From: Thiomicrorhabdus xiamenensis
GTDB taxonomy: Bacteria > Pseudomonadota > Gammaproteobacteria > Thiomicrospirales > Thiomicrospiraceae
Reading direction: 5' to 3'
DNA length: 64,000 nt
NCBI RefSeq assembly: GCF_013282625.1
Contig: NZ_CP054020.1
Span: 2,418,001 to 2,482,000, forward strand
Part shown: positions 1 through 64,000 of the stretch, piece after piece
Layout: each line of letters begins with the position of its first letter
Position numbering within the stretch: the first letter of the stretch is position 1
Notes under the pieces: generated by a model
Told to the model about the DNA's origin: nothing
The model's input: the letters and a program-made list of their open reading frames with translations, nothing else
Database searches by the model: none
Position numbers and translations under genes: made by a program

Positions 1-120
1 CACCAACACCCGCGTTTTTCCGCTGCCGGCTCCGGCCAGAATCAAACCGTGACTTTCATCCAGCGTCACCGCTTGACGCTGGGCATCGTTTAAATCATCT
101 AAAATAAAGGAGATATCCAT
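1..120 (-). CDS. uvrD: UvrD-type DNA helicase II, N-terminal fragment
   Basis: Only the first 40 codons lie in the window; the gene runs off the left edge. The fragment reads MDISFILDDLNDAQRQAV followed by the Walker A loop AGAGSGKT at about residues 30-37. This is the Q-motif/motif I arrangement of superfamily 1 UvrD/Rep/PcrA helicases, and the MDxSxxLDxLNDxQRxAV opening is typical of UvrD itself. UvrD is a 3'-5' ATP-dependent helicase of nucleotide excision and mismatch repair. It is divergent from trxA. UvrD rather than Rep is favoured by the N-terminus; the rest cannot be checked here. Confidence 0.85.
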   Translation of the reverse strand, partial: MDISFILDDLNDAQRQAVTLDESHGLILAGAGSGKTRVLV

Positions 121-510
121 TAATCTTTATCGTCCGCTTGGAAGCTTTTTACCCGTTGATCGGGTTGTTTGAATAATTCGTATATCCTACGCCAATTTGA
201 TCCTTTTTTCCGCCTAACTCCCTCCAAATACACCTTAATAAGGAAGCGTAGAAAATGCCCGCAAATAACAAAAAAATTCCAACGATATCTCTTGCTATTT
301 AATTTTAAATAATGTAATAATTAACAAATTCAAAAAACTTCATTGATTCAAAGACTCTAAAAAACGCTCGTCTTTGAGTCTTTTTAAGTCATTTCAGACA
401 AAAAAGCTCCGCAACTCTTCCCCCTATTTTGCTTTCAAAACCAAAAATTTTGGGCGAGGTGTATTTGCGCAAGGAGCTAAATAAAAGTATGCAAGAGAGA
501 AGGAGAAAAC
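121..510. other. Intergenic region between uvrD and trxA
   Basis: A 390-bp AT-rich stretch between divergent genes, with no credible coding frame. It must carry both promoters, but I see no clear consensus -35/-10 pair. It holds one stem-loop (350-385, listed separately). The trxA ribosome site AAGGAG is at its right end, just before the ATG at 511. Confidence 0.6.
350..385 (+). terminator. Stem-loop with T run, terminator- or attenuator-like
   Basis: AAAGACTC (350-357) pairs with GAGTCTTT (376-383), followed by TTTAA. The loop contains GTCTTT (370-375), which could pair with AAAGAC (350-355) instead, so two mutually exclusive hairpins are possible. No gene lies immediately upstream on the plus strand, so this may be a leader structure for trxA rather than an end-of-gene terminator. 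Confidence 0.35.
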
Positions 511-825
511 ATGATTTCTACAAGCGACGCGAACTTTGAAGCGGAAGTGCTACAGTCAGACGTACCGGTACTGGTCGACTTTTGGGCAGAATGGTGTGGC
601 CCGTGCAAAATGATCGCGCCAATTTTGGATGAAATTTCCACTGAGTTTGAAGGGCGAGTAAAAGTTGCCAAACTGAATATCGATGAAAACCCGACAACTC
701 CTCCTAAATACGGTGTACGTGGTATCCCGACCCTAATGTTGTTCAAGAACGGTGAAGTGGACGCAACTCAGGTCGGCGCACTATCAAAATCTCAACTGGT
801 TAAATTCCTAGACGATAACCTATAA
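511..825 (+). CDS. trxA: Thioredoxin 1
   Basis: Cytoplasmic dithiol-disulfide oxidoreductase that reduces protein disulfides and is itself reduced by thioredoxin reductase. The 104-residue length is normal. The active site WCGPC has its cysteines at residues 29 and 32, and the cis-proline is in GIPT (Pro73). The start is supported by AGAAGGAGAAAAC before the ATG. One local peculiarity is a double proline, [10 protein letters not shown] at residues 60-69, where most thioredoxins have an Ala before the Lys-Tyr. The trxA-rho order is conserved in many gammaproteobacteria. Confidence 0.97.
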
Positions 826-943
826 GAATTTTCTTGCACTTCCGGGCACCGCTCGGGAGTGAACCCTTCACAGACACATCCTATACGACTGCGACTGCAG
901 CTTCCCAGCTACACGCTCACAATTAAACAATCGAAATTGAAGT

Positions 944-2200
<1,257 letters not shown>

Positions 2201-2265
2201 TTATCGAAAAACTGTCTCATGGCATCTAAGCCGTTGATTCTTTTTACTTAAACTAAAAAAGAAAC

Positions 2266-2293
2266 TTGCATTTACGGATTGAATCCATATAAT
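2266..2293 (+). promoter_or_regulatory. Sigma-70 promoter of rpmE2
   Basis: TTGCAT (2266-2271), a 16-bp spacer and TATAAT (2288-2293), about 40 bp before the ribosomal protein start. This is the best promoter match between rho and rpmE2 and suggests separate transcription of the L31 gene. Confidence 0.7.
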
Positions 2294-2333
2294 GCATTTT
2301 TCTTTCGAAATTAACTATTAATGGACCGTCATC

Positions 2334-2588
2334 ATGAAAGCAGACATTCATCCAGAATATAAGGACGTAGTTTTCCAGGACATCTCTACTGGTGAAACTT
2401 TCCTTACTCGTTCGACAATTGAAAAAACTTCTGGCGAAACCATTACTCTAGACGGTAACGAATATCCGCTAGTACGTATTGAAGTTTCTAGCGCTTCTCA
2501 CCCTTTCTACACTGGTAAGCAGACTCTTGTTGATACCGAAGGTCGTGTTGAGAAGTTCAAGCAGAAGTTTGGTCGTCGTCGCGCTTAA
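2334..2588 (+). CDS. rpmE2: 50S ribosomal protein L31, type B (zinc-independent)
   Basis: Large-subunit ribosomal protein bridging to the 30S head. The 84-residue sequence has the type B hallmarks MKxxIHPEYxxVVFxD and SHPFYTGKQ, with no cysteines, so it lacks the CxxC zinc ribbon of type A L31. In organisms with both forms, type B is often induced under zinc limitation; here it has a strong sigma-70 promoter and no obvious Zur palindrome, so it may be the constitutive copy. Whether a type A paralogue exists elsewhere cannot be seen. Confidence 0.95.
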
Positions 2589-2617
2589 TCGCCGAAACGA
2601 TTCAACTTTTGTCAAAA

Positions 2618-2641
2618 GCGCGGTTTATACCGCGTTTTTTT
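2618..2641 (+). terminator. Rho-independent terminator of rpmE2
   Basis: CGCGGT (2619-2624), loop TTAT, ACCGCG (2629-2634), then seven T. It sits 30 bp after the rpmE2 stop. Confidence 0.9.
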
Positions 2642-2737
2642 ATGCCTGGAATTTCGCAAACCGGCATGCAAAAGTGGCAAAAGGCCCAAAAACTGCTTAA
2701 AGTAACAGCATTATTGTATGAATTCACCGGGTTGAGA

Positions 2738-3568
2738 ATGCACACGAAACCAAGGTTTACCAATCGTCTTCTGCTGACGCCATTATTACTCCTTACCTTC
2801 CTGCCGACATTTCAGGCCAGCGCGCAGGAGAACTGCCGCAATCTTGAACCGGATGTCTGGGTGGAAGCGCAATATGCCATCAACGGTTCAACCATTATCG
2901 TCCAGAATCAACGCGTACACCTGATCGGTCTGTATACTCCACAGAAAGCGCGCACCTATAAATTTCACACCCCCGGTGAACCACTCGCTAAAGCGGCTCA
3001 GGAGCATTTAAACACCCTGTTGGCCAACCATAATCTGCAGATTGGTGTGGTCTATGACAAAAATCAGGTTGATAAAAACCGTATTCAGCAAGCGCACGTC
3101 TTTTTCAAAAACGGTAACAGTCTGAATGAAGCGATGCTTCGTTCCGGCTATGCCATTAACCGGACGCAGAACGACAACACCCGTTACGCCGAATGCTATT
3201 ACGCAGCGGAGCAGCAAGCTCGCCAGGAAGGCTATCAACTCTGGGATCAGCTCCAAAAAAACCCGAACAGCCACTTTCCTTTGGTCAAAAGCAGCGAGAT
3301 CACCGATCAGGATCAGGGATTCCGTATCATTCAAGGGAAAATCCTTGAAGTCAGGCAGTCTTCGACAAATTACATTCTGAATATGGATACCACCGGCGTT
3401 CGTATCCCCAAAAAAGCTTGGGATAAGTTCGACTACGCCAAACTACAGGCGCTCAATGGGCAAACCGTTGAAGTGCGCGGCTATGCTTACCTCTATAAAG
3501 GCCATATGTATATGGTGATCGACCACCCTTATGCCTTTGATGTCTTCAGTCCTCTTAAGCGATCTTGA
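2738..3568 (+). CDS. Secreted nuclease-fold (SNase-like) protein, catalytically degenerate
   Basis: The 276-residue frame from the ATG at 2738 begins with a signal peptide (hydrophobic LLLTPLLLLTFLPTF, likely cut after QASAQ). A longer frame from a TTG at 2609 would start inside the rpmE2 terminator, so I reject it. Residues about 35-175 resemble the thermonuclease family (staphylococcal nuclease OB fold), and the segment RVHLIGLYTPQ aligns with the family motif RLxGIDTPE. The Arg, Asp and Glu that bind calcium and catalyse phosphodiester cleavage appear as His, Tyr and Gln, and the usual DGDT is NGST. The C-terminal 90 residues look like a second small beta-barrel. Probably a periplasmic non-enzymatic binding protein; function unknown. 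Confidence 0.7.
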   Translation: MHTKPRFTNRLLLTPLLLLTFLPTFQASAQENCRNLEPDVWVEAQYAINGSTIIVQNQRVHLIGLYTPQKARTYKFHTPGEPLAKAAQEHLNTLLANHNLQIGVVYDKNQVDKNRIQQAHVFFKNGNSLNEAMLRSGYAINRTQNDNTRYAECYYAAEQQARQEGYQLWDQLQKNPNSHFPLVKSSEITDQDQGFRIIQGKILEVRQSSTNYILNMDTTGVRIPKKAWDKFDYAKLQALNGQTVEVRGYAYLYKGHMYMVIDHPYAFDVFSPLKRS

Positions 3569-3677
3569 GCGCAAACGCCTGCGATCGCAAACCTCCACAC
3601 TATCTAAAGTTTTATAACAGCGCGCTTTCGGCTAGAATAGTCTGATTTTCAAACAGATACAGAGAAAGGGCCTAGCA

Positions 3678-4742
3678 ATGGCAGAACTACAAAACGACCG
3701 CTTCTTACGTGCTTTATTAAGAGAACCTGTTGACCGCACACCGGTATGGATGATGCGTCAGGCAGGTCGTTACCTGCCAGAATACCGCGCAACACGTGCG
3801 CAAGCGGGTTCGTTTATGGACCTTTGCCGTAATGCCGAACTCGCCTGTGAAGTGACTCTACAACCGCTGGAGCGTTTCCCGTTGGATGCCGCGATTCTTT
3901 TCTCGGATATTCTGACCATTCCGGATGCCATGGGACTGGGGCTGCGTTTTGAAACCGGCGAAGGTCCGGTTTTCGACAAGCCGGTTCGCTCGATGGCGGA
4001 TGCCAAGAAATTGTATGTTCCGGACATGGGATCGGATCTGGGCTATGTCATGAATGCCGTCAGCACCATCCGCAAAAACCTGAACGGCCGCGTGCCGCTT
4101 ATCGGTTTCTCCGGTAGCCCTTGGACGCTGGCGACCTATATGGTCGAAGGCGGATCAAGCAAAACCTTCTCGAAAATCAAAGCAATGATGTATGACGAGC
4201 CGGCGACACTGCACCACATTCTGGACGTTCTTGCCGAATCGGTTATCCAATACCTGAACGCACAGATTGAAGCCGGCGCCCAGGCAGTACAGATTTTTGA
4301 TACCTGGGGCGGCGTACTGACTCCACGTGATTACAAAGAGTTCTCGCTGCAATACATGCACAAGATTGTTGACGGCCTGAAACGTGAAAACGAAGGTCGC
4401 AAAGTGCCAGTAATCCTGTTCACCAAAGGCGGCGGACAATGGCTGGAAGATATGGCTGCAACCGGCTGCGATGCACTGGGGCTGGATTGGACCACCGATA
4501 TCGACGTTGCACGTGAGCGCGTTGGCGACAAGGTTGCCATCCAGGGGAATATGGATCCGTCCATGCTGTATGCTTCACCGGAACGCATCCGCGCGGAAGT
4601 CGGCTTCATTCTAGAGAAATACGGTAAAGGCTCCGGTCATGTCTTTAACCTTGGCCACGGTATTCACCCGGAAGTTAAACCGGAACATGCCGAAGCCTTT
4701 ATTAAGGCGGTCGTTGAGCTATCCCCTCAATATCACAAATAA
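3678..4742 (+). CDS. hemE: Uroporphyrinogen decarboxylase
   Basis: Decarboxylates the four acetate side chains of uroporphyrinogen III to give coproporphyrinogen III in haem synthesis; cytoplasmic, no cofactor. The 354 residues are full length. Signature one is [13 protein letters not shown] at residues 25-37, the catalytic-pocket Asp77 is in LFSDILT, and Tyr154 is in TYMVEGG. The second signature region [20 protein letters not shown] is intact. The start follows AGAAAGGG at a good distance. It is monocistronic, ending at a shared terminator with the convergent yggX. Confidence 0.97.
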
Positions 4743-4800
4743 GTCAGACAACGATTGCCATCCGCAATCGCTTCATCAAAATAGACTTAAGTAAAAAAGA

Positions 4801-4836
4801 AAACGCCCGGAGGATCAATCCTCCGGGCGTTTTACA
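4801..4836. terminator. Bidirectional terminator between hemE and yggX
   Basis: Perfect 11-bp stem CGCCCGGAGGA (4804-4814), loop TCAA, TCCTCCGGGCG (4819-4829), flanked by AAA on the left and TTTTA on the right. It lies between convergent genes. Confidence 0.9.
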
Positions 4837-4857
4837 TTTTGCCGAAGCAATTCAGGC

Positions 4858-5127
4858 TTATAAAGCTTTGAATTCCTCTGGCATATCAACATCTTCATCG
4901 TTAAAGAGGAACTTCTGCATCTCTTCCATCAGGAAGCTGCGAGCTTTCGGGTCCAGGCTCGACAGACGGTATTCATTAATCAGAATCGTCTGCTGTCCTA
5001 ACCATTGCTTCCAGGCTTCTTTGGAAACACTATCAAAAACCTTCTGTCCCAATTCGCCCGGAAACGGCGGAAAGTCCAGACCATCCAATTCTTCACCCAA
5101 TTTGACACAGTGTACTTTGCGAGACAT
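4858..5127 (-). CDS. yggX: Fe(II)-trafficking / oxidative damage protection protein YggX
   Basis: Small cytoplasmic protein (89 residues) of the YggX family, proposed to move Fe(II) or protect labile iron-sulfur clusters. Family features present: MSRKVHC start with Cys7, FPPFPGELGQKV, and SKEAWKQWLGQQTILINEYRL. Two consecutive ATGs occur; the second (5127) gives better spacing from AGGAGA and matches the MSR start of the family. It lies 21 bp downstream of mutY on the same strand, the common mutY-yggX order, which links it to repair of oxidative damage. Confidence 0.95.
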   Translation of the reverse strand: MSRKVHCVKLGEELDGLDFPPFPGELGQKVFDSVSKEAWKQWLGQQTILINEYRLSSLDPKARSFLMEEMQKFLFNDEDVDMPEEFKAL

Positions 5128-5148
5128 CATTCTCTCCTAATTTAAAGC

Positions 5149-6228
5149 TTAGTAATTCTGCAGTTGCTCAACCAATTTCTGCACCGGAGCCGGCAGGCCG
5201 ATTTTGTCCTGAGCCAGTTCTTCCAGCCTGACCCAGCGACCGACACCTCCGATCGGATAATCACCTTCCGTTTCACCGACCGCCGGTTTCTGCTGAGCGA
5301 AAACCGGCGTAATATCCAAGTGATAGTGCGAAAAGGTATGCCTGAATGGTTCCCATTTTAACAAACTTGTCTGCGAACCGAGTCGGCTTTGCGCTTTGTC
5401 TTCACATTCCTGCCAGCTTTGCAGCTCAGGAAAAGACCAAAGCCCTCCCCAGATCCCCTTTTGCGGCCGCTCCTCCAACCATAAACTGCCGTCGGATTTT
5501 TGCAGCATCACCAGATAGGTCTCCTTGATAGGCTTCTCTTTTTTCGGCTTTTTCCCCGGATAATCGGTGACAGTGCCAATCTGCAAGGCGCGACAGCCTT
5601 TGGCGACCGGACAGCTTTCACACTGCGGTTTGGAACGGGTACAAAGGGTTGCGCCGAGATCCATAATCGCCTGAGTATAATCGGCAAAACGCTCTGCCGG
5701 CGTATGCTCGTCAGCTTTGTGCCACAACCAATTTTCGGCCTGCTTCTCGCCCGGCCAGCTTTCCAGTGCATAGAAGCGTCCCAGAACCCGTTTAACATTG
5801 CCATCAAGAATCGGATGACGCTTCCCGAGCGCAATCGATAGAATTGCGCCCGCCGTAGAACGGCCGATGCCCGGCAACGCCATGACCTCTTCCAGAGTAA
5901 CAGGAAATTCCCCGTCATACTGTTCCATAATCAGTTGCGCCGCCTTATGCAGATTGCGACCGCGCGCGTAATACCCCAAACCAGCCCAATGCGCCAGGAC
6001 CGTTTCCTGCTCGGCGGCGGCGAGGTCCTGTACCGTCGGAAAACGCTGCATGAACTTTTCGTAATACGGTATCACCGTCGCGACCTGAGTCTGTTGCAAC
6101 ATGATTTCCGACACCCAGACACGATAAGGATTGATCGCTTTCTGCCACGGCAGGTCGTGACGGCCATAGACGTCAAACCATTCCAGTAAACGCTGGCTAA
6201 ACGCCTGCGACTCAAATGCGTCAGTCAA
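5149..6228 (-). CDS. mutY: Adenine DNA glycosylase MutY
   Basis: Removes adenine mispaired with 8-oxoguanine. I choose the TTG at 6228, seven bases after GGGAG, over an upstream TTG at 6264 without a ribosome site. In the resulting 359-residue protein, catalytic Glu41 lies in VSEIMLQQ, the helix-hairpin-helix is [12 protein letters not shown], the catalytic Asp142 is in ILDGNVKR, and the 4Fe-4S cluster cysteines are 196, 203, 206 and 212 with the 6-2-5 spacing. The C-terminal third is the NUDIX-like 8-oxoG recognition domain. First gene of the mutY-yggX operon and divergent from trmB. Confidence 0.95.
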
Positions 6229-6311
6229 ATGTTTTCTCCCGTTTTCGGCTATACTATGCGGCAATTAAAACAGCGTTATTGTAAAGCACCTTTCTTTTAG
6301 GAATCAGAAAG

Positions 6312-7058
6312 ATGAGCAAAGAGACTGAAAACCAAAACACCGAAACAGCCCCGCAACAGACGGCAGAAACTGCCAAGCCGGAAAAATACTCCACCCGCAT
6401 CCGCAGTTTCGCCCTGCGTCAGGGTCGCCTGACCGCCTCGCAGGAAAAAGCCCTGAATGAACACTGGCCGGAATTCGGTCTGGAAGTAAAAAACGGCATG
6501 CTGGATTTTAGCGAAGTATTCGGTCGTCAGGCACCGACCATTGTCGAAATCGGTTTCGGCATGGGCAAGAGTCTGGCGGAAATGGCCGAGGCCAATCCGC
6601 ACAACAACTACATTGGTGTCGAGGTGCACAAACCGGGTGTCGGCGCTTTGCTGAAACTGATCGAAGAAAAAAAGCTGAGCAATGTTCGCATCTTCAATCA
6701 CGACGCCATCGAAGTGCTGGAGCAATGCATTCCAAAGGACTCGCTGGATGGCGTTTACCTGTTCTTCCCGGATCCTTGGCACAAGAAGCGCCATCACAAG
6801 CGCCGCATCGTCCAGCCGGCATTTGCCGCCACCATTGCCGAACACCTTAAAATCGGCGGCCAGTTCCATATGGCGACCGACTGGGAAAACTATTCGGAAC
6901 ATATGATGGAAGTCATGTCGGAAGCGCCCGCTTACCGCAATGTCAGCGGCAAGGGTCAATTCACCCCGCGCCCGGATTACCGCCCCCTGACCAAATTCGA
7001 ACAGCGCGGCCACCGTCTCGGCCACGGCGTCTGGGATCTCATCTTCGAACGCGTTTAA
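6312..7058 (+). CDS. trmB: tRNA (guanine-N7-)-methyltransferase
   Basis: SAM-dependent enzyme making m7G46 in tRNA variable loops. The 248 residues contain the SAM-binding motif [10 protein letters not shown], the family signature [15 protein letters not shown], and the C-terminal D-x-x-x-Y-S segment [11 protein letters not shown]. The first 30 residues are a polar, Gln/Glu/Thr-rich tail typical of proteobacterial TrmB and probably disordered. AGGAATCAGAAAG precedes the ATG. It ends at a strong bidirectional terminator. Confidence 0.96.
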
Positions 7059-7068
7059 TCCTGCGAAA

Positions 7069-7096
7069 TAAAAAAACCGCTTTTCAGCGGTTTTTT
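7069..7096. terminator. Bidirectional terminator between trmB and the AsmA gene
   Basis: AACCGCT (7075-7081), loop TTTC, AGCGGTT (7086-7092), bounded by A and T runs, so it can serve the convergent genes on both sides. Confidence 0.9.
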
Positions 7097-7109
7097 ATTG
7101 GCGAAGTGT

Positions 7110-8270
7110 TTACTGCGCAGGCAGCGTTGATGTACTCGGCTTCTCCAGATAAGGTTCAATCAAGATCTCCTCGCCTACCCAGCTCCAGCGGAATTCTCCG
7201 TTCACCTTCTGCCATTTCGGGTCGTCTTTCTGCGCCAGAGGCAAAGCCAGATGTTTCGACCACAACGGCAGATCAATCTCTTTAGCTTTCAATTCACCGG
7301 TAATATCCAGTGCCGCACCGAAACGTCCGCTGAAATTGGTCTGCAGTTTACCGTTCAACCCTTCAAGATTAAGCTGCTCCATCTGCACTCGTTTCTGAGT
7401 CAGGTCGATTTTCATCGCCGAACCGGACGTCGTCAGATGCGCTTGCGGTACCGCAAACTCTTCCGGCAACGAAACCGTGACAACGCCCTGCCAGTCGGAA
7501 AACAGATAATTCTGCAACTTCTGGTCCATCTCGAAATTCGACGTTATGCGAAAATTCACCGTTCGTGGCGACAAGCTATGGTGATACTGAAAATCGCTGC
7601 GAACTTCGAATGGTTTATCAGCCTGAAGATTCAGCGCAAACAGATTCACCTTCTCCAGGTTCATTCGATAATTTTCTTGCTGCTCACTGAGATTAATACA
7701 GCCGTCACTGATCACCAGACTCTGCAGACTCCATGCATCCGTGTCGCTCTGCGCCGAAGCATTCGGTGTAAAGAACGCATTCAGCGGCAATGGTTGCACG
7801 CCGTTAGCGGAAACTTGTTGCTGAGCAGGTAACAGCGGCAGCAGATTCGACAGAGCCGGAAGATCCGACCAGTTATCCTGACCGTCGACGTTTCGCTGAA
7901 GGTTCAGCGTGGGGCCGACCAATTCGACACTTAGAATTTCCAGTTTCTTATGCAACAGCAGAGACCACATCGATAGTTCGACTTCGACACTTTTCATGCT
8001 GAATTGTGGCACTTTGGGATCGAAGCCCGGCGGTTGCGCCAGAGAGGCTTTACCGACCGAAAAAACAAACGGCATTACCGAAACGTCAATACTTCCCTCG
8101 ATCTTGAAATTCCGACCGGTGTAGTCGGAGACCTCTTTTTCGATTTGTGGTTTATAACCGTTGAAATCGATAAAGTTGATCGCCCCCAAAAACGCCAGAA
8201 AGATTAACATCGGAATAATCGCCAGTATCAGTACCAGGCGTTTAAACCATTTCCTTGCCATTGCAGTCAT
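7110..8270 (-). CDS. AsmA-family inner-membrane/periplasmic protein
   Basis: 386 residues. An N-terminal membrane anchor (about 10-32, LVLILAIIPMLIFLAFLGAI) precedes the AsmA N-terminal signature FIDFNGYKPQIEKEV and YTGRNFKIEGSIDVSVMP. The family belongs to the bridge-like AsmA/TamB group implicated in outer-membrane lipid homeostasis. At 386 residues it is shorter than E. coli AsmA (617) and keeps mainly the chorein-like N-terminal half plus a short beta-rich tail; no frameshift is seen. GAGGG precedes the ATG. It follows the beta-barrel gene on the same strand but a terminator separates them. Confidence 0.85.
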   Translation of the reverse strand: MTAMARKWFKRLVLILAIIPMLIFLAFLGAINFIDFNGYKPQIEKEVSDYTGRNFKIEGSIDVSVMPFVFSVGKASLAQPPGFDPKVPQFSMKSVEVELSMWSLLLHKKLEILSVELVGPTLNLQRNVDGQDNWSDLPALSNLLPLLPAQQQVSANGVQPLPLNAFFTPNASAQSDTDAWSLQSLVISDGCINLSEQQENYRMNLEKVNLFALNLQADKPFEVRSDFQYHHSLSPRTVNFRITSNFEMDQKLQNYLFSDWQGVVTVSLPEEFAVPQAHLTTSGSAMKIDLTQKRVQMEQLNLEGLNGKLQTNFSGRFGAALDITGELKAKEIDLPLWSKHLALPLAQKDDPKWQKVNGEFRWSWVGEEILIEPYLEKPSTSTLPAQ

Positions 8271-8320
8271 ACAGCCCTCATGTTCCTGTGTTTTTTATTA
8301 GATGCCGCTTTATTATGCCG

Positions 8321-8350
8321 AAAAAAAAGCCATGCAATGCATGGCTTTTT
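8321..8350 (-). terminator. Terminator of the beta-barrel protein gene
   Basis: Read on the minus strand: AAGCCATG, loop CATTG, CATGGCTT, then an eight-T run. It lies 23 bp after the stop of the outer-membrane protein gene and before the AsmA gene. Confidence 0.85.
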
Positions 8351-8372
8351 ACGTTCAAGGAAGATTCAATCC

Positions 8373-9572
8373 TTAGAAACCGTAATAGACACCGATATTG
8401 GTGAAGAAACCGTGACCGTAGTCAGGTTTATCATTAATCAGGTCAGCTGTCTCGCCCTTGCCGGTTGAGCCTAGAGCAAAACGCGCCATCCAGTTTTTCT
8501 GATCGCTGAATCCGAAAGGCACATCCAGATTCATCTGACCGAAAATATTGGTGGTCGCATCCGCCGTTGAGATATCGTCCGCTTTATCCATATATTCCAG
8601 ACCCAGCGTCGCGCTCATGGTGGCAAAACCGCCCAGATCGGCCAGGGTACGATTTACACCCAAAGAGTAGCTCTGATAAGGGTGCCATTTGGAATCTTCG
8701 CCCGCCAAAGCGCCTTCGATATAGTTGGTGTGCACACCCAGCTCGACACCGTATAGTTCGTTAATACGATAGTGGTATTTGAAAGCGCCGCCTTCGTTGC
8801 CGTTCAGCTGATAGGTGTCATAACCGATAAAGTGTTTCGCCGGCCCTTTTTTCTCGGCAACAGACGACTTGCGGTCATCCGATGCATTGAACTGATAACG
8901 CATGCCCAACAGGAAATGCACTGCAGTATTGCTCAGTTCGGTCGAACCGTTTTCCAGATCAATCTTGGCGTTTGGCGAATAGGTCAGTTTCACTTCTGGA
9001 ACCAGCGCCCAGTTTTTGTTGATTTCAAACGACTTTTCCGCAGCAATCTGCATTGATGGCCCCGCTACCTGATAACCTTCGCCGATAGGAAGTGCCCCAC
9101 CGCCTTGCGTGTAGGTTTCCGTGTTACGAACCGTAATCTGTGGATGCGCCAGAACGAAACCGGCACCGGCACGAACCGCGTAACCATCGCCGAGTTCACG
9201 CTTCAGGTTCAGATAGAACAGGTTGAAGCCGTCAGTAATTTCATAGTGCTGAACATCCGCAGGAAGGTCATCAATATAGATCTTCTGGTGAATATGTTCG
9301 AATTCCAAGGCATAGCCTTCCCAGTTGCCGTGCAGATTTTTACCGATCTTCACCGCGTAATAAGGAGGTGCCGTAAACGGTTTGGTCTTCAACTCGGCAT
9401 CTTTGATTTCGATATCGCCACCGGTATCTTTAATCGTGACATCTTCATTCATGCTGATTGAACCGCCAAGAGAGCCGGTAAAATACCAGTCGCTCAATTC
9501 TTTTGCCTGAGCCGATCCGGCTGAAAATACAGCGATCCCCATCACCGCCGCCAATACTGTTTTAAGCTGCAT
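8373..9572 (-). CDS. Outer-membrane beta-barrel protein, possible double barrel
   Basis: 399 residues from the ATG at 9572, chosen because GAGGTGGGT lies just upstream and a GTG two codons earlier does not have one. The signal peptide ends in AGSAQA before KELSDWYF. The rest is alternating aromatic/polar beta strands, and the C-terminus YYGF carries the terminal Phe used for BAM-dependent insertion. A second such strand signature, HFLLGMRYQF, occurs in the middle, and the region after it restarts with a new strand series. This suggests two small barrels or one duplicated barrel. Substrate unknown; not a classical trimeric porin. Confidence 0.75.
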   Translation of the reverse strand: MQLKTVLAAVMGIAVFSAGSAQAKELSDWYFTGSLGGSISMNEDVTIKDTGGDIEIKDAELKTKPFTAPPYYAVKIGKNLHGNWEGYALEFEHIHQKIYIDDLPADVQHYEITDGFNLFYLNLKRELGDGYAVRAGAGFVLAHPQITVRNTETYTQGGGALPIGEGYQVAGPSMQIAAEKSFEINKNWALVPEVKLTYSPNAKIDLENGSTELSNTAVHFLLGMRYQFNASDDRKSSVAEKKGPAKHFIGYDTYQLNGNEGGAFKYHYRINELYGVELGVHTNYIEGALAGEDSKWHPYQSYSLGVNRTLADLGGFATMSATLGLEYMDKADDISTADATTNIFGQMNLDVPFGFSDQKNWMARFALGSTGKGETADLINDKPDYGHGFFTNIGVYYGF

Positions 9573-9659
9573 ACCCACCTCATTTACACTGCTGTTTCCC
9601 GCCTACCTGCAACTAACAAATAAGCAAAGACTTAAATAAAAACAAAATTTTAGCAAATT

Positions 9660-10808
9660 TTACAGAAACAAACTGACTACATTATTCAGATAGGTCTTAC
9701 CGCTCTTAGTCAGGATCAATTTATTGTCCTGTATTTGCGCCCAATCATGCTGCTGCATGGTTTGCAGATGCGGCTGTAAAACCGACAACTCCAACCCCGT
9801 ATGCTGCGAAAACAGACTTAAGTCAAAACCCTCCTGCAAACGCAAGGCATTGAGCATAAATTCAAATAGCAGCTCGCCTTCGTCCACTTCGGTAGTGCGC
9901 CCCGGATTCGGTTGTTTCATAGTCTCAACATAGCCGCCGGGGGATGCCGGCATCTGAGTGCGCAGAACTCTGCCCTCGGGCGCCATGGTGATTTTACCGT
10001 GTGCTCCGGCGCCCAGGCCGATATAGTCGCCGAAGCGCCAGTAGTTCAGATTGTGCTGACACTGATGCCCCGGTTTGGCGTAGGCGGACACTTCATAATG
10101 CTGGTAGCCGGCTTCGGCAATCACTTCTTGACACGCTTGCTGCATCTCCCACGCGAGATCATCGTCCGGCAGAGGCGGCGGCTGTTTATAAAATGGCGTA
10201 TTCGGTTCCAGCGTCAACTGATAATGCGATAGATGCGGCGGCTCGAAATCCAGCGCCTGCCGGACATCCTCAATTGCCTGCTGCAAGGACTGCTGCGGGA
10301 GCGCAAACATCAGATCGAGGTTAAAGTTGTCGAAACCGGCGTCTTTGGCCGCTTGAATCGCTTTCTTCGCTTCCTGCGAAGAGTGGATCCGCCCGAGCGC
10401 CTTGAGTTTATCGTCGGCAAAACTCTGTATCCCCATTGATAATCGGTTGATCCCAGCCTGACGGAACATGGCGAATTTCCGGTAATCGACCGTTCCCGGA
10501 TTGGCTTCCAGCGTTATCTCGATCTGCGGCGAGAAACCGAGCAAAGCTCTGGCCTGAGACATAAACTCGTTAATACCCGCTTCGGAAAACAAACTTGGTG
10601 TCCCCCCGCCGAAAAAGATGCTGCGGATCGGTCGCCCCCAGATCATCGGCAAAGTCTGCTCCAACTGGCGCAACAGGGACTGGACATACTGCGCTTCATC
10701 AATCTCCTGCTTGAGGGTGTGTGAATTGAAATCGCAATAAGGGCACTTTTCGATACACCACGGATAATGTACATAAAGGCTCAAAGGAAGCGGCTGGGTA
10801 AAATTCAA
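9660..10808 (-). CDS. hemW: Haem chaperone HemW (CPO-like radical SAM protein)
   Basis: Radical SAM protein that binds haem and is thought to deliver it to membrane enzymes; long misannotated as coproporphyrinogen oxidase. The start is a TTG at 10808, four bases after AGGAGG and eight bases past the stop of the MFS gene; upstream in-frame codons would overlap the MFS gene by more. The cluster motif is CIEKCPYC (Cys18, 22, 25), lacking the extra cysteine of true HemN. GGGTPS and the C-terminal HemN_C domain are present. 382 residues. Last gene of the rph-rdgB-MFS-hemW operon. Confidence 0.93.
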   Translation of the reverse strand: MNFTQPLPLSLYVHYPWCIEKCPYCDFNSHTLKQEIDEAQYVQSLLRQLEQTLPMIWGRPIRSIFFGGGTPSLFSEAGINEFMSQARALLGFSPQIEITLEANPGTVDYRKFAMFRQAGINRLSMGIQSFADDKLKALGRIHSSQEAKKAIQAAKDAGFDNFNLDLMFALPQQSLQQAIEDVRQALDFEPPHLSHYQLTLEPNTPFYKQPPPLPDDDLAWEMQQACQEVIAEAGYQHYEVSAYAKPGHQCQHNLNYWRFGDYIGLGAGAHGKITMAPEGRVLRTQMPASPGGYVETMKQPNPGRTTEVDEGELLFEFMLNALRLQEGFDLSLFSQHTGLELSVLQPHLQTMQQHDWAQIQDNKLILTKSGKTYLNNVVSLFL

Positions 10809-10816
10809 ATTTCCTC

Positions 10817-12052
10817 CTAAGAATTCTGCGAGGCGACAATGGGTTCGAAACTCGAATGCGTCTTCAACCATCGCCAGATAACGAAGGCGCTCAACAGCAT
10901 CAACGCTTGAGACACCGCCATCATGAACAGACTGTCGTGTACTACCGGAACAATCAGCGAAGTCACCAACCCTGCCGTCCCCATCTGAACCAGACTTTGC
11001 AGCGAAGCCGCCATACCGCGTTTATCCGGCAAGCAATCCAGACCGAAAACCGTCAGGCCGGGATTGGCCAAAGCGAAGCCGACGGCATATACACTCAAGG
11101 GCGCGATTACCCAGAACGCCTCCTGCATTGACAGACTCTGTAGCGCGACATTCAGCGCAATGGCGAACAACGCCAATATAAACGCCAGATTGACCATCGA
11201 CACCGCAGTAATACGATGGGCCAAACGATGCGACAGCCAGGATCCCAGAAGAATACCACTGACCATCGGAAGGAACAGAATCCAGAAATCCTGTTCCTGC
11301 AGATGCAGGTGATCGAAAATCAGACTGGCCGAAGAGGCGACATAGATAAAAAAGCCGCCGATCAACAGCCCCTGAACGATGACCAGACGCAAAAACAGAG
11401 GATGACGCAGACTGTGCACATAAGAGCGCATCAGAAAATGCGGATGTATCGACTGCACCGACTCCGGAGCCTGCGTTTCCGGTATTTTCACCAAAAAAAT
11501 AGGCAAAATCAGCAGAGCAAAAGCGGCGAGGAAATAGAACACCGAACGCCAACCGAGGTGGGCATCCAGCCAACCGCCGATAATCGGCGCCAGCGCCGGT
11601 GCCAGAGTAAACAGCATCATCACGACGGCCAATGCTTTCTGCGCTTCGGGGCCGCGGAAAAAGTCACGGATCATCGCCCGGCTGGCCACCACACTGCCAG
11701 CCGCCATTACGCCCTGCAACGCGCGACCAATTAACAACCAAAAGTAATCTTCGGCCAGGGCGCACAACAGCGCGGCCATAAGATATCCAAGCAAACTCAG
11801 CAGCACCACACGTCGGCGTCCGAAACGGTCGGCCAGCGGCCCCCAGAGCAGTGTAGAAACAGCAAAAAACGCCAGATAAACCGACAGGCTCTGCGTCAGC
11901 CACTCGCGACTAACGCCCAGTTCGGCTTCAATTGCCGGAAAGGAAGGCAGATAGGTATCAATCGAAAAAGGCGCCAGCATACTGATTAAGGCCACCAGAG
12001 TGATCAGCCACCAGGGCGACAGCACGCTATGCCGGGCCTGCATCGACATCAT
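10817..12052 (-). CDS. Bcr/CflA-family drug-efflux MFS transporter
   Basis: Twelve-helix major facilitator predicted to export drugs by proton antiport. The 411 residues show the MFS motif A after helix 2 (GPLADRFGRRRV), a motif C-like segment in helix 5 (APALAPIIGGWL), and the Bcr/CflA opening MLAPFSIDTYLPSFPAIEAELG. The ATG overlaps the rdgB stop in an ATGA junction, indicating translational coupling. Its place between nucleotide/RNA-processing and haem genes looks incidental. The specific substrate cannot be told from sequence. Confidence 0.9.
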   Translation of the reverse strand: MMSMQARHSVLSPWWLITLVALISMLAPFSIDTYLPSFPAIEAELGVSREWLTQSLSVYLAFFAVSTLLWGPLADRFGRRRVVLLSLLGYLMAALLCALAEDYFWLLIGRALQGVMAAGSVVASRAMIRDFFRGPEAQKALAVVMMLFTLAPALAPIIGGWLDAHLGWRSVFYFLAAFALLILPIFLVKIPETQAPESVQSIHPHFLMRSYVHSLRHPLFLRLVIVQGLLIGGFFIYVASSASLIFDHLHLQEQDFWILFLPMVSGILLGSWLSHRLAHRITAVSMVNLAFILALFAIALNVALQSLSMQEAFWVIAPLSVYAVGFALANPGLTVFGLDCLPDKRGMAASLQSLVQMGTAGLVTSLIVPVVHDSLFMMAVSQALMLLSAFVIWRWLKTHSSFEPIVASQNS

Positions 12053-12654
12053 GCGCCTCGTCTTAACTGCATCAAGAGCGCATTCAACGCCTGAGCGCGA
12101 TGACTGATCTGATTTTTCTGCTCTTTCGGCAACTCGGCCGCGCTTTTACCGAGCTCTTCGACCCAGAAAATCGGATCATAGCCGAAGCCACCTTCGCCGC
12201 GCTTGGCACGTAGAATTTCACCATACCAGCGCCCCAAACCGACAATCGGCGTCGGGTCTTCGGCGTGATCCACATACACCATGGCGCAGTAATAACTCGC
12301 TTGACGCGCATTGTCCGGAACACCTTCAAGTTCTTTCAGCAGCTTCTGCAAATTGCTTTCATCACTGACCTGATCGACCTCGTCGGCCGAATAACGCGCC
12401 GAATAAATTCCCGGCCGTCCTTTCAGAGCATGCACCTCAATTCCGGAATCGTCGGCGATCGCCGGCAATCCCGTTTTCTGCGCGGCAAAGCGCGCTTTTA
12501 GAATGGCATTTTCGATAAAACTCAAGCCGGTTTCTTCGGCCTCTTCACTGAAAAACTCGCTCTGCGCATGAACCTCCCAGCCATAAGGGGCCAGAATATC
12601 GCTCATCTCCTTGAGTTTTCCGCGGTTGCCGCTGGCTAAAACGATTTTTTGCAT
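12049..12654 (-). CDS. rdgB: dITP/XTP pyrophosphatase (RdgB/HAM1)
   Basis: Hydrolyses non-canonical purine triphosphates (dITP, ITP, XTP) to monophosphates, cleaning the nucleotide pool. The 201 residues carry the family opening IVLASGNRGKLKEM, the ENAILKAR segment, the metal-site motif ADDSGIEV, and GRPGIYSARYS. The C-terminal SHRAQAL helix is intact. It lies 18 bp after rph and overlaps the MFS gene by four bases. The rph-rdgB-hemW order is widespread in gammaproteobacteria. Confidence 0.96.
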   Translation of the reverse strand: MQKIVLASGNRGKLKEMSDILAPYGWEVHAQSEFFSEEAEETGLSFIENAILKARFAAQKTGLPAIADDSGIEVHALKGRPGIYSARYSADEVDQVSDESNLQKLLKELEGVPDNARQASYYCAMVYVDHAEDPTPIVGLGRWYGEILRAKRGEGGFGYDPIFWVEELGKSAAELPKEQKNQISHRAQALNALLMQLRRGA

Positions 12655-12672
12655 TTCCCGAGCCTCTCTTTT

Positions 12673-13407
12673 TTACTCGGCAAGCGCCTGACGCTGAATT
12701 TCAGTCAATTCGGCAACCCCTTTACGTCCCAGCTCAAGCATCGCCTGCAACTCGTCCATCGAGTAAGGCGCAGCTTCCGCCGTCCCCTGTACTTCGATAA
12801 AAGTGCCTTTATCGGTCATGACCAGATTCATATCGGTTTCCGCATTCGAGTCTTCAGCATAGTCCAGATCCAGCACCGGCGTCCCCTGATAGACACCGAC
12901 CGAGATCGAAGCGACTTGCTGGATAATCGGGTTTTCGGCAAGCAATCCTCTTTCGATAAGATGCTCAATCGCAATCGACAGGGCAACAAATCCGCCGGTG
13001 ATCGACGCGGTGCGCGTCCCGCCGTCGGCCTGGATGACATCGCAGTCGATGTGAATGGTGCGCTCGCCCAGACGGGTCAGATCGACCGCCGCGCGCAACG
13101 AACGTCCGATCAGGCGTTGGATTTCCTGAGTGCGCCCGCCCTGTTTGCCGGCGCTGGCTTCACGGCGCATACGCGTCCCAGTGGAACGCGGCAACATGCC
13201 GTACTCGGCGGTAACCCAGCCTTGCCCCTGCCCACGCAGAAAAGGCGGTACTTTTTCCTCGACACTGGCGGTACAGATCACCTGCGTATCACCGAACTCG
13301 ATCAAAACCGAGCCCTCTGCATGTTTGGTAAAGTGCTTGGTAATTTTTACCGCGCGCAACTGATCGGCCGCGCGACCGCTCGGGCGAGACCCGTTTAAGT
13401 CCGTCAT
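12673..13407 (-). CDS. rph: Ribonuclease PH
   Basis: Phosphorolytic 3'-5' exoribonuclease that trims tRNA 3' ends and helps degrade structured RNA. The full-length 244 residues contain [40 protein letters not shown], and the phosphate-binding/catalytic region [18 protein letters not shown]. It shows no truncation of the kind known in E. coli K-12. AGGATACAGG precedes the ATG. It is the first gene of the four-gene operon and divergent from yicC. Confidence 0.97.
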
Positions 13408-13498
13408 CCTGTATCCTTTTTGATCAAAACGTATAGAATGGCTGAATTATAAACGATTCCCTGCCACCTTATGGACGCAAACCCTGAAAGGAGTCTCA

Positions 13499-14392
13499 AT
13501 GAATACGACCGCCAAAGTTTACAGCATGACAGCGTTTGCCCGCAGCCAACAGCTGTTGAACAGCGCGTATTATCAAGGCCAATTCAGCTGGGAGTTGCGC
13601 TCGGTCAACCAGCGCTATCTGGAAATCAATTTCCGCATGAACGACAGTCTGCGCCATCTGGAAATACCGATCCGCGACAAGCTCAAACAACACTTTTCAC
13701 GCGGGAAAATTGACGTCAGCCTGAGCATTGCGACTCAAAGCGCGCAAGCGTTGATCATTAACCGGCAATTGCTCGGTTCACTGAATCAGGCGATCGGCGA
13801 AATTCAGCAACATCTTCCCGAAGCGACCCACGTCAATCCACTGGAACTTCTGCAATGGCCCGGAATTCTGCAGGAAAACAGTGACCGCGAACAACAGGAA
13901 CAACTCGATCAAATCCTGCTCGAAGCGCTGGACGAAACCATCGCCGAACTCAAAGCGCACCGCGCCCGCGAAGGCGAAGCCTTAAAGTCGATGATTCTGC
14001 AAAGATGCGACCTGATAGAACAGCAACTGTTGGCTCTGCAACCTCTGATGCCGGAAATCCAGCAGTCTCAGGCCGATAAACTTCGTCAGCGACTGCTCCA
14101 TCTGCAGGCACAAGTGGATGAACACAGACTGCATCAGGAGGTCGCTCTGCTAGCGCAGAAAACGGATGTGGCCGAAGAGCTTGATCGGTTACAGGTGCAG
14201 GTGAATGAAATACGCCATGTGCTGGAAAGCGGGCAGCCGATCGGACGCCGACTGGATTTTCTGATGCAGGAGCTCAACCGCGAAGCCAATACCCTCGGCT
14301 CGAAGTCGGTGGATGTCCGTACCTCGCAAGCCAGCGTAGAGCTGAAAGTCTTAATCGAACAGATGCGCGAACAAGTGCAGAATATCGAATAG
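13499..14392 (+). CDS. yicC: YicC-family endoribonuclease
   Basis: 297 residues with the YicC N-terminal signature YSMTAFARSQ and ELRSVNQRYLEINFRM, a central coiled-coil-rich region, and the conserved C-terminal segment RLDFLMQELNREANTLGSKS. E. coli YicC has been reported as an RNase acting on small RNA. AAAGGAG is well placed before the ATG. It is divergent from rph, a conserved neighbourhood, but the frequently adjacent gmk is absent here. Confidence 0.95.
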   Translation: MNTTAKVYSMTAFARSQQLLNSAYYQGQFSWELRSVNQRYLEINFRMNDSLRHLEIPIRDKLKQHFSRGKIDVSLSIATQSAQALIINRQLLGSLNQAIGEIQQHLPEATHVNPLELLQWPGILQENSDREQQEQLDQILLEALDETIAELKAHRAREGEALKSMILQRCDLIEQQLLALQPLMPEIQQSQADKLRQRLLHLQAQVDEHRLHQEVALLAQKTDVAEELDRLQVQVNEIRHVLESGQPIGRRLDFLMQELNREANTLGSKSVDVRTSQASVELKVLIEQMREQVQNIE

Positions 14393-14559
14393 CTTTTCAA
14401 TCGCCAAAACCGCTACAGACACCCCATTCAGGCGATGCCAGAAATAATCGCACAACATTTCTTATGGCCTGACATAACAAGGACTTATTCTCACTCCCCT
14501 TTCCTTTGGTCTACAAAGAAAGAGGCAAATAGAAACTTACCTCAAATCAATCCGAATGA

Positions 14560-14588
14560 TTGAAATTTACCCCTAACAGCAGTATAGT
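14560..14588 (+). promoter_or_regulatory. Sigma-70 promoter of the small membrane protein
   Basis: TTGAAA (14560-14565), 17-bp spacer, TATAGT (14583-14588). It gives a leader of about 38 bases before the ATG at 14633. The 167 bp upstream of it, back to yicC, show no gene. Confidence 0.75.
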
Positions 14589-14632
14589 TTCGCTGCGTAA
14601 TAAATATATTTCTTACTGAGGCGCAGGAAATT

Positions 14633-14848
14633 ATGAGTAACTTAATGAAAATGCTACTGGTTTTGGCCATCACAGTAGTCATTCCTCTAGCGGTTCTACT
14701 TGGTATTTGGGCAGATATTCTTCCTCAATCACTACAGGTAGCTATCGGGCTTGCAGGCGTTGTTCTCGCAATCGTGTATATCGTAGGCGGGAACCTAGCC
14801 CTAATGTGGAGCGACATAAAAACAGGTCGTTATTCTAAAAAATCCTGA
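14633..14848 (+). CDS. Small two-helix membrane protein
   Basis: 71 residues with two clear transmembrane helices (about 7-28 and 34-56) and a basic tail KTGRYSKKS that should face the cytoplasm. It has its own sigma-70 promoter, a GGCGCAGGAA ribosome site and a strong terminator, so it is a genuine single-gene unit. I do not recognise the family. Codon use matches the neighbours. Confidence 0.8.
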   Translation: MSNLMKMLLVLAITVVIPLAVLLGIWADILPQSLQVAIGLAGVVLAIVYIVGGNLALMWSDIKTGRYSKKS

Positions 14849-14873
14849 TTCAGGATACGGAATAAACCACATC

Positions 14874-14900
14874 AAAACCGGCTCTAAGCCGGTTTTTTTT
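14874..14900 (+). terminator. Terminator of the small membrane protein gene
   Basis: AACCGGCT, loop CTA, AGCCGGTT, followed by six more T. It begins 25 bp after the stop codon. Confidence 0.92.
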
Positions 14901-15095
14901 ATGCGCAAAGCGCCCCGCATATCGCCATCCTTCTTCCATAATTTCTCCCCATTCCGTAAAGATAAAAAGCTATAATCAGAGTCAAAATTTTCATTATTGA
15001 CCTTGATCGCAAACGATCTAAAAACAACATAAAAACCTGGCCAAAAGTGACCGAAAAACACACAGCAGGCAGGGATATAGAATTTCGAGTAAAGA

Positions 15096-17606
15096 ATGAG
15101 CGAATCTAAACCGCAAATCACCTCTGACAATGAAATGCCGTCCGTGGGCTCGGCCAAAGAAATTATGGGGGCAGACTCGGACACTTCCTCTCCGGAACAG
15201 CCTTCCGAGAATAAACCGTCCCCCGAAAAACCGCCTAAAAAATCTTCCGGACGCCGCCTGTTTAAATGGTTTGTCTGGTTCAATTTTGTCGGTGCATTTT
15301 TCGCAATCCCTCTCGCGGCCGGACTTTTCTACTACCTGACCATCTACCCGACTCTGCCGGAAGTCAGTGAACTTAAAGAAGTCTCCTATCAGGTGCCTCT
15401 GCGCATTGAAACGCAGGACGGCAAACTGATTACCGAAATCGGCACCAAGAAACGCGTTCCTCTCGAGTATCCGGAAATTCCCGAACGCATGACGCAGGCG
15501 ATTATCGCCGCCGAGGATGAAAGTTTCTTCGAACACAACGGTGTCGATTTCAAAGGACTGGGACGCGCCGTTTATCAACTGGTCACTACCGGCGAAAAGA
15601 AATCCGGCGGCTCGACAATTACCATGCAGGTGGCGCGTAACTTCTTCCTTTCCAAAGAGAAGACCTATCTGCGTAAACTGAATGAGATCATTCTGTCCTA
15701 TAAAATCGAAAACGAACTGTCTAAACAGGAAATTCTCGCTCTGTATCTGAACAAGATTTTCCTTGGTTACCGCTCCTACGGCGTTGCCGCTGCGGCTCAG
15801 ACGTACTACGGAAAACCGATTGCCGAATTAAGTCTGGACGAGTTTGCGATGATTGCCGGTTTGCCGAAAGCGCCATCGGCCTATAACCCGATTCGCGATG
15901 CGGAAAGAGCTAAATTGCGCCGAAACTATGTTCTGCGTCGCATGAACGAATTAAACTTCATTACCGAGCAGGAAATGCAAGAAGCGCTCGCGGTCGAGGT
16001 TCATGCCGAGCTGCACGGCCCGATCATTGAAGTCGAAGCGGACTATGTTGCCGAACAGGCGCGCGCCTTTGCTCTGGAAAAATTCGGCGAAGAAGCCTTG
16101 CAGAACGGTCTGACCATTGTGACCACTCTGGACAGTCGTCTGCAACAGCAGGCAACCACCTCGATCCGCCACGGGTTGCAGGAATACGAACGTCGTCACG
16201 GCTATCGCGGAGCCATTGAGCAAATTGACCTTGCGGAATTTCAGGAGGATCTTCCGGCCTTAATCACTAAACTTGAGGAAATCAGCAACTACGGTGACTT
16301 GCTGGTTGGTGTGGTCACCGGCTTCAACAAGCAAGGTACAGACGTTCTTCTGGAAACCGAAGAAGCCGTTCAGATAGACTTTAAAACAATGGAATGGGCA
16401 TCACCCTATATCGACGTCAATCGCAAGGGGAAAGGCCCGAAATCGGCCAAAGACGTACTTAAGGTCGGCGATGTAATTTATGTCCAGAAACTGGATGACC
16501 AGTGGCAACTGGCCCAAGATCCGCAGGTTGAGTCCTCGCTGATTTCCATGGACACGCACAGCGGTCGAATTCTGGCGATGGTCGGCGGTTACGACTATTT
16601 CCGCAGTAAATTCAACCGCGCCACGCAGGGTAAACGTCAGGTCGGTTCCAATATCAAACCGTTCCTGTACTCGGCGGCACTGAACAGCGGCATGAGCGCT
16701 GCCAGCACGGTAAACGACGCACCGGTGGTCTTCCACGATCGCAACCTGGAAGACTACTGGCGTCCTGAAAACTACTCCGGCCAATATTACGGCCCGACCC
16801 GTCTGCGCAAAGCGCTGGCTTTGTCGCGCAATCTGGTCTCGATCCGCCTTCTGCAACAGATCGGGATTAACAATGCAGTCGACTATTTCCAGCGTTTTGA
16901 CTTCCCTCAGAGTGAAATCAATGCGCATAAAGACCTCTCTCTGGCTCTGGGAAGCGTCGAACTTACGCCGCAGGAAGTTGCCCGTGGCTATGCGGCTTTC
17001 TCTAACGGCGGTTTCCTGATTACCCCTTACCTGATCGACGAAGTGCGCGACTTCAACGGCGATACTCTGTATCAGGCCGAACCGAACAGAGTCTGTAACG
17101 AACCGAACTGCCTGAGCGAAAATACCCCTCCACGCATTATCGAAGAACGCAACGCTTACATTATGACCAGCATAATGCAGGATGTTATTCACTACGGTTC
17201 CGGTAAGCGCGCACGCGCGTTGAAACGCGAAGATATTGCCGGTAAAACCGGAACTACCAACGATCAGAAAGACGCCTGGTTCTCCGGCTTCAATCCGAAT
17301 ATCGTCACTACGGTCTGGGTCGGTTTCGACCAGCCATCAACCTTGGGACGCTATGAAGTCGGTGGCCGCGCTGCACTGCCGATCTGGATGGAATATATGA
17401 GCGAAGCGCTGAAAGATCAGCCGAACGAACCTTTCAGCATGCCTCAGGGCATCGTCGAAGTACCGATTAATAAGGATACCGGTCTGGCGGTACCGCACGG
17501 CACTCCGGATGCCTTATACGAGATATTCCGCGAAGAGAACGCACCGGAAGTCCCGAAAATCTCGCAACAACAGATCGAATCGATCACCGAAGAGTTATTC
17601 GATTAG
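15096..17606 (+). CDS. mrcA: Penicillin-binding protein 1A (bifunctional transglycosylase/transpeptidase)
   Basis: Class A PBP of 836 residues that polymerises and crosslinks peptidoglycan. A polar, Pro/Ser/Glu-rich cytoplasmic tail of about 50 residues precedes one transmembrane helix (about 55-78). The GT51 domain follows, with catalytic Glu140 in EDESFFEHNG. Next comes an OB-like insert, then the transpeptidase domain with Ser518-x-x-Lys (GSNIKPF), an SRN motif in LALSRNLVSIRLL, and KTGTT starting at Lys717. The ribosome site is weak (GAGTAAAG). It is followed after 12 bp by the fructosamine-kinase-like gene. Confidence 0.95.
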   Translation: MSESKPQITSDNEMPSVGSAKEIMGADSDTSSPEQPSENKPSPEKPPKKSSGRRLFKWFVWFNFVGAFFAIPLAAGLFYYLTIYPTLPEVSELKEVSYQVPLRIETQDGKLITEIGTKKRVPLEYPEIPERMTQAIIAAEDESFFEHNGVDFKGLGRAVYQLVTTGEKKSGGSTITMQVARNFFLSKEKTYLRKLNEIILSYKIENELSKQEILALYLNKIFLGYRSYGVAAAAQTYYGKPIAELSLDEFAMIAGLPKAPSAYNPIRDAERAKLRRNYVLRRMNELNFITEQEMQEALAVEVHAELHGPIIEVEADYVAEQARAFALEKFGEEALQNGLTIVTTLDSRLQQQATTSIRHGLQEYERRHGYRGAIEQIDLAEFQEDLPALITKLEEISNYGDLLVGVVTGFNKQGTDVLLETEEAVQIDFKTMEWASPYIDVNRKGKGPKSAKDVLKVGDVIYVQKLDDQWQLAQDPQVESSLISMDTHSGRILAMVGGYDYFRSKFNRATQGKRQVGSNIKPFLYSAALNSGMSAASTVNDAPVVFHDRNLEDYWRPENYSGQYYGPTRLRKALALSRNLVSIRLLQQIGINNAVDYFQRFDFPQSEINAHKDLSLALGSVELTPQEVARGYAAFSNGGFLITPYLIDEVRDFNGDTLYQAEPNRVCNEPNCLSENTPPRIIEERNAYIMTSIMQDVIHYGSGKRARALKREDIAGKTGTTNDQKDAWFSGFNPNIVTTVWVGFDQPSTLGRYEVGGRAALPIWMEYMSEALKDQPNEPFSMPQGIVEVPINKDTGLAVPHGTPDALYEIFREENAPEVPKISQQQIESITEELFD

Positions 17607-17618
17607 GGCGTCGCGACG

Positions 17619-18503
17619 ATGAACTGGCAGGATTTTGCAGAAACGCTCTCCGCGCAACTCGGGCAAACCATTCAGATTCATAGCGCCACGTCGGTATCCG
17701 GCGGCGATATCAGTCAGGCCTTCAAGCTACATACCAGCGCCGGTAATTTTCTGCTGAAAACCAACCGGGCGGAGTTTGCCCAACTTTTCAGCAGCGAACT
17801 GCATAGTCTGCAGAAAATCGCCAACTCGCACAGCATTCTGGTACCAAAGGGGATCGCCAGCGGCCTATTCGACAATAACGCCTGGCTGCTGCTCAAGTTC
17901 GTTGAAATGACGTCCCACGGCGACGACGCCCAACGCGGGCGCGATCTGGCGCTGATGCATCAGCACCTCAATCACAGCGCCAAGCCTTTCGGCTGGGATG
18001 AAAACAACTTTATCGGTCTGACGCCGCAATATAATCGCTGGCATAAAGATTGGGTCGAATTTTACGCGCAACAGCGATTAGCACCCCAGCTGGAAATGGC
18101 CGAACGCAACGGCATGCACCCGGCGACTCTCGACAGCGGTTACCGTCTGATCGAATCACTCGATTTCTGGTTTCAGGATTACCAACCCAAAGCCTCTTTA
18201 CTGCATGGCGATCTCTGGGGCGGCAACAGCGCCTTCACCCGCGATGGCGATGCGATCATTTTCGATCCGGCCAGCTACTACGGAGACCATGAAACCGATC
18301 TGGCCATGACCGAGCTTTTCGGCGGTTTTTCACAAGCTTTTTACCGGGGTTATAGCGAGGTTTTCGCCATCGACAAAGGTTATCAAAGCCGAGTGCCGCT
18401 GTATAACCTGTACCATATCATCAACCACTTCAACCTGTTTGGCGGTCATTACCAGCAGCAGGCGGCTAATACGATACAGTCCTTATTAAATCAGGCAGGC
18501 TAA
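17619..18503 (+). CDS. Fructosamine/ketosamine kinase-family protein (YniA-like)
   Basis: 294 residues of the FN3K/YniA family with a protein-kinase-like fold, thought to phosphorylate protein-bound ketosamines so that sugars fall off. Visible features are FLLKTNRAEF (ATP-lysine region), the catalytic loop LLHGDLWGGNSAF and the metal-binding FDPASYYGDHETDLAMTELFGGF. Twelve bases separate it from mrcA, so it is probably cotranscribed. The ribosome site is poor, consistent with read-through from mrcA. Confidence 0.92.
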   Translation: MNWQDFAETLSAQLGQTIQIHSATSVSGGDISQAFKLHTSAGNFLLKTNRAEFAQLFSSELHSLQKIANSHSILVPKGIASGLFDNNAWLLLKFVEMTSHGDDAQRGRDLALMHQHLNHSAKPFGWDENNFIGLTPQYNRWHKDWVEFYAQQRLAPQLEMAERNGMHPATLDSGYRLIESLDFWFQDYQPKASLLHGDLWGGNSAFTRDGDAIIFDPASYYGDHETDLAMTELFGGFSQAFYRGYSEVFAIDKGYQSRVPLYNLYHIINHFNLFGGHYQQQAANTIQSLLNQAG

Positions 18504-18528
18504 TCGAAACCGTATCATCGGGATAATT

Positions 18529-18556
18529 TTGTACCCTCGCACAAAGCCCGTATAAT
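18529..18556 (+). promoter_or_regulatory. Sigma-70 promoter of adk
   Basis: TTGTAC (18529-18534), 16-bp spacer, TATAAT (18551-18556), 42 bases before the adk ATG. Confidence 0.8.
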
Positions 18557-18588
18557 AGTCGGATTTTCGAAATCCATTAAAACTTTAG

Positions 18589-19245
<657 letters not shown>

Positions 19246-19266
19246 TCCCGCAGTCTCTTTACCAAT

Positions 19267-19298
19267 AAAAAAGGCGCTCAAATTGAGCGCCTTTTTTT
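19267..19298. terminator. Bidirectional terminator between adk and the DUF3240 gene
   Basis: GGCGCTC, loop AAATT, GAGCGCC with flanking A and T runs, between convergent genes. Confidence 0.92.
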
Positions 19299-19325
19299 AT
19301 GTGCAGAAACCGCTTCACCGTCGCC

Positions 19326-19628
19326 TTACAACCAGTCCGGCTCAAGCAGCGGCATGAGCTGCACCTGAATTCCCCCTCGCGGAAGCTGCTCGCGGATATG
19401 CAGATAAATCGATTTCGACTGCTCGCAATCGACCGTGACTTCGAGCATCGTTTTATTTTTATAACCCGACACCTGTTCGCTGATATTTTCCAGCGGATAA
19501 GTGTGTGCCTGCACCGGCAGTGCGACAAAGGTCAACTGCTCCTGTGGATAGCTTAAAAGCGCATCTGTGACGCTGTCATACAGCTCGGAATCAAACTGCA
19601 GACGTAAAATACATTGTTTAAATTCCAT
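19326..19628 (-). CDS. DUF3240-family protein of the metal efflux operon
   Basis: 100 residues with no signal peptide or membrane helix; ferredoxin-like alternation of strands and helices. It resembles the DUF3240 family, whose genes are typically the last in CzcCBA-type operons, with the conserved FVALPVQAHTYPLENISEQVSG region. The start lies four bases after the stop of the RND gene with AGGAAGG upstream, so it is cotranscribed. Its role is unproven; it is plausibly a PII-like or metal-sensing accessory of the pump. Confidence 0.8.
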   Translation of the reverse strand: MEFKQCILRLQFDSELYDSVTDALLSYPQEQLTFVALPVQAHTYPLENISEQVSGYKNKTMLEVTVDCEQSKSIYLHIREQLPRGGIQVQLMPLLEPDWL

Positions 19629-19631
19629 AGC

Positions 19632-22600
19632 TTATTGTCCTTCCTGAGTTGCTTGATCACAACATTTAACCGGATTGAAACGGCGGTAGATAATCGGCAA
19701 TATCAACAGGGTCAGCAGAGTCGAGCTGATCAGCCCGCCGATTACCACAATCGCCAGAGGACGCTGAATTTCCGAGCCCGGACCTTCGGCAAACACCAGC
19801 GGAACCAGACCGAGCGCAGCAATCGAAGCGGTCATCAGAACCGGGCGCAGACGGCGCATGGCGCCTTGTACCACGACCTTACCGATCTCCATGCCTTCCG
19901 ACAGCAGCTGGTTGAAATAACTGATCATAACCACCCCGTTCAGAACCGCGATACCGAGCAGTGCGATAAACCCGACCGATGCCGGAACCGAAAGATATTC
20001 ACCGGTTATCCACAGGGCCATAACACCACCGATCAGTGCGAAAGGCACATTCGCCATAACCATGACCGCCTGCGGAATCGAACCGAAAGTACTGAACAGG
20101 ATCAGGAAGATCAGCACCAACGCGATCGGCACCACAATACTCAAGGTCTGAGCGGCACGCTGCTGGTTTTCAAACTGTCCGCCCCACTCGAAATAGTAAC
20201 CGGCCGGAATATCCAGCTCTTTGGCCTTGGCTTTGGCTTCTTCAACAAAACCGACCAGATCGCGTCCGGACACATTACTGACCACGACCGCAAAGCGCTT
20301 GCTCTGCTCACGCTGGATCGAAACCGGCCCTTCAACTTCCTCCGCATTCACAAGCTGGCTCAACAGAACCGTCTGCATACCAAAAGGACTGTTGACCGTA
20401 ACCGGCTGTTGCAGCATGGCATTAATCGAACTTTTCTTGTCCTCGTCGGCACGCACCATTAGAGGAACGCGGCGAATTCCCTGATAAAGATAGCCGACTT
20501 CCAGTCCGTTGATTTGCACGCGCAGCATTTCTTCTACCTGAGCGACACTCAAACCGAGTCGACCGGCCATCTGATGATTGACCTGCAGCTGCAGATAGCG
20601 CAGACCGTCGTTAGTCGGTGTGAAAACGTCCTGAGCGCCATCGATCCCCTCAACCATCGTCACCATTTTCTTGGCCACTTCATTCAGTTCCTGAGGATTG
20701 TCACCGAAAATCTTGATCGCGACATCACCACGCGCTCCAGTCAGCATCTCATCAACACGCATCTGGATTGGCTGAGTAAAGGCATAATTCACACCTGGAA
20801 AATGACTTTCCAGAGTCTGACGTATCGCCTCGATCAGTTCATCCTTCGTCTCCATGCGCCACTCTTCTTTCGGCTTCAAGACCAGAAAGGAGTCGGTATC
20901 ATTCAGACTCATCGGGTCCATGCCGATCTCATCGGAACCGACACGGGCGACAATTCGGGTGATCTCCGGTACTTCCTGCAGCAAAGCTGCCTGAATGCGA
21001 CGATCCAGTTCCGTCGAAGCGTCCAGACTGACCGATGGATTTTTCTCGATCTGCAGGATGACATAGCCTTCGTCCATTTCCGGAATAAAGGTTTTACCGA
21101 CCTGGGTAAAGCCGACTACGGCGACCACAAGCGCGATCAATGCTCCGCCGACCACTTTCTTGTCATTCGCCAGACTCCATTTAAGAGCAGGCTGATAGAA
21201 AGCACTGATCTTGCGAATCAGCCACGGTTCCTGGTGCGAAGGCTTGCCGAGAATGAACGACGCCAGCGTTGGAATCACCGTCAGGGAAAGCAACAGAGAT
21301 CCGCCAAGCGCGAATATGATTGTGACCGCTACCGGCACAAACAGCTTACCTTCCAATCCTGACAGGGTCAGCAACGGCAGGAAGACCGTCATAATAATCA
21401 GTATCCCGGAAATAACCGGCACCGAGACCTCTTTCAAAGCACGGAAGATAATATGCATCTTCGGCAGTCGCTGCCCCTGATGCAACGCCTTTTCCTGATG
21501 GGAGACGATATTTTCAACCACCACCACGGCCGCATCCACCAGCATCCCGATGGCAATCGCCAGACCGCCAAGCGACATCAGGTTGGCGGAAAGACCGAAC
21601 CAGCGCATTAGAATAAAGGTTGTCAGAGCCGCCAGCGGCAGGATCAGCGCTACAGTCAGCGCGGCACGCACATTCCCCAAAAAGACCAGCAAGACCAGCA
21701 GAACCAGTACAACCGCCTCGAGCAGTGCTTTGGAAACCCCGTAGATAGCAGTATTGACCAGATCGCTCCGGTTATAGAAAGCGCTGACCTCGATTCCTTT
21801 TGGAAACGCCGGTTCCAGATCGGCAAGTCGTGCTTGTACGCCCTCGACTACATCGCGAGCATTCGCGCCGCGCAACGCCATAACCAAGCCCTGAACGGCT
21901 TCGGATTGACCATTCTGGGTGACGGCCCCGTTGCGATAGATCGAATCGATTTCAACCTTGGCAATATCGGCCACTCGAATCGCAGCGCCGTTTTGATAAG
22001 CGACCACCAGATTTTCGATGGTTTCAATCGATTCCAGATTGCCCTGAGTTCGAACCAGAAGAACTTCTTCCCCCTGATTCAAACGCCCGGCACCATCATT
22101 GCGGTTATTTTCCTGCAAGACCTGAATCAAACGATCCAGCCCGATCTCGCGCGCCGCCATTTTCTGATAATCCGGCTTAACGGCATAAACACGCGCCAAT
22201 CCACCCAGAACGTTGACATCGGCAACGCCGGGAACCGAACGCAAAGCAGGACGAATTACCCAGTCAAGCAGATCGCGTTTTTGCATATTGCTCAGACCGT
22301 CGCCTTCGATGGTAAACATAAAGACATCGCTCAAAGGCGTCGATAAAGGCGCCATACCGCCGGTCACGCCGGGAGGCAGATCAGCATTACCGAGACGTTC
22401 CGCCACCTGCTGTCTCGCCCAGTAAATATCGGTACCCTCTTTAAAATCGAGCGTGATATCCGCCAGCGAGTATTTCGCCAATGAACGCAGAACTTCCTGC
22501 TTCGGAAGCCCAAGCAACTCCAGTTCCAGCGGCGCGATCACGCGCTGCTCGACTTCGGATGGCGTCATCCCCGGTGCTTTGAAAATCAGCTTCACCTGCG

Positions 22601-22733
22601 TCGGTGAAACATCCGGAAAGGCATCAATCGGAATCTTCTGGAAAGCTTGCCAGCCACCGCCGACAACCGCCAGAACCAGCAGCAGAACCAGCGTCCGCTG
22701 CACTAAAAAGAACTGTAAAAATCGACTTAACAT
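19632..22733 (-). CDS. Heavy-metal RND efflux pump, CzcA/CusA family
   Basis: Inner-membrane proton antiporter of 1033 residues, the energy-coupling part of a tripartite metal export complex. Twelve helices are predicted, with two large periplasmic loops. The opening KIPIDAFPDVSPTQV and PGMTPSEVEQRVIAPLE are typical of the heavy-metal (HME) branch. The helix 4 proton-relay segment is AIGMLVDAAVVVVENIV, closer to the Cu/Ag-type VDAA form than to the Zn/Co/Cd DFG-VDGA form. The motif alone does not settle the metal, so no czcA or cusA symbol is given. Third gene of the operon, four bases after the adaptor. Confidence 0.92.
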   Translation of the reverse strand: MLSRFLQFFLVQRTLVLLLVLAVVGGGWQAFQKIPIDAFPDVSPTQVKLIFKAPGMTPSEVEQRVIAPLELELLGLPKQEVLRSLAKYSLADITLDFKEGTDIYWARQQVAERLGNADLPPGVTGGMAPLSTPLSDVFMFTIEGDGLSNMQKRDLLDWVIRPALRSVPGVADVNVLGGLARVYAVKPDYQKMAAREIGLDRLIQVLQENNRNDGAGRLNQGEEVLLVRTQGNLESIETIENLVVAYQNGAAIRVADIAKVEIDSIYRNGAVTQNGQSEAVQGLVMALRGANARDVVEGVQARLADLEPAFPKGIEVSAFYNRSDLVNTAIYGVSKALLEAVVLVLLVLLVFLGNVRAALTVALILPLAALTTFILMRWFGLSANLMSLGGLAIAIGMLVDAAVVVVENIVSHQEKALHQGQRLPKMHIIFRALKEVSVPVISGILIIMTVFLPLLTLSGLEGKLFVPVAVTIIFALGGSLLLSLTVIPTLASFILGKPSHQEPWLIRKISAFYQPALKWSLANDKKVVGGALIALVVAVVGFTQVGKTFIPEMDEGYVILQIEKNPSVSLDASTELDRRIQAALLQEVPEITRIVARVGSDEIGMDPMSLNDTDSFLVLKPKEEWRMETKDELIEAIRQTLESHFPGVNYAFTQPIQMRVDEMLTGARGDVAIKIFGDNPQELNEVAKKMVTMVEGIDGAQDVFTPTNDGLRYLQLQVNHQMAGRLGLSVAQVEEMLRVQINGLEVGYLYQGIRRVPLMVRADEDKKSSINAMLQQPVTVNSPFGMQTVLLSQLVNAEEVEGPVSIQREQSKRFAVVVSNVSGRDLVGFVEEAKAKAKELDIPAGYYFEWGGQFENQQRAAQTLSIVVPIALVLIFLILFSTFGSIPQAVMVMANVPFALIGGVMALWITGEYLSVPASVGFIALLGIAVLNGVVMISYFNQLLSEGMEIGKVVVQGAMRRLRPVLMTASIAALGLVPLVFAEGPGSEIQRPLAIVVIGGLISSTLLTLLILPIIYRRFNPVKCCDQATQEGQ

Positions 22734-22736
22734 AGA

Positions 22737-23876
22737 TTACTCACCCTGCTCTTCGTCGCTTTGTGACAAAAAAGCCAGTTTGATTGCCGTGGTACCGTGC
22801 GATACAACCTTCGGTGCAGTCAAAACATCGCTTTTCTTGCTTGAGAAGTACAAATAGTCGCCGTCGATCTGACGAATCTCGATCGGCAGGCTTTCTACCT
22901 GATTCTCGGCCGTCTGTAAAAAGACCACAGCCTGTCCGTCCAGTTGGGCAACCGCATTACGCGGAGCGCGGAAAGTCTGTTGTCCAGGCAGCATAAAGCG
23001 AACCTGTAACGCCTGCCCCGGCAGGATTTTCGCCGCAGAATTATCCATCAGTACATGCACTTCGACCTTCTGCGTCAAAGGATCTACCATCTGCTCGATA
23101 TGATGAATTTCTCCGATTTGCGAATAGCCTTCTACCGAAACCGGCATTCCTTCATTGAGCTTGGCGACGAATTCCACCGGAACCAGCACATTGAGCATAA
23201 TCGGGTTGACCGGACCGAGAGCGAAAAGCTTCTGATTCTGCTCGACTCTTTCGTTAAGGCGCACCGCCACTTCGAACAGAGCGCCGTCGATTGGCGAAAC
23301 AATCGGTAACTGCGTGCCCTGAACTTTATTCGTGCTTAACAGGCGTTCAATTTTGTCAGCGGCAAAACCGATCAGTTTCAGCGCTTCCACTCTTTGCACT
23401 TTAGCCGCCTGCAAACGGCTGACTTCCGCCTGAGCCTGCTGCAGCTGTTTAGCCGAAGCAACTCCGCTGTTATGCAGCTGCTTGGTACGTTTAAGCGATT
23501 GATACGCCAGATTCAATTCCGCACTGATACCAATTAACTCGCTCTGAATCGCTGCCAGTTCGGCACTGTCGAGCATAGCGATCTCTTCACCCTTGACGAC
23601 CTGACCATGCACCTTATTCAGGCGAACGATCTTTCCGCTGACCGGGCTGGAATAATTCTGCACCTCTTTCAAAGGCATCATCGCTTCCGCCTGGAAGAGA
23701 ATTGACGGAACCATAGCCGATTTTTCGGCTTCAGCGGTTTGCACGCCCATCGCCTGCCACTGCTGGGCGTTCAGCGATAACGGGGTTTGCGCCAGTGCGC
23801 TATGACCGGCCAAAAGAGAAACGAAAGCCAGAGAAAGGCCCAATCCCTTTGCTTTGATAATATGATGAACTGTCAT
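22737..23876 (-). CDS. RND periplasmic adaptor (membrane fusion protein) for metal efflux
   Basis: 379 residues. The signal peptide ends at HSALAQ. A split lipoyl/barrel-sandwich domain (SSPVSGKIVRLNKVHGQVVKGEEI and QLPIVSPIDGALFEV) surrounds an alpha-helical hairpin rich in Gln/Lys/Ala at about 110-190; beta-barrel and membrane-proximal domains follow. It links the RND pump to the outer-membrane channel. It lacks the His-rich N-terminal extension of CzcB. AGGAG precedes the ATG. The pump gene begins four bases after its stop. Confidence 0.92.
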   Translation of the reverse strand: MTVHHIIKAKGLGLSLAFVSLLAGHSALAQTPLSLNAQQWQAMGVQTAEAEKSAMVPSILFQAEAMMPLKEVQNYSSPVSGKIVRLNKVHGQVVKGEEIAMLDSAELAAIQSELIGISAELNLAYQSLKRTKQLHNSGVASAKQLQQAQAEVSRLQAAKVQRVEALKLIGFAADKIERLLSTNKVQGTQLPIVSPIDGALFEVAVRLNERVEQNQKLFALGPVNPIMLNVLVPVEFVAKLNEGMPVSVEGYSQIGEIHHIEQMVDPLTQKVEVHVLMDNSAAKILPGQALQVRFMLPGQQTFRAPRNAVAQLDGQAVVFLQTAENQVESLPIEIRQIDGDYLYFSSKKSDVLTAPKVVSHGTTAIKLAFLSQSDEEQGE

Positions 23877-23942
23877 TCAAGACTCCTGAAATTTGATCTG
23901 TTACTAAATTCGGTTCTAATTCCGGCTTTAAATTCGGCTTAA

Positions 23943-25169
23943 TTAATTCGAACTGAGGCTATGGCCGTAGATTTGATTCAACTCGGCCGTTGCAAAGCCC
24001 AACTCGACTTCGGTCATAGCCAACTGACGTTGAGCCATTAGAAATTCCTGCTGCACGCGCAAAAGTGATTCGATGGAAACCGCCCCCAGCTGATAGGCTT
24101 TTTGCATCATCTGCAATTTTTCCCGGTTCAATTGCAAATTCTTCTGCCAAAGCGACTGCTGCTTCTGAAGATCGGAGAGCCGTTGCTCGCCGCTGACCAT
24201 TTTCTGTTGCAGATCCAGTTTGGCCTGCGCCAGATTCACTTTCTGGTCGGTCAATTTTTCACGCTCCATGGCAATGGATACCCGGCGCTGCTGATCCAGA
24301 CCGAGCGGCACGCTGAACTCGGCAATCAAGGTGCTGTGATCGGTGCCGGGATTGCTGTCATGCTTGGCGCCAAGATAAAAACTCGGCGGCGCAGTTTTGC
24401 GCGACTGTGCGACAGACAACTGCGACTGGGCAAGATTCTGCTGCGCTTGCAGCCATTGCAACTGAGGATGCGCGGATTCATCAAGCTTTGTCAGAAGCTT
24501 CTCTTCAAGGTTTTGCGGAAGACTGGCTCCCTGAGTCCACAAAGTGAATTGCTGCTGCGCCAGCTGTAACTGATGACTGACCGCTTCAAGCTCGGCTTCC
24601 TGCTTAACCGTCTCGCTTTGCGCCAGAAGACGTTCCAGCTGAGTTGCATCACCGGCCTGATATTTCAATTCAACCTTCTGTTGCAGCTCTCGACTTTGCG
24701 CAAGCGCTTCTTTGGCGGTCGAGAATTGAACCTGCGCCCGTTTCAGCTGCCAGCTTAGCTCGCGAACCTTGGCCGAAGCCTGCCAACGCAGATAGCTCTG
24801 CTGAATTTCTGGAAGCATCTGATAGGCGCTGGCAACTTCATTCAGCGGCTTCTGTCGGCCCGGCAACTGCAAGGCCGCCGAAGCGCCGACTTCGTAATTA
24901 CGCAGATCATCGTTGCTCATCAGCGCATCGTTTTCATAGTGCAGCGTCAACTCAACATCTTCGGATATCCAGCGCTCAGACTGTTTGCGATAGGTTTCGG
25001 CCAGTTCCTGCCAGTCCTGCTGCTTGAGGGTCTGCGGCTGCTGCTGCAAAACCTTATCGATCAGACCGGCATAGTCGCCCGAGACCGTACTGTCCGCCAG
25101 AACCGGCGCGGACAAAAGTGCGCCGGAGAGAAAAATAGAAAAATAGCGTTTCCAAACGTACATAGACAT
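23943..25169 (-). CDS. TolC/CzcC-type outer-membrane efflux protein
   Basis: 408 residues with signal peptide (cut after SAPVLA) and two OEP repeats, each a long coiled-coil hairpin rich in Gln, Leu and Ala, forming the trimeric channel-tunnel. It is the first gene of the four-gene efflux operon. A 66-bp gap before the adaptor contains short AAATTCGG repeats but no terminator. Two in-frame ATGs (25169, 25163) are both possible. Upstream lie direct CTGAAA repeats likely to bind the adjacent response regulator. Confidence 0.9.
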   Translation of the reverse strand: MSMYVWKRYFSIFLSGALLSAPVLADSTVSGDYAGLIDKVLQQQPQTLKQQDWQELAETYRKQSERWISEDVELTLHYENDALMSNDDLRNYEVGASAALQLPGRQKPLNEVASAYQMLPEIQQSYLRWQASAKVRELSWQLKRAQVQFSTAKEALAQSRELQQKVELKYQAGDATQLERLLAQSETVKQEAELEAVSHQLQLAQQQFTLWTQGASLPQNLEEKLLTKLDESAHPQLQWLQAQQNLAQSQLSVAQSRKTAPPSFYLGAKHDSNPGTDHSTLIAEFSVPLGLDQQRRVSIAMEREKLTDQKVNLAQAKLDLQQKMVSGEQRLSDLQKQQSLWQKNLQLNREKLQMMQKAYQLGAVSIESLLRVQQEFLMAQRQLAMTEVELGFATAELNQIYGHSLSSN

Positions 25170-25211
25170 CGATCCTGTTTCGGTAGTTTGAGGCTAGCCT
25201 AAACGGCCAAG

Positions 25212-25243
25212 CTGAAATAAACCTGAAAATAGAGCAATTTCAG
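25212..25243 (-). promoter_or_regulatory. Candidate response-regulator box: CTGAAA direct repeats
   Basis: CTGAAA at 25212-25217 and 25223-25228, an 11-bp period, plus an inverted TTTCAG at 25238-25243. OmpR-family regulators typically bind hexamer repeats with 11-bp spacing. It lies 43-74 bp upstream of the efflux operon and just downstream of the OmpR/PhoQ-type pair. Confidence 0.45.
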
Positions 25244-25274
25244 GAGTATTCTGGGAAAAATTATGAATTCGCCT

Positions 25275-26621
25275 TTAGCGAGACGAGATCTGTGAAAACC
25301 GGATCGTCACCTTAAGACCGCCCAAATCCGAATGCGTCAGTTCGAGTTCCGCTTTATAGGCGCTGATCAGCTGTTTGACGATCGACAGCCCGATACCGTG
25401 ACCCGGCTTGCTCTCATCGGTACGATAGCCGCGCTTGAGCAATCTGGCCAACTGAGCGTCGGAAACGCCCGGCCCGTCGTCTTCGATAACCAGCTTCTGG
25501 CCGTCGAAAACGCAATGAATCTTGCTGTGCGCCCATTTATAGGCGTTATCCAGCAGGTTACCGAACAGTTCGAAAGCATCTTCCTGCTCGATCAGCAAAG
25601 CGGCACTCTCCTGCACGTCGCATTCAAACAAAATCGACTTTTGCGGATAAAGCCGGGCAAAACTGGCTTGCAGATCATCCACCAGCGGCTTCAGCGGTAA
25701 AGGCTGAATGATCTGGTTATGCGCAAAACGTTCCGCTTTCAACTCCCGTTCGATGAGTTCCAGAATTCTCTGACTTTGTTGTCTCAAAAGCGCTTTTAAC
25801 TCCGGTTTATCGCGTAATGCCGGATCTTCGAGCAATTGAAAAATCAGGTTCAGCGGCGTTTTCAGACTGTGCGACAGATTGCTGTTATGCTGCCGCGACT
25901 GCTCGAACTGCAAGCGCGACTTTTCCAAAGCAAGATTGAGGCTGTGCAACAGAGAATGCACTTCCTGCGGCAACTCCTCCTCTTTCAGTCCAAGCGACTG
26001 CCCGAGGCGGAACGCCTTGAGTTCCTCCTCAAGCGGAGTCAAACGTCCAAAAGCACGTCTTAACAGCCATTTATGCACAAAATACAGACTCAACAACGCA
26101 ACCAGCGTCAGAAACGCGAACAAAAAGTCGTAGCGCAAGACCATTCTCTGAATCGGTTCGTGGTTCTCTGCTATATAGATGCGTACATCCTGACCATCCT
26201 TATGCAACAATTGAGAACGCACCAGCACGCGCTGCTCGGCAGGCCCTTTGGTTTCATACACATCGACCCGATCGTTACTGGGCCGCATATAGAGCCGGAA
26301 ACCATCCAGGGAAGGAGAGAAAAAACGCTCTGTTGGGGTCTGAATCGCGTAATAGTGACCGGAGTGCGGCGTCAGATAGATCGGACCGATACTGGCAGAG
26401 CCCATCCACCAACGTTCATTACGAAAAACCAGATGCTCTTCGACCAGATCCTTATCATGCTCAAGACGCGTCAGCAGATACGACTCGCTAATCGTATGCA
26501 ACGCCGTTTGCGACAGCCACCAGAAAACCGAGAAAATCGCTACCAGACTCAAGGTCAAGGTAAGAAAAAGCTGCCCTTGTATGGAACGGGATGCGATCTC
26601 CCGCGTCTTGAAAAATGCCAT
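25275..26621 (-). CDS. Sensor histidine kinase (PhoQ/QseC-like) next to metal efflux
   Basis: 448 residues. Transmembrane helices at about 20-37 and 164-182 flank a periplasmic sensor of about 125 residues. The dimerisation/phosphoacceptor box is NLSHSLKTPL with His251; the N-box is NLLDNAYKWAH, and the G-boxes are DDGPGVS and GHGIGLSIVKQL. It starts two bases after the response-regulator stop, so the two are co-translated. The kinase probably senses a metal or envelope stress and controls the downstream efflux operon; the ligand cannot be read from sequence. Confidence 0.92.
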   Translation of the reverse strand: MAFFKTREIASRSIQGQLFLTLTLSLVAIFSVFWWLSQTALHTISESYLLTRLEHDKDLVEEHLVFRNERWWMGSASIGPIYLTPHSGHYYAIQTPTERFFSPSLDGFRLYMRPSNDRVDVYETKGPAEQRVLVRSQLLHKDGQDVRIYIAENHEPIQRMVLRYDFLFAFLTLVALLSLYFVHKWLLRRAFGRLTPLEEELKAFRLGQSLGLKEEELPQEVHSLLHSLNLALEKSRLQFEQSRQHNSNLSHSLKTPLNLIFQLLEDPALRDKPELKALLRQQSQRILELIERELKAERFAHNQIIQPLPLKPLVDDLQASFARLYPQKSILFECDVQESAALLIEQEDAFELFGNLLDNAYKWAHSKIHCVFDGQKLVIEDDGPGVSDAQLARLLKRGYRTDESKPGHGIGLSIVKQLISAYKAELELTHSDLGGLKVTIRFSQISSR

Positions 26622-26622
26622 T

Positions 26623-27309
26623 CTAAGATTCCCCGCCTGTATCCGGAACGAACTTATAACCCAACCCCCTCAAAGTCTGAATGGCCTCCTTGCCGAGCAT
26701 TTTTCGAAGTTTACGCACATAGACTTCAATCACGTTCGATTCCCGCTCCTGGCTGTGGTCGGAAATACGCTGTAAAAGCTGTTCTTTGGATAAAACCCGG
26801 TGCGGATTTCTGAAAAAAGCCTGCAGCAGACGAAACTCGGTCAGCGTCGGCACCACTTCCTTATCGCCGACCAGCAGCGTCTTAGCGCCCAAATCCAGGC
26901 GATACGGAGGAAACTCCAATACATCGAGCATTTCCACTTTCGCAGCCCGACGCCCGAGCACTTCAACGCGCGCCCAAAGTTCTTCGAATTCAAACGGTTT
27001 GGCCAGATAGTCGTCGGCACCCAGCTTCAAACCTTCCACCTTTTCCTGCCACGAACTGCGGGCACTAAGGATCAGCACCGGCGTGTGATTGTTTGGCCCC
27101 GCCCCGCTGCGCAGCTGCTGCAGAACTTCCAGCCCGCTGAGATCCGGCAAACCGATATCCAAAATTACGACATCGTAGGCAAACTCCTGCAGATAATAGA
27201 GTCCTTCGCGAGCGGTTTCAGCCGTATCGACCAGCGCCGCTTTCGAAGTAAACTGTAATTGCAAACGCTCCTGTAACAGCGATTCATCCTCAATAATCAA
27301 CAGCTTCAT
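26623..27309 (-). CDS. OmpR/PhoP-family response regulator
   Basis: 228 residues. The receiver domain has acidic pocket Glu7-Asp8, phosphoacceptor Asp51 in VVILDIGLPD, Thr/Ser switch in LILSARS and Lys in YLAKPF. The C-terminal winged-helix DNA-binding domain (about 130-222) has LTEFRLLQAF, the recognition region SNVIEVYVRKLRKML and LRGLGYKF. First gene of the regulator-kinase pair; transcribed toward the efflux operon. Confidence 0.94.
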   Translation of the reverse strand: MKLLIIEDESLLQERLQLQFTSKAALVDTAETAREGLYYLQEFAYDVVILDIGLPDLSGLEVLQQLRSGAGPNNHTPVLILSARSSWQEKVEGLKLGADDYLAKPFEFEELWARVEVLGRRAAKVEMLDVLEFPPYRLDLGAKTLLVGDKEVVPTLTEFRLLQAFFRNPHRVLSKEQLLQRISDHSQERESNVIEVYVRKLRKMLGKEAIQTLRGLGYKFVPDTGGES

Positions 27310-27577
27310 TATTTACCGCTCTTTTCTCAATTCCGTCACTCTATAACCTGAGATACCCCGTCGACGCTTTTAGATTCCCGCCGCAAGCGAAAGCTTAGCA
27401 GAATAATCGAACCAAGTAATCTTCCTGCCAAGAATGGAATTAAGAGCCCTTTGCAATTCACCCTCTTAAACAGTGCGTTTTAGACAGACAAATAAAAACA
27501 AATATCTCCTTAGCACCTTAACCTTTCTCCTCAAGACTGTATTCAGCTTTTTGCCCGAAAAAAACCGCTTTTCACTC
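27310..27577. other. Intergenic region upstream of the response regulator
   Basis: No coding frame with a ribosome site is seen in these 268 bases. It should contain the minus-strand promoter of the regulator-kinase pair, but I cannot identify a convincing -35/-10. Confidence 0.5.
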
Positions 27578-27606
27578 TTGCCAAGCCCGATTAAAGCTGA
27601 TTAAAT
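27578..27606 (+). promoter_or_regulatory. Promoter of a candidate small RNA
   Basis: TTGCCA (27578-27583), exact 17-bp spacer, TTAAAT (27601-27606). It lies inside an intergenic region and points at a structured segment ending in a terminator, not at an ORF. Confidence 0.5.
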
Positions 27607-27612
27607 ACGCGT

Positions 27613-27759
27613 TATATCTTCTTGGGAATAACGACTGTTGCGAGTCGTTTTCGCTGTAAACTCCTTCCCATTTAGATATCAGGATATCTTTATCTGTCAT
27701 TTTTGAATGAGTTAAATAATTCATGACCGCCCGGTAGAAAAATCTTCCGGGCTTTTTTT
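27613..27759 (+). ncRNA. Candidate structured small RNA
   Basis: About 147 nt from the predicted start to the T run. AACGACT/AGTCGTT (27630-27636 with 27643-27649) forms a hairpin enclosed by GGGAA (27624-27628) pairing TTCCC (27665-27669). A palindrome AGATATC-AG-GATATCT follows at 27674-27689. GTCAT/ATGAC plus GAAT/ATTC make a third stem (27696-27727), then the terminator. There is no reading frame with a ribosome site. I do not recognise an Rfam family. It is distinct from the adaptor gene, whose own promoter region is further downstream. Confidence 0.5.
27729..27759 (+). terminator. Terminator of the candidate small RNA
   Basis: GCCCGG (27729-27734) with CCGGGC (27747-27752), inner AGA/TCT pairing with one mismatch, then seven T. 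The run of T is on the plus-strand side only, fixing the direction. Confidence 0.75.
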
Positions 27760-27853
27760 ATTCTTCCGTCCAAATATTCTCTCTGCCCCGGTAATTCACA
27801 TAAAGCGCTTGCTTTTTCGCTATCGCTGTTTCATATTTATTGCACATTCCAAT

Positions 27854-27872
27854 GATAATAATAATGATTCAC
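27854..27872 (+). promoter_or_regulatory. Fur-like box before the second RND efflux operon
   Basis: GATAATAATAATGATTCAC matches 15 of 19 positions of the E. coli-type Fur consensus (three GATAAT-like hexamers). It lies 26-44 bp before the adaptor start, immediately after weak -35/-10 candidates (TTGCTT at 27809, CATATT at 27832), where a bound repressor would block transcription. Confidence 0.5.
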
Positions 27873-27897
27873 CTAACCGCTTCAGAGGATTCAGGGC

Positions 27898-29058
27898 TTG
27901 TCCTTCGCTAACGTATTTTTTTACCGCTCCCGTTCCGCTTTCCTGCTTATGCCACTGTTCATTGGCATACTTGCTTTAACAGCGGTCGGTTTCGGCACAC
28001 CCGCTTCGGCACAGGAAAATAAAAAGCCACCGGTCAGCGTGATTGCCTACCCTGTCGAATCCGAGACCGTTCCACAGACATTGGAGTTGCTTGGGCTTTT
28101 ACAGGCCAAACAGTCGGTTGAGATCCGTTCCACCGTTACCGAAACCGTACTGACACTGCCTTTTACCGAAGGTCAGAAAATCGCCCGCGGCGAAGTCATT
28201 GCCGAACTCAATAAACAGGAAGAACTGGCCGAGCTGAAACAGGCCGGAATTATTGCTGCCGAAGCAAAACGTCAGTATCAGCGCGCAAAAAACCTGAAAG
28301 GACGCGGCAATATTACCGAAGCGACGATTGATGAACTCAAAGCGCAGTGGCTCAGCGCCGAAGCGGAAATCGCCATTATCGAAGCCAGAGTGCAGGATCG
28401 TACCCTGCGCGCGCCTTTCGACGGCCAGCTAGGATTCAAGCAGGTTCATCCTGGCGCGCTGGTCAATAACAACACCCTGATCACCACTCTGGACAGCACC
28501 GAGCAGATGTATCTCGATCTGCAGATACCCGACCGTTATATCGAGCAAATTCGTCTTGGCCAGCAGATCGCTGTCAAACTCGACGGCGGCACCCTGTATC
28601 ACGGCGAGATTCACGTTATTAACCCGCGCATTGATCCGCAAAGCCTGCTGTTGCAGGTTCGTGCTCTGGTTAAGAACCCGAACGGCCTGTTAAAAAGCGG
28701 GATGCAGGTCGCCGCACAGCTGAATCTGGGTTCCGAACGCCAACTGCTGGTGCCGGAAACTGCAATTCTGATGCAGGGCGAAAAAAACTTCATCTACCTG
28801 ATCAATCCCGAAGAAGGCGAATCGAAGAGCTTCAGCGTACATAAACAGCCGGTCGAACTCGGCAAACGCTATCGAGACCGGGTACAGATTCTCAAAGGCG
28901 TCGCGGATGGCGATACCGTCATCAGTCAGGGCATCTTTAAAGTTTCGCCTAAGAGTCGAGTCCGCATCAAAGCCTATCAGCAACAACAACCTCTGACCGA
29001 GCTTTTGCGCGGCAAGCCGTTAAGCGTACCGGGCGGAAAATCCGCAGCGGAGAACTGA
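27898..29058 (+). CDS. RND periplasmic adaptor (HAE-type pump partner)
   Basis: 386 residues starting at TTG 27898, eight bases after AGAGGA. The hydrophobic segment and PASAQ define a signal peptide. The lipoyl halves flank a short helical hairpin (SVEIRSTVTETVLTLPFTEGQKI and RTLRAPFDGQLGFKQVHPGALV); the barrel domain with LLVPETAILMQG follows. It belongs to the MexE/AcrA-like group pairing with HAE-1 pumps. Its stop is one base before the pump start. No outer-membrane factor is encoded next to it, so it probably uses a TolC elsewhere. Confidence 0.92.
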   Translation: MSFANVFFYRSRSAFLLMPLFIGILALTAVGFGTPASAQENKKPPVSVIAYPVESETVPQTLELLGLLQAKQSVEIRSTVTETVLTLPFTEGQKIARGEVIAELNKQEELAELKQAGIIAAEAKRQYQRAKNLKGRGNITEATIDELKAQWLSAEAEIAIIEARVQDRTLRAPFDGQLGFKQVHPGALVNNNTLITTLDSTEQMYLDLQIPDRYIEQIRLGQQIAVKLDGGTLYHGEIHVINPRIDPQSLLLQVRALVKNPNGLLKSGMQVAAQLNLGSERQLLVPETAILMQGEKNFIYLINPEEGESKSFSVHKQPVELGKRYRDRVQILKGVADGDTVISQGIFKVSPKSRVRIKAYQQQQPLTELLRGKPLSVPGGKSAAEN

Positions 29059-29059
29059 T

Positions 29060-32000
29060 ATGTGGCTTTCCGATACTTCGGTCAAACGCCCGGTTCTGGC
29101 GTTTGTCGTATCAATGCTGTTGCTCGCTTTCGGTCTGCTTTCTTTCGAGCGCATGAGTCTGCGCGAATACCCGAATATCGATCCGCCGATCGTTTCCATT
29201 AACACCGATTACCTCGGCGCTTCCGCCAGCGTCGTCGAGAGTCGCATTACCAAAGTGATCGAAAACCGGATTTCCGGCGTTTCCGGCATTGAATACATCG
29301 AATCCTCTTCCGAAGACGGTCGCTCGCGGATCAAGGTCGAATTTTCTTTGGATCGGGATATTGATGCCGCTGCCAACGATATCCGCGACCGCGTTTCCAG
29401 AATTCTCGACAATCTGCCTCAACAGGCCGATCCGCCGGAAGTGGTTAAGGTAGACGGAGACGAAAACGTCATTGTCTGGTTTAACCTGGCCAGCGACCGC
29501 ATGACCGTCAGCGAGCTGACCGATTACGCCGAGCGCTATATTGTCGACCGTTTCTCGGTACTGGACGGCGTTGCACGGGTTCGTGTCGGAGGCGGCCAGT
29601 CATATGCGCTGCGTATCTGGCTCGACCCGGTCAAACTGGCACGCAACGACCTGACCATTGCCGATATCGAAACCGCATTGCGTAACACCAATGTCGAATT
29701 ACCCGCCGGGAGTGTGCAAGGCGAGCAGGTGATGCTGACCGTACAAATTGACAGACAGCTGTCCTCTGTCGAAGACATCGAAAATCTGGTACTGAAACAA
29801 TTTGCCACAGGCCGCATCACTTTGGGCGAGGTAGCCAAGGTCGAACTCGGTGCAGTCGAGAAACGCCGCCTGTTTCGCGGTAACGGCATTCCGATGGTCG
29901 GTATCGGGATCATCAAACAGTCCACGGCCAACACTTTGACCGTCGCCGAATTGGCGCGGGAACGCAAAGCGCAGATCAATCAAAGCCTACCGGAGGGCAT
30001 GTCGCTCGAAGACAGTTACGATGCCTCGGTGTTTGTGCAGAATGCCGTACACGAAGTCTATAAGACCTTGTTTATCGCACTCGGTCTGGTGGTTCTGGTG
30101 ATGCTGGTTTTCCTGAAAAACCTGCGTGCCGCGCTGATTCCGGCCGTGACCTTACCGGTTTCCCTGCTGGCCACTTTCTGGATTCTGTGGATGCTCGGTT
30201 TCTCGATCAACCTTCTGACGCTGCTGGCTCTGGTACTCGCCATCGGTCTGGTCGTCGATGATGCGATCGTGGTACTGGAAAATATTCAGCGCCACCTGAC
30301 CCTGGGACACAAATCCCTGTCCGCCGCCTATCTCGGTACGCGCCAGGTTGGTTTCGCCGTGGTCGCCACGACTCTGGTACTGATTTCGGTGTTTATGCCG
30401 ATCAGCTTCCTGCAAGGAAATATCGGCCGCCTGTTTACCGAGTTTGCCGTCACTCTGTCGGTTGCCGTCCTTTTCTCCAGCTGGGTTGCGCTGACGCTTT
30501 CCCCTGCGCTGGCATCGAAAATTCTCAAACCGGTAGCTTCCAAAACGCAGAACGCGCCGAAAAAATCCCTTTTATGGCAGAAGTTCCGCCCTCTGTTAAA
30601 GTTCAACCTGCGCCGTCCGTGGATCGCCATGCTTGTCTTTTTCGGCCTTCTGGCACTGATGTTCCAGCTTTTCAAACAGGTGCCGCAGGAGTATGTGCCC
30701 AAAGAGGATCGCGGCGCATTCTTTATCAGCGTAAAAGGGCCGGAAGGTGCCAGTTATGAATATATGCAGAGTTACATGCAGGAGATCGAACGCCGTCTGA
30801 TGCCGCTGGTCGAATCCGGCGAAGCCAAACGTCTGTTGATCCGCTCGCCGCGATCCTTCAGCAATGCACAGGTATTTAACACCGGATTCGGCATAGTGAT
30901 TCTCAACGACTGGAGCGAACGCCGCTCGGCTTTCCTGATTATGCAGGAAATTCGTAAAAACCTCAGCGATCTCAGTGGCGTCAAGGTCGCGCCGATTATG
31001 CGCAACAGCATCGGCGGACGTGTCAGCCGCCCGGTTCAATTCGTAATCAGCGGCAACAGCTACCAGCAGCTCAGCGAGTGGAAAGTCCTTTTGAACGACG
31101 CCATTGCCGAAAATAACCCCGGCCTGACCGGAATCGATTGGGATTACGAAACCAATAAGCCGCAACTCGGCGTCACGGTCGATTACGCAAAAGCCCGTTC
31201 TCTCGGCATTGAACAGAAAACGCTTAACGAAACCCTGCAAACACTGCTCGGTGCCAAAAAGGTAACGACCTTTATGCATCAGGGCGAAGAGATCGATATT
31301 CTTCTCGAAGCGGATCATAAACTGTTGCAGTCTCCGGAAGATCTCAACAAAGTCTATCTGCGTGCCGACAGCGGCGCCATGATTCCGTTGACTCAGGTCG
31401 CCACCTTGCAGACTTACGCCGACGCGGCGGTATTGAACCGCTATAACCGTATGCGCTCAATCACGCTTTCGGCCAACCTAGAAGATGACTATCCGCTCGG
31501 CGAAGCGCTACAGTATTTAAACCAACTCACTCGTGACACCCTGCCGGAAGAGGCGATTATCAGCTATAAAGGACAAAGTAAGGAATTCGCGCAAAGCAAC
31601 CAGTCGCTGTACTTCGTTTTCCTGTTTGCACTGGCAATCATTTTCCTGGTGCTGGCCGCACAATTCGAAAGTTTCAAATCGCCTTTGGTCATTATGCTCA
31701 GCGTTCCTTTGGCGGTAGTCGGTGGCCTGCTGGCGCTTCTAATCCACGGGCAGACCCTGAATATCTACAGTCAGATTGCTCTGGTGCTGCTGATCGGGCT
31801 GGCGACCAAAAACGGGATCTTGATTGTCGAGTTTGCCAACCAGCTTAGAGACCAGGGGAAAAGCCTGTATCACGCATTGATGCAGTCGGTCAAACTGCGT
31901 CTGAGACCGATTCTGATGACCACTATTACCACCTGCGCCGGAGCCATTCCGCTGATTTTTTCCAGCGGTGCCGGAGCGGAAACCCGACAGATTCTCGGTC

Positions 32001-32161
32001 AGGTTCTGCTATGGGGCGTCGCCTTTTCGACGCTGTTGAGCCTGTTCATGGTGCCGATGTTCTACGCGCTGATCGCGCGCCGCGCGCATGCACCGCAATA
32101 CACCAGCCGATTGCTACAGCAACAGTTGCATAAAAAGAGCAAAGAAAAACAGACTGACTAG
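29060..32161 (+). CDS. RND multidrug-type efflux pump (HAE family)
   Basis: 1033-residue proton antiporter with twelve helices. The opening SVKRPVLAFVVSMLLLAFG and REYPNIDPPIVSINTDYLGAS are typical of the hydrophobe/amphiphile branch. Helix 4 carries the paired aspartates in LAIGLVVDDAIVVLENIQ, the proton relay of AcrB-type pumps, unlike the metal pump at 19.6-22.7 kb. The helix 10 region LVLLIGLATKNGILIVEFANQLR has the Lys of the relay. Substrate unknown; the Fur-like box suggests an iron-linked role such as export of a chelator, which is inference. Confidence 0.93.
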   Translation: MWLSDTSVKRPVLAFVVSMLLLAFGLLSFERMSLREYPNIDPPIVSINTDYLGASASVVESRITKVIENRISGVSGIEYIESSSEDGRSRIKVEFSLDRDIDAAANDIRDRVSRILDNLPQQADPPEVVKVDGDENVIVWFNLASDRMTVSELTDYAERYIVDRFSVLDGVARVRVGGGQSYALRIWLDPVKLARNDLTIADIETALRNTNVELPAGSVQGEQVMLTVQIDRQLSSVEDIENLVLKQFATGRITLGEVAKVELGAVEKRRLFRGNGIPMVGIGIIKQSTANTLTVAELARERKAQINQSLPEGMSLEDSYDASVFVQNAVHEVYKTLFIALGLVVLVMLVFLKNLRAALIPAVTLPVSLLATFWILWMLGFSINLLTLLALVLAIGLVVDDAIVVLENIQRHLTLGHKSLSAAYLGTRQVGFAVVATTLVLISVFMPISFLQGNIGRLFTEFAVTLSVAVLFSSWVALTLSPALASKILKPVASKTQNAPKKSLLWQKFRPLLKFNLRRPWIAMLVFFGLLALMFQLFKQVPQEYVPKEDRGAFFISVKGPEGASYEYMQSYMQEIERRLMPLVESGEAKRLLIRSPRSFSNAQVFNTGFGIVILNDWSERRSAFLIMQEIRKNLSDLSGVKVAPIMRNSIGGRVSRPVQFVISGNSYQQLSEWKVLLNDAIAENNPGLTGIDWDYETNKPQLGVTVDYAKARSLGIEQKTLNETLQTLLGAKKVTTFMHQGEEIDILLEADHKLLQSPEDLNKVYLRADSGAMIPLTQVATLQTYADAAVLNRYNRMRSITLSANLEDDYPLGEALQYLNQLTRDTLPEEAIISYKGQSKEFAQSNQSLYFVFLFALAIIFLVLAAQFESFKSPLVIMLSVPLAVVGGLLALLIHGQTLNIYSQIALVLLIGLATKNGILIVEFANQLRDQGKSLYHALMQSVKLRLRPILMTTITTCAGAIPLIFSSGAGAETRQILGQVLLWGVAFSTLLSLFMVPMFYALIARRAHAPQYTSRLLQQQLHKKSKEKQTD

Positions 32162-32190
32162 GCAAATTACCGCTAAAAAATAGAGGTAAA

Positions 32191-32403
32191 ATGCCATTAA
32201 AATTCACCAATAAGCATCTATACTTAAATTTTGGTCGGACAATTAAAGGCGCTCCGATGAGAGAATTTGAGCATAAGTTTGTATGGCACGGGCACGACAC
32301 ATCCCGAAAGCGCGCAAGCGCTATCTTGGTTAGATTACCTGACACTCAAGCGTCCCCGGCACTCTGTTTTGCCGAATCCGGCGGCGTCATGCGAGAGTGT
32401 TGA
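32191..32403 (+). CDS. Possible 70-residue upstream ORF, doubtful
   Basis: An open frame of 70 codons with GAGGT four bases before its ATG; it ends in TGA directly followed by TTGATG, the start region of the diguanylate cyclase gene. That junction would allow translational coupling. The protein is basic and resembles nothing I know, and it has no hydrophobic segment. It may simply be leader sequence. Confidence 0.25.
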   Translation: MPLKFTNKHLYLNFGRTIKGAPMREFEHKFVWHGHDTSRKRASAILVRLPDTQASPALCFAESGGVMREC

Positions 32404-32406
32404 TTG

Positions 32407-33903
32407 ATGCCGAACTCGAACCACCCACACCACCTGCTGAATCCGAATCAGTCACACAGCCCGCTCTCCTTACAACCTTGGCAGGTTTTGATTGTCGATG
32501 ACGACGAGGAAGTGCATTTCATTACCGAACTGGTCTTGAAAGATCTTTATTTCGAAGAACGCGCCATAGAAGTTTTACACGCCTATAACCTGGATCAGGC
32601 GACCACTCTGCTGCAACATAATCCCGATATCGGAGTGATCTTGCTCGAAGCGGTTATGAATCACGAGAACTGCGGCTTGAAACTGATCAATATCATCCGC
32701 AATGAATTAAAGAACCAAGCGCTGCGCATTATTCTCCGCACCGGTTATCCGCAAGAGATTCCGGAGCAGGAAACCATGATTCAATACGATATCAACGGTT
32801 ATAAAAGCAAGCAGGAACTGACCGCTCAGAAACTCATTACAACCGTCATCGCTTCCCTTCGTGCCTTTAAAACCATTCATGCACTGGAAACCACTCGTCT
32901 CGGAATGGAAATGATCCTCGACAGTTCCGAGAGCCTGTTTGAATTTCAATCAACTCAAAAATTCGCTTCCGGCGTTCTCACGCTTTTGAGTGCCTTCTTA
33001 AGAGCCTCTCCCGACGGGATCCTATGCGTTCAAACGGACACGCTCAATCCGACACCGCCGCCGGATAAAAATTTCCGCGAAATGCATATTATCGGCGCAA
33101 CCGGCGACCTTCAACTGACCGAAGGCACCATTGACCAGCATACCGGGGCTTTGTCGGCACTTGAGCTCGCCCGAGAAGTCTTCAAACACAAGCACAGCAT
33201 TCTTAAAGACGACACCTTAGCGCTATTTCTCAATGCGCCAAATGTTCCGGACGCCGTCGCAGTGCTCCAGGGTGTACAGGAAATCAACGATGAAGACCGT
33301 GTCTTGCTGCGTTATTTCAGCACGAAGATTTCACTGGCTCTGGCGAATGTCATTCACTTCAAGAAATTCAAAGAAGCCAGAAAGGCTGCTGCCATCGACT
33401 TTTTGACCAAACTGCCCAATCGCCGAGAGTTTCTGACAATCGGTGAACAGCTGATTCGCTTATGCAAGAATTCAAATCAATCGATCACACTGGCCATGAT
33501 TGATATCGACCATTTCAAAGAGATTAATGACCTTTACGGCCACGAGGCGGGAGATCTGGCTCTTAAAGCGTTTTCCCAGTTTATGAGCGATCATATCCGC
33601 GAGGAAGACTTCTTTGCGCGGATCGGAGGTGAAGAGTTCTGTCTGATTTTGCCGAGAACCGATCAGCAAAAGTCGAAAACCATTCTGCAGAGAATTTGCA
33701 GAAGTCTGGCCGAGCATATTTTTGAAATCAATGAACTGCAGATCAAACTGACTATTTCGGTCGGAGCCGATTTCATGGCCGACGATCTGAATCATATGAT
33801 GTCGCGCGCCGATAGACGGCTGTATCGCGCCAAAAACAGCGGCCGCAACCGCCTCTTTATGACCGATGAACGGGGCGATGAAAACTTCTGTGAAGAAGCC
33901 TGA
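32407..33903 (+). CDS. Diguanylate cyclase with pseudo-receiver and DUF3369 domains
   Basis: 498 residues from the ATG at 32407 (a TTG one codon earlier is also possible). Order: receiver-like domain (about 25-150), DUF3369 (about 155-315, with RLGMEMILDSSESLF), GGDEF domain (about 330-490). The cyclase signature is GGEEF at about 407-411 in RIGGEEFCLILPR, and the inhibitory RxxD (REED) lies five residues before it, so c-di-GMP synthesis with product inhibition is expected. The receiver phosphoacceptor position is Glu (ILLEAVM) instead of Asp, so it probably cannot be phosphorylated there. Cytoplasmic; no membrane helix. Confidence 0.9.
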   Translation: MPNSNHPHHLLNPNQSHSPLSLQPWQVLIVDDDEEVHFITELVLKDLYFEERAIEVLHAYNLDQATTLLQHNPDIGVILLEAVMNHENCGLKLINIIRNELKNQALRIILRTGYPQEIPEQETMIQYDINGYKSKQELTAQKLITTVIASLRAFKTIHALETTRLGMEMILDSSESLFEFQSTQKFASGVLTLLSAFLRASPDGILCVQTDTLNPTPPPDKNFREMHIIGATGDLQLTEGTIDQHTGALSALELAREVFKHKHSILKDDTLALFLNAPNVPDAVAVLQGVQEINDEDRVLLRYFSTKISLALANVIHFKKFKEARKAAAIDFLTKLPNRREFLTIGEQLIRLCKNSNQSITLAMIDIDHFKEINDLYGHEAGDLALKAFSQFMSDHIREEDFFARIGGEEFCLILPRTDQQKSKTILQRICRSLAEHIFEINELQIKLTISVGADFMADDLNHMMSRADRRLYRAKNSGRNRLFMTDERGDENFCEEA

Positions 33904-33950
33904 GAAAAATCTAACGCTCAGACACCAGCCAGAAAGCCCCTAATTATCGG

Positions 33951-36659
33951 CTAAGAATGTCCGGGCGGAACATAGTGGTAATTATTGCGGCCATGCAACT
34001 TGACGTAATACAGCCCGGCATCAGCCCTTTGAATTGCCTTGTCGATTTCAGCCTCGTTGACAACCAACGTACCGCCAAAACTGCAGGTGACCGGACCGGT
34101 TGAACTCTGGTATTCGTTCACTGCGCCGCGGATTCCGTTCGCAACCTGTTCCAGTCCGCTTTCGCCATCGACAGAAAGCACAATCAGAAACTCTTCTCCG
34201 CCCCAGCGGATCAGCAGATCGCTTTCCCGCAAACTACTGCGGATAAGCGCGCTCAAGTCGCGCAGAACTTCATCACCTTTGCCATGCCCAAACTTATCGT
34301 TGATCTTTTTAAAGTGATCGATATCCATCATAATCAAACCGACTCTACGCTTATTACGGTGCACAAGATTCATGAAGGAACCAATCGACAGTTCAAAGAA
34401 ATAACGGTTGTAGGCTCCGGTCAACGCATCCATCGACGCCTTCTGGCGCCACATCAATTTTTCGGTAAAGGTATCGCTGATATCGGAAAACGAAACGACA
34501 AAATGTCTGTCATCGAAATGATTCACCTCGACCGAAAAAGTCGCCAGACCACCCTTGGCATCTTTCATTGCGACATTCCGCTCGCTCGGCGGATAACGTA
34601 AAATGGCATCGACCCAGTGACGATCTTCGAGTGTCAGTTTGCTTAAATCAAAGAAGTGCTCGCCCGGCTGGAAAAAGTCGCAGATGCAACGGTGGTTTTC
34701 GCTGCCTTCGGCCTCTCTGTCCAGACCGAAAAAATTAAAATATGCGCTGTTGGCGAATGCCAGAACATAACCATCGGTCAGAATGACAATATTTTTCTGG
34801 GTGTCGATGAACTTTTGCAGCTTGGCAAGCGCTTTTCTCTGCGAGGTAATATCAGTGATGACCCCTTCAACCTGCCAATCGTCCTGTTCGCCGATAATTT
34901 TCCGTCCCCGATCGCTGACGTAGATTTCGGTACCGTCCAAACGGCGCAACCGGTACTCGATTTCATAAGGTTTATCCGCCTCGAGCGCGCTGTAGATATG
35001 CTGCTGAACCCGCTCCAGATCCTGCGGATGAATCATATCCAGCAGGCGGACTTTCTTGGCCAGCAACTCGTAAGCGTAATAACCGGTAAAGAAGCGTGCC
35101 GATGCATTGGCAAACTGGATTTTCCAACGGTCCTCTTTCCCCCAGTCAAAGCGATAAACCAGATTCGGAAGCCTTTCAATCAGCGATTGGTAGCGGTTAC
35201 CGAGATATTCCAAACGGTTTTCACGCTCGACAATGTCAGTAATATCGTGAATCGTACCGAAAGAACGCACTACGATTCCGTTTTCATCCATTTCATGCTC
35301 GCACTCTTCCTCGACATAAAGCATCGAGCCGTCCGATCTGAAAATACGGTGTTTGACCTGATAAGGAGAACCATTTGCCAGAGAGGAGTGGAACGCATAG
35401 TCCAGTTCTTCCCTGTCTTCCGGATGCACATAACTCAATAAACGCTCATAGCTTGGATTAAAGCTCTGCGGCGTCTCGCCGAAAATACGAAACACCTCGT
35501 CGCTCCAGTATAGCGTCTGAGAACTCGAATCAAACTCCCAGGTTCCCAGATTGACGATTTTCTGCGCTTTTTCAAAACGCTCGACATTTTGGCTCAACAT
35601 CGCCTGACTGTCAGCCAGCGCCAGTTCATTCGAACGACTTCGATACAGCAGGAGAACGACAATAACAGCCACCAGCGAGGTAAATACAAAGATCAGCAGA
35701 TATTGCCCGATCAGATATTTGTTTTCATCATCCCGCTGGTAAAAAACCAGAAAACCGATTGTCTTATCACTGACAGCGTTATTCACCGGTAACAGTGTGA
35801 CCATGTAGCTGTTGCCTTCCGCATCAATCATCCGGGTCTCCGGGTCGGCACGTACAACACTCTCTTTCAGGGATTCACTGCGGTTCCATTTCGACAGCAG
35901 CTGCGTAAACAGCATGCGCGTATTAAGGTGCATCAGAGAGGCTTCATACATGAAATCCGTCGAAAACGGCGTCACTTCATAATTCCCCATCTCGTTCTTA
36001 AATACTTTCGACTCGACAATATCGCGACGGATAATGAAGCTGACATTTCCGCCAAGTTCTCGGGCAATCGCGTTCATAATCACTTTCATCGACACCGAAG
36101 TTTCAACCGAACCGGCAGGTTCCTTGTTCCAGAAAAGAGGGAATACGAAGCGGAAACCGTTGAAAATACGTCCCTCTTCAAATCCCTGAATAGCGAGACC
36201 GGTCTGATTGGTAAAAGCGACCGTCGAACGAACGTGCGTCAGGTCATCGCCAAACTTGTTCGGGCGGTGAAAACGCAGAAAACTTTCGTTATTGTGCAGG
36301 TGAAAATGCAGTTGCTTGAGTTTGAACTTATCCATTGAGTTATACAACGGATAAAGACTATTGAAGATTTGATCGCGAATCTGCTGCTTGCGCGTGTCGT
36401 CAGCCCAATTCGCCTCCCACATGAGATTCTGGTAGAGCGGCGTATCAAGAACGTTATCAAAGATCAGCTCGGCGTTATTGGCAAAGCCGTGCAGAACAGA
36501 CTGCTTAGTGACCGACAAAAGATGATTCTGCGCTTCGATGTTTTCACTGCGCTGCTGGTTGAACAACTGCAACAGAAAAACGGCATCAAGGCAGATAAAT
36601 ACTGCCACGGCCAACACATAATATTTCGCAGATTTAAAAAGCCCTTTTGAACGTCGCAT
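33951..36659 (-). CDS. Membrane sensor diguanylate cyclase with Cache-like, PAS x3 and GGDEF domains
   Basis: 902 residues. Helices at about 12-32 and 316-340 enclose a large periplasmic sensor with FHLHNNESFLRFHRPNKFGDDL, resembling double-Cache domains of the dCache_3 type. Then come three PAS/PAC units (about 370-490, 495-615, 620-725), a GGDEF domain with GGEEF at 820-824 and an I-site RESD five residues before it, so the cyclase should be active and product-inhibited. PAS regions may bind redox or oxygen-linked ligands. Monocistronic, convergent with the receiver/DUF3369 cyclase. Confidence 0.92.
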   Translation of the reverse strand: MRRSKGLFKSAKYYVLAVAVFICLDAVFLLQLFNQQRSENIEAQNHLLSVTKQSVLHGFANNAELIFDNVLDTPLYQNLMWEANWADDTRKQQIRDQIFNSLYPLYNSMDKFKLKQLHFHLHNNESFLRFHRPNKFGDDLTHVRSTVAFTNQTGLAIQGFEEGRIFNGFRFVFPLFWNKEPAGSVETSVSMKVIMNAIARELGGNVSFIIRRDIVESKVFKNEMGNYEVTPFSTDFMYEASLMHLNTRMLFTQLLSKWNRSESLKESVVRADPETRMIDAEGNSYMVTLLPVNNAVSDKTIGFLVFYQRDDENKYLIGQYLLIFVFTSLVAVIVVLLLYRSRSNELALADSQAMLSQNVERFEKAQKIVNLGTWEFDSSSQTLYWSDEVFRIFGETPQSFNPSYERLLSYVHPEDREELDYAFHSSLANGSPYQVKHRIFRSDGSMLYVEEECEHEMDENGIVVRSFGTIHDITDIVERENRLEYLGNRYQSLIERLPNLVYRFDWGKEDRWKIQFANASARFFTGYYAYELLAKKVRLLDMIHPQDLERVQQHIYSALEADKPYEIEYRLRRLDGTEIYVSDRGRKIIGEQDDWQVEGVITDITSQRKALAKLQKFIDTQKNIVILTDGYVLAFANSAYFNFFGLDREAEGSENHRCICDFFQPGEHFFDLSKLTLEDRHWVDAILRYPPSERNVAMKDAKGGLATFSVEVNHFDDRHFVVSFSDISDTFTEKLMWRQKASMDALTGAYNRYFFELSIGSFMNLVHRNKRRVGLIMMDIDHFKKINDKFGHGKGDEVLRDLSALIRSSLRESDLLIRWGGEEFLIVLSVDGESGLEQVANGIRGAVNEYQSSTGPVTCSFGGTLVVNEAEIDKAIQRADAGLYYVKLHGRNNYHYVPPGHS

Positions 36660-36747
36660 GCAATCCGTTACTTTGTCCGCTTCAATAAGTTAATCAGTAT
36701 AACAAATCCTTGAAAAAGTTCGGGATTTCCATGCCCTTTTCCACCGA

Positions 36748-37845
36748 TTATTTAGGGATTTCCGGAATGCTGTTGTCGGGGTAAAGCACGCTGGCTTTTT
36801 GAATTTCTTCATGGAACACATCCACTTTTTCGGCGACGATATCGCTGCGTGCAAAGCGCGCTATATGAAACAGTGCTTCGCCCTCATTCACCAGCGGCAT
36901 TTTCATCTGCCCGATAACGATACCGCTGGCTGCGGAGTAGACCTCTTGTTCACACTCGCCGAAAGGATCGGAAATAATCCCCAGACAGGTCTGCTGCGCA
37001 ATCACCCGGGTACCGTCGGCAACCAGCGAACGGAAGATTCCGCTCTGATCGGCCCGCACCCAGAAACTCTTGCGCGAGATCACCGCTTTGGACACTTTGG
37101 ATTGCGGCGTTTTTCGACTCGGCGTTGCAATCTGCCCCAACTCTCGCATGACATTGATAATGCCGCGTACACCGGCACGAATGGAAACTTCGTCGAAACG
37201 CAAAGCTTCTCCCGCCTCGTACAGCAATATCGGAATACCGCTTTTGACCGCGGCGGCACGCAGTGAGCCTTTTCTCAGCTTCGCGTTGAGAATCACCGGA
37301 GCGGCAAAGGCCTGCGCCAGTTTCAGGGTAAAAGGATCGTCCAGATCCGCGCGAATCTGCGGAAGATTACTGCGGTTAATCGCACCGGTATGCAGATCAA
37401 TCCCGACATCCGCCTTACTAACGACTTCGCGCATGAACAGATAGGCGGTGCGTCCCGCCAGAGTGCCGTCTTCCGCGCCCGGAAAAAAGCGGTTAAGGTC
37501 GCGCCGGTCAGGCAGATAGCGACTGCCGTGAATAAAACCGTGCAGATTGACGATCGGTACAGCGATCAGCGTTCCGCGCATACGCTTTAAGGATTTAACC
37601 TTCAAAAGGCGGCGAATAATCTCGACACCGTTGAGTTCGTCACCGTGAATGGCGGCACTGACAAACATCACCGGCCCGGCAAGACGCCCGCACACCACCT
37701 GAACCGGCATCGAGAGCTGGGAATGGGTATAAAGCCTGCCCATATCAAGATCGATTGTTTTACGCTCGCCCGGATTGACGGTCACACCGCCAATCGTAAT
37801 CGGTTTATTCAGCTGCCGCTTGCCCGGATTTAAATCCATCGCCAT
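36748..37845 (-). CDS. Succinylglutamate desuccinylase/aspartoacylase-family zinc enzyme
   Basis: 365 residues of the AstE/ASPA branch of M14 metallo-carboxypeptidases. Zinc ligands are visible as His67 and Glu70 (IHGDE) and His152 (IDLHTG); the substrate region YEAGEALRF follows. The C-terminal 90 residues form the small beta domain of the family. GGAGGGACA precedes the ATG. Family members of this type are often found with RimK-like ligases, and a RimK lies 3.2 kb away. It probably hydrolyses an amide of a small molecule or a C-terminal extension; substrate not known. Confidence 0.88.
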   Translation of the reverse strand: MAMDLNPGKRQLNKPITIGGVTVNPGERKTIDLDMGRLYTHSQLSMPVQVVCGRLAGPVMFVSAAIHGDELNGVEIIRRLLKVKSLKRMRGTLIAVPIVNLHGFIHGSRYLPDRRDLNRFFPGAEDGTLAGRTAYLFMREVVSKADVGIDLHTGAINRSNLPQIRADLDDPFTLKLAQAFAAPVILNAKLRKGSLRAAAVKSGIPILLYEAGEALRFDEVSIRAGVRGIINVMRELGQIATPSRKTPQSKVSKAVISRKSFWVRADQSGIFRSLVADGTRVIAQQTCLGIISDPFGECEQEVYSAASGIVIGQMKMPLVNEGEALFHIARFARSDIVAEKVDVFHEEIQKASVLYPDNSIPEIPK

Positions 37846-38008
37846 TGTCCCTCCACAGCGCTCTATATCCGCTTATCGAATCTCAGCAACATAATGCCTT
37901 AATTCCTGAAAACTCCCCAGCATTTTTTACGCTTTGCGCGCGTTTTCAATGTATGAAGAAAGGCTGACTGTTTTCCGCACCGGATACCCCCCATCGCAAG
38001 CTGTTACT

Positions 38009-38022
38009 AAAATAGCTATTTT
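38009..38022 (+). promoter_or_regulatory. AT-rich palindrome upstream of regB
   Basis: AAAATAGCTATTTT is a perfect 14-bp palindrome ending 17 bp before the kinase start, next to its ribosome site GAGGG. It could be an operator or a -10 region; no regulator is assigned. Confidence 0.3.
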
Positions 38023-38039
38023 GCTCCGAGGGCTTCCCA

Positions 38040-39344
38040 TTGAAGGTTACAACGGCTGAACGATCAAAAACCAGAAAACCGCCCCAACAGTACTATTACC
38101 TGAGCCTTTTAGGTTTTCTGTTACTGCTTTGGGGCGCGACCCTTTTATGGTTCCATTTTGAGTTACAGATGCATTTCTCGCATCTGGCCGTCGGCATTTC
38201 AATGACCCTGTTTGCCGCGACCATTCCGGTTGTCTCCTGGCTGATCCCTTTCAATACGCTGCAGCAGCATCAGCGCCAGTGTCAGCTGGTCTGGTTTTCC
38301 CTGCTGGCCTGGCTGCTGCTTTTGAACAGTTTGCTGCTATATCACACCGGTGGAACGATCAACCCTCTGATATACCTTTTGCTGGCGCCTCTGGTTCTGG
38401 GAATGCTGATCCTGTCGACTTCATGGTTTATGAGTCTGGCGCTGCTGGCTTCGGCCTGCTACCTGTCACTGGGCTTTTTCTACGTGCCGATCATGTCTCT
38501 CAAGGTACAGAGCCTGCCGGCTTTTTTCGCCTGGTACCTGCACGGTTCCATGCTGGCCTTCATTCTTCTGGTCATGCTACTGGCGCTGCTGATTTTCCCT
38601 TTAAGGAAACGCCTCGAAGCGCAACGCTCGGCGCTGTCGCAACAACAGAACCGCGCCCTGCAAAATGAATATCTGCTTTCGGTGGCCAGTCTCGCCTCGG
38701 CCTCCGTTCACCAGCTCAGCACGCCTTTGAACACGCTTTCGCTATTGCAGGATCTGTTGAAAAACGAGATAACCAGCGATCAGGGCAAAGCCTATCTGCA
38801 AACGGCCAATCAGCAGCTTTCGGTATGCATCAACGCCCTGCACAGTCTGCGCAATAAAGCGGAAGAGGTTTCACAACCGGCCAACGCGGGAATTGAAATC
38901 GGCGCGCTTCTGAAAGATCTCCGTCAGGAATTCGCACTGCTTCATCCGCAAAGCGAACTGATGACATCCTCCGAAGTTGACTCGGGATTGCTGTATGTCG
39001 ATGCCGCTTTTAAACTGGCGATCATGAATCTGCTCGACAATGCCGCCCGCTACAGCCCGACTTTTATCCGCCTCAGGGTATCGAAGCACACCGGGAGATG
39101 GAAACTGCGCGTTGAAGATCAGGGTGGTGGCCTTGCGCAAAACGATCTCGAAGCGCTGGGACAAGGGTTAATGGAAGAGTATCATGGCACCGGTATGGGC
39201 GTATTCCTCAGCCGCATGATTATCGAACGTTTCGGCGGCACTCTGAATTTCCGCAACGGCGAAATTGAAGGGCAGCCGGGACTGATCGCCGAAGTATCGC
39301 TCCCGATTTCCGAAGCGCATGACAAGTTGCAAGACAACCCATAA
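38040..39344 (+). CDS. regB: Redox sensor histidine kinase RegB/PrrB
   Basis: 434 residues. Six transmembrane helices (about 22-185) contain HTGGTINPL at 102-110, matching the GGTxNP quinone-interacting motif of RegB. The phosphoacceptor box is ASVHQLSTPLNTL with His224, of the RegB/ActS LxHELGTPL type. The N-box NLLDNAARYSP and G-boxes follow. In alphaproteobacteria RegBA senses the redox state of the quinone pool and controls energy metabolism. The start is TTG at 38040 after GAGGG. It sits 11 bp upstream of regA. Confidence 0.9.
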   Translation: MKVTTAERSKTRKPPQQYYYLSLLGFLLLLWGATLLWFHFELQMHFSHLAVGISMTLFAATIPVVSWLIPFNTLQQHQRQCQLVWFSLLAWLLLLNSLLLYHTGGTINPLIYLLLAPLVLGMLILSTSWFMSLALLASACYLSLGFFYVPIMSLKVQSLPAFFAWYLHGSMLAFILLVMLLALLIFPLRKRLEAQRSALSQQQNRALQNEYLLSVASLASASVHQLSTPLNTLSLLQDLLKNEITSDQGKAYLQTANQQLSVCINALHSLRNKAEEVSQPANAGIEIGALLKDLRQEFALLHPQSELMTSSEVDSGLLYVDAAFKLAIMNLLDNAARYSPTFIRLRVSKHTGRWKLRVEDQGGGLAQNDLEALGQGLMEEYHGTGMGVFLSRMIIERFGGTLNFRNGEIEGQPGLIAEVSLPISEAHDKLQDNP

Positions 39345-39355
39345 GGACTTTACCG

Positions 39356-39910
39356 ATGACGCAACTGAATAACCTGTTACTGGTAGACGACGACCTGACG
39401 TTCCTGAATATCCTGCAACAGGCCTTCAAATATCGGGATATTACTACGGAACAGGCGCAGACACCCGAGCAGGCCGTACAGCTGATGCAACAGAAAGCGT
39501 TTGAATACGCCGTGGTTGATCTTAACATCGACGGTCAGAGCGGATTGAACCTGCTGAGTGAGCTGCTCAGCCTTCAACCGGACTGCAAAATTCTGATCCT
39601 GACCGGCTATGCCAGCGTGGCGACCGCGGTCGAGGCGATGCGTCTGGGCGCCGTCAACTATCTGTGCAAACCGGCCAATATCGACGATATTATTCAGGCC
39701 TTTTCACCCCAGGCCGACCATCAGGCATCGCCACCGTCCACCGAACAGGAAGAAACCTTTCAGGCGATGTCGGTCAAGCGTCTGGAATGGGAACATATCC
39801 AAAAAGTACTGATGGAAAACGACGGCAATATCAGCGCCACGGCACAGGCATTAAACATGCACCGTCGCACGCTACAAAGAAAACTTCAAAAACGGCCGGT
39901 CGACAAATAA
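39356..39910 (+). CDS. regA: Response regulator RegA/PrrA/ActR
   Basis: 184 residues. The receiver has an acidic pocket at Asp11-13, phosphoacceptor Asp55 in AVVDLNIDG, LILTGYAS and YLCKPAN. A Pro/Ser/Gln linker leads to a Fis-type helix-turn-helix with WEHIQKVLMENDGNISATAQALNMH followed by RRTLQRKLQKR, the nearly invariant RegA signature. It should regulate genes of respiration, carbon fixation and metal supply in answer to redox signals from RegB. The following gene encodes a copper chaperone with an FNR-like box. Confidence 0.94.
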   Translation: MTQLNNLLLVDDDLTFLNILQQAFKYRDITTEQAQTPEQAVQLMQQKAFEYAVVDLNIDGQSGLNLLSELLSLQPDCKILILTGYASVATAVEAMRLGAVNYLCKPANIDDIIQAFSPQADHQASPPSTEQEETFQAMSVKRLEWEHIQKVLMENDGNISATAQALNMHRRTLQRKLQKRPVDK

Positions 39911-39914
39911 ATAT

Positions 39915-39928
39915 GTGATTTTCATCAA
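39915..39928 (+). promoter_or_regulatory. FNR/ANR-like box before the copper chaperone gene
   Basis: GTGATTTTCATCAA matches TTGAT-N4-ATCAA in nine of ten defined positions. It lies 84-97 bp before the ATG, just after regA. This implies oxygen-responsive control of the chaperone; no FNR gene is in the window. Confidence 0.45.
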
Positions 39929-40011
39929 TTTAACGCCATAACAGCATATCGCTTTCACCTCGGTTGCATTACTATTCTTCATGCTTTATTCCATTTCACA
40001 AAGGACTTCCA

Positions 40012-40941
40012 ATGAAACCGACTTCCCTATTAGCGATCGCTGCCGGCTGCCTGATCGGATGGCAAACCGCGCTGGCCGCAACCGTCGCCGAATCCGTTGA
40101 AATCAGCGATCCCTATGTCCGCATGGTACCGCCGACAGCGCCGGCTACAGCGGCCTTCATGACGATCAAAAACACCGATGGCAAAGACCATTCTGTCGTC
40201 TCGGCTAAAGGTTATATCAATAAGATCACCGAGTTACACACTCACATTCATGACAATGGCGTCATGCGTATGCGCCGAGTCGAAAAAATCGATCTGCCTG
40301 CCGGTCAAGTCACTGCATTACAGCCGGGCGGACTGCACATTATGCTGATCAACCTCAATGAACCGGTGAAGGACGGGCAAAAATATCAAATCGATCTTAC
40401 CTTTGAAGATGGCTCGACGAAAACCATCGAAGCACAGGGTCGTCCGATCGTTCCACCGCGAAACGGCATGGGCGCAGGCTCTAAAATGGGCATGGGATCG
40501 GGGCTGGGTATGAAATGCGGCGGCATGATGAAAGGACCGGGAGCCATGTCCGGCGCACAACTTTCCAACGGTCGCAATAGCAATCCGATGCGAATGGTCA
40601 TGCACGCCAACCCGGCTTTCCCGAACCTGACCGGTATTGCCGTTAAAAATGCTGCCGAGCTGAATCTGAGCGCTGAACAGGTATCGAAACTGAAAGCCTG
40701 GACAGCCGAGCACGGCGACAAAATGCAGAAAATGTTCCAACAGGTTGATGCTTTGGAAAAAGCGTTGATTCAAGATGCTCTGGCCGGGCAGCCTAAAGCG
40801 GAATTAATGGCCAAATTCGAAAAAACGCTGGCTTTGCGCAAGCAGATTGCCGCAACCAAAATCGATTGCCGCGACAATATGAAGAAAGTGCTGAACGCCG
40901 AACAGTTCGCCAAATTGGCGTCGATCTATCCGATGATGTAA
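40012..40941 (+). CDS. PCuAC periplasmic copper chaperone with Met-rich linker and Spy-like C-terminal domain
   Basis: 309 residues from ATG 40012 (AAAGGA upstream), signal peptide cut after ALAA. The N-terminal PCu(A)C domain has the complete copper motif His76-x10-Met87-x21-His109-x-Met111. Such proteins deliver Cu(I) to cytochrome oxidases. A Gly/Met-rich linker (about 145-185, with MGMGSGLGMKCGGMMKG) leads to an all-helical domain (about 205-309) with NLSAEQVSKLKAW and LNAEQFAKLASI, like the LTxxQ repeats of Spy/CpxP chaperones. This fusion is unusual. It lies downstream of regBA with a separate promoter region. Confidence 0.85.
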   Translation: MKPTSLLAIAAGCLIGWQTALAATVAESVEISDPYVRMVPPTAPATAAFMTIKNTDGKDHSVVSAKGYINKITELHTHIHDNGVMRMRRVEKIDLPAGQVTALQPGGLHIMLINLNEPVKDGQKYQIDLTFEDGSTKTIEAQGRPIVPPRNGMGAGSKMGMGSGLGMKCGGMMKGPGAMSGAQLSNGRNSNPMRMVMHANPAFPNLTGIAVKNAAELNLSAEQVSKLKAWTAEHGDKMQKMFQQVDALEKALIQDALAGQPKAELMAKFEKTLALRKQIAATKIDCRDNMKKVLNAEQFAKLASIYPMM

Positions 40942-40975
40942 TCGGTTTCATTTCGCAGAAAACAGTAATAAACAA

Positions 40976-41010
40976 AAACGCCGCATGGAATTTTCATGCG
41001 GCGTTTTTTT
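40976..41010. terminator. Bidirectional terminator between the copper chaperone gene and rimK
   Basis: CGCCGCATG (40979-40987), loop GAATTTT, CATGCGGCG (40995-41003), with A run before and T run after. Confidence 0.93.
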
Positions 41011-41077
41011 TCGCCCGACAACGGTCGGATATTCAGAAGCCAGCTCAGCAGCTTATGCGGTTTTCGAGAAACGGCGA

Positions 41078-41983
41078 TTAACCTTTACCGCGCGTTTTCG
41101 TGTTATGGGCACGGCAGTTCTTTTCCAGAAATTCGATAATCATTCCGGCGATGTCTTTGGCTATCGCCGCCTCGATCCCTTCGAGACCCGGCGAGGAGTT
41201 TACCTCCATCACCACCGGCCCGTGGTTAGATCGCAGCAGATCGACGCCGCAGACATTCAATCCCATCACTTTCGCCGCACGAACCGCCGTAGAACGTTCT
41301 TCCGGCGTAATCTTAATCAGGCTGGCCGAACCGCCGCGATGCAGATTCGAGCGGAATTCCCCCTCCTTGCCCTGGCGTTTCATCGCCGCGACGACTTTAT
41401 TGCCGATCACGAAACAGCGGATATCCGCACCCTTGGCTTCCTTGATAAATTCCTGCACCAGGATGTTTGCCTTCAATCCCTGGAAAGCCTGAATAACACT
41501 CTCAGCCGCCGAATGGGTTTCCGCCAGAACGACTCCGACCCCTTGAGTTCCCTCAAGCAGTTTAACCACCACCGGTGCTCCGCCGACCATCGCCAGCATA
41601 TCGTCGATATCGTCCGGACAATGCGCAAAGCCGGTAACCGGCAGACCGATTCCTTTACGCGACAGAAGCTGCAGACTGCGCAACTTATCACGCGAACGGC
41701 TGATCGCCACCGATTCATTCAGCGGATAGACACCCATCATTTCAAACTGGCGCAAGACTGCGGTGCCATAGAAAGTAACCGAAGCACCGATACGAGGAAT
41801 CACCGCATCAAAGCCTTCCAGCACCCGCCCCTTATAGTGAATCTGAGGATTATGCGGACTGATATTCATATAACAACGCAGAGCATCGATCACTTCGATC
41901 TCATGACCTCTACTCTGTGCCGCTTCGACAAGACGACGGCTGGAATATAGGTTCGCGTCACGCGACATCAGTGCAATTTTCAT
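41078..41983 (-). CDS. rimK: RimK-type ATP-grasp ligase (ribosomal protein S6 glutamylation)
   Basis: 301 residues, full length for RimK, which adds glutamates to the C-terminus of ribosomal protein S6. ATP-grasp features: [19 protein letters not shown] (lysine and glycine-rich loop), [20 protein letters not shown], the flexible [18 protein letters not shown], and the metal-binding [15 protein letters not shown]. Relatives such as LysX or MptN have different substrates, but the sequence follows RimK throughout. Convergent with the copper chaperone gene. Confidence 0.92.
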
Positions 41984-42366
41984 AGCAGACTCCTCAAAAA
42001 GTCATAAAAATCATGATAAAACAGGATTTGTCAGAGGCAGGACAAACCGGATAAGACCGGATGTAAAAAACTGCAATTATCACTCTTAACAGGCATTTTG
42101 CCTATCGAAATTTTGCATTAAACAAGAAAAAATTGATAACGGAGAACTTCGTTTTCCGGCAGAGAATCCGCCTGGAAGGAGAAATAAAAAAACCGCAGCT
42201 GATTCAGCCTTAGACAAAGGGACTGACGGGAGTTCAGACTGCGGGAAACGTGGGAATAAGTTACGAAATATTGCAAGATGTTGCGAAATATCGCGAACCG
42301 TACCGCTACTTTCGCTGCCGGAAAACGCCGGGGAAAGCGCTTTCTACAGCTTCGCACAAGCAAAGG
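41984..42366. other. Intergenic region between rimK and the DUF2149 gene
   Basis: 383 bp. Short frames on either strand lack ribosome sites and have odd composition, so I call no gene. Near-repeats of TTGCGAAATAT/TTACGAAATATT occur at about 42260-42295. It should hold the rimK promoter and the 3' end of the channel operon, but I see no convincing terminator. Confidence 0.5.
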
Positions 42367-42702
42367 TTATTTCTTGGTGGAATCCTCCGGAACATAAATC
42401 ATGCTGCCGTCTTCCAAGCGGTAAGCCACACCCGCTTTAGACCCTTTACCTTCACCCATCTGGCCGGTCGACTTATACTCTTTAAGCTCATCGCCCTCTT
42501 TGACCAGAATTTCCATATTCGGCTGCCCGGCATTTTTAATGACCATGACATCCTCGGCACTGTTAAACGGATTGATCGGGTTGCTCATTACGATAATCAG
42601 CAACACCGCGATCACGACCAGAAACAGATCCACCATATTGACCACGCTCAGAATCGGATCGTCTTCGTCTTCTTCAATAATATTCAAATCAATCTGATTC
42701 AT
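42367..42702 (-). CDS. DUF2149 protein, ExbD-like partner of the channel
   Basis: 111 residues. One transmembrane helix (about 24-40) is entered by NMVDLFLVV with an Asp at position 25, mirroring the proton-carrying Asp25 of ExbD. A polar periplasmic domain with DGSMIYVPED follows. DUF2149 genes are known neighbours of CobN-like and MotA/TolQ genes. GAGGCAGGG precedes the ATG and the channel stop is nine bases upstream, so the pair is cotranscribed. It probably forms, with the channel, a proton-driven motor that acts on periplasmic partners; that role is inferred. Confidence 0.85.
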   Translation of the reverse strand: MNQIDLNIIEEDEDDPILSVVNMVDLFLVVIAVLLIIVMSNPINPFNSAEDVMVIKNAGQPNMEILVKEGDELKEYKSTGQMGEGKGSKAGVAYRLEDGSMIYVPEDSTKK

Positions 42703-42711
42703 CGCCCTGCC

Positions 42712-43218
42712 TCAAGCCGCTTTTAATTTTGCTTCCGGCTGCGCGTTTTTGCTTTTAAGCAAAGCTTTAAGCTCTTCAAGCAACCAGCGGCGGCGCACCG
42801 ACAAGGTCATAAAAGTCATCGAAGCCGACAAGAGCGCGATAATAACCGCAGCAAAAGCGACCGTCAGTTGGCTGGCCACTTCCTGAAAGTTACCGTTGGC
42901 GACCGCCATCAGCGCCGGCCCCATCGGAATCATGGTCGCTACCAACCCAAGCATCGGCGCAATCCGGCTAACCAGACGCAAAGGCTCGATCTGTCTCAGC
43001 AATTGAAGCTCGACTTCCTGTTGATCGGCCTGAGGATTTTTCGCCCAAAATTGTTGTAAAGGCTGATGGGCATCCTTGCCCAAAGAGCGCATGAGCCACT
43101 CCCAGCCAAATCTTCCTAATTCGTAGAACGCAAACGCGAACATCAGTGCCAGAATAATCAGCACCGGCATTAAAAACAGACCGGCGATCTCCGCCATTGT
43201 CATTTCGATAAAATTCAT
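42712..43218 (-). CDS. MotA/TolQ/ExbB-family proton channel
   Basis: 168 residues from ATG 43218, chosen for the AGGAGAAACC upstream; a longer frame from 43335 would cross the promoter. Three helices: about 10-30, 92-115 (SRIAPMLGLVATMIPMGPAL, the conserved ExbB/TolQ pore region with Thr) and 128-150 (LTVAFAAVIIALLSASMTF). Small relative of ExbB (244 in E. coli), lacking the extra N-terminal part. First gene of the unit with the DUF2149 gene; expected to power a TonB-like or chelatase-linked periplasmic step. Confidence 0.9.
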   Translation of the reverse strand: MNFIEMTMAEIAGLFLMPVLIILALMFAFAFYELGRFGWEWLMRSLGKDAHQPLQQFWAKNPQADQQEVELQLLRQIEPLRLVSRIAPMLGLVATMIPMGPALMAVANGNFQEVASQLTVAFAAVIIALLSASMTFMTLSVRRRWLLEELKALLKSKNAQPEAKLKAA

Positions 43219-43298
43219 GGTTTCTCCTGAATACGCTCTTCTGATCAGTTCACACCTCTGCTGAGCAAAGGTCATCATGGCGCTTTTATATGCGAAAA

Positions 43299-43327
43299 AT
43301 TTTAGAGGGCGGGAGACAAATAGACAA
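43299..43327 (-). promoter_or_regulatory. Promoter of the channel/DUF2149 operon
   Basis: On the minus strand: TTGTCT (43327-43322), 17-bp spacer, TAAAAT (43304-43299), about 81 bp before the channel ATG. The palindromic operator directly touches its -35. The receptor/cobN promoter has the same spacing and -10. Confidence 0.7.
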
Positions 43328-43344
43328 TGCGACAAATTGTCGCA
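43328..43344. promoter_or_regulatory. Palindromic operator, copy 1 (channel operon)
   Basis: TGCGACAAATTGTCGCA, a perfect 17-bp palindrome centred on one A:T pair, abutting the -35 of the channel/DUF2149 promoter. An identical copy lies before the TonB receptor gene at 52634-52650. The regulator is not identified; the sequence is unlike Fur, Zur, or E. coli NikR sites as I know them. Confidence 0.8.
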
Positions 43345-43465
43345 CTCCAGACAATTACGCTCGGTTGCAGGCAGTGATTTGTATTTTTACAAAAGCAGGA
43401 GTTTTAGGAGCACAGCCCCACAATAGAGTTAATACAGGGAGTTTAGAAGTTTCGGAACCGCAAAT

Positions 43466-43503
43466 AAAAAAGGGATTAGCGCCTTATTCTGACACTAATC
43501 CCC
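43466..43503 (-). terminator. Terminator of the small Cys-rich protein gene
   Basis: On the minus strand: GGGATTAG, a 15-nt loop, CTAATCCC, then six T. It separates the upstream small gene from the palindrome-controlled channel operon. Confidence 0.8.
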
Positions 43504-43565
43504 ACTTTGCAACTGTTAAGAATTTCTCCCTGCACCATTCCCGCGAGGAAACGCACGAAAAATCC

Positions 43566-43871
43566 TTAGTATTTCGGATAGATCGTTAACAGCTGCTCAA
43601 CTTCTTCACGACAGCAACCCAGGTCAAATGCCAACTTAGCCAGTTGCGATGCACGTGACTGCAGGTTTTCCATGGTTTCGCCCTTCTCAATCGCCTCCTG
43701 CAACCAGGCAGAAAGTTTCGATAATTCACGCACCTTAGACTCCATCTCCTCGGCAGGCAAACCGCAACTGCAAAGGTTTTCTAAATTAATATCAAAACGT
43801 CGCAAGGCCTCATCCGAACTGATATTGGTATCCTTAACGATATTTTTAAAATGGCTGCTTCCCGGCATCAT
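43566..43871 (-). CDS. Small helical cysteine-containing protein, unknown
   Basis: 101 residues from ATG 43871 (AAGGTG upstream); an earlier TTG has no ribosome site. Cysteine pairs occur in NLCSCGLPAEEM and DLGCCREEVEQLL, near each end of a mostly helical, acidic protein, suggesting a metal or cluster site or a disulfide. No signal peptide. It has its own terminator. I do not recognise the family. It lies beside the chelatase-channel system but outside its palindrome-controlled unit. Confidence 0.65.
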   Translation of the reverse strand: MMPGSSHFKNIVKDTNISSDEALRRFDINLENLCSCGLPAEEMESKVRELSKLSAWLQEAIEKGETMENLQSRASQLAKLAFDLGCCREEVEQLLTIYPKY

Positions 43872-44434
43872 GCAAATCACCTTGTCTCTGGAATATTTAG
43901 GAAGAGTTATTTTAATCAACGTTCGACAAGCGATTCATAACAACAATTTATTGAAATCATTAGATTACAAGGAACCAATCTATAAATAGCAATCTGTTTA
44001 CATCCCATCGCTTATAAGCTTCTTTGACCTTTTCTTTCTTGGCTCTTCGCCAAGTTCGTCGTTTGCTTGTCCAAAGAAAAGGTCGAAAAGAAAAGACCCC
44101 CTCTACCGTTCGATTAAGGCTGGCTAGCGTTCAATTTTGCGCGGCTTAAACTAAATTTCTTTTTCAATGTTCATTTCTTGCTTGCCCAAGAAACGAACCA
44201 AAGAAAGGCACCCTCCGTTCCATTCGTGGGAGCCTTCTAACGCTTGAGTTTGGCGCGTCGTAACTCCCTCGCGGACACGCTCGGTCTAACAATCGCCGCG
44301 CTGATCAAACTCATCGCTAAGAATACTAACCACTCATTCCAAGAGGGAACCCATTATTTGGCTTTCAATTAGTCAAAAGAACGAAAAAACTCTATCGCCT
44401 GAAAAGTGTAAAAAAGGAATTACGCAGAAGTATC

Positions 44435-44720
44435 GCCTAAAGACCAAAATCCCCTTTGGAGTGCGCTTAGGCTGAGTTAGCGAGAATTTTGCATTAGCGG
44501 CGCTGGTGTTAGAGCTTGCGTAGCAAGCGAGTTGAAGCCGCGCAAAATTGAACGCTACTCAGCCTTAGCAAGTGGAACGGGGTGTCCTTTTTTGCCTACT
44601 TTGTTGATTGTCCAACAAAGTAGGGGGAAGCCTTTAGATGAAAACAAGGCAAAGTGAAGTTTTAAAAAGGCTTATCAATTAAAAAACCAAGTTTTAATTT
44701 TACTCTGACCCCGATTATTT
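44435..44720 (+). repeat. Repeat unit C of the array
   Basis: Contains AATTTTGC...GCGGC facing GCCGCGCAAAATT, the hairpin GCTTGC-GTA-GCAAGC, and the 12-bp stem CCTACTTTGTTG/CAACAAAGTAGG with loop ATTGTC (about 44596-44624). Confidence 0.85.
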
Positions 44721-44724
44721 CTGA

Positions 44725-45010
44725 GCCTAAAGAATCAAATCCCCTTTGGAGGGCGCTTAGGCTGAGTCAGCGAGAATTTTGCATTAGCGGCGCTGGTGTT
44801 AGAGCTTGCGTAGCAAGCGAGTTGAAGCCGCACAAAATTAAGCGCTACTCAGCCTTAGCAAGCGGAACGGGGTGTCCTTTTTTGCCTACTTTGTTGGACA
44901 ATCAACAAAGTAGGGGGAAGCCTTTAGATGAAAACAAGGCAAAGTGAAATTCTAAAAAGGCTTCTCAATTAAAAAACCAGATTTAATTTTACTCTGACCC
45001 CAATTATTTT
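44725..45010 (+). repeat. Repeat unit D of the array
   Basis: Near-identical to unit C, but the loop of the 12-bp stem reads GACAAT, the exact reverse complement of the loop in unit C. A few other substitutions occur (for example GAGGGCGC for GAGTGCGC at its left end). Confidence 0.85.
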
Positions 45011-45165
45011 CGTTTTTTTGGTTATTTTTTGCCGAACAGAAAACGAAGAACTCGGCGAAGAGCCGAGAAAAAGTAACGGGAAGCCTTTAGATGAAAATAA
45101 GGCAAAGTGAAATTCTACAAAGGCTTCTCAATCTATCAAAAAGCAATGGCTGACCCCTTTGCCTC

Positions 45166-45939
45166 TTAAATAACTCCACCAAATCCCTTCATTTCACCAA
45201 GCCAGATAGCTGATAAGACAGGAATTAGGTTTGTACCTATCATCAATCCTTCAGATTTTTTATATGTATGAAAAATACCTATTAGTTTAGGGAGACTCCA
45301 ATCATTTGACAATTCATGGCCATAAGGCCATAAAAAAATACCTCCACCACTAATTCCTTTAGGACTAATTGGATTAATTTTTTGTCCACTTTCTGGAGAC
45401 ACTGCTCTTTTCTTATGAAAGTGAATAATAATATTGGTTTCTTCAGATAATCCTAATTTTGTATAAACATCACTACTTGCAGCAACACCTCTGAAAGTAG
45501 CTGATTCAGATTCATATTTTCCTTTTCGTTTTTTCCCTTTACTAATCGGGTAGCCATAAACTGAGCAAACCCCAGATTCTAATGAAGACTTAATCAACTT
45601 AATTCTAGATTGTGGAAATGGCTTAAAGTGAATCATCATTGAACTAGCAAAATTAGTACTTAAACGATAATAAGCAATATCAATTGCATCATCTTGTCTT
45701 TTGACTTCTGGAGGCAAGTCAATATAAGCCATATATCCATCAATAGGCTCTATTCCAAAACGAGTAGGAATCATTAATTCCCCAGAATGAGAATTATCAG
45801 TAACATGAGCAGCGGTATACAAAAAAGGCTTTCCCTGAAAATCAATAAATATGCCCGTTCCAATCTGCTGGATTTTGCCAGAGTACTTCTCTTTAGCAAA
45901 GATAGGAACAACTGCATCTTTAGGGTCATTAGCAAACAT
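45166..45939 (-). CDS. Trypsin-like serine protease, AT-rich, probably acquired
   Basis: 257 residues of a S1/trypsin-like fold. The catalytic His is in LYTAAHVTD, the Asp in AIDIAYYRL, and the nucleophile Ser in KGISGGGIFLW (GxSGG). There is no signal peptide, so it should act in the cytoplasm. Base composition is markedly AT-richer than its neighbours and codon use differs, indicating horizontal acquisition. AAAGGTATAAA precedes the ATG. It sits between the cobN terminator and the repeat array, splitting the receptor/chelatase unit from the channel unit. Similar stand-alone proteases occur in defence-type islands, but no partner is seen here. Confidence 0.75.
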   Translation of the reverse strand: MFANDPKDAVVPIFAKEKYSGKIQQIGTGIFIDFQGKPFLYTAAHVTDNSHSGELMIPTRFGIEPIDGYMAYIDLPPEVKRQDDAIDIAYYRLSTNFASSMMIHFKPFPQSRIKLIKSSLESGVCSVYGYPISKGKKRKGKYESESATFRGVAASSDVYTKLGLSEETNIIIHFHKKRAVSPESGQKINPISPKGISGGGIFLWPYGHELSNDWSLPKLIGIFHTYKKSEGLMIGTNLIPVLSAIWLGEMKGFGGVI

Positions 45940-45983
45940 TTTATACCTTTCTTTTAGATTGTTATCATTTGATAATACAACAA

Positions 45984-46010
45984 AAAACGCCCATTTAAGG
46001 GCGTTTTATT
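45984..46010 (-). terminator. Terminator of the receptor-cobN operon
   Basis: On the minus strand: AACGCCC, loop TTAAAT, GGGCGTT, then more T. It starts 20 bp after the cobN stop and lies just upstream of the protease gene. Confidence 0.88.
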
Positions 46011-46029
46011 AGTTAGAAAAAGCTGTGCT

Positions 46030-49000
46030 TTATCGTCTTAAATAGACTTGACGCAAAGCGCCTGCCGCGAGCAGAGCGACGAGCAGTAGCCACCATTTCG
46101 GTTGGTCGATTGGCTGTTGCTCTTCGGGCTGTTGTTCTTGCATCACCTGCCCTTGCACGGTTTCCAGTTCTTCGCTTTGCTCGGTTTGTTCCGAGTTTTC
46201 AGACTCCGGTTGCTCCATGGCTTCAGCAGGCGTTGCTTCCGCCGCAGAAGTTGCCATATCCGGTGCGGGAGCGGCGCTTAGGCCGTAACCCGCCGCCAGC
46301 TCGGCGACATAGGCTTTAAAAGTCTGGTTATCGGTATGCACATCATACTTCTCGGCCATTTCCTGATAGACCTGCACCAGTTCCTTTTTGGTCTCCTCAC
46401 TCGCTTTCCAATAGTCTTTGCGAATCGCTTCCAGCATACGCTCGGCAATTTGCGCCATGGCGGTTGGATTGGACTTCTCGAACCACTCTTTCATATCCAG
46501 TTCGTATTTGTCCTTGATATAAACTTCGTGGAACTCCTGCCACTGATCGTCGCGCACCACATTGCGATCCATTACCTGCCAGCCCCAGAAGTTGTTGATG
46601 GTATTCAACATCTGCAAGGTTCCGGCATAGCCCTCTTTCTGCATCTCCTTGACCCAATTCGGATGCTGATAAACGGCACGCAATTCGGTCGCTAGGAAAC
46701 GCTCGGCCGTTTGCAGCTTGGCCTTTTTCGGGTCGCGCATATTGGAGATATACAACTGCGGCGCTTCGCCTTCCAGGTGTTGCAGAGCCAGTGAAATCCC
46801 GCCGAGATATTCAAACGGATGATCGGTATCCAGCAGACCGCGCAGGTTCGAGGAACGTGAGAAGACCGCCGCCGATGTGCCTTTTAACTGCTCGGCATAG
46901 ACATTGACCGGCTTGCCGTCTTTAGTGGTCAGCTTTCTGCTCCACTGCGAGGTATCCGGACCGTAAGCCCAAGACATGCGCGACAGATACAGCTCAGCCA
47001 GTTTGCCGTCGTCTTCTTCCCACTTGTCCGAAGCCAGCGTGGCATCCGGCAATTTGGTGCCGTAGTCGCCGCTTTCGGTGCCGAAGACACGCGTTAGCGC
47101 GAAGTTCTTGGCCGCTTTTGGCTCGACACCCTCTTCAAGCAGAGCCTTTTCAATACGCAAGGTATTGGCACGGATAAAGTTATCCTCTTCACCTTCATTA
47201 AGACTGGCAAGCATGACAATCGCTTCGTTAAAGCGCTCCATCACATTCGGGAACTGGTCGCGATACAGACCAGTTAACGAGATGACCGTGTCGATACGCG
47301 GACGCCCCAACTCTTTGAGCGGAATCACTTCCAGACCGGTAACGCGCCCGCCTCGATCCCAGATCGGCTTGACGCCCATCGCATAAAACACCTGTGCTTC
47401 CAGCATCCCAAGATGACGCAGAGTTTCGGTACTCCACATCGAGAATGTCAGCTTTTTCGGGAATTCGCCGCGCGTCGTCTGATGACTTTCGATCAGTTGC
47501 TGCATCGCTTGAACACCTGCTTCATAGGCGGCTTTGGTCGGAATACGCGACGGATCGAAACCGTACATATTGCGCCCGGTCGGAATCGCATCCGGATTCC
47601 GGATCGGATCGCCTCCATAAGACGGATCAACCCATTTCGCAGCCAATCCTGCTAAGATTCCATCCGTTTCCGACTCGGCACGCATATTACGCGCATGTTT
47701 AATGCCCTGCTTGACCGCCGCAACCAATTCCGGCTTAGCGGCATCAACGGAACTTAAAGGCTGCTCGTCAATAATATGCGATCGCACAAATTTGAAAGGC
47801 GCCGTCTCTTTCAGCAACTTATAGTCGGTTCGAAACAGTTGACGACTGTTTTCGACACCAAGCGGCTTCATAATGTCATCACCGAGCATCAGCATAATAT
47901 TCAACGCCAGATGATCCTGCTCGGCGGTTTCGCCGAACGTATGCAACCCCAAAGGCTGCATCGCCGAACCGAGATCTTCCAGATAGTCTTCGATATCGCG
48001 CAGGAAGTTGTCGAAGTTCGCGTGCAGATCGGCCACCTTCCAACCCATATCTTCCGGAATCTTCATTTTCACCGCCTGTTCGATAATCAGGTCTTTTGCG
48101 TTGGATTTGACCAGACCCTCGTCAAGCGAGATATATTCGCGGATAGCGTCGTTAATGGCGACAAAATCGTCCGACAGGCCTGCCGGCGAGAAAGGCGGTA
48201 CCTGATAGCTAATGATAACGCCGCGCCCGCGACGTTTCACGTGAAGCGCTTCGCCGATATTATCAACGATATACGGATAAACCACCGGCGTATTGCCGAC
48301 CGCCAGATTCGGATAATCGTAAGCCCACAGACCGCGTTCTTTGCCCGGATGCCATTCCTGAGTCCCGTGGGTTCCGAAATGGATAATCGCGTCGGTGCCG
48401 TACACTTCGCGCAGCCACAGATAGGCCGCCGCGTAATAATGATTCATCGGTTTTTTAGTGTCGTGGAAAAGATCCTTATCCTGTTCGGCGGTCGAGCCGC
48501 CGCGGTTCGGCTGCGGCATAATAATCAGGTTGCCCAGTTTCAGACGCGGAATGACAAACCCTTTCTGCCCCTGATAATCGACCACCCAGCCGTTTGTCGC
48601 GGCATCGCCCCAATGGCCGTTCATATCATCCTGAATCGACTGCGGCAGCGTCGCAAACCATTGGCGATAGGTTTCCAGCGGCATAAAGTCCCACAGCTCG
48701 GTTTTCATCAGATTTTCGACTTCGTTGGGTCTATAGGCCGGACGCAACATGGTGGCCACCGCATCAATCATTTCCTGCTCACCGACATTTTCCAGCGCAT
48801 AACCTTGCGCCTTAAGATCGGCAACCAGCTTCTCGATCGAGCGCGGTACATTCATATTCGAAGCGCCCTGATTCTTCTCGCCCGGAGGATGGTTCCAGAA
48901 CAGCAGCGCCAGCTTTTTATCGTTATTAGCTTTGCGTTGCAGCTTGGCCAGATTAATCGCCTTGCCGATCAGCAAGTCCATCTGTTCCGGCAACGGAATC

Positions 49001-50268
49001 ATTTCACCGTCCGGATTGACCGTCAACACCACCGGATCCTGAATCCCGATATATTCGGCATTGGTCAGAGTAAACGGCAGTCGGAAAGAGCTGACACCGG
49101 CAAGGTCCTGCATATAGACTTCGCGACCGCCGTCGCGGTAGTGCAGAATATTGAGCACCGGAATCCCCTGGGCCTGATAGCGCAGCTTACGCCCTTCGAC
49201 ATCACCACCAAGGAAGGTATTGACCAACATCACCTGCGGCAAGACCTTGCCCTGCCAGGTAATCAACGGCTCATTGAATTTATACGGACGCCCTGTTTTC
49301 GGATTCGGGAAAGGATTATCATCGCTGCCTGGCTTGGCTTGCGCGCCCCAGCGTGATGCAGATGGTCTTCCGGAAGCATTCGCCGGACGGCCAGATGGAC
49401 GACCGGAGATTACCTGCTGATCACGCACCGGTTTAGCCGATTTCACCGCCGCTTCGCGCGCCACGGACTGCTGCGATTTAAAGGTGTTCTGAGTGACACG
49501 GGCGGCTCGATAGAAAAACAGCGGCATGGCACCACGCTTTTCGATTTCGGCAATTGTCTCATCCAGATGGCGCGTCTGGCCGTCGGCGATATAGCTCGAC
49601 GTAGTTTCCATGGCAATGACCAGCCCCTCGGTACCGTCCCTGCCCGCACGCTGATTCCACCACCGGATATAAGTTTCCAGATCGGCGAAGATCTGTTGCT
49701 GATACGCAGGATGGTAAATACCTCCGTTCGGCATTTCGATCGGCAGAGGCACGGCGTCAAGATCCGTACCGTTGATAATCGCCGCCGCATAGTCAAACAG
49801 CAGGCGGTGATTTTCGCTCATACCGCCCAGATAATAGCCGTACACCTGCTGACCGACTTCGGTCGGCAGATTGACCGTTTTCAGGCGCAGCGGACGGCTC
49901 ATACGGTTGATATGTACGATCGGCACCTGCAAAGCGCGCAGACTGTCACCGGAGATCGAATCCACTTTCGCTTGATCGTCGGTACGCGGCGCATCGACAA
50001 TTACCAGTCCGGCATTTTGCAACGCCTTGTGCACACCATTCTTACCGCCGGAACCGTCTTTGGCATCCACCTGCACCCAGTTCAGTTGCACGCCCTGTTG
50101 TGCGGCCGCTTCGCTCAGCAGCTTAAACTTTTTGCTGAGCACAAAATCGGTGGAAACAATCGCCACCTTGGGCTCTTTTTTATCAAGGCTTTCCGACGCA
50201 AAAACGGGCGCCGTCAAAAATGACAGACACCCGCCGATCAGAAACACCCAGTTCATCAGGCGTTGCAT
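46030..50268 (-). CDS. Exported, membrane-anchored CobN-family chelatase
   Basis: 1412 residues of the CobN/BchH large-subunit chelatase family. The central signature is HFGTHGTQEWHPGKERG (His630 first) followed by VVYPYIVDNIGEALHVKRR. Classical CobN is cytoplasmic and inserts cobalt with the AAA+ pair CobS/CobT. Here there is an N-terminal signal peptide (LMNWVFLIGGCLSFLTAPVFA) and, after a Gln/Glu-rich linker, a C-terminal helix WWLLLVALLAAGALRQVYLRR, so it should be a periplasmic protein anchored in the inner membrane. A GRPS-repeat insert occurs at about 285-330. It is 15 bp downstream of the TonB receptor. ATG 50268 is preferred; a GTG one codon earlier is possible. Best comparison: HmuS-type CobN-like proteins of haem-uptake loci. 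Confidence 0.9.
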   Translation of the reverse strand: MQRLMNWVFLIGGCLSFLTAPVFASESLDKKEPKVAIVSTDFVLSKKFKLLSEAAAQQGVQLNWVQVDAKDGSGGKNGVHKALQNAGLVIVDAPRTDDQAKVDSISGDSLRALQVPIVHINRMSRPLRLKTVNLPTEVGQQVYGYYLGGMSENHRLLFDYAAAIINGTDLDAVPLPIEMPNGGIYHPAYQQQIFADLETYIRWWNQRAGRDGTEGLVIAMETTSSYIADGQTRHLDETIAEIEKRGAMPLFFYRAARVTQNTFKSQQSVAREAAVKSAKPVRDQQVISGRPSGRPANASGRPSASRWGAQAKPGSDDNPFPNPKTGRPYKFNEPLITWQGKVLPQVMLVNTFLGGDVEGRKLRYQAQGIPVLNILHYRDGGREVYMQDLAGVSSFRLPFTLTNAEYIGIQDPVVLTVNPDGEMIPLPEQMDLLIGKAINLAKLQRKANNDKKLALLFWNHPPGEKNQGASNMNVPRSIEKLVADLKAQGYALENVGEQEMIDAVATMLRPAYRPNEVENLMKTELWDFMPLETYRQWFATLPQSIQDDMNGHWGDAATNGWVVDYQGQKGFVIPRLKLGNLIIMPQPNRGGSTAEQDKDLFHDTKKPMNHYYAAAYLWLREVYGTDAIIHFGTHGTQEWHPGKERGLWAYDYPNLAVGNTPVVYPYIVDNIGEALHVKRRGRGVIISYQVPPFSPAGLSDDFVAINDAIREYISLDEGLVKSNAKDLIIEQAVKMKIPEDMGWKVADLHANFDNFLRDIEDYLEDLGSAMQPLGLHTFGETAEQDHLALNIMLMLGDDIMKPLGVENSRQLFRTDYKLLKETAPFKFVRSHIIDEQPLSSVDAAKPELVAAVKQGIKHARNMRAESETDGILAGLAAKWVDPSYGGDPIRNPDAIPTGRNMYGFDPSRIPTKAAYEAGVQAMQQLIESHQTTRGEFPKKLTFSMWSTETLRHLGMLEAQVFYAMGVKPIWDRGGRVTGLEVIPLKELGRPRIDTVISLTGLYRDQFPNVMERFNEAIVMLASLNEGEEDNFIRANTLRIEKALLEEGVEPKAAKNFALTRVFGTESGDYGTKLPDATLASDKWEEDDGKLAELYLSRMSWAYGPDTSQWSRKLTTKDGKPVNVYAEQLKGTSAAVFSRSSNLRGLLDTDHPFEYLGGISLALQHLEGEAPQLYISNMRDPKKAKLQTAERFLATELRAVYQHPNWVKEMQKEGYAGTLQMLNTINNFWGWQVMDRNVVRDDQWQEFHEVYIKDKYELDMKEWFEKSNPTAMAQIAERMLEAIRKDYWKASEETKKELVQVYQEMAEKYDVHTDNQTFKAYVAELAAGYGLSAAPAPDMATSAAEATPAEAMEQPESENSEQTEQSEELETVQGQVMQEQQPEEQQPIDQPKWWLLLVALLAAGALRQVYLRR

Positions 50269-50283
50269 CACTTTACTCTCTCC

Positions 50284-52560
50284 TTAGAATTTCACTTTCA
50301 GACCTGCCATCCAGACACGGCCCGGATCGACGTTGATCGACAGGTCTTCGGCGTCATACACGCCGTCGGAATTGCTGTCGTAGGTACCGCGAACAATCGA
50401 GTAGAACTGATCATTAAACACATTGTCCACCTTCAGGAACAGGGTCATCAGCCCTTGCGTTCCGCCGACAATCTGCGCTTTGGTCTGATATTCCAGACCT
50501 AAATTCAGCAGTGTACGCGCCGGCATTTTTTCCTGATTAATTTCATCGGCATAACTCTCGCCGCGGTAATCGATTTCCGTGGTAAAGGTTACTTTGCTTG
50601 TCGGATACCAGTTAATGCGCAAGTTCGCCATATGCTGCGGCGTACGCGGCACATAATTGCCGCTGTTGTCGTAAGGCTTAAAGTAAACGCAGTCGTCAGG
50701 GGTACAGGTCTGTGTCCCGGCACGGGTGGTGTAGGTACCGGTCGTCAACTCCTCTTCCGAATTCACCACCACACCGTATGGATTACCCAAAGCCAGATAG
50801 AAATCGTCATAGCTGCCGAACTTACTGATCAGATAGGTATAGGCGAAATCAAACGAGAAATTATGTTTTTTCTCGGTTTGCAGCGCCAGTTCAAAACCTT
50901 TGGAAGTTGTTTGCCCGATATTGTCATAGTAGGACTCGACATCATCCAGCTGATCGACATTCGAGTTGACGTACTGGCCGGTGGAATTGGTAATGAAATC
51001 CCGTCGGTCGATATAGAACACGGAACTGTTCATATGGGTATTCCAACCGAACAGATTCAGCTCGGAGCGCAGCCCCAGCTCATAGTTAAAGGTCGTTTCA
51101 GGCTCCAAATCGGCATTGGTACTAAGTTCGCTCAGGCTCGGCGCACGGAAACCGGTGGAAACCGCGCCATACAGAGAGGTTTTTTCGGACAGATTCTGAT
51201 CCGCACCGAAGCGCCAGGAGTGAACATTGAACTCATTACTGTCATAGCTGTCTTCCAGACGATCATGTCCGTCCAGCTCGATGCGGTCAAAACGGTAGTT
51301 CCCGGTCAGCGTCGTGTTTTCGGTCGCTCTGAATTTCGCCTCGCCGTAGACCGCTTTGGTAATCTCTTCGCGGTAAGAGTCCGACTTTATCGTCCCGGCG
51401 GTAATCGTTTCGCCGCGCGAATAGGTACGATAGTCCTCTTTCACCGTGGTCTGCTCGTCAAAGGTATTTTTCTTCAGTTCAACCCCACCCATCAAGGCAA
51501 ATTCACCGAAAGAGTCACGAAGCTCCAGTTTCAGGCCGCGCTGCACCTGCTCGTAATCGTTCAGATTGGCATACATATCGACCTGATCGTCACCGACCGG
51601 ATTGCCGTCGCCGTCGTATTTAATCGGTGCCGACCAGAAATCGGTAATGTCTTTGTACTGATAGGCGACCGCCATAAAGTTACCGCTGTCCGAAAAGTCG
51701 TTCGAATAGGTCAGATTCAGTCGCGACAGATCGACATTGAACATTCGGGTGTAGCCGCGTCCGGCCTCTTCCCCTTCCGGATCCTCTTCGGCGGCGGTGA
51801 CCCCGCGTACAGAGCCGTCTCGATCACGGAAGCGCTGCGCATCTTCAAAACCGAACGTCAACTCGCTATGATCGTTCAGGTAATATTCCAGCGCACCGGA
51901 GACCGCTTCAGCATCGCGTTGCGACAAAGCATAGAAGCCGTCGTTATGACGATCGGTTACCTGCACATGACCGGCAAAATCCTCTTCGGCAACGCCCGCT
52001 TTGACCAGAGTACGCGTATAACCGTAAGACCCGAGATCCGCTTCAAGCGTCACACCGGCATGCGCAGCGCCGCGCTTGGTGGTAATAATCACCGCACCGG
52101 CCAGCGCATCTTCACCGAACAGATAGGAAGCGCCTCCTTTGACGACGCGGATCGATTCAATATTATCCAGATCGATATTCACCTTACCGGTACGCTCGAA
52201 AACCGGAACACCGTCGATCACAATCGCCACACCCGGCTTCTCGCCCATATAACGCTGATTATCCACACCGCGGATTTTGATCTTGATGCCATCGCCTTCA
52301 CCGGCCAGATCAGCGGTAACTCCGGGAATGGAACGCAGTACCTCGATAATATTGGTCGCGTGCTTTGCTTCTACCGCTTCACCGCTGATCACCGTCGTAC
52401 TGGCCGGAATATCGGCATCCGATTCAAATCGGTCTTCGATGGTCGAAGAAGAAATCGTTACTTTGGAAAGTTCGCTGCTGTCGTCGGCGTAACCGAATTG
52501 AGTGAAGCTCAGCAATAAAGCCGAAATTAATGCATTGTAGTGAAAAGGTTTAGGATGCAT
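50284..52560 (-). CDS. TonB-dependent outer-membrane receptor
   Basis: 758 residues. Signal peptide cut after FGYA, then a TonB-box-like SKVTISSS, the plug domain (about 45-165, with VLRSIPGVTADL and the IRGVDN, IDGVPV, VVKGGASYLFGEDALAGAV motifs) and a 22-strand barrel ending in WMAGLKVKF. In the barrel GFRAPSLSEL and NADLEPETTFNYELG resemble the FRAP/NPDL boxes shared by haem and cobalamin receptors; a defining His between them is not evident. The ligand is therefore unresolved: haem, a corrinoid or another metal-tetrapyrrole. First gene of the operon with the CobN-like gene. Confidence 0.93.
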   Translation of the reverse strand: MHPKPFHYNALISALLLSFTQFGYADDSSELSKVTISSSTIEDRFESDADIPASTTVISGEAVEAKHATNIIEVLRSIPGVTADLAGEGDGIKIKIRGVDNQRYMGEKPGVAIVIDGVPVFERTGKVNIDLDNIESIRVVKGGASYLFGEDALAGAVIITTKRGAAHAGVTLEADLGSYGYTRTLVKAGVAEEDFAGHVQVTDRHNDGFYALSQRDAEAVSGALEYYLNDHSELTFGFEDAQRFRDRDGSVRGVTAAEEDPEGEEAGRGYTRMFNVDLSRLNLTYSNDFSDSGNFMAVAYQYKDITDFWSAPIKYDGDGNPVGDDQVDMYANLNDYEQVQRGLKLELRDSFGEFALMGGVELKKNTFDEQTTVKEDYRTYSRGETITAGTIKSDSYREEITKAVYGEAKFRATENTTLTGNYRFDRIELDGHDRLEDSYDSNEFNVHSWRFGADQNLSEKTSLYGAVSTGFRAPSLSELSTNADLEPETTFNYELGLRSELNLFGWNTHMNSSVFYIDRRDFITNSTGQYVNSNVDQLDDVESYYDNIGQTTSKGFELALQTEKKHNFSFDFAYTYLISKFGSYDDFYLALGNPYGVVVNSEEELTTGTYTTRAGTQTCTPDDCVYFKPYDNSGNYVPRTPQHMANLRINWYPTSKVTFTTEIDYRGESYADEINQEKMPARTLLNLGLEYQTKAQIVGGTQGLMTLFLKVDNVFNDQFYSIVRGTYDSNSDGVYDAEDLSINVDPGRVWMAGLKVKF

Positions 52561-52604
52561 CGCCGCCTCTGGTCTTCTGTTCTAATGATTTGAATTAGCG
52601 CAAA

Positions 52605-52633
52605 ATTTTAGGGGCAAGCCAGCAACGAAACAA
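52605..52633 (-). promoter_or_regulatory. Promoter of the receptor-cobN operon
   Basis: On the minus strand: TTGTTT (52633-52628), 17-bp spacer, TAAAAT (52610-52605), about 45 bp before the receptor ATG. The palindrome abuts the -35 exactly as at the channel operon. No cobalamin riboswitch box is present in the leader. Confidence 0.7.
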
Positions 52634-52650
52634 TGCGACAAATTGTCGCA
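52634..52650. promoter_or_regulatory. Palindromic operator, copy 2 (receptor-cobN operon)
   Basis: TGCGACAAATTGTCGCA, identical over 17 bp to the copy at 43328-43344; the identity extends through ACAA on one side and C on the other. It directly adjoins the -35 of the receptor promoter, where an activator or repressor could act on RNA polymerase. Confidence 0.8.
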
Positions 52651-52754
52651 CCGGCGCGGCATAGGCGGTTTTTAAGCGACCATTAAAAACCGGTACCGAA
52701 AGCCATTAATGACAAAACGGTTAAAGGATCTACAGCAAGTGACGGCAACCGCCA

Positions 52755-52782
52755 TTGACATCAGTAAATTCTTATGTAGAAT
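52755..52782 (+). promoter_or_regulatory. Strong sigma-70 promoter of the secreted-peptide gene
   Basis: Consensus TTGACA (52755-52760), 16-bp spacer, TAGAAT (52777-52782), 52 bp before the ATG. Together with a dedicated terminator it implies an abundant short transcript. Confidence 0.8.
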
Positions 52783-52833
52783 CAAATTAACTTATATTAG
52801 TAAAAGTTAATATTCATACTAAGGAGAATATTT

Positions 52834-52986
52834 ATGAAAACACTATTGGCTTCACTCTTTATCGCCGGATCACTATTTACTGTAAACGCTACGGCGGACT
52901 CATGGTCATTTGACGGCCAACCGGTTACCGGTTCTAACTCCGGCGGCTGTACCTGGTCTTTCGACTGCGAAAAACCGCTGAAATAA
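52834..52986 (+). CDS. Tiny secreted peptide with two cysteines (50 residues)
   Basis: AAGGAGAATATTT precedes the ATG. The product starts with a textbook signal peptide, MKTLLASLFIAGSLFTVNATA, and a mature part of about 29 residues beginning DSWSFDG. The mature part has an internal repeat, SWSFDG and TWSFDC, two cysteines that could form a disulfide, and ends EKPLK. The gene has its own near-consensus promoter and a 16-bp-stem terminator, so it is very likely real although short. No family recognised. Possibilities include a metal- or haem-binding peptide, a signal or a bacteriocin-like product; none is shown. Confidence 0.75.
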   Translation: MKTLLASLFIAGSLFTVNATADSWSFDGQPVTGSNSGGCTWSFDCEKPLK

Positions 52987-53011
52987 TTCTCGATTCATAG
53001 CCTCCTAAAAG

Positions 53012-53050
53012 CAAAAGGGCCTGGTGAATATTCACCAGGCCCTTTGTTTT
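53012..53050. terminator. Terminator of the secreted-peptide gene and of mtn
   Basis: AAAGGGCCTGGTGAAT and its exact complement (53014-53045) followed by GTTTTT. The perfect 16-bp repeat lies between convergent genes and can act both ways. Confidence 0.92.
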
Positions 53051-53071
53051 TGCACATCAATCAATGGCAGT

Positions 53072-53764
53072 TTAGAGGTGCTGCAACATCCCTAGGATGA
53101 CTTTGGCGGAATGGGTCGCCGCCTGCTCAAGATACTGCTCGAAAGTGACCTTGTTCTCTTTGCCGGCAATATCCGATAGAGAGCGGATAATTACAAACGG
53201 TTTCCCGAAGCTGTGGCACACCTGAGCAACGGCTGCTGCTTCCATTTCACAGGCAATCATTTCCGGAAAGGCTTCACGTGTACTGGCAACATCGTCAGGA
53301 TGATGCATAAAACGGTCGCCGGTCGCAATCAAGCCATGCATATGCACCACTTCGCCCAAATCTTCAATCGAAGCCTGAGCCGCCTTGACCAGTTTGTCTT
53401 CCGGCAGAAAATGCGTCGGCATTCCCGGAACCTGTCCCTTGTCATAGCCGAAAGGCGTCACATCGACATCGTGATGACAGACCGAACTGCTGATGACCAC
53501 ATCGCCGACATTCAAATCAACATGAAAGCCACCAGCGGAACCGGTATTGATAACAAAATCCGGATCATACAATTGCAGCAGGATCGTGCTGCTGATTGCG
53601 GCGTTGACCTTGCCGATACCGGAACGCAGCAATGCAACCTCGATACCGTCGATCTTACCCAGATAATATTCGAAACCGGCGTGGGTCTCGGTCTGCATAT
53701 CGGTCAAATTGCTGCGCAGCAATGCAACCTCTTCTTCCATCGCCCCGATAATGGCAACTTTCAT
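53072..53764 (-). CDS. mtn: 5'-methylthioadenosine/S-adenosylhomocysteine nucleosidase
   Basis: Cleaves adenine from methylthioadenosine and S-adenosylhomocysteine in the activated-methyl cycle. 230 residues with IIGAMEEEV (Glu12), VNTGSAGGF-like NTGSAGGF, the substrate Glu in CEMEAAAVAQV, and the catalytic Asp in RSLSDIAG. The gene follows luxS by three bases. The two enzymes act consecutively: the nucleosidase makes S-ribosylhomocysteine, the LuxS substrate. Confidence 0.97.
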   Translation of the reverse strand: MKVAIIGAMEEEVALLRSNLTDMQTETHAGFEYYLGKIDGIEVALLRSGIGKVNAAISSTILLQLYDPDFVINTGSAGGFHVDLNVGDVVISSSVCHHDVDVTPFGYDKGQVPGMPTHFLPEDKLVKAAQASIEDLGEVVHMHGLIATGDRFMHHPDDVASTREAFPEMIACEMEAAAVAQVCHSFGKPFVIIRSLSDIAGKENKVTFEQYLEQAATHSAKVILGMLQHL

Positions 53765-53767
53765 CGC

Positions 53768-54289
53768 TCAGACCTCATTACCCAGCTTGCGCAGAGTTTC
53801 TTCGTCCATCTTAAGCTCTTCGTTTTTATTCACGCCGATGCCATGCTCAAGAATGTCCTGCGCGATCTCTTTGGCTTCTTCCAGAGAGTGCATCATATAG
53901 GTACCGCACTGATATTCGTTCAGTTCGGGAATATCTTCCATACGCTCAACATTCAAGACATCCTGCATGGACTCCGACCATGCTTTGGCCACACGTTCTT
54001 CGCTCGGCGCGCCCATCAGGCTCATATAGAAACCGGTACGGCAGCCCATAGGCGACACGTCGATAATTTCCACACCGTCACCGTTCAGGTGATCACGCAT
54101 AAAGCCGGCAAACAGATGCTCCAGAGTATGAATCCCCTTCTCGCCCATCATGCTTTCGTTCGGTTTATTGAAACGCAGATCGAAAACCGTAATGGTATCG
54201 CCGGACGGAGAAGTCATGGTCTTGGCGACACGCACCGCAGGCGCATTCATAATCGTATGATCAACAGTAAAACTATCTAGTAGAGGCAT
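53768..54289 (-). CDS. luxS: S-ribosylhomocysteine lyase LuxS
   Basis: Splits S-ribosylhomocysteine into homocysteine and the autoinducer-2 precursor DPD. 173 residues, with metal ligands His54 and His58 in HTLEH (Glu57 catalytic) and Cys128 in YQCGTY; the catalytic Cys83 is in [16 protein letters not shown] precedes the ATG. Cotranscribed with mtn, recycling the products of SAM-dependent methylation. A quorum-sensing role is not implied by the gene alone. Confidence 0.97.
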
Positions 54290-54319
54290 ATTTCTTTCCC
54301 AAAATATATAGGTTAAAAA

Positions 54320-54772
54320 TCAAATTTGTTCGTGACCGTCGTCGTTTTCAAGACGGCCCTTAATCATCCAGCCGTTGTCGGTCTTGATAAACAGGTAATT
54401 GCGCTTAAAGTCCAGCTGATCCCCTGCGGCAAACTCGGGCAAAGTCATTTTCCACATCCCGATCGCCATGGTGCGGGTAATCTTATCCAGACTGGAAGTC
54501 GCTTTGTCTTTCATAATCTCGCGCGCATAGTCATCCAGCGAACGCTGCGCCGTCGCCTTGATGCTTAATTCGGCAACATAATGGGTGTCATTTTGCTTAT
54601 AGCCATTCTCTTTAATCACTTCGTCCGCCAGAAACAGTCCGGCAAACTCCTGATTAAAGGTGTTCTTTGCCATCTCTTCAACATCCGATTCTGTCGGCTG
54701 AGTGATGCCGAGACATCCGGACAGCAACAGACTGAGCCAGACAACAGCTAAAACAGGTAAAGATTTGTACAT
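54320..54772 (-). CDS. Putative lipoprotein of unknown function
   Basis: 150 residues from ATG 54772 (GGAG upstream); a longer frame begins at a TTG without support. The N-terminus YKSLPVLAVVWLSLLLSGC is a lipoprotein signal with lipobox LLSGC and Gly at +2, so outer-membrane sorting is likely. The mature domain is an alpha/beta fold with AELSIKATAQRSLDDYAREIM and ends with a strand-rich GWMIKGRLEND. Thirty bases upstream of luxS, so possibly cotranscribed. Family not recognised. Confidence 0.75.
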   Translation of the reverse strand: MYKSLPVLAVVWLSLLLSGCLGITQPTESDVEEMAKNTFNQEFAGLFLADEVIKENGYKQNDTHYVAELSIKATAQRSLDDYAREIMKDKATSSLDKITRTMAIGMWKMTLPEFAAGDQLDFKRNYLFIKTDNGWMIKGRLENDDGHEQI

Positions 54773-55020
54773 AGCATCGATCTCCAGGCGCGGCGGCAAA
54801 ACCCGTACGGTCTTTTCGCGGTCTAAAAACGCCTCGAATAAGGCGTCGCATTCAAACCCAAAAGGATACCATAAACGCCGTCATAAACCTATTCCGCAAC
54901 AGCCCCGCACCGGCATATTCGATGCGCCGCAACGACTTTGACAAAAGGACCGAATTCCCTCTCAGAAAAATCTCAATTTCCGTTAAAATGGCTGCAAACA
55001 CCCTTATCCCGGAAGCGCGC

Positions 55021-55218
55021 GTGGATCTGCAGAATCTGACTGTTCAATGTCCTTATTGCTGGAGCGAAATCGAGATTATTGTCGACCCCAGTGATCCATC
55101 GGAGCATTTCATCGAAGACTGTTCCGTCTGCTGCCGCCCGATCCATTTTCATAAAATCATACAGGATGACGGTGCTATCGAACTGATCGCCAAACACGAG
55201 GACGAATCCTATGACTGA
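55021..55218 (+). CDS. CPxCG-type cysteine-rich zinc-ribbon protein
   Basis: Small protein of the CPXCG family with two Cys pairs: VQCPYCWSEIE and EDCSVCCRPIHF, a zinc ribbon. Its first pair is CPYCW instead of CPYCG. I prefer the GTG at 55021, five bases after GGAAG, giving 65 residues as in family members; an ATG at 54988 or 54922 would add a tail without homology. It overlaps pdxH by eight bases, so the two are translationally coupled. Function unknown. Confidence 0.8.
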   Translation: MDLQNLTVQCPYCWSEIEIIVDPSDPSEHFIEDCSVCCRPIHFHKIIQDDGAIELIAKHEDESYD

Positions 55219-55882
55219 TAACGCACACAGCAACCACTCTAAACGTGATTTGAGCGCTTATCGCCAGCGCTATCTGCGCGGCGGACTGGACGAAAATGCC
55301 GTTCCGGCCCTGCCGACCGAACTGTTTGGAGAGTGGTTTGCGCAGTGTGAAGAAGCCGGAATCAATGAGCCGAATGCCATGATTCTGGCCACCGTGGATG
55401 AAGAAGGCCAGCCTTCCACCCGTACCGTACTGCTGAAGTACTTTGACGAACGCGGTTTCGTCTTCTATACCAATTACGGCAGTGACAAGGCCAAGCATAT
55501 CGCCAACAACGCCAAGGTCAGCCTGCTGTTTCTGTGGCTCGATCTTGAACGTCAGGTCAAAATCGAGGGCGTTGCTGAAAAAGTCTCTACCGCAGAATCC
55601 CTGAAATATTTCACCAGCCGCCCGAAAGGCAGTCAGATCGGTGCTTGGGTCAGCCAACAAAGTCAGGTCATCACCTCAAAAAAACTGCTGCTGACGCAAT
55701 ATCAGAAGATGCTCGACAAGTTCAAAAAAGGTGATGTACCCTTGCCGGATTTCTGGGGTGGATTCCGCGTCAAACCACACAAAATCGAATTTTGGCAAGG
55801 CGGCGACAACCGTCTCCATGACCGGATTCTATATACGAAAACAGACGAAAACCAATGGGATATCAGCCGTTTATCACCTTAG
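55211..55882 (+). CDS. pdxH: Pyridoxamine 5'-phosphate oxidase
   Basis: FMN-dependent oxidase making pyridoxal 5'-phosphate from PNP or PMP. 223 residues with FMN-binding STRTVLLKYFDERGFVFYTNYGSDKAKHI, the SRPKGSQIGAWVSQQS signature, and the C-terminal dimerisation motif PDFWGGFRVKPHKIEFWQGGDNRLHDR. Full length. Follows the CPxCG gene with overlapping codons; no gene of the pyridoxine pathway lies beside it. Confidence 0.97.
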   Translation: MTDNAHSNHSKRDLSAYRQRYLRGGLDENAVPALPTELFGEWFAQCEEAGINEPNAMILATVDEEGQPSTRTVLLKYFDERGFVFYTNYGSDKAKHIANNAKVSLLFLWLDLERQVKIEGVAEKVSTAESLKYFTSRPKGSQIGAWVSQQSQVITSKKLLLTQYQKMLDKFKKGDVPLPDFWGGFRVKPHKIEFWQGGDNRLHDRILYTKTDENQWDISRLSP

Positions 55883-55958
55883 ATTGTGCGCCATCAAGTC
55901 GGTTGTTGCTCCTTAAGGCTAAGATGAATTCCCAACCTCTTCCCTCTCAGGAGGAAGC

Positions 55959-57122
55959 ATGCCCGACTACTCAACACCTGGCGTTTACATTGCAGAAAAC
56001 GCAACTCTGCCGCCGACGATAACATCTGTCACAACGTCTATCACCGGCTTTGTCGGCGTAGCGGAAACCCGCTACCGGCTCAATCAACCGACAAAAATTC
56101 ACAGCTGGAAGGAATACACGCTCTGTTACGGACGCTACTCTCCCGCCGCACCTTATCTGGCTCCGGCTGTCTGCAGCTTTTTTAAGAATGGCGGCCAAGT
56201 CTGCTATGTCGTCAATGTCGCCGATCATAGTGACTCGTCACTGATCGGTTTCGATACAACGGATGGAAGCGCAGGCGGCCTGCAAAGCCTTAAAGCCGTC
56301 GATGAGGTCAGTACGCTCTGTATCCCCGGAGCTACTTCGCCGAGTGTGCAACTGGCCATGATTTCACACTGCGAGTCGCAAGGCGACCGGTTCTGCATCC
56401 TCGATTCGCAAGAAGCCGCAACGCTTACCGATATTCAGCAGCAGCGCACGCTTCTGCATTCCGATCAAGGATTTGCCGCTCTCTACTATCCGTGGATTGA
56501 AGTCGCCGTCGAAAAACATTCCGCCACAGGCGAATTACAGCTGGAAAACCGATTCATTCCGCCAAGCGGCGCCATCGCCGGGATTTACGCATGGAATGAT
56601 TTACAACGCGGCGTCCATAAGGCCCCGGCTAATCTGGTGATAAAGGATGCCATCAGTCTTGAGATGAACATTTCTCAATCGGAGCAAAGCCTGCTTAATC
56701 CACAAGGCATTAATTGCATTAGACTGATTGACGGCCGAGGAATTCGTTTCTGGGGTGCCAGAACGCTGGCGGAGAACTCCGATGAATTGAAATATGTGCC
56801 TGTTCGCCGTCTACTGCTTTTTCTGCAAGAGTCCATTCAAAAATCCACCCAATGGGCCGTGTTCGAGCCGAACGGTGAAGCGCTTTGGGCGAAAGTGCGG
56901 CTTTCTGTTGAAAATTTCCTGCTCCAGAACTGGCGTAAAGGAGCCTTTCAGGGAAGCCGTCCGGACGAAGCCTTCTTTGTGCGCTGCGATAAGAGCAGCA
57001 TGACGCAGGAAGAGATCCGCACAGGCATTTTGATCGTTACCATCGGCATCGCAGCAATCAAACCGGCGGAATTTATTGTCTTTAGAATTGCTCAGAAAAC
57101 AAGCACGGCCGACCCCGCCTGA
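55959..57122 (+). CDS. Orphan contractile-tail sheath-like protein
   Basis: 387 residues related to phage tail sheath proteins and the sheaths of extracellular contractile injection systems. It opens with STPGVYIAENATLPPTITSVTTSITGFVGVAE, the sheath N-terminal motif, and ends in the conserved C-terminal domain: GIRFWGARTLAENSDELKYVPVRRLLLFLQESI, WAVFEPNGEALWAKV, then FFVRCDKSSMTQEEI. The C-terminal handshake domain needed for polymerisation seems present. No tube, baseplate, spike or ClpV-like ATPase gene is nearby. AGGAGGAAGC precedes the ATG. The next gene, 18 bp on, encodes a periplasmic protein. Confidence 0.85.
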   Translation: MPDYSTPGVYIAENATLPPTITSVTTSITGFVGVAETRYRLNQPTKIHSWKEYTLCYGRYSPAAPYLAPAVCSFFKNGGQVCYVVNVADHSDSSLIGFDTTDGSAGGLQSLKAVDEVSTLCIPGATSPSVQLAMISHCESQGDRFCILDSQEAATLTDIQQQRTLLHSDQGFAALYYPWIEVAVEKHSATGELQLENRFIPPSGAIAGIYAWNDLQRGVHKAPANLVIKDAISLEMNISQSEQSLLNPQGINCIRLIDGRGIRFWGARTLAENSDELKYVPVRRLLLFLQESIQKSTQWAVFEPNGEALWAKVRLSVENFLLQNWRKGAFQGSRPDEAFFVRCDKSSMTQEEIRTGILIVTIGIAAIKPAEFIVFRIAQKTSTADPA

Positions 57123-57140
57123 AACAGGAACAGACAAGGT

Positions 57141-57617
57141 ATGAAACAGATAAAACAGTGGTTACTATTAACTGGCTTGGCACTGTCCTTCCAGGCTCAG
57201 GCATTCGAGTGTACCGTCGAGGAGTGGGACATTATCGTCCTCCAGCATCAGAATTTGTCCGCCGAGCTGACGCAGCAACTTCAAGAATATAAAGCGCTTT
57301 GCGCTTCCGATTTCAGCCAGTTTCCAGACGACAGCGCCTGCTCCTCCCTGATGCACAAAAACAAACAACTAACGGATATGACTGCTCGCCTTGACGAGAC
57401 ATTGCTTGGACTGAAACAAGAAGCCGACGAATGGAAGAAAATGAGCGAAGCCTGCCAGAGGAAGGAATTTACCAAACTGGCGGAAATCTCTCTGGTCAAA
57501 CACGATAATCTGCTTCGCTTAGTGGATAAGCTGACACACGGCGAAAACAGCTTGAAAAGCCGAATCCGTCAATGTCAGGAATCGCTCGGAAGAGAAAGCG
57601 AAAACCATTGCCACTGA
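57141..57617 (+). CDS. Periplasmic coiled-coil protein with six cysteines, unknown
   Basis: 158 residues. Signal peptide QWLLLTGLALSFQAQA, then FECTVEEWD. The mature region is almost all helix, with heptad-like Leu spacing (about 40-145) and Cys in CTVEEW, ALCASDF, DSACSSL, EACQRKEF, RQCQESL and NHCH, suggesting disulfide bracing. It starts 18 bp after the sheath-like gene and is probably cotranscribed. No family recognised. Confidence 0.7.
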   Translation: MKQIKQWLLLTGLALSFQAQAFECTVEEWDIIVLQHQNLSAELTQQLQEYKALCASDFSQFPDDSACSSLMHKNKQLTDMTARLDETLLGLKQEADEWKKMSEACQRKEFTKLAEISLVKHDNLLRLVDKLTHGENSLKSRIRQCQESLGRESENHCH

Positions 57618-57628
57618 CAAATACCCGT

Positions 57629-57943
57629 CTAAACGGACGGCTGCTTTTGAATCACGAACATTGCATCGAACTTGAAGCTTTGCAAAAACAAGTAGGCACT
57701 CTCGCTGACATTAATCAGTTTCAGGCGACTCGCTTCGAAATTGACGGCCTCATAAGCCCCGATAATATACGAAACAATATGACTGCCTAAGAATTCGACC
57801 CTGGCAAAATCAAGCATCAGCAACGTTTTAGGGCCAACTTGGTCACCCAGCAAACCTTTCAACTTACGACAGAAGGTGTTATCCAGAGAATCTTTAAGAT
57901 CAACCTTAAGCAGATTGGCGTTTTTTTGGTATTCGATCTTCAC
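57629..57943 (-). CDS. STAS-domain protein
   Basis: 104 residues from the GTG at 57943, eight bases after GGGAG; a TTG further upstream lacks a ribosome site. The fold follows the anti-sigma-antagonist STAS domain, with LLMLDFARVEFLGSHIVSYIIGAY in the place of the DLSGVxFIDSSGLGxLL segment; Ser of GSH is at the usual phosphorylation position. Typical partners are anti-sigma or HPt-like kinases; none is adjacent. Convergent with the sheath/periplasmic pair, 11 bp from its end. Confidence 0.75.
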   Translation of the reverse strand: MKIEYQKNANLLKVDLKDSLDNTFCRKLKGLLGDQVGPKTLLMLDFARVEFLGSHIVSYIIGAYEAVNFEASRLKLINVSESAYLFLQSFKFDAMFVIQKQPSV

Positions 57944-58315
57944 AAACTTTTCTCCCAAACACCCTGAAAAAACCAAAACAAATACAATTTCAACTTAAAA
58001 TACCGCACTAAATCAGCATTTAAACCGCATTAGTATCATACACGCAAAAACGCAATATAAAACACCAAGTAGCAATTTTTTACGATAAAAAGTCAATTTG
58101 CACGTGATATACAGCATTTCCCAGCGATTCAAAACCGTCAATATTGATCGGCAAGGTACTTTCAAACTATAAAAAAAACGGCGTTTTTTACAAGCCGTCG
58201 CCGGCAGTTTTCACAAAACAATCTCAGTTCCGTAACCTTTCATTCATCCCCTCTTTGGGTTTGATAAGATTGTTTTCACAACAAGATTTACAGCAAGTGA
58301 CACAGGACAATCAGC
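57944..58315. other. Intergenic region between the STAS gene and tas
   Basis: 372 bp, AT-rich, without a credible gene. It should contain both outward promoters. An imperfect hairpin ACGGCG...CGCCGG/GCCGTC occurs at about 58180-58205. ACAAGATTTACAGC near 58282 lies just before the tas ribosome site CAGGAC. Nothing else is recognised. Confidence 0.5.
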
Positions 58316-59362
58316 ATGCGTTATACAACTCTCGGAACAACGGACATCAAAGTCAGCCAAATCTGTCTGGGCACCATGACCTGGGGCGAACAGAATACTC
58401 TCGATGAAGCTTTCCAGCAGATGAACTTCGCCTTGGATCGCGGGGTTAATTTCTGGGATACCGCCGAACTCTACTCAGTTCCGCCGAAAGCGGAAACCTA
58501 CGGTTCGACAGAAACCATTATCGGCGAATGGTTTGCCAAACACGGACGACGCGACGAAGTCGTACTGGCCTCGAAAATAGCCGGGCCGGGCGAATTCGTC
58601 GAACATATCCGCGGCGGTAAAACCCGTTTTAACAAAGAGATGATTGAACAGGCACTAAACGCATCACTCAAACGCCTGCAAACCGACTACCTCGATCTTT
58701 ATCAACTGCATTGGCCAGAAAGAGAAACCAATTTTTTTGGTCAGCTCGGTTTTGCCTACCCGCAAAAAACCCAAGACGACCTGACGCCGATGGCCGAAAC
58801 CCTGGAGGCGCTCTCCGAACAGGTTAAGGCCGGTAAAATCCGTACTATCGGCCTATCCAATGAAACCGCTTGGGGAACCATGAACTTCCTGCATCTGGCC
58901 AAAAGCATGGGACTGGAAAAAATTGTCACCGTGCAGAACCCCTATAATCTGCTCAACCGCAGCTACGAGGTCGGACTGGCGGAAATCGCCCATCAGGAAC
59001 AGGTCGGGCTTCTGGCATACTCCCCTCTTGCGTTCGGCGTACTGGCCGGAAAATACCTGAACAATCAGCGCCCTGAAAATGCTCGTATCACGCTTTTCCC
59101 GCGCTTTGACCGGTATTTCAATCCGCAGGCGGATGCAGCGACTAAAGCCTATGTCGAACTTGCCCAGCAACACGGGCTATCTGCGGCGCAGATGGCACTG
59201 AGCTACATCAATTCGCGTCCGTTTGTCACCGCCAATATTATCGGCGCCACCACAATGGAGCAGCTGAAAGAGAATATCGAGTCGATTGATGTGGCACTAA
59301 GTGACGAGGTCCTGGCGGAAATCGAACAAATACATCAACGCTACACCTATCCGTCGCCATAA
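58316..59362 (+). CDS. tas: NADP(H)-dependent aldo-keto reductase Tas
   Basis: 348 residues of the aldo-keto reductase superfamily, full length for the Tas/YghZ group. Catalytic tetrad: Asp48 and Tyr53 (NFWDTAELYSVPP), Lys87 (VLASKIAG) and His132 (LYQLHWP). SNETAWG and the cofactor-phosphate region IIGATTMEQLKENIESID are present. E. coli Tas complements tyrosine auxotrophy in starved cells; the physiological substrate is unsettled. Monocistronic. Confidence 0.93.
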   Translation: MRYTTLGTTDIKVSQICLGTMTWGEQNTLDEAFQQMNFALDRGVNFWDTAELYSVPPKAETYGSTETIIGEWFAKHGRRDEVVLASKIAGPGEFVEHIRGGKTRFNKEMIEQALNASLKRLQTDYLDLYQLHWPERETNFFGQLGFAYPQKTQDDLTPMAETLEALSEQVKAGKIRTIGLSNETAWGTMNFLHLAKSMGLEKIVTVQNPYNLLNRSYEVGLAEIAHQEQVGLLAYSPLAFGVLAGKYLNNQRPENARITLFPRFDRYFNPQADAATKAYVELAQQHGLSAAQMALSYINSRPFVTANIIGATTMEQLKENIESIDVALSDEVLAEIEQIHQRYTYPSP

Positions 59363-59385
59363 GCCAAATAAGCCGACATAAGCAC

Positions 59386-59420
59386 AAAAATGCCAAGCCC
59401 GAATGAATCAGAGCTTGGCA
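59386..59420 (-). terminator. Terminator of the sulfurtransferase gene
   Basis: On the minus strand: TGCCAAGC, a 14-nt loop, GCTTGGCA, then five T. A second hairpin GACACCC/GGGTGTC lies closer to the gene at 59444-59464. Confidence 0.75.
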
Positions 59421-59481
59421 TCGCTTATCATTCCATTGCAGACACCCTGCAAGTGGGTGTCCTCTTAGGTAACAAATTCGA

Positions 59482-60333
59482 TTAGAAAGGTTTGCCTTCT
59501 TCGATCGGCAACTCAGGGATTCTCGACCACTCGTTCCAGGAACCGAAATACAGCTTAACATTTTCGATTCCGGCCGACTTCAGAGCCACCAGAGTATTCG
59601 AAGCGCGCGCGCCCTTGAAGCAATATAGATAGACTTCGCTGTCCTTAGTGATCCCCGCCGTTTTACACTCCGCCAGAATTTCATCCGGAGTCTTAAACAA
59701 CGGAACCAGTCCCGGCTTCATCATACGATACCATTCGATCCAAACCGCACCCGGCAAACGTCCTTTGCGTGGACAGAAATCTTTACCGTATGGCGATGAA
59801 CTGTCCGCAACCCATTCGTCAACGTCGCGAACATCCAATAGAATCTTGTCGCTATCCAACGCGGATAGAACATCCTCCTTGTCGATCATCAAGCTGTTTC
59901 CGGTATCTTTAAGCGGGAAGGTTTTCGCTTCCGGCGTCGGCGTTTCCAGACTGATTTCAAATCCTTCTGCATGCCACGCCTGATAGCCGCCATGCAAAAT
60001 CGACACATCTTCATAACCCAGGTAGTTCAAAAGAAAATAACCGCGACAGGATTGGCCGAAACCGGTGTTCATTGCATCTTCATACAGAACCGCCGTTTCA
60101 GCACCGGAAAGACCGGCTTCACCGAAGGTCGAAGCGAAATTCTCTTTCAACTCTTCAATCCCTTCCGGGGTCGAGGTTGCCAGAAAAGTAAAAATAGAAT
60201 GAATATTGACCGCACCGGGAATATGTCCCTGTTCGTAGGCCTCCGGTGAACGGGTGTCGATAATGACAACAGGCGTGTCACTTGAGAGCATTTCATTAAG
60301 TGTAGCCGCATTGACAAGTAGTGGACTTGGCAT
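59482..60333 (-). CDS. Tandem-rhodanese sulfurtransferase
   Basis: 283 residues from ATG 60333, ten bases after AAGGAG. Two rhodanese domains (about 1-130 and 150-283). The C-terminal active site is YLYCFKGARASNTL with Cys238; the loop CFKGAR differs from the CGSGVTA of mercaptopyruvate sulfurtransferase and the CRxGx(R/T) of rhodanese, so the donor is unclear. The inactive N-terminal domain keeps VVIIDTRSPEAYEQGHIPGAVNI and a Cys96. Cytoplasmic. It would suit thiosulfate or persulfide metabolism. Confidence 0.88.
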   Translation of the reverse strand: MPSPLLVNAATLNEMLSSDTPVVIIDTRSPEAYEQGHIPGAVNIHSIFTFLATSTPEGIEELKENFASTFGEAGLSGAETAVLYEDAMNTGFGQSCRGYFLLNYLGYEDVSILHGGYQAWHAEGFEISLETPTPEAKTFPLKDTGNSLMIDKEDVLSALDSDKILLDVRDVDEWVADSSSPYGKDFCPRKGRLPGAVWIEWYRMMKPGLVPLFKTPDEILAECKTAGITKDSEVYLYCFKGARASNTLVALKSAGIENVKLYFGSWNEWSRIPELPIEEGKPF

Positions 60334-60743
60334 CTTGTATCTCCTTAAGCGTAGGTTTTCAGTAGCGAAAGCGTTTATCAAGACGCATAAAATGTACTTA
60401 TCAAAAAAATAACAACAAATACAACAACTTAACTAACTTTAAGGCTTAATTTCCTCTTGGCAAACCCCGACTTTTACTCATAAAAAAACACAATAAGCAC
60501 CAAATTCAATCAATTAAACGGTGCATGCGATTCCAGAAATGAGCGACTTGCAAGCTCAAGCAAAAAATAAAATATTCTGCTTACGTCGAAATGTAAAACT
60601 CCTATACTTACTTAAAGTAAAAAAATCACATAATATATTTATTTGCTAAAAAATAGTCTTTTAAGAAACTATTCAGTCACAAAAGTTCTTCATCGTAAGA
60701 TTTAGTTCTGTTTGATTCAGCATTAATTTCGGGCATACACTCA
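60334..60743. other. AT-rich intergenic region before the TadG-like gene
   Basis: 410 bp without a coding frame of note. Short inverted repeats occur: TACTTAAAGTA near 60610 and AATAGT...ACTATT at about 60653-60674. No consensus promoter stands out. The region should contain the divergent starts of the sulfurtransferase and TadG-like genes. Confidence 0.5.
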
Positions 60744-62537
60744 ATGAAATCAACCTCTTATCGCAACCGGTTCTTTCGGCAACGCGGTTCCATCACCCTA
60801 ATGGGGGCAGGCGCCATTATTTCCGCCCTGTACGCCTTCAGCCTAGTCATGGAGTATTCCAAATTAAAAATCATTGATCATGAGCTGGATAACTATGCGA
60901 GAAGCATCGCCGAAACCGCACTCCGCTCGGAAATGGCCTTGACCCTGAAAGGTTACCAGGAAGGCAGCATGGACCTACAGATCTCCGACTACCTTTCAGA
61001 AAGTGTATTGCACACCCTCGGCTACAATTCCGACGAAGCGCCGTCCGACCGGGTTATTTACAAGGAATTGACCTACGGAAGAATAGAAGCCGACGGCGCT
61101 TTTTACGCCCTGGGGGACGAAAACCCTTACTACAGCGCCAGCAGCACACTAACGACGTACCGCAACAATCCCCGATTGGCGCTGGAAGAAATCGCCAGTG
61201 GCGACATGACGCCGGAAAATTTGCCTAAATTCAATGCCGTTGCCGTACAACTATGGACCAACGATAACTTTTTGAACCTGTACACGCCTGAAGGCCGGGC
61301 GATATTCGGAGCCGATCCGAGTAACCAGAAGTGCTACTGCGATATCCGCTATGAGATGTGCATGAATGGAGAACTCAGCAAACAGGATATTCTTGATGGC
61401 TTATACCCCAAAGATATCGAAAAACTCAAAAATCAGGGAGTCGTAAAAGTCCTGTTAAACGGCTTGCTTGATTTTGCGGCCATCCCGGCCCATTCATTGA
61501 CCGAAGCGCAAGCCGATGCACTTGCCGAAGCCATTGCCGACCCGGCCTCCGAAGCGCGCAGAAATTATTGTGAATACGGCTTTACGGCAACACATCCGAG
61601 TCTTTCCGACACCACCAAATACCCTTATATCGACTTTTTCAAACGTCAGGGCTGGATCGGCATCGAACCCTTTGTCGAAAATAACGGCATCATCGGCAAC
61701 CTGCTGGTTGAGAGCAACTTCTCAAAGGGCGACTATCTGCGGGCCGTAGGTCAGCTTCCGGTATTTGTGTATGATGGCGCCGATACACTAGCGAACGACG
61801 CCGGACTGGTGACCACCGTCGATGAACTGCTCCTACTTCTAAACCCCCTTTCGGGCGACGGCTCGATGCACCCGAAAAGTACCGACGGCGACAATTTGCA
61901 GAAAGGCGATCTTCTGGCCACAACCTTTAACGGACAAGGTTACCGCTGCTCGCTGCTGACCGTTAATGTCGATGTTACCCTGCTGAACTGGCTGACGGAT
62001 TTTCTAGGTCTCAGCAACCAGGTCCTAGCGATGCGGTGCGACGACCTCCTCAACAGTCTGCTTACGGTCGTTGACTCAATTGTCAGCCCCGTCCTCTGGC
62101 TCGTTTTAAAAATCCTCCCACTGGACTTACTACTCAACTGGCTGCTGGAAAATATTCTGGGATTCGGCCCGCTTGGAGACACGCTCATGAACCTGCTGGA
62201 CCCGGATGTGGTTGTTCATGATCCAATCTATATCGGCCGCTCCGGCACCTGCATTTACGGTACCGATTCGAGCAACCTTAACCCTCAAAGATGTCTGTAC
62301 AACGCTAACGACAGCGCCTACCAAAGCTGTAATTATCTGCTTTCCGCTGAAGATGAAAGCGGCCTGCCCAAAATTGAGGCGCCGAATCTGGTCAACCGGT
62401 TAAGTATTTTCCTTTTCGGCCCGGTGAAAGATTTCTCCGCCGGGGTGGAAAGCCTGAACTGCGAAATGCGTTACTTGCGCTATTCACCGACAAACCGCTG
62501 GGGGCTTGGCTCAGGCGGCTGGAAAGAGATCAATTAA
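60744..62537 (+). CDS. Large TadG-like surface/periplasmic protein
   Basis: 597 residues. The N-terminus FRQRGSITLMGAGAIISALYAFSLVMEYSKLKIIDHELDNYARSIAETALR has the Tad-type form: a basic QRGS start, one membrane helix (about 17-38), then an amphipathic helix, as in the pseudopilin-like TadE/TadG proteins. The remaining 540 residues are extracytoplasmic with scattered cysteine pairs (CYCDIRYEMC, CDDLL, CNYLL), acidic, and include hydrophobic LLNWLTDFLGL and WLVLKILPLDLLLNWLLENILGF stretches at about 415-490. No other tad genes are adjacent. Weak ribosome site. Function unknown. Confidence 0.65.
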   Translation: MKSTSYRNRFFRQRGSITLMGAGAIISALYAFSLVMEYSKLKIIDHELDNYARSIAETALRSEMALTLKGYQEGSMDLQISDYLSESVLHTLGYNSDEAPSDRVIYKELTYGRIEADGAFYALGDENPYYSASSTLTTYRNNPRLALEEIASGDMTPENLPKFNAVAVQLWTNDNFLNLYTPEGRAIFGADPSNQKCYCDIRYEMCMNGELSKQDILDGLYPKDIEKLKNQGVVKVLLNGLLDFAAIPAHSLTEAQADALAEAIADPASEARRNYCEYGFTATHPSLSDTTKYPYIDFFKRQGWIGIEPFVENNGIIGNLLVESNFSKGDYLRAVGQLPVFVYDGADTLANDAGLVTTVDELLLLLNPLSGDGSMHPKSTDGDNLQKGDLLATTFNGQGYRCSLLTVNVDVTLLNWLTDFLGLSNQVLAMRCDDLLNSLLTVVDSIVSPVLWLVLKILPLDLLLNWLLENILGFGPLGDTLMNLLDPDVVVHDPIYIGRSGTCIYGTDSSNLNPQRCLYNANDSAYQSCNYLLSAEDESGLPKIEAPNLVNRLSIFLFGPVKDFSAGVESLNCEMRYLRYSPTNRWGLGSGGWKEIN

Positions 62538-62541
62538 TCGC

Positions 62542-62961
62542 CTACCGGTTCTTTGCCGGAGTCATTCCCGAACGTCTGCAGAAAACCCGCGCGCCGATAA
62601 GTGCCGACGGAATGCCAGCAATACTGATCCACAGGATCAGTTCGGGGTGCTCTTTATTGGTACTCAACCAAACCGCCAGCACAAGAATGACTGTCGACAA
62701 CCCATAAACTGCTGCGCAATTAAGCCCTCCACGCTTCTTCACGACAAAGTAAAACGGTACACCGATAAGCATCGCAACGACCAACGCCATCACTGAACCG
62801 AGAATGGCAACAAGCAGCGAAATCACAAAATATCCAGAAAAATACGTGCTGATATCGGAACCTGCAATCAATAAGACCGTCAGTACTGTAAAAAACAGGG
62901 TTACGCCCGCCGCCAGGCTGGCAAGAGCAATATTCGCGACGACTTTCTTAAACTCATCCAT
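62542..62961 (-). CDS. Four-helix membrane protein, unknown
   Basis: 139 residues with four predicted transmembrane helices (about 8-32, 40-70, 82-100, 107-126) and a basic C-terminus. GAGGGATAACTT precedes the ATG. It ends four bases from the end of the convergent TadG-like gene. No conserved motif recognised. Confidence 0.75.
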   Translation of the reverse strand: MDEFKKVVANIALASLAAGVTLFFTVLTVLLIAGSDISTYFSGYFVISLLVAILGSVMALVVAMLIGVPFYFVVKKRGGLNCAAVYGLSTVILVLAVWLSTNKEHPELILWISIAGIPSALIGARVFCRRSGMTPAKNR

Positions 62962-63098
62962 AAGTTATCCCTCAGGCCTTGTACAACAAGCGTTCCTTTT
63001 GTCGGCAAAACATTATTTTTCGCTTCCCGAGTAAACACGGAGGATGTATTCTAAGTTATTCTTTCATACCCCCACAACTCAACGAGGAACAGACATTA

Positions 63099-63578
63099 AT
63101 GCCCCCGAAACGCTCTTTCAGCAAACTTAATCACTATCTCCAAAATCAAGCGGAAAATACCCTGTCCCAGAGCGTCACGCTCCTCAGGCTGATCTTTATT
63201 ATCTTCATGGTCATCTATCTCGCCGCCTGTCTCGTAAGCATCTCCAGTAAATTATTCGAATTCACCGTAATCCAGGGCATTCTGGATTTTCCTTCGATGA
63301 AGATTTTGCTCACCGACGCGCTGTTCACTCTGATCGTACTCGCTATCGTCAAAGCCCTGTTTATACACAACAGCTTCGACTACGCTCTGACATTTCTTGA
63401 AATCGCTTTCGTGGTCATTATCCGGAAACTGATTCTGCTGGATACCGTTCCCGAAGAAAACTGGACTCTGCTGATTCTCGGCGTGATCTCAACCGCGTTT
63501 TTCGTTTTGATCATCTATATCCATAACCTGAAACGTAAATGGCTGCTCGAAAAGCGCATTGAGGACAAGGACGAATAA
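63099..63578 (+). CDS. PsiE-like phosphate-starvation-inducible family membrane protein
   Basis: 159 residues from ATG 63099 (GAGGAA upstream); the longer open frame lacks a start signal. Four helices, with SISSKLFEFTVIQGILDF, ALFTLIVLAIVKALFI and the conserved FLEIAFVVIIRKLILLD, typical of the PsiE family (PF06146). Function in E. coli is unknown beyond phosphate-limited expression; no Pho box is seen here. Confidence 0.75.
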   Translation: MPPKRSFSKLNHYLQNQAENTLSQSVTLLRLIFIIFMVIYLAACLVSISSKLFEFTVIQGILDFPSMKILLTDALFTLIVLAIVKALFIHNSFDYALTFLEIAFVVIIRKLILLDTVPEENWTLLILGVISTAFFVLIIYIHNLKRKWLLEKRIEDKDE

Positions 63579-63663
63579 CCTCCGTCTGTTAGGGCAAGTG
63601 ATGACAAACCGCATGGCTTGCCAAAAAGACTATCGACTCCGAAACAGGGAATTTCGGGCAATA

Positions 63664-63696
63664 AAAAAGCCCGAGTTGAAAACTTCAACTCGGGCT
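63664..63696 (-). terminator. Terminator of the tRNA-Phe/tRNA-Leu operon
   Basis: Perfect 12-bp stem GCCCGAGTTGAA/TTCAACTCGGGC (63669-63680, 63684-63695); on the minus strand it is followed by six T. It lies eight bases beyond the tRNA-Leu 3' end. Confidence 0.92.
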
Positions 63697-63704
63697 TAAG
63701 AATA

Positions 63705-63788
<84 letters not shown>

Positions 63789-63793
63789 ATTTG

Positions 63794-63869
63794 TGGTGGT
63801 CGCACCTGGAATCGAACCAGGGACACATGGATTTTCAATCCATTGCTCTACCAACTGAGCTATGCGACC
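63794..63869 (-). tRNA. tRNA-Phe (anticodon GAA)
   Basis: 76 nt on the minus strand. Acceptor GGTCGCA pairs TGCGACC, D-arm TAGCTCAGTTGGTAGAGCA, anticodon stem ATGGA/TCCAT with loop TTGAAAA (anticodon GAA), T-arm CCCTGGTTCGATTCCAGG and encoded CCA. First gene of the tRNA operon. Confidence 0.97.
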
Positions 63870-63886
63870 TGAACTTGATGGCGCGT

Positions 63887-63915
63887 AGTATATAGAGCGC
63901 CCTGATAGCTGTCAA
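63887..63915 (-). promoter_or_regulatory. Stable-RNA promoter of the tRNA operon
   Basis: On the minus strand: TTGACA (63915-63910), exact 17-bp spacer, TATACT (63892-63887), then a GC-rich discriminator ACGCGCC, as in stringently controlled stable-RNA promoters. Beyond it, 63916-64000 shows no gene. Confidence 0.9.
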
Positions 63916-64000
63916 ACAATTTTTAAAAAAAAGTGTAATTTTTTAAACGCGTCGATTGACTGATCCTTAAGAAGGATATTTACCTCAATCACAAATAATT

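Follow-up and report, generated by a model that had tools for sequence, protein, structure and literature searches.

What protein, if any, ties together a metal uptake system whose genes lie in two separate operons? In the sulfur-oxidizing bacterium Thiomicrorhabdus xiamenensis, the window analyzed here, i.e. the whole stretch of 64 000 nucleotides, contains a channel gene with a DUF2149 gene and, apart from these, a TonB-dependent receptor (TBDR) gene with a CobN-type chelatase gene, and each pair is preceded by the same 17-bp palindrome. The features that bear on this question are the following (window positions).

38040-39344, plus strand: regB-like sensor histidine kinase gene (NF033792, 128 bits, cut-off 350; HATPase_c)
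39356-39910, plus strand: regA-like response regulator gene, its product being the proposed binder of the palindrome (NF033791, 167 bits, cut-off 250; Fis-type HTH)
39964-40941, plus strand: gene for a PCu(A)C copper chaperone, next after regBA and co-oriented with it (PF04314, 4e-35)
42367-42702, minus strand: DUF2149 gene (PF09919, 1e-28)
42712-43218, minus strand: MotA/TolQ/ExbB-type channel gene, the first after operator 1 (PF01618, 2e-6)
43299-43304, minus strand: -10 TAAAAT, 23 bp downstream of operator 1 (sequence and promoter comparison)
43322-43327, minus strand: -35-like TTGTCT abutting operator 1 (sequence)
43328-43344, no strand assigned: operator 1, palindrome TGCGACAAATTGTCGCA, proposed RegA box of the ExbB-DUF2149 promoter (exact match)
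46030-50271, minus strand: CobN/HmuS-type chelatase gene (PF02514, 4e-285; best PDB match HmuS 9d26, E = 1.7e-125)
50284-52560, minus strand: TBDR gene, the first after operator 2 (PF00593 and PF07715)
52605-52610, minus strand: -10 TAAAAT, 23 bp downstream of operator 2 (sequence)
52628-52633, minus strand: -35-like TTGTTT abutting operator 2 (sequence)
52634-52650, no strand assigned: operator 2, identical palindrome TGCGACAAATTGTCGCA at the TBDR-CobN promoter (exact match)

The initial annotation described two identical, perfect palindromes, each abutting a TTGTCT or TTGTTT hexamer that is followed by TAAAAT on the same strand, and considered a chance origin of the two copies unlikely. All these elements were found again at the positions listed, with a 17-bp spacer between the -35 and the -10 in both modules and with the 17-mer built of two 8-bp arms around a single central base. 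The judgment on chance holds as well: with up to three mismatches, there are 4 matches in the window (the two sites, each on both strands) vs 0.29 expected, and 1 of 100 shuffles reached 4 matches at this tolerance, whereas the real sites are exact. A composite operator-plus-promoter pattern matched only the two modules in the window (the backward control matched one), and a matrix scan of the window produced, besides these modules, one weak match, at 29793, and no strong site ahead of regB or the PCu(A)C gene. The flanks of the two modules are 36% identical over the upstream 50 bp, and 20 of the 51 downstream positions beyond the -10 agree, which argues against a recent duplication of the modules.

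The two halves of the system are separated by unrelated ORFs (43566-45939; 117 and 257 aa, without a Pfam match), and the corresponding gap in another genome of the family (G031) holds, among others, a different ORF of 368 aa, so that this gap may be a hot spot for insertions. Immediately beyond the promoter region of the TBDR gene are LuxS and a gene of the phosphorylase superfamily (53072-54289).

In the entire genome of this organism (G000; one contig of 2 594 948 bases), the palindrome occurs with up to two mismatches in three places, namely the two modules and a third site with 1 mismatch (G000:C1:2374232), 87 kb away, ahead of an OprC-like TonB receptor gene. Seven more places appear at 3 mismatches, and these are not above chance because, with up to 3 mismatches and both strands counted, the true pattern yields 13 rows vs 17 for the backward control; no scatter of copies away from promoters was found in this genome-wide scan. 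The third site precedes a -10 TACAAT at a gap of 22 bp and, beyond it, the TonB-dependent receptor gene, the product of which contains the strings CPNHM (CxxxM, residue 103) and HEM (HxM, residue 312). These look similar to the CxxxM-HxM copper site of the copper importer OprC/NosA (PMC8610252). Among the NCBIfam models, the TonB-hemin match of the third-site receptor (133 bits) is slightly above the TonB-copper match (TIGR01778, 124 bits; cut-off 472 bits), and both are below the cut-off; site-linked receptors in two other genomes score 429 (G032) and 419 (G033) bits with TIGR01778, likewise under its 472 bits. The TBDR of the window itself contains no CxxxM, and its best NCBIfam matches are siderophore and haem types, all below the cut-off. 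Directly upstream of the third site and its receptor gene, two overlapping frames (L003 311-1251 in G000:C1) resemble, by eye, transposase ORFs.

At orthologous promoters in related genomes, the palindrome is 99% (TBDR-CobN, 8 promoters), 98% (ExbB, 5) and 96% (OprC-like receptor, 3) identical, while the upstream 60 bp are 27–32% identical, i.e. at the background level (27% for ExbB, 28% for TBDR-CobN); G026, which is nearly identical to G000, was left out of these counts. The ExbB-DUF2149 pair is detached from CobN in six genomes of the family (G000, G013, G014, G024, G026 and G031), and both halves carry the site in all six, including G014, where they are on different contigs. In three genomes, TBDR, CobN, ExbB and DUF2149 are contiguous, and no site separates CobN from ExbB; the site is ahead of the receptor in two of these (G015 and G021) and absent there in the third (G023). 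The presence of a separate site at each half, wherever the halves are detached, supports the proposal of the initial annotation that the two operons are one regulon. Judging by the sites, this regulon is wider than the chelatase system and also includes the distant OprC-like receptor gene; a chelatase-type metal uptake system and a likely copper importer thus appear to be under common control.

The core of the palindrome, GCGAC-N5-GTCGC, conforms to GCGNC-N5-GNCGC, the form of the RegA box. All 15 positions of the 15-mer core, read on either strand, agree with the Rhodobacter capsulatus RegA motif SSGNVRDNHYSNCSS; the RegR motif GNGRCRTTNNGNCGC is matched at 14 of 15 positions on one strand and at 13 on its complement, and the PrrA motif YSCGGC(5)GWCRMA at all positions but one (PMC5506826). 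It is also nearly equal to a site identified by ChIP for R. capsulatus RegA at cydA, GTGACAATTTGTCCC (PMC5359404). RegA motifs in the literature are degenerate, and for At. ferrooxidans RegA, the search for a motif was unsuccessful (PMC5506826).

A candidate binder is encoded within the window. The RegA-like protein, of 184 aa, combines a receiver domain (PF00072) with a Fis-type HTH (PF02954); it matches PDB 3rqi over residues 5-182 (E = 5e-50), and its HTH matches 1umq, the photosynthetic apparatus regulatory protein (E = 2e-10). The equivalog cut-off of NF033791 is missed, yet this model is the best NCBIfam match, with the next one at 82 bits; because the scores of both proteins are below the NCBIfam cut-offs, the pair is filed here as being of the wider RegA/RegB kind and not as the curated equivalog. 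The HTH recognition segment MHRRTLQRKL is present in 65 of the 67 aligned RegA rows, several of which are repeats of one genome (the exceptions are L123, with one residue different, and L043, which is cut off). Group 1 RegA proteins carry next to the HTH a cysteine linked to copper and disulfide formation (PMC9147068); inspection of the translation revealed no such cysteine in the window protein. The regB-like gene is listed with a TTG start, its true start being uncertain; by eye, its product displays GGTINPL (resembling the quinone motif GGxxNPF), VHQLSTPLNT as a candidate H-box and, as a candidate redox cysteine, the one in LSVCINALHSL.

The distribution of the site follows that of RegA. 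In the family set of 37 genomes (own, same-genus and same-family members of a 58-genome scan; RegA called at E<=1e-25, the site at <=1 mismatch), the site was found in 13 of the 14 RegA-positive genomes and in none of the 23 RegA-negative ones (Fisher p = 4e-9, kinship ignored). The exception, G023, has RegA and a site only at 2 mismatches, a level at which 4 of the 23 RegA-negative genomes also match; 8 of these 23 are <90% complete. RegA was the one regulator family scored for co-occurrence. On the scale of the class (274 gammaproteobacteria, 90 of them RegA-positive, with <=12 first-look candidates scored per genome), the perfect form TGCGACANNNTGTCGCA is present in 32 genomes, 28 of which have RegA, i.e. 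in 28/90 RegA-positive vs 4/184 RegA-negative genomes (p = 1.3e-11, or 9e-11 without the two Thiomicrorhabdus genomes, in both cases with kinship ignored). The backward control of TGCGACANNNTGTCGCA occurs in 5/90 and 5/184 genomes, respectively, so that the site is as rare as the control in RegA-negative genomes and commoner than the control in RegA-positive ones; the strict site is absent from 62 of the 90 RegA-positive genomes. A laxer search of the RegA-negative, site-bearing genomes detected the C-terminal half of RegA, at 64% identity, in G230, and no full RegA in G121, G164 and G198; despite its RegA-negative status, G121 has its site directed towards a TonB receptor gene, and the -10 follows at a gap of 23.

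The sites are also often found close to regBA. Of the 39 sites outside the family, 8 are no more than 5 kb away from regA; among the 28 class loci, there are 5 in which a regB-like gene begins immediately past the site. The site is directly ahead of regA in G032, and in G024 and G013, it is located between regB and a divergent MauG-type gene, a putative one in G013, where it is read in two ORFs. One RegA-positive genome contains five perfect palindromes within approximately 9 kb (G209:C18:21211-30251) and a sixth one elsewhere.

The initial annotation envisaged a dedicated regulator, and this part of the proposal is unsupported because the site has the RegA/PrrA box form, a RegB/RegA-like pair is encoded in the window and the presence of the site tracks RegA. 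From the sites, their promoter geometry (see below), conservation, co-occurrence with RegA, proximity to regBA and targets, we infer, with a probability of roughly 0.8, that RegA, encoded together with its sensor at 38040-39910, binds the 17-mer as a near-perfect site of high affinity.

With hand-made weights and a search range of 10-40 bp downstream of the site, the best -10 is at a gap of 22-24 bp in 31 of the 36 promoter-facing sites (26/28 in the family, 5/8 in other taxa), although such counts overstate the evidence because orthologous promoters are not independent. On the opposite side, used as a control, this gap was found in 5 of 35 cases, two of which are the divergent regB side of G013 and G024. 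Three additional family sites, the G023 site facing the lipoprotein gene (gap 23) and those at the G021 and G030 receptors (37-38), bring the count to 32/39; the misses are both G020 sites (37-38, or 23 in a narrower scan), G021, G030, two Nitrosomonas receptor sites and one CobN site of an ammonia oxidizer. Left out of the geometry count were the regB-facing rows, the L049 site at 7312 and the weak sites in L060, L063, L075, L077, L078 and L085. The 37-38 bp group consists of OprC-like receptors and one G020 gene; the receptors concerned (L205 5059 in G021, L206 8982 in G030 and L100 6369 in G020) could have promoters of a second type, or else the -10 may be called wrongly there.

Directly after the palindrome, TTGT is invariant at the CobN and ExbB promoters (5 ExbB promoters compared), and other letters are found there at the G000 and G015 receptors, the MauG-type genes and the G033 receptor, with the 22-23 bp spacing held. 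The conservation of the spacing where the -35 is dispensable suggests an activator. With the -10 set at -12 to -7, the palindrome comes to lie at approximately -52 to -36, with its center near -44; a RegA dimer bound there would be positioned against the -35 region and would most likely activate sigma-70 promoters, with the -10 usually 22-24 bp downstream. Overall, activation by RegA at these promoters is considered probable. In G031 and G014, a perfect site with a full promoter is also found just after the DUF2149 stop (L093 4767 and L098 1889, respectively), approximately 0.5 kb before a RimK-type ATP-grasp gene and with no same-strand ORF of at least 60 aa in between; the possible target is a small gene or an RNA.

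It is considerably less probable that RegA binds these sites as a repressor, or as an anti-repressor that competes with another regulator, even though R. capsulatus RegA both activates and represses (PMC5359404) and a usable TTGT-type -35 abuts many of the sites. Against this stands the lack of a TTG-like -35 at the G000 OprC-like receptor, the MauG-type genes and the G033 receptor, where the spacing is kept all the same; furthermore, At. ferrooxidans RegA binds mostly upstream of the -35, without competition with RNA polymerase (PMC5506826), and feo expression is RegA-dependent in Methylomonas DH-1 (PMC13274454).

An unrecognized, dedicated metal-responsive repressor (Fur/Zur, MarR, GntR or CopY-like) that would occupy the palindrome and block RNA polymerase appears improbable. 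Odd-length palindromes are common among metal repressors, and two sites in G020 have a Fur-family gene next to them. In addition, zinc depletion induces the homologous TBDR-CobN-DUF2149 operon of Pseudomonas aeruginosa, for which a Zur site is predicted (PMC4542158). Nevertheless, the site tracks RegA in the family and in the class, often near regBA, and it abuts the core promoter instead of overlapping it, the -10 distance being kept without an evident -35, which fits activation. A Zur consensus was absent from the window at <=1 mismatch; across the window and the 47 CobN loci, a search at this threshold returned a single match, in L068, a locus that also has RegA-like sites. Finally, an origin of the two copies by chance or by a recent duplication, with no regulatory role, is rejected almost with certainty: two copies alone would be weak evidence, but the sites are kept in relatives with diverged flanks, recur at non-homologous promoters and in other taxa, and have unrelated flanks in the own genome.

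If RegA is the binder, the targets give an indication of what the regulon does. Among the 14 family genomes with RegA, 10 have the site ahead of an OprC-like/copper-type receptor gene, which stands by itself or follows a MauG-type gene (G000, G013, G015, G020, G021, G024, G026, G030, G032 and G033), 9 have it ahead of TBDR-CobN (G000, G011, where the contig holds just the start of the receptor gene, G013, G014, G015, G021, G024, G026 and G031) and 6 ahead of the detached ExbB-DUF2149 pair. The site is also found before an MbnP-domain lipoprotein gene beside PCu(A)C in G031, and the 2-mismatch site of G023 lies between a gene for a similar, putative lipoprotein of 542 aa and PCu(A)C; no site with <=3 mismatches was detected near the CobN operon of G023, which has RegA. 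MbnP and MauG-type proteins presumably have roles in copper handling, as the family names suggest.

Beyond the family, a TonB receptor gene adjoins the site in 8 of the 28 class loci, with TonB-copper as the best NCBIfam match in 3, all of these below the cut-off and on partial sequences. Sites of at least 20 bits are found in 10 of the 47 CobN loci, which represent Thiomicrorhabdus (three), Nitrosomonas (four, two from one strain), Methylotenera (one), a MAG named as an ammonia oxidizer and another MAG (L078). In Nitrosomonas, the ammonia oxidizer and Methylotenera, all RegA-positive, these sites are ahead of CobN or receptor genes. RegA is present in 23 of the 46 CobN-locus genomes, including every genome with a site of at least 20 bits except L078; in 15 RegA-positive genomes, the fetched stretch contains no site of this strength. 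Two betaproteobacterial loci (L070 and L080) bring together PCu(A)C, the OprC-like receptor, TBDR, CobN, ExbB and DUF2149, without a site.

Several loci show further arrangements. In G024, a second CobN paralogue, approximately 50% identical, comes behind a separate TonB receptor gene with a separate site (L091 11857-18087). In G013, a site is followed by a CirA-like TonB receptor gene and then by a PepSY_TM gene (L088 6411-10480), the neighbor reported for CrtA copper transporters (PMC12914433). In G020, a Fur-family gene is just upstream of two sites and a pair of genes for 481- and 411-aa proteins, neither with a family in Pfam, and then comes a small ORF with a CxxCH motif (L100 9821-10595). 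A Nitrosomonas site is located between CobN and a divergent run that resembles, by eye, a multicopper-oxidase/cytochrome c cluster (L061 9559); among the papers listed for Nitrosomonas cobN under copper or iron limitation, none contains both Nitrosomonas and cobN.

The CobN-type protein of the window, which has three relatives at 83-96% identity, all from Thiomicrorhabdus species, has the haem de-chelatase HmuS (9d26) as its nearest solved structure. The marks of HmuS are HFG(T/A)HG, LSLDHxxEFMGG and a methionine-rich insertion (PMC12583661). HFGTHG and DHPFEYLGG of the window protein align to HmuS 9d26, where CobN 7c6o has DDYFQ; HFG(T/A)HG and DHxxE are thus present, the full LSLDHxxEFMGG string is kept only in part, and the insertion is absent, with approximately 50 residues between the aligned blocks vs approximately 214 in HmuS.

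The regulon would, then, encompass TBDR-CobN, the detached ExbB-DUF2149 and the OprC-like receptor 87 kb away. RegB would presumably read the quinone or redox state, and the import of respiratory metal cofactors would therefore go up when the electron flow backs up; the imported metals would be copper and, probably, a second metal or a metal chelate taken up via the HmuS-like CobN system. Copper could, tentatively, be the cargo of the CobN system, too, given the company this system keeps. An extended version of this idea, of which we are similarly doubtful, is that beta- and gammaproteobacterial TBDR-CobN-ExbB-DUF2149 systems serve copper acquisition, with the periplasmic HmuS-like enzyme stripping copper from an imported chelate, and that RegBA reads a backed-up quinone pool, indirectly sensing failing heme-copper oxidases, and induces these systems along with an OprC-type importer, PCu(A)C and proteins of the MbnP/MauG type. 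If so, one chassis would handle iron (Hmu), zinc (PA1922-1925) or copper according to the regulator wired in. More generally, a strict palindrome with a usual promoter spacing would allow some of the RegA regulon to be read directly from the sequence, a redox sensor is predicted to be tied to outer-membrane uptake of copper and chelated metals, and the widespread, uncharacterized proteobacterial CobN/DUF2149 systems gain a testable regulator and a candidate metal. No report of a link between RegA and outer-membrane uptake of copper or chelated metals was found among the matches listed, which covered titles and the beginnings of abstracts, with subscription journals mostly outside.

Among the known systems, RegB/RegA (PrrBA, ActSR, RoxSR) shares with the pair described here the HTH recognition segment, the operator form and its place upstream of the -35, as well as a copper-chaperone gene next to regBA and, in several genomes, sites near regBA. 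The differences are a strict 17-bp palindrome with the usual promoter spacing, few predicted high-affinity targets, mainly in outer-membrane metal uptake, PCu(A)C and not SenC beside regBA in the window, and the missing HTH-adjacent cysteine of group 1. The third-site receptor contains strings of the CxxxM and HxM form that resemble the site of OprC/NosA (PMC8610252) and differs in its low TIGR01778 score, with TonB-hemin ahead. The hmuYRSTUV locus of Bacteroidota has the gene set of TBDR, CobN-type protein, MotA/TolQ/ExbB channel and DUF2149 in common with the window (PMC12583661, PMC10434189), and the catalytic His pair and Glu of HmuS are kept in the CobN-type protein, which lacks, however, the methionine-rich insertion; Hmu is iron-responsive (PMC10434189), whereas the window set is linked to RegA. 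The P. aeruginosa PA1922-PA1925 genes are a matching four-gene set (PMC4542158, PMC9431628), unlike the window system in being controlled by Zur and zinc (PMC4542158). A recent precedent is Methylomonas sp. DH-1, where RegBA controls iron uptake and RegA drives a TBDR, the tonB operon and feo (PMC13274454), i.e. metal uptake as proposed here; the systems in that case are those for iron, and the word 'motif' is absent from the text, whereas in Thiomicrorhabdus, an OprC-like receptor and a CobN-type system are joined by a defined palindrome.
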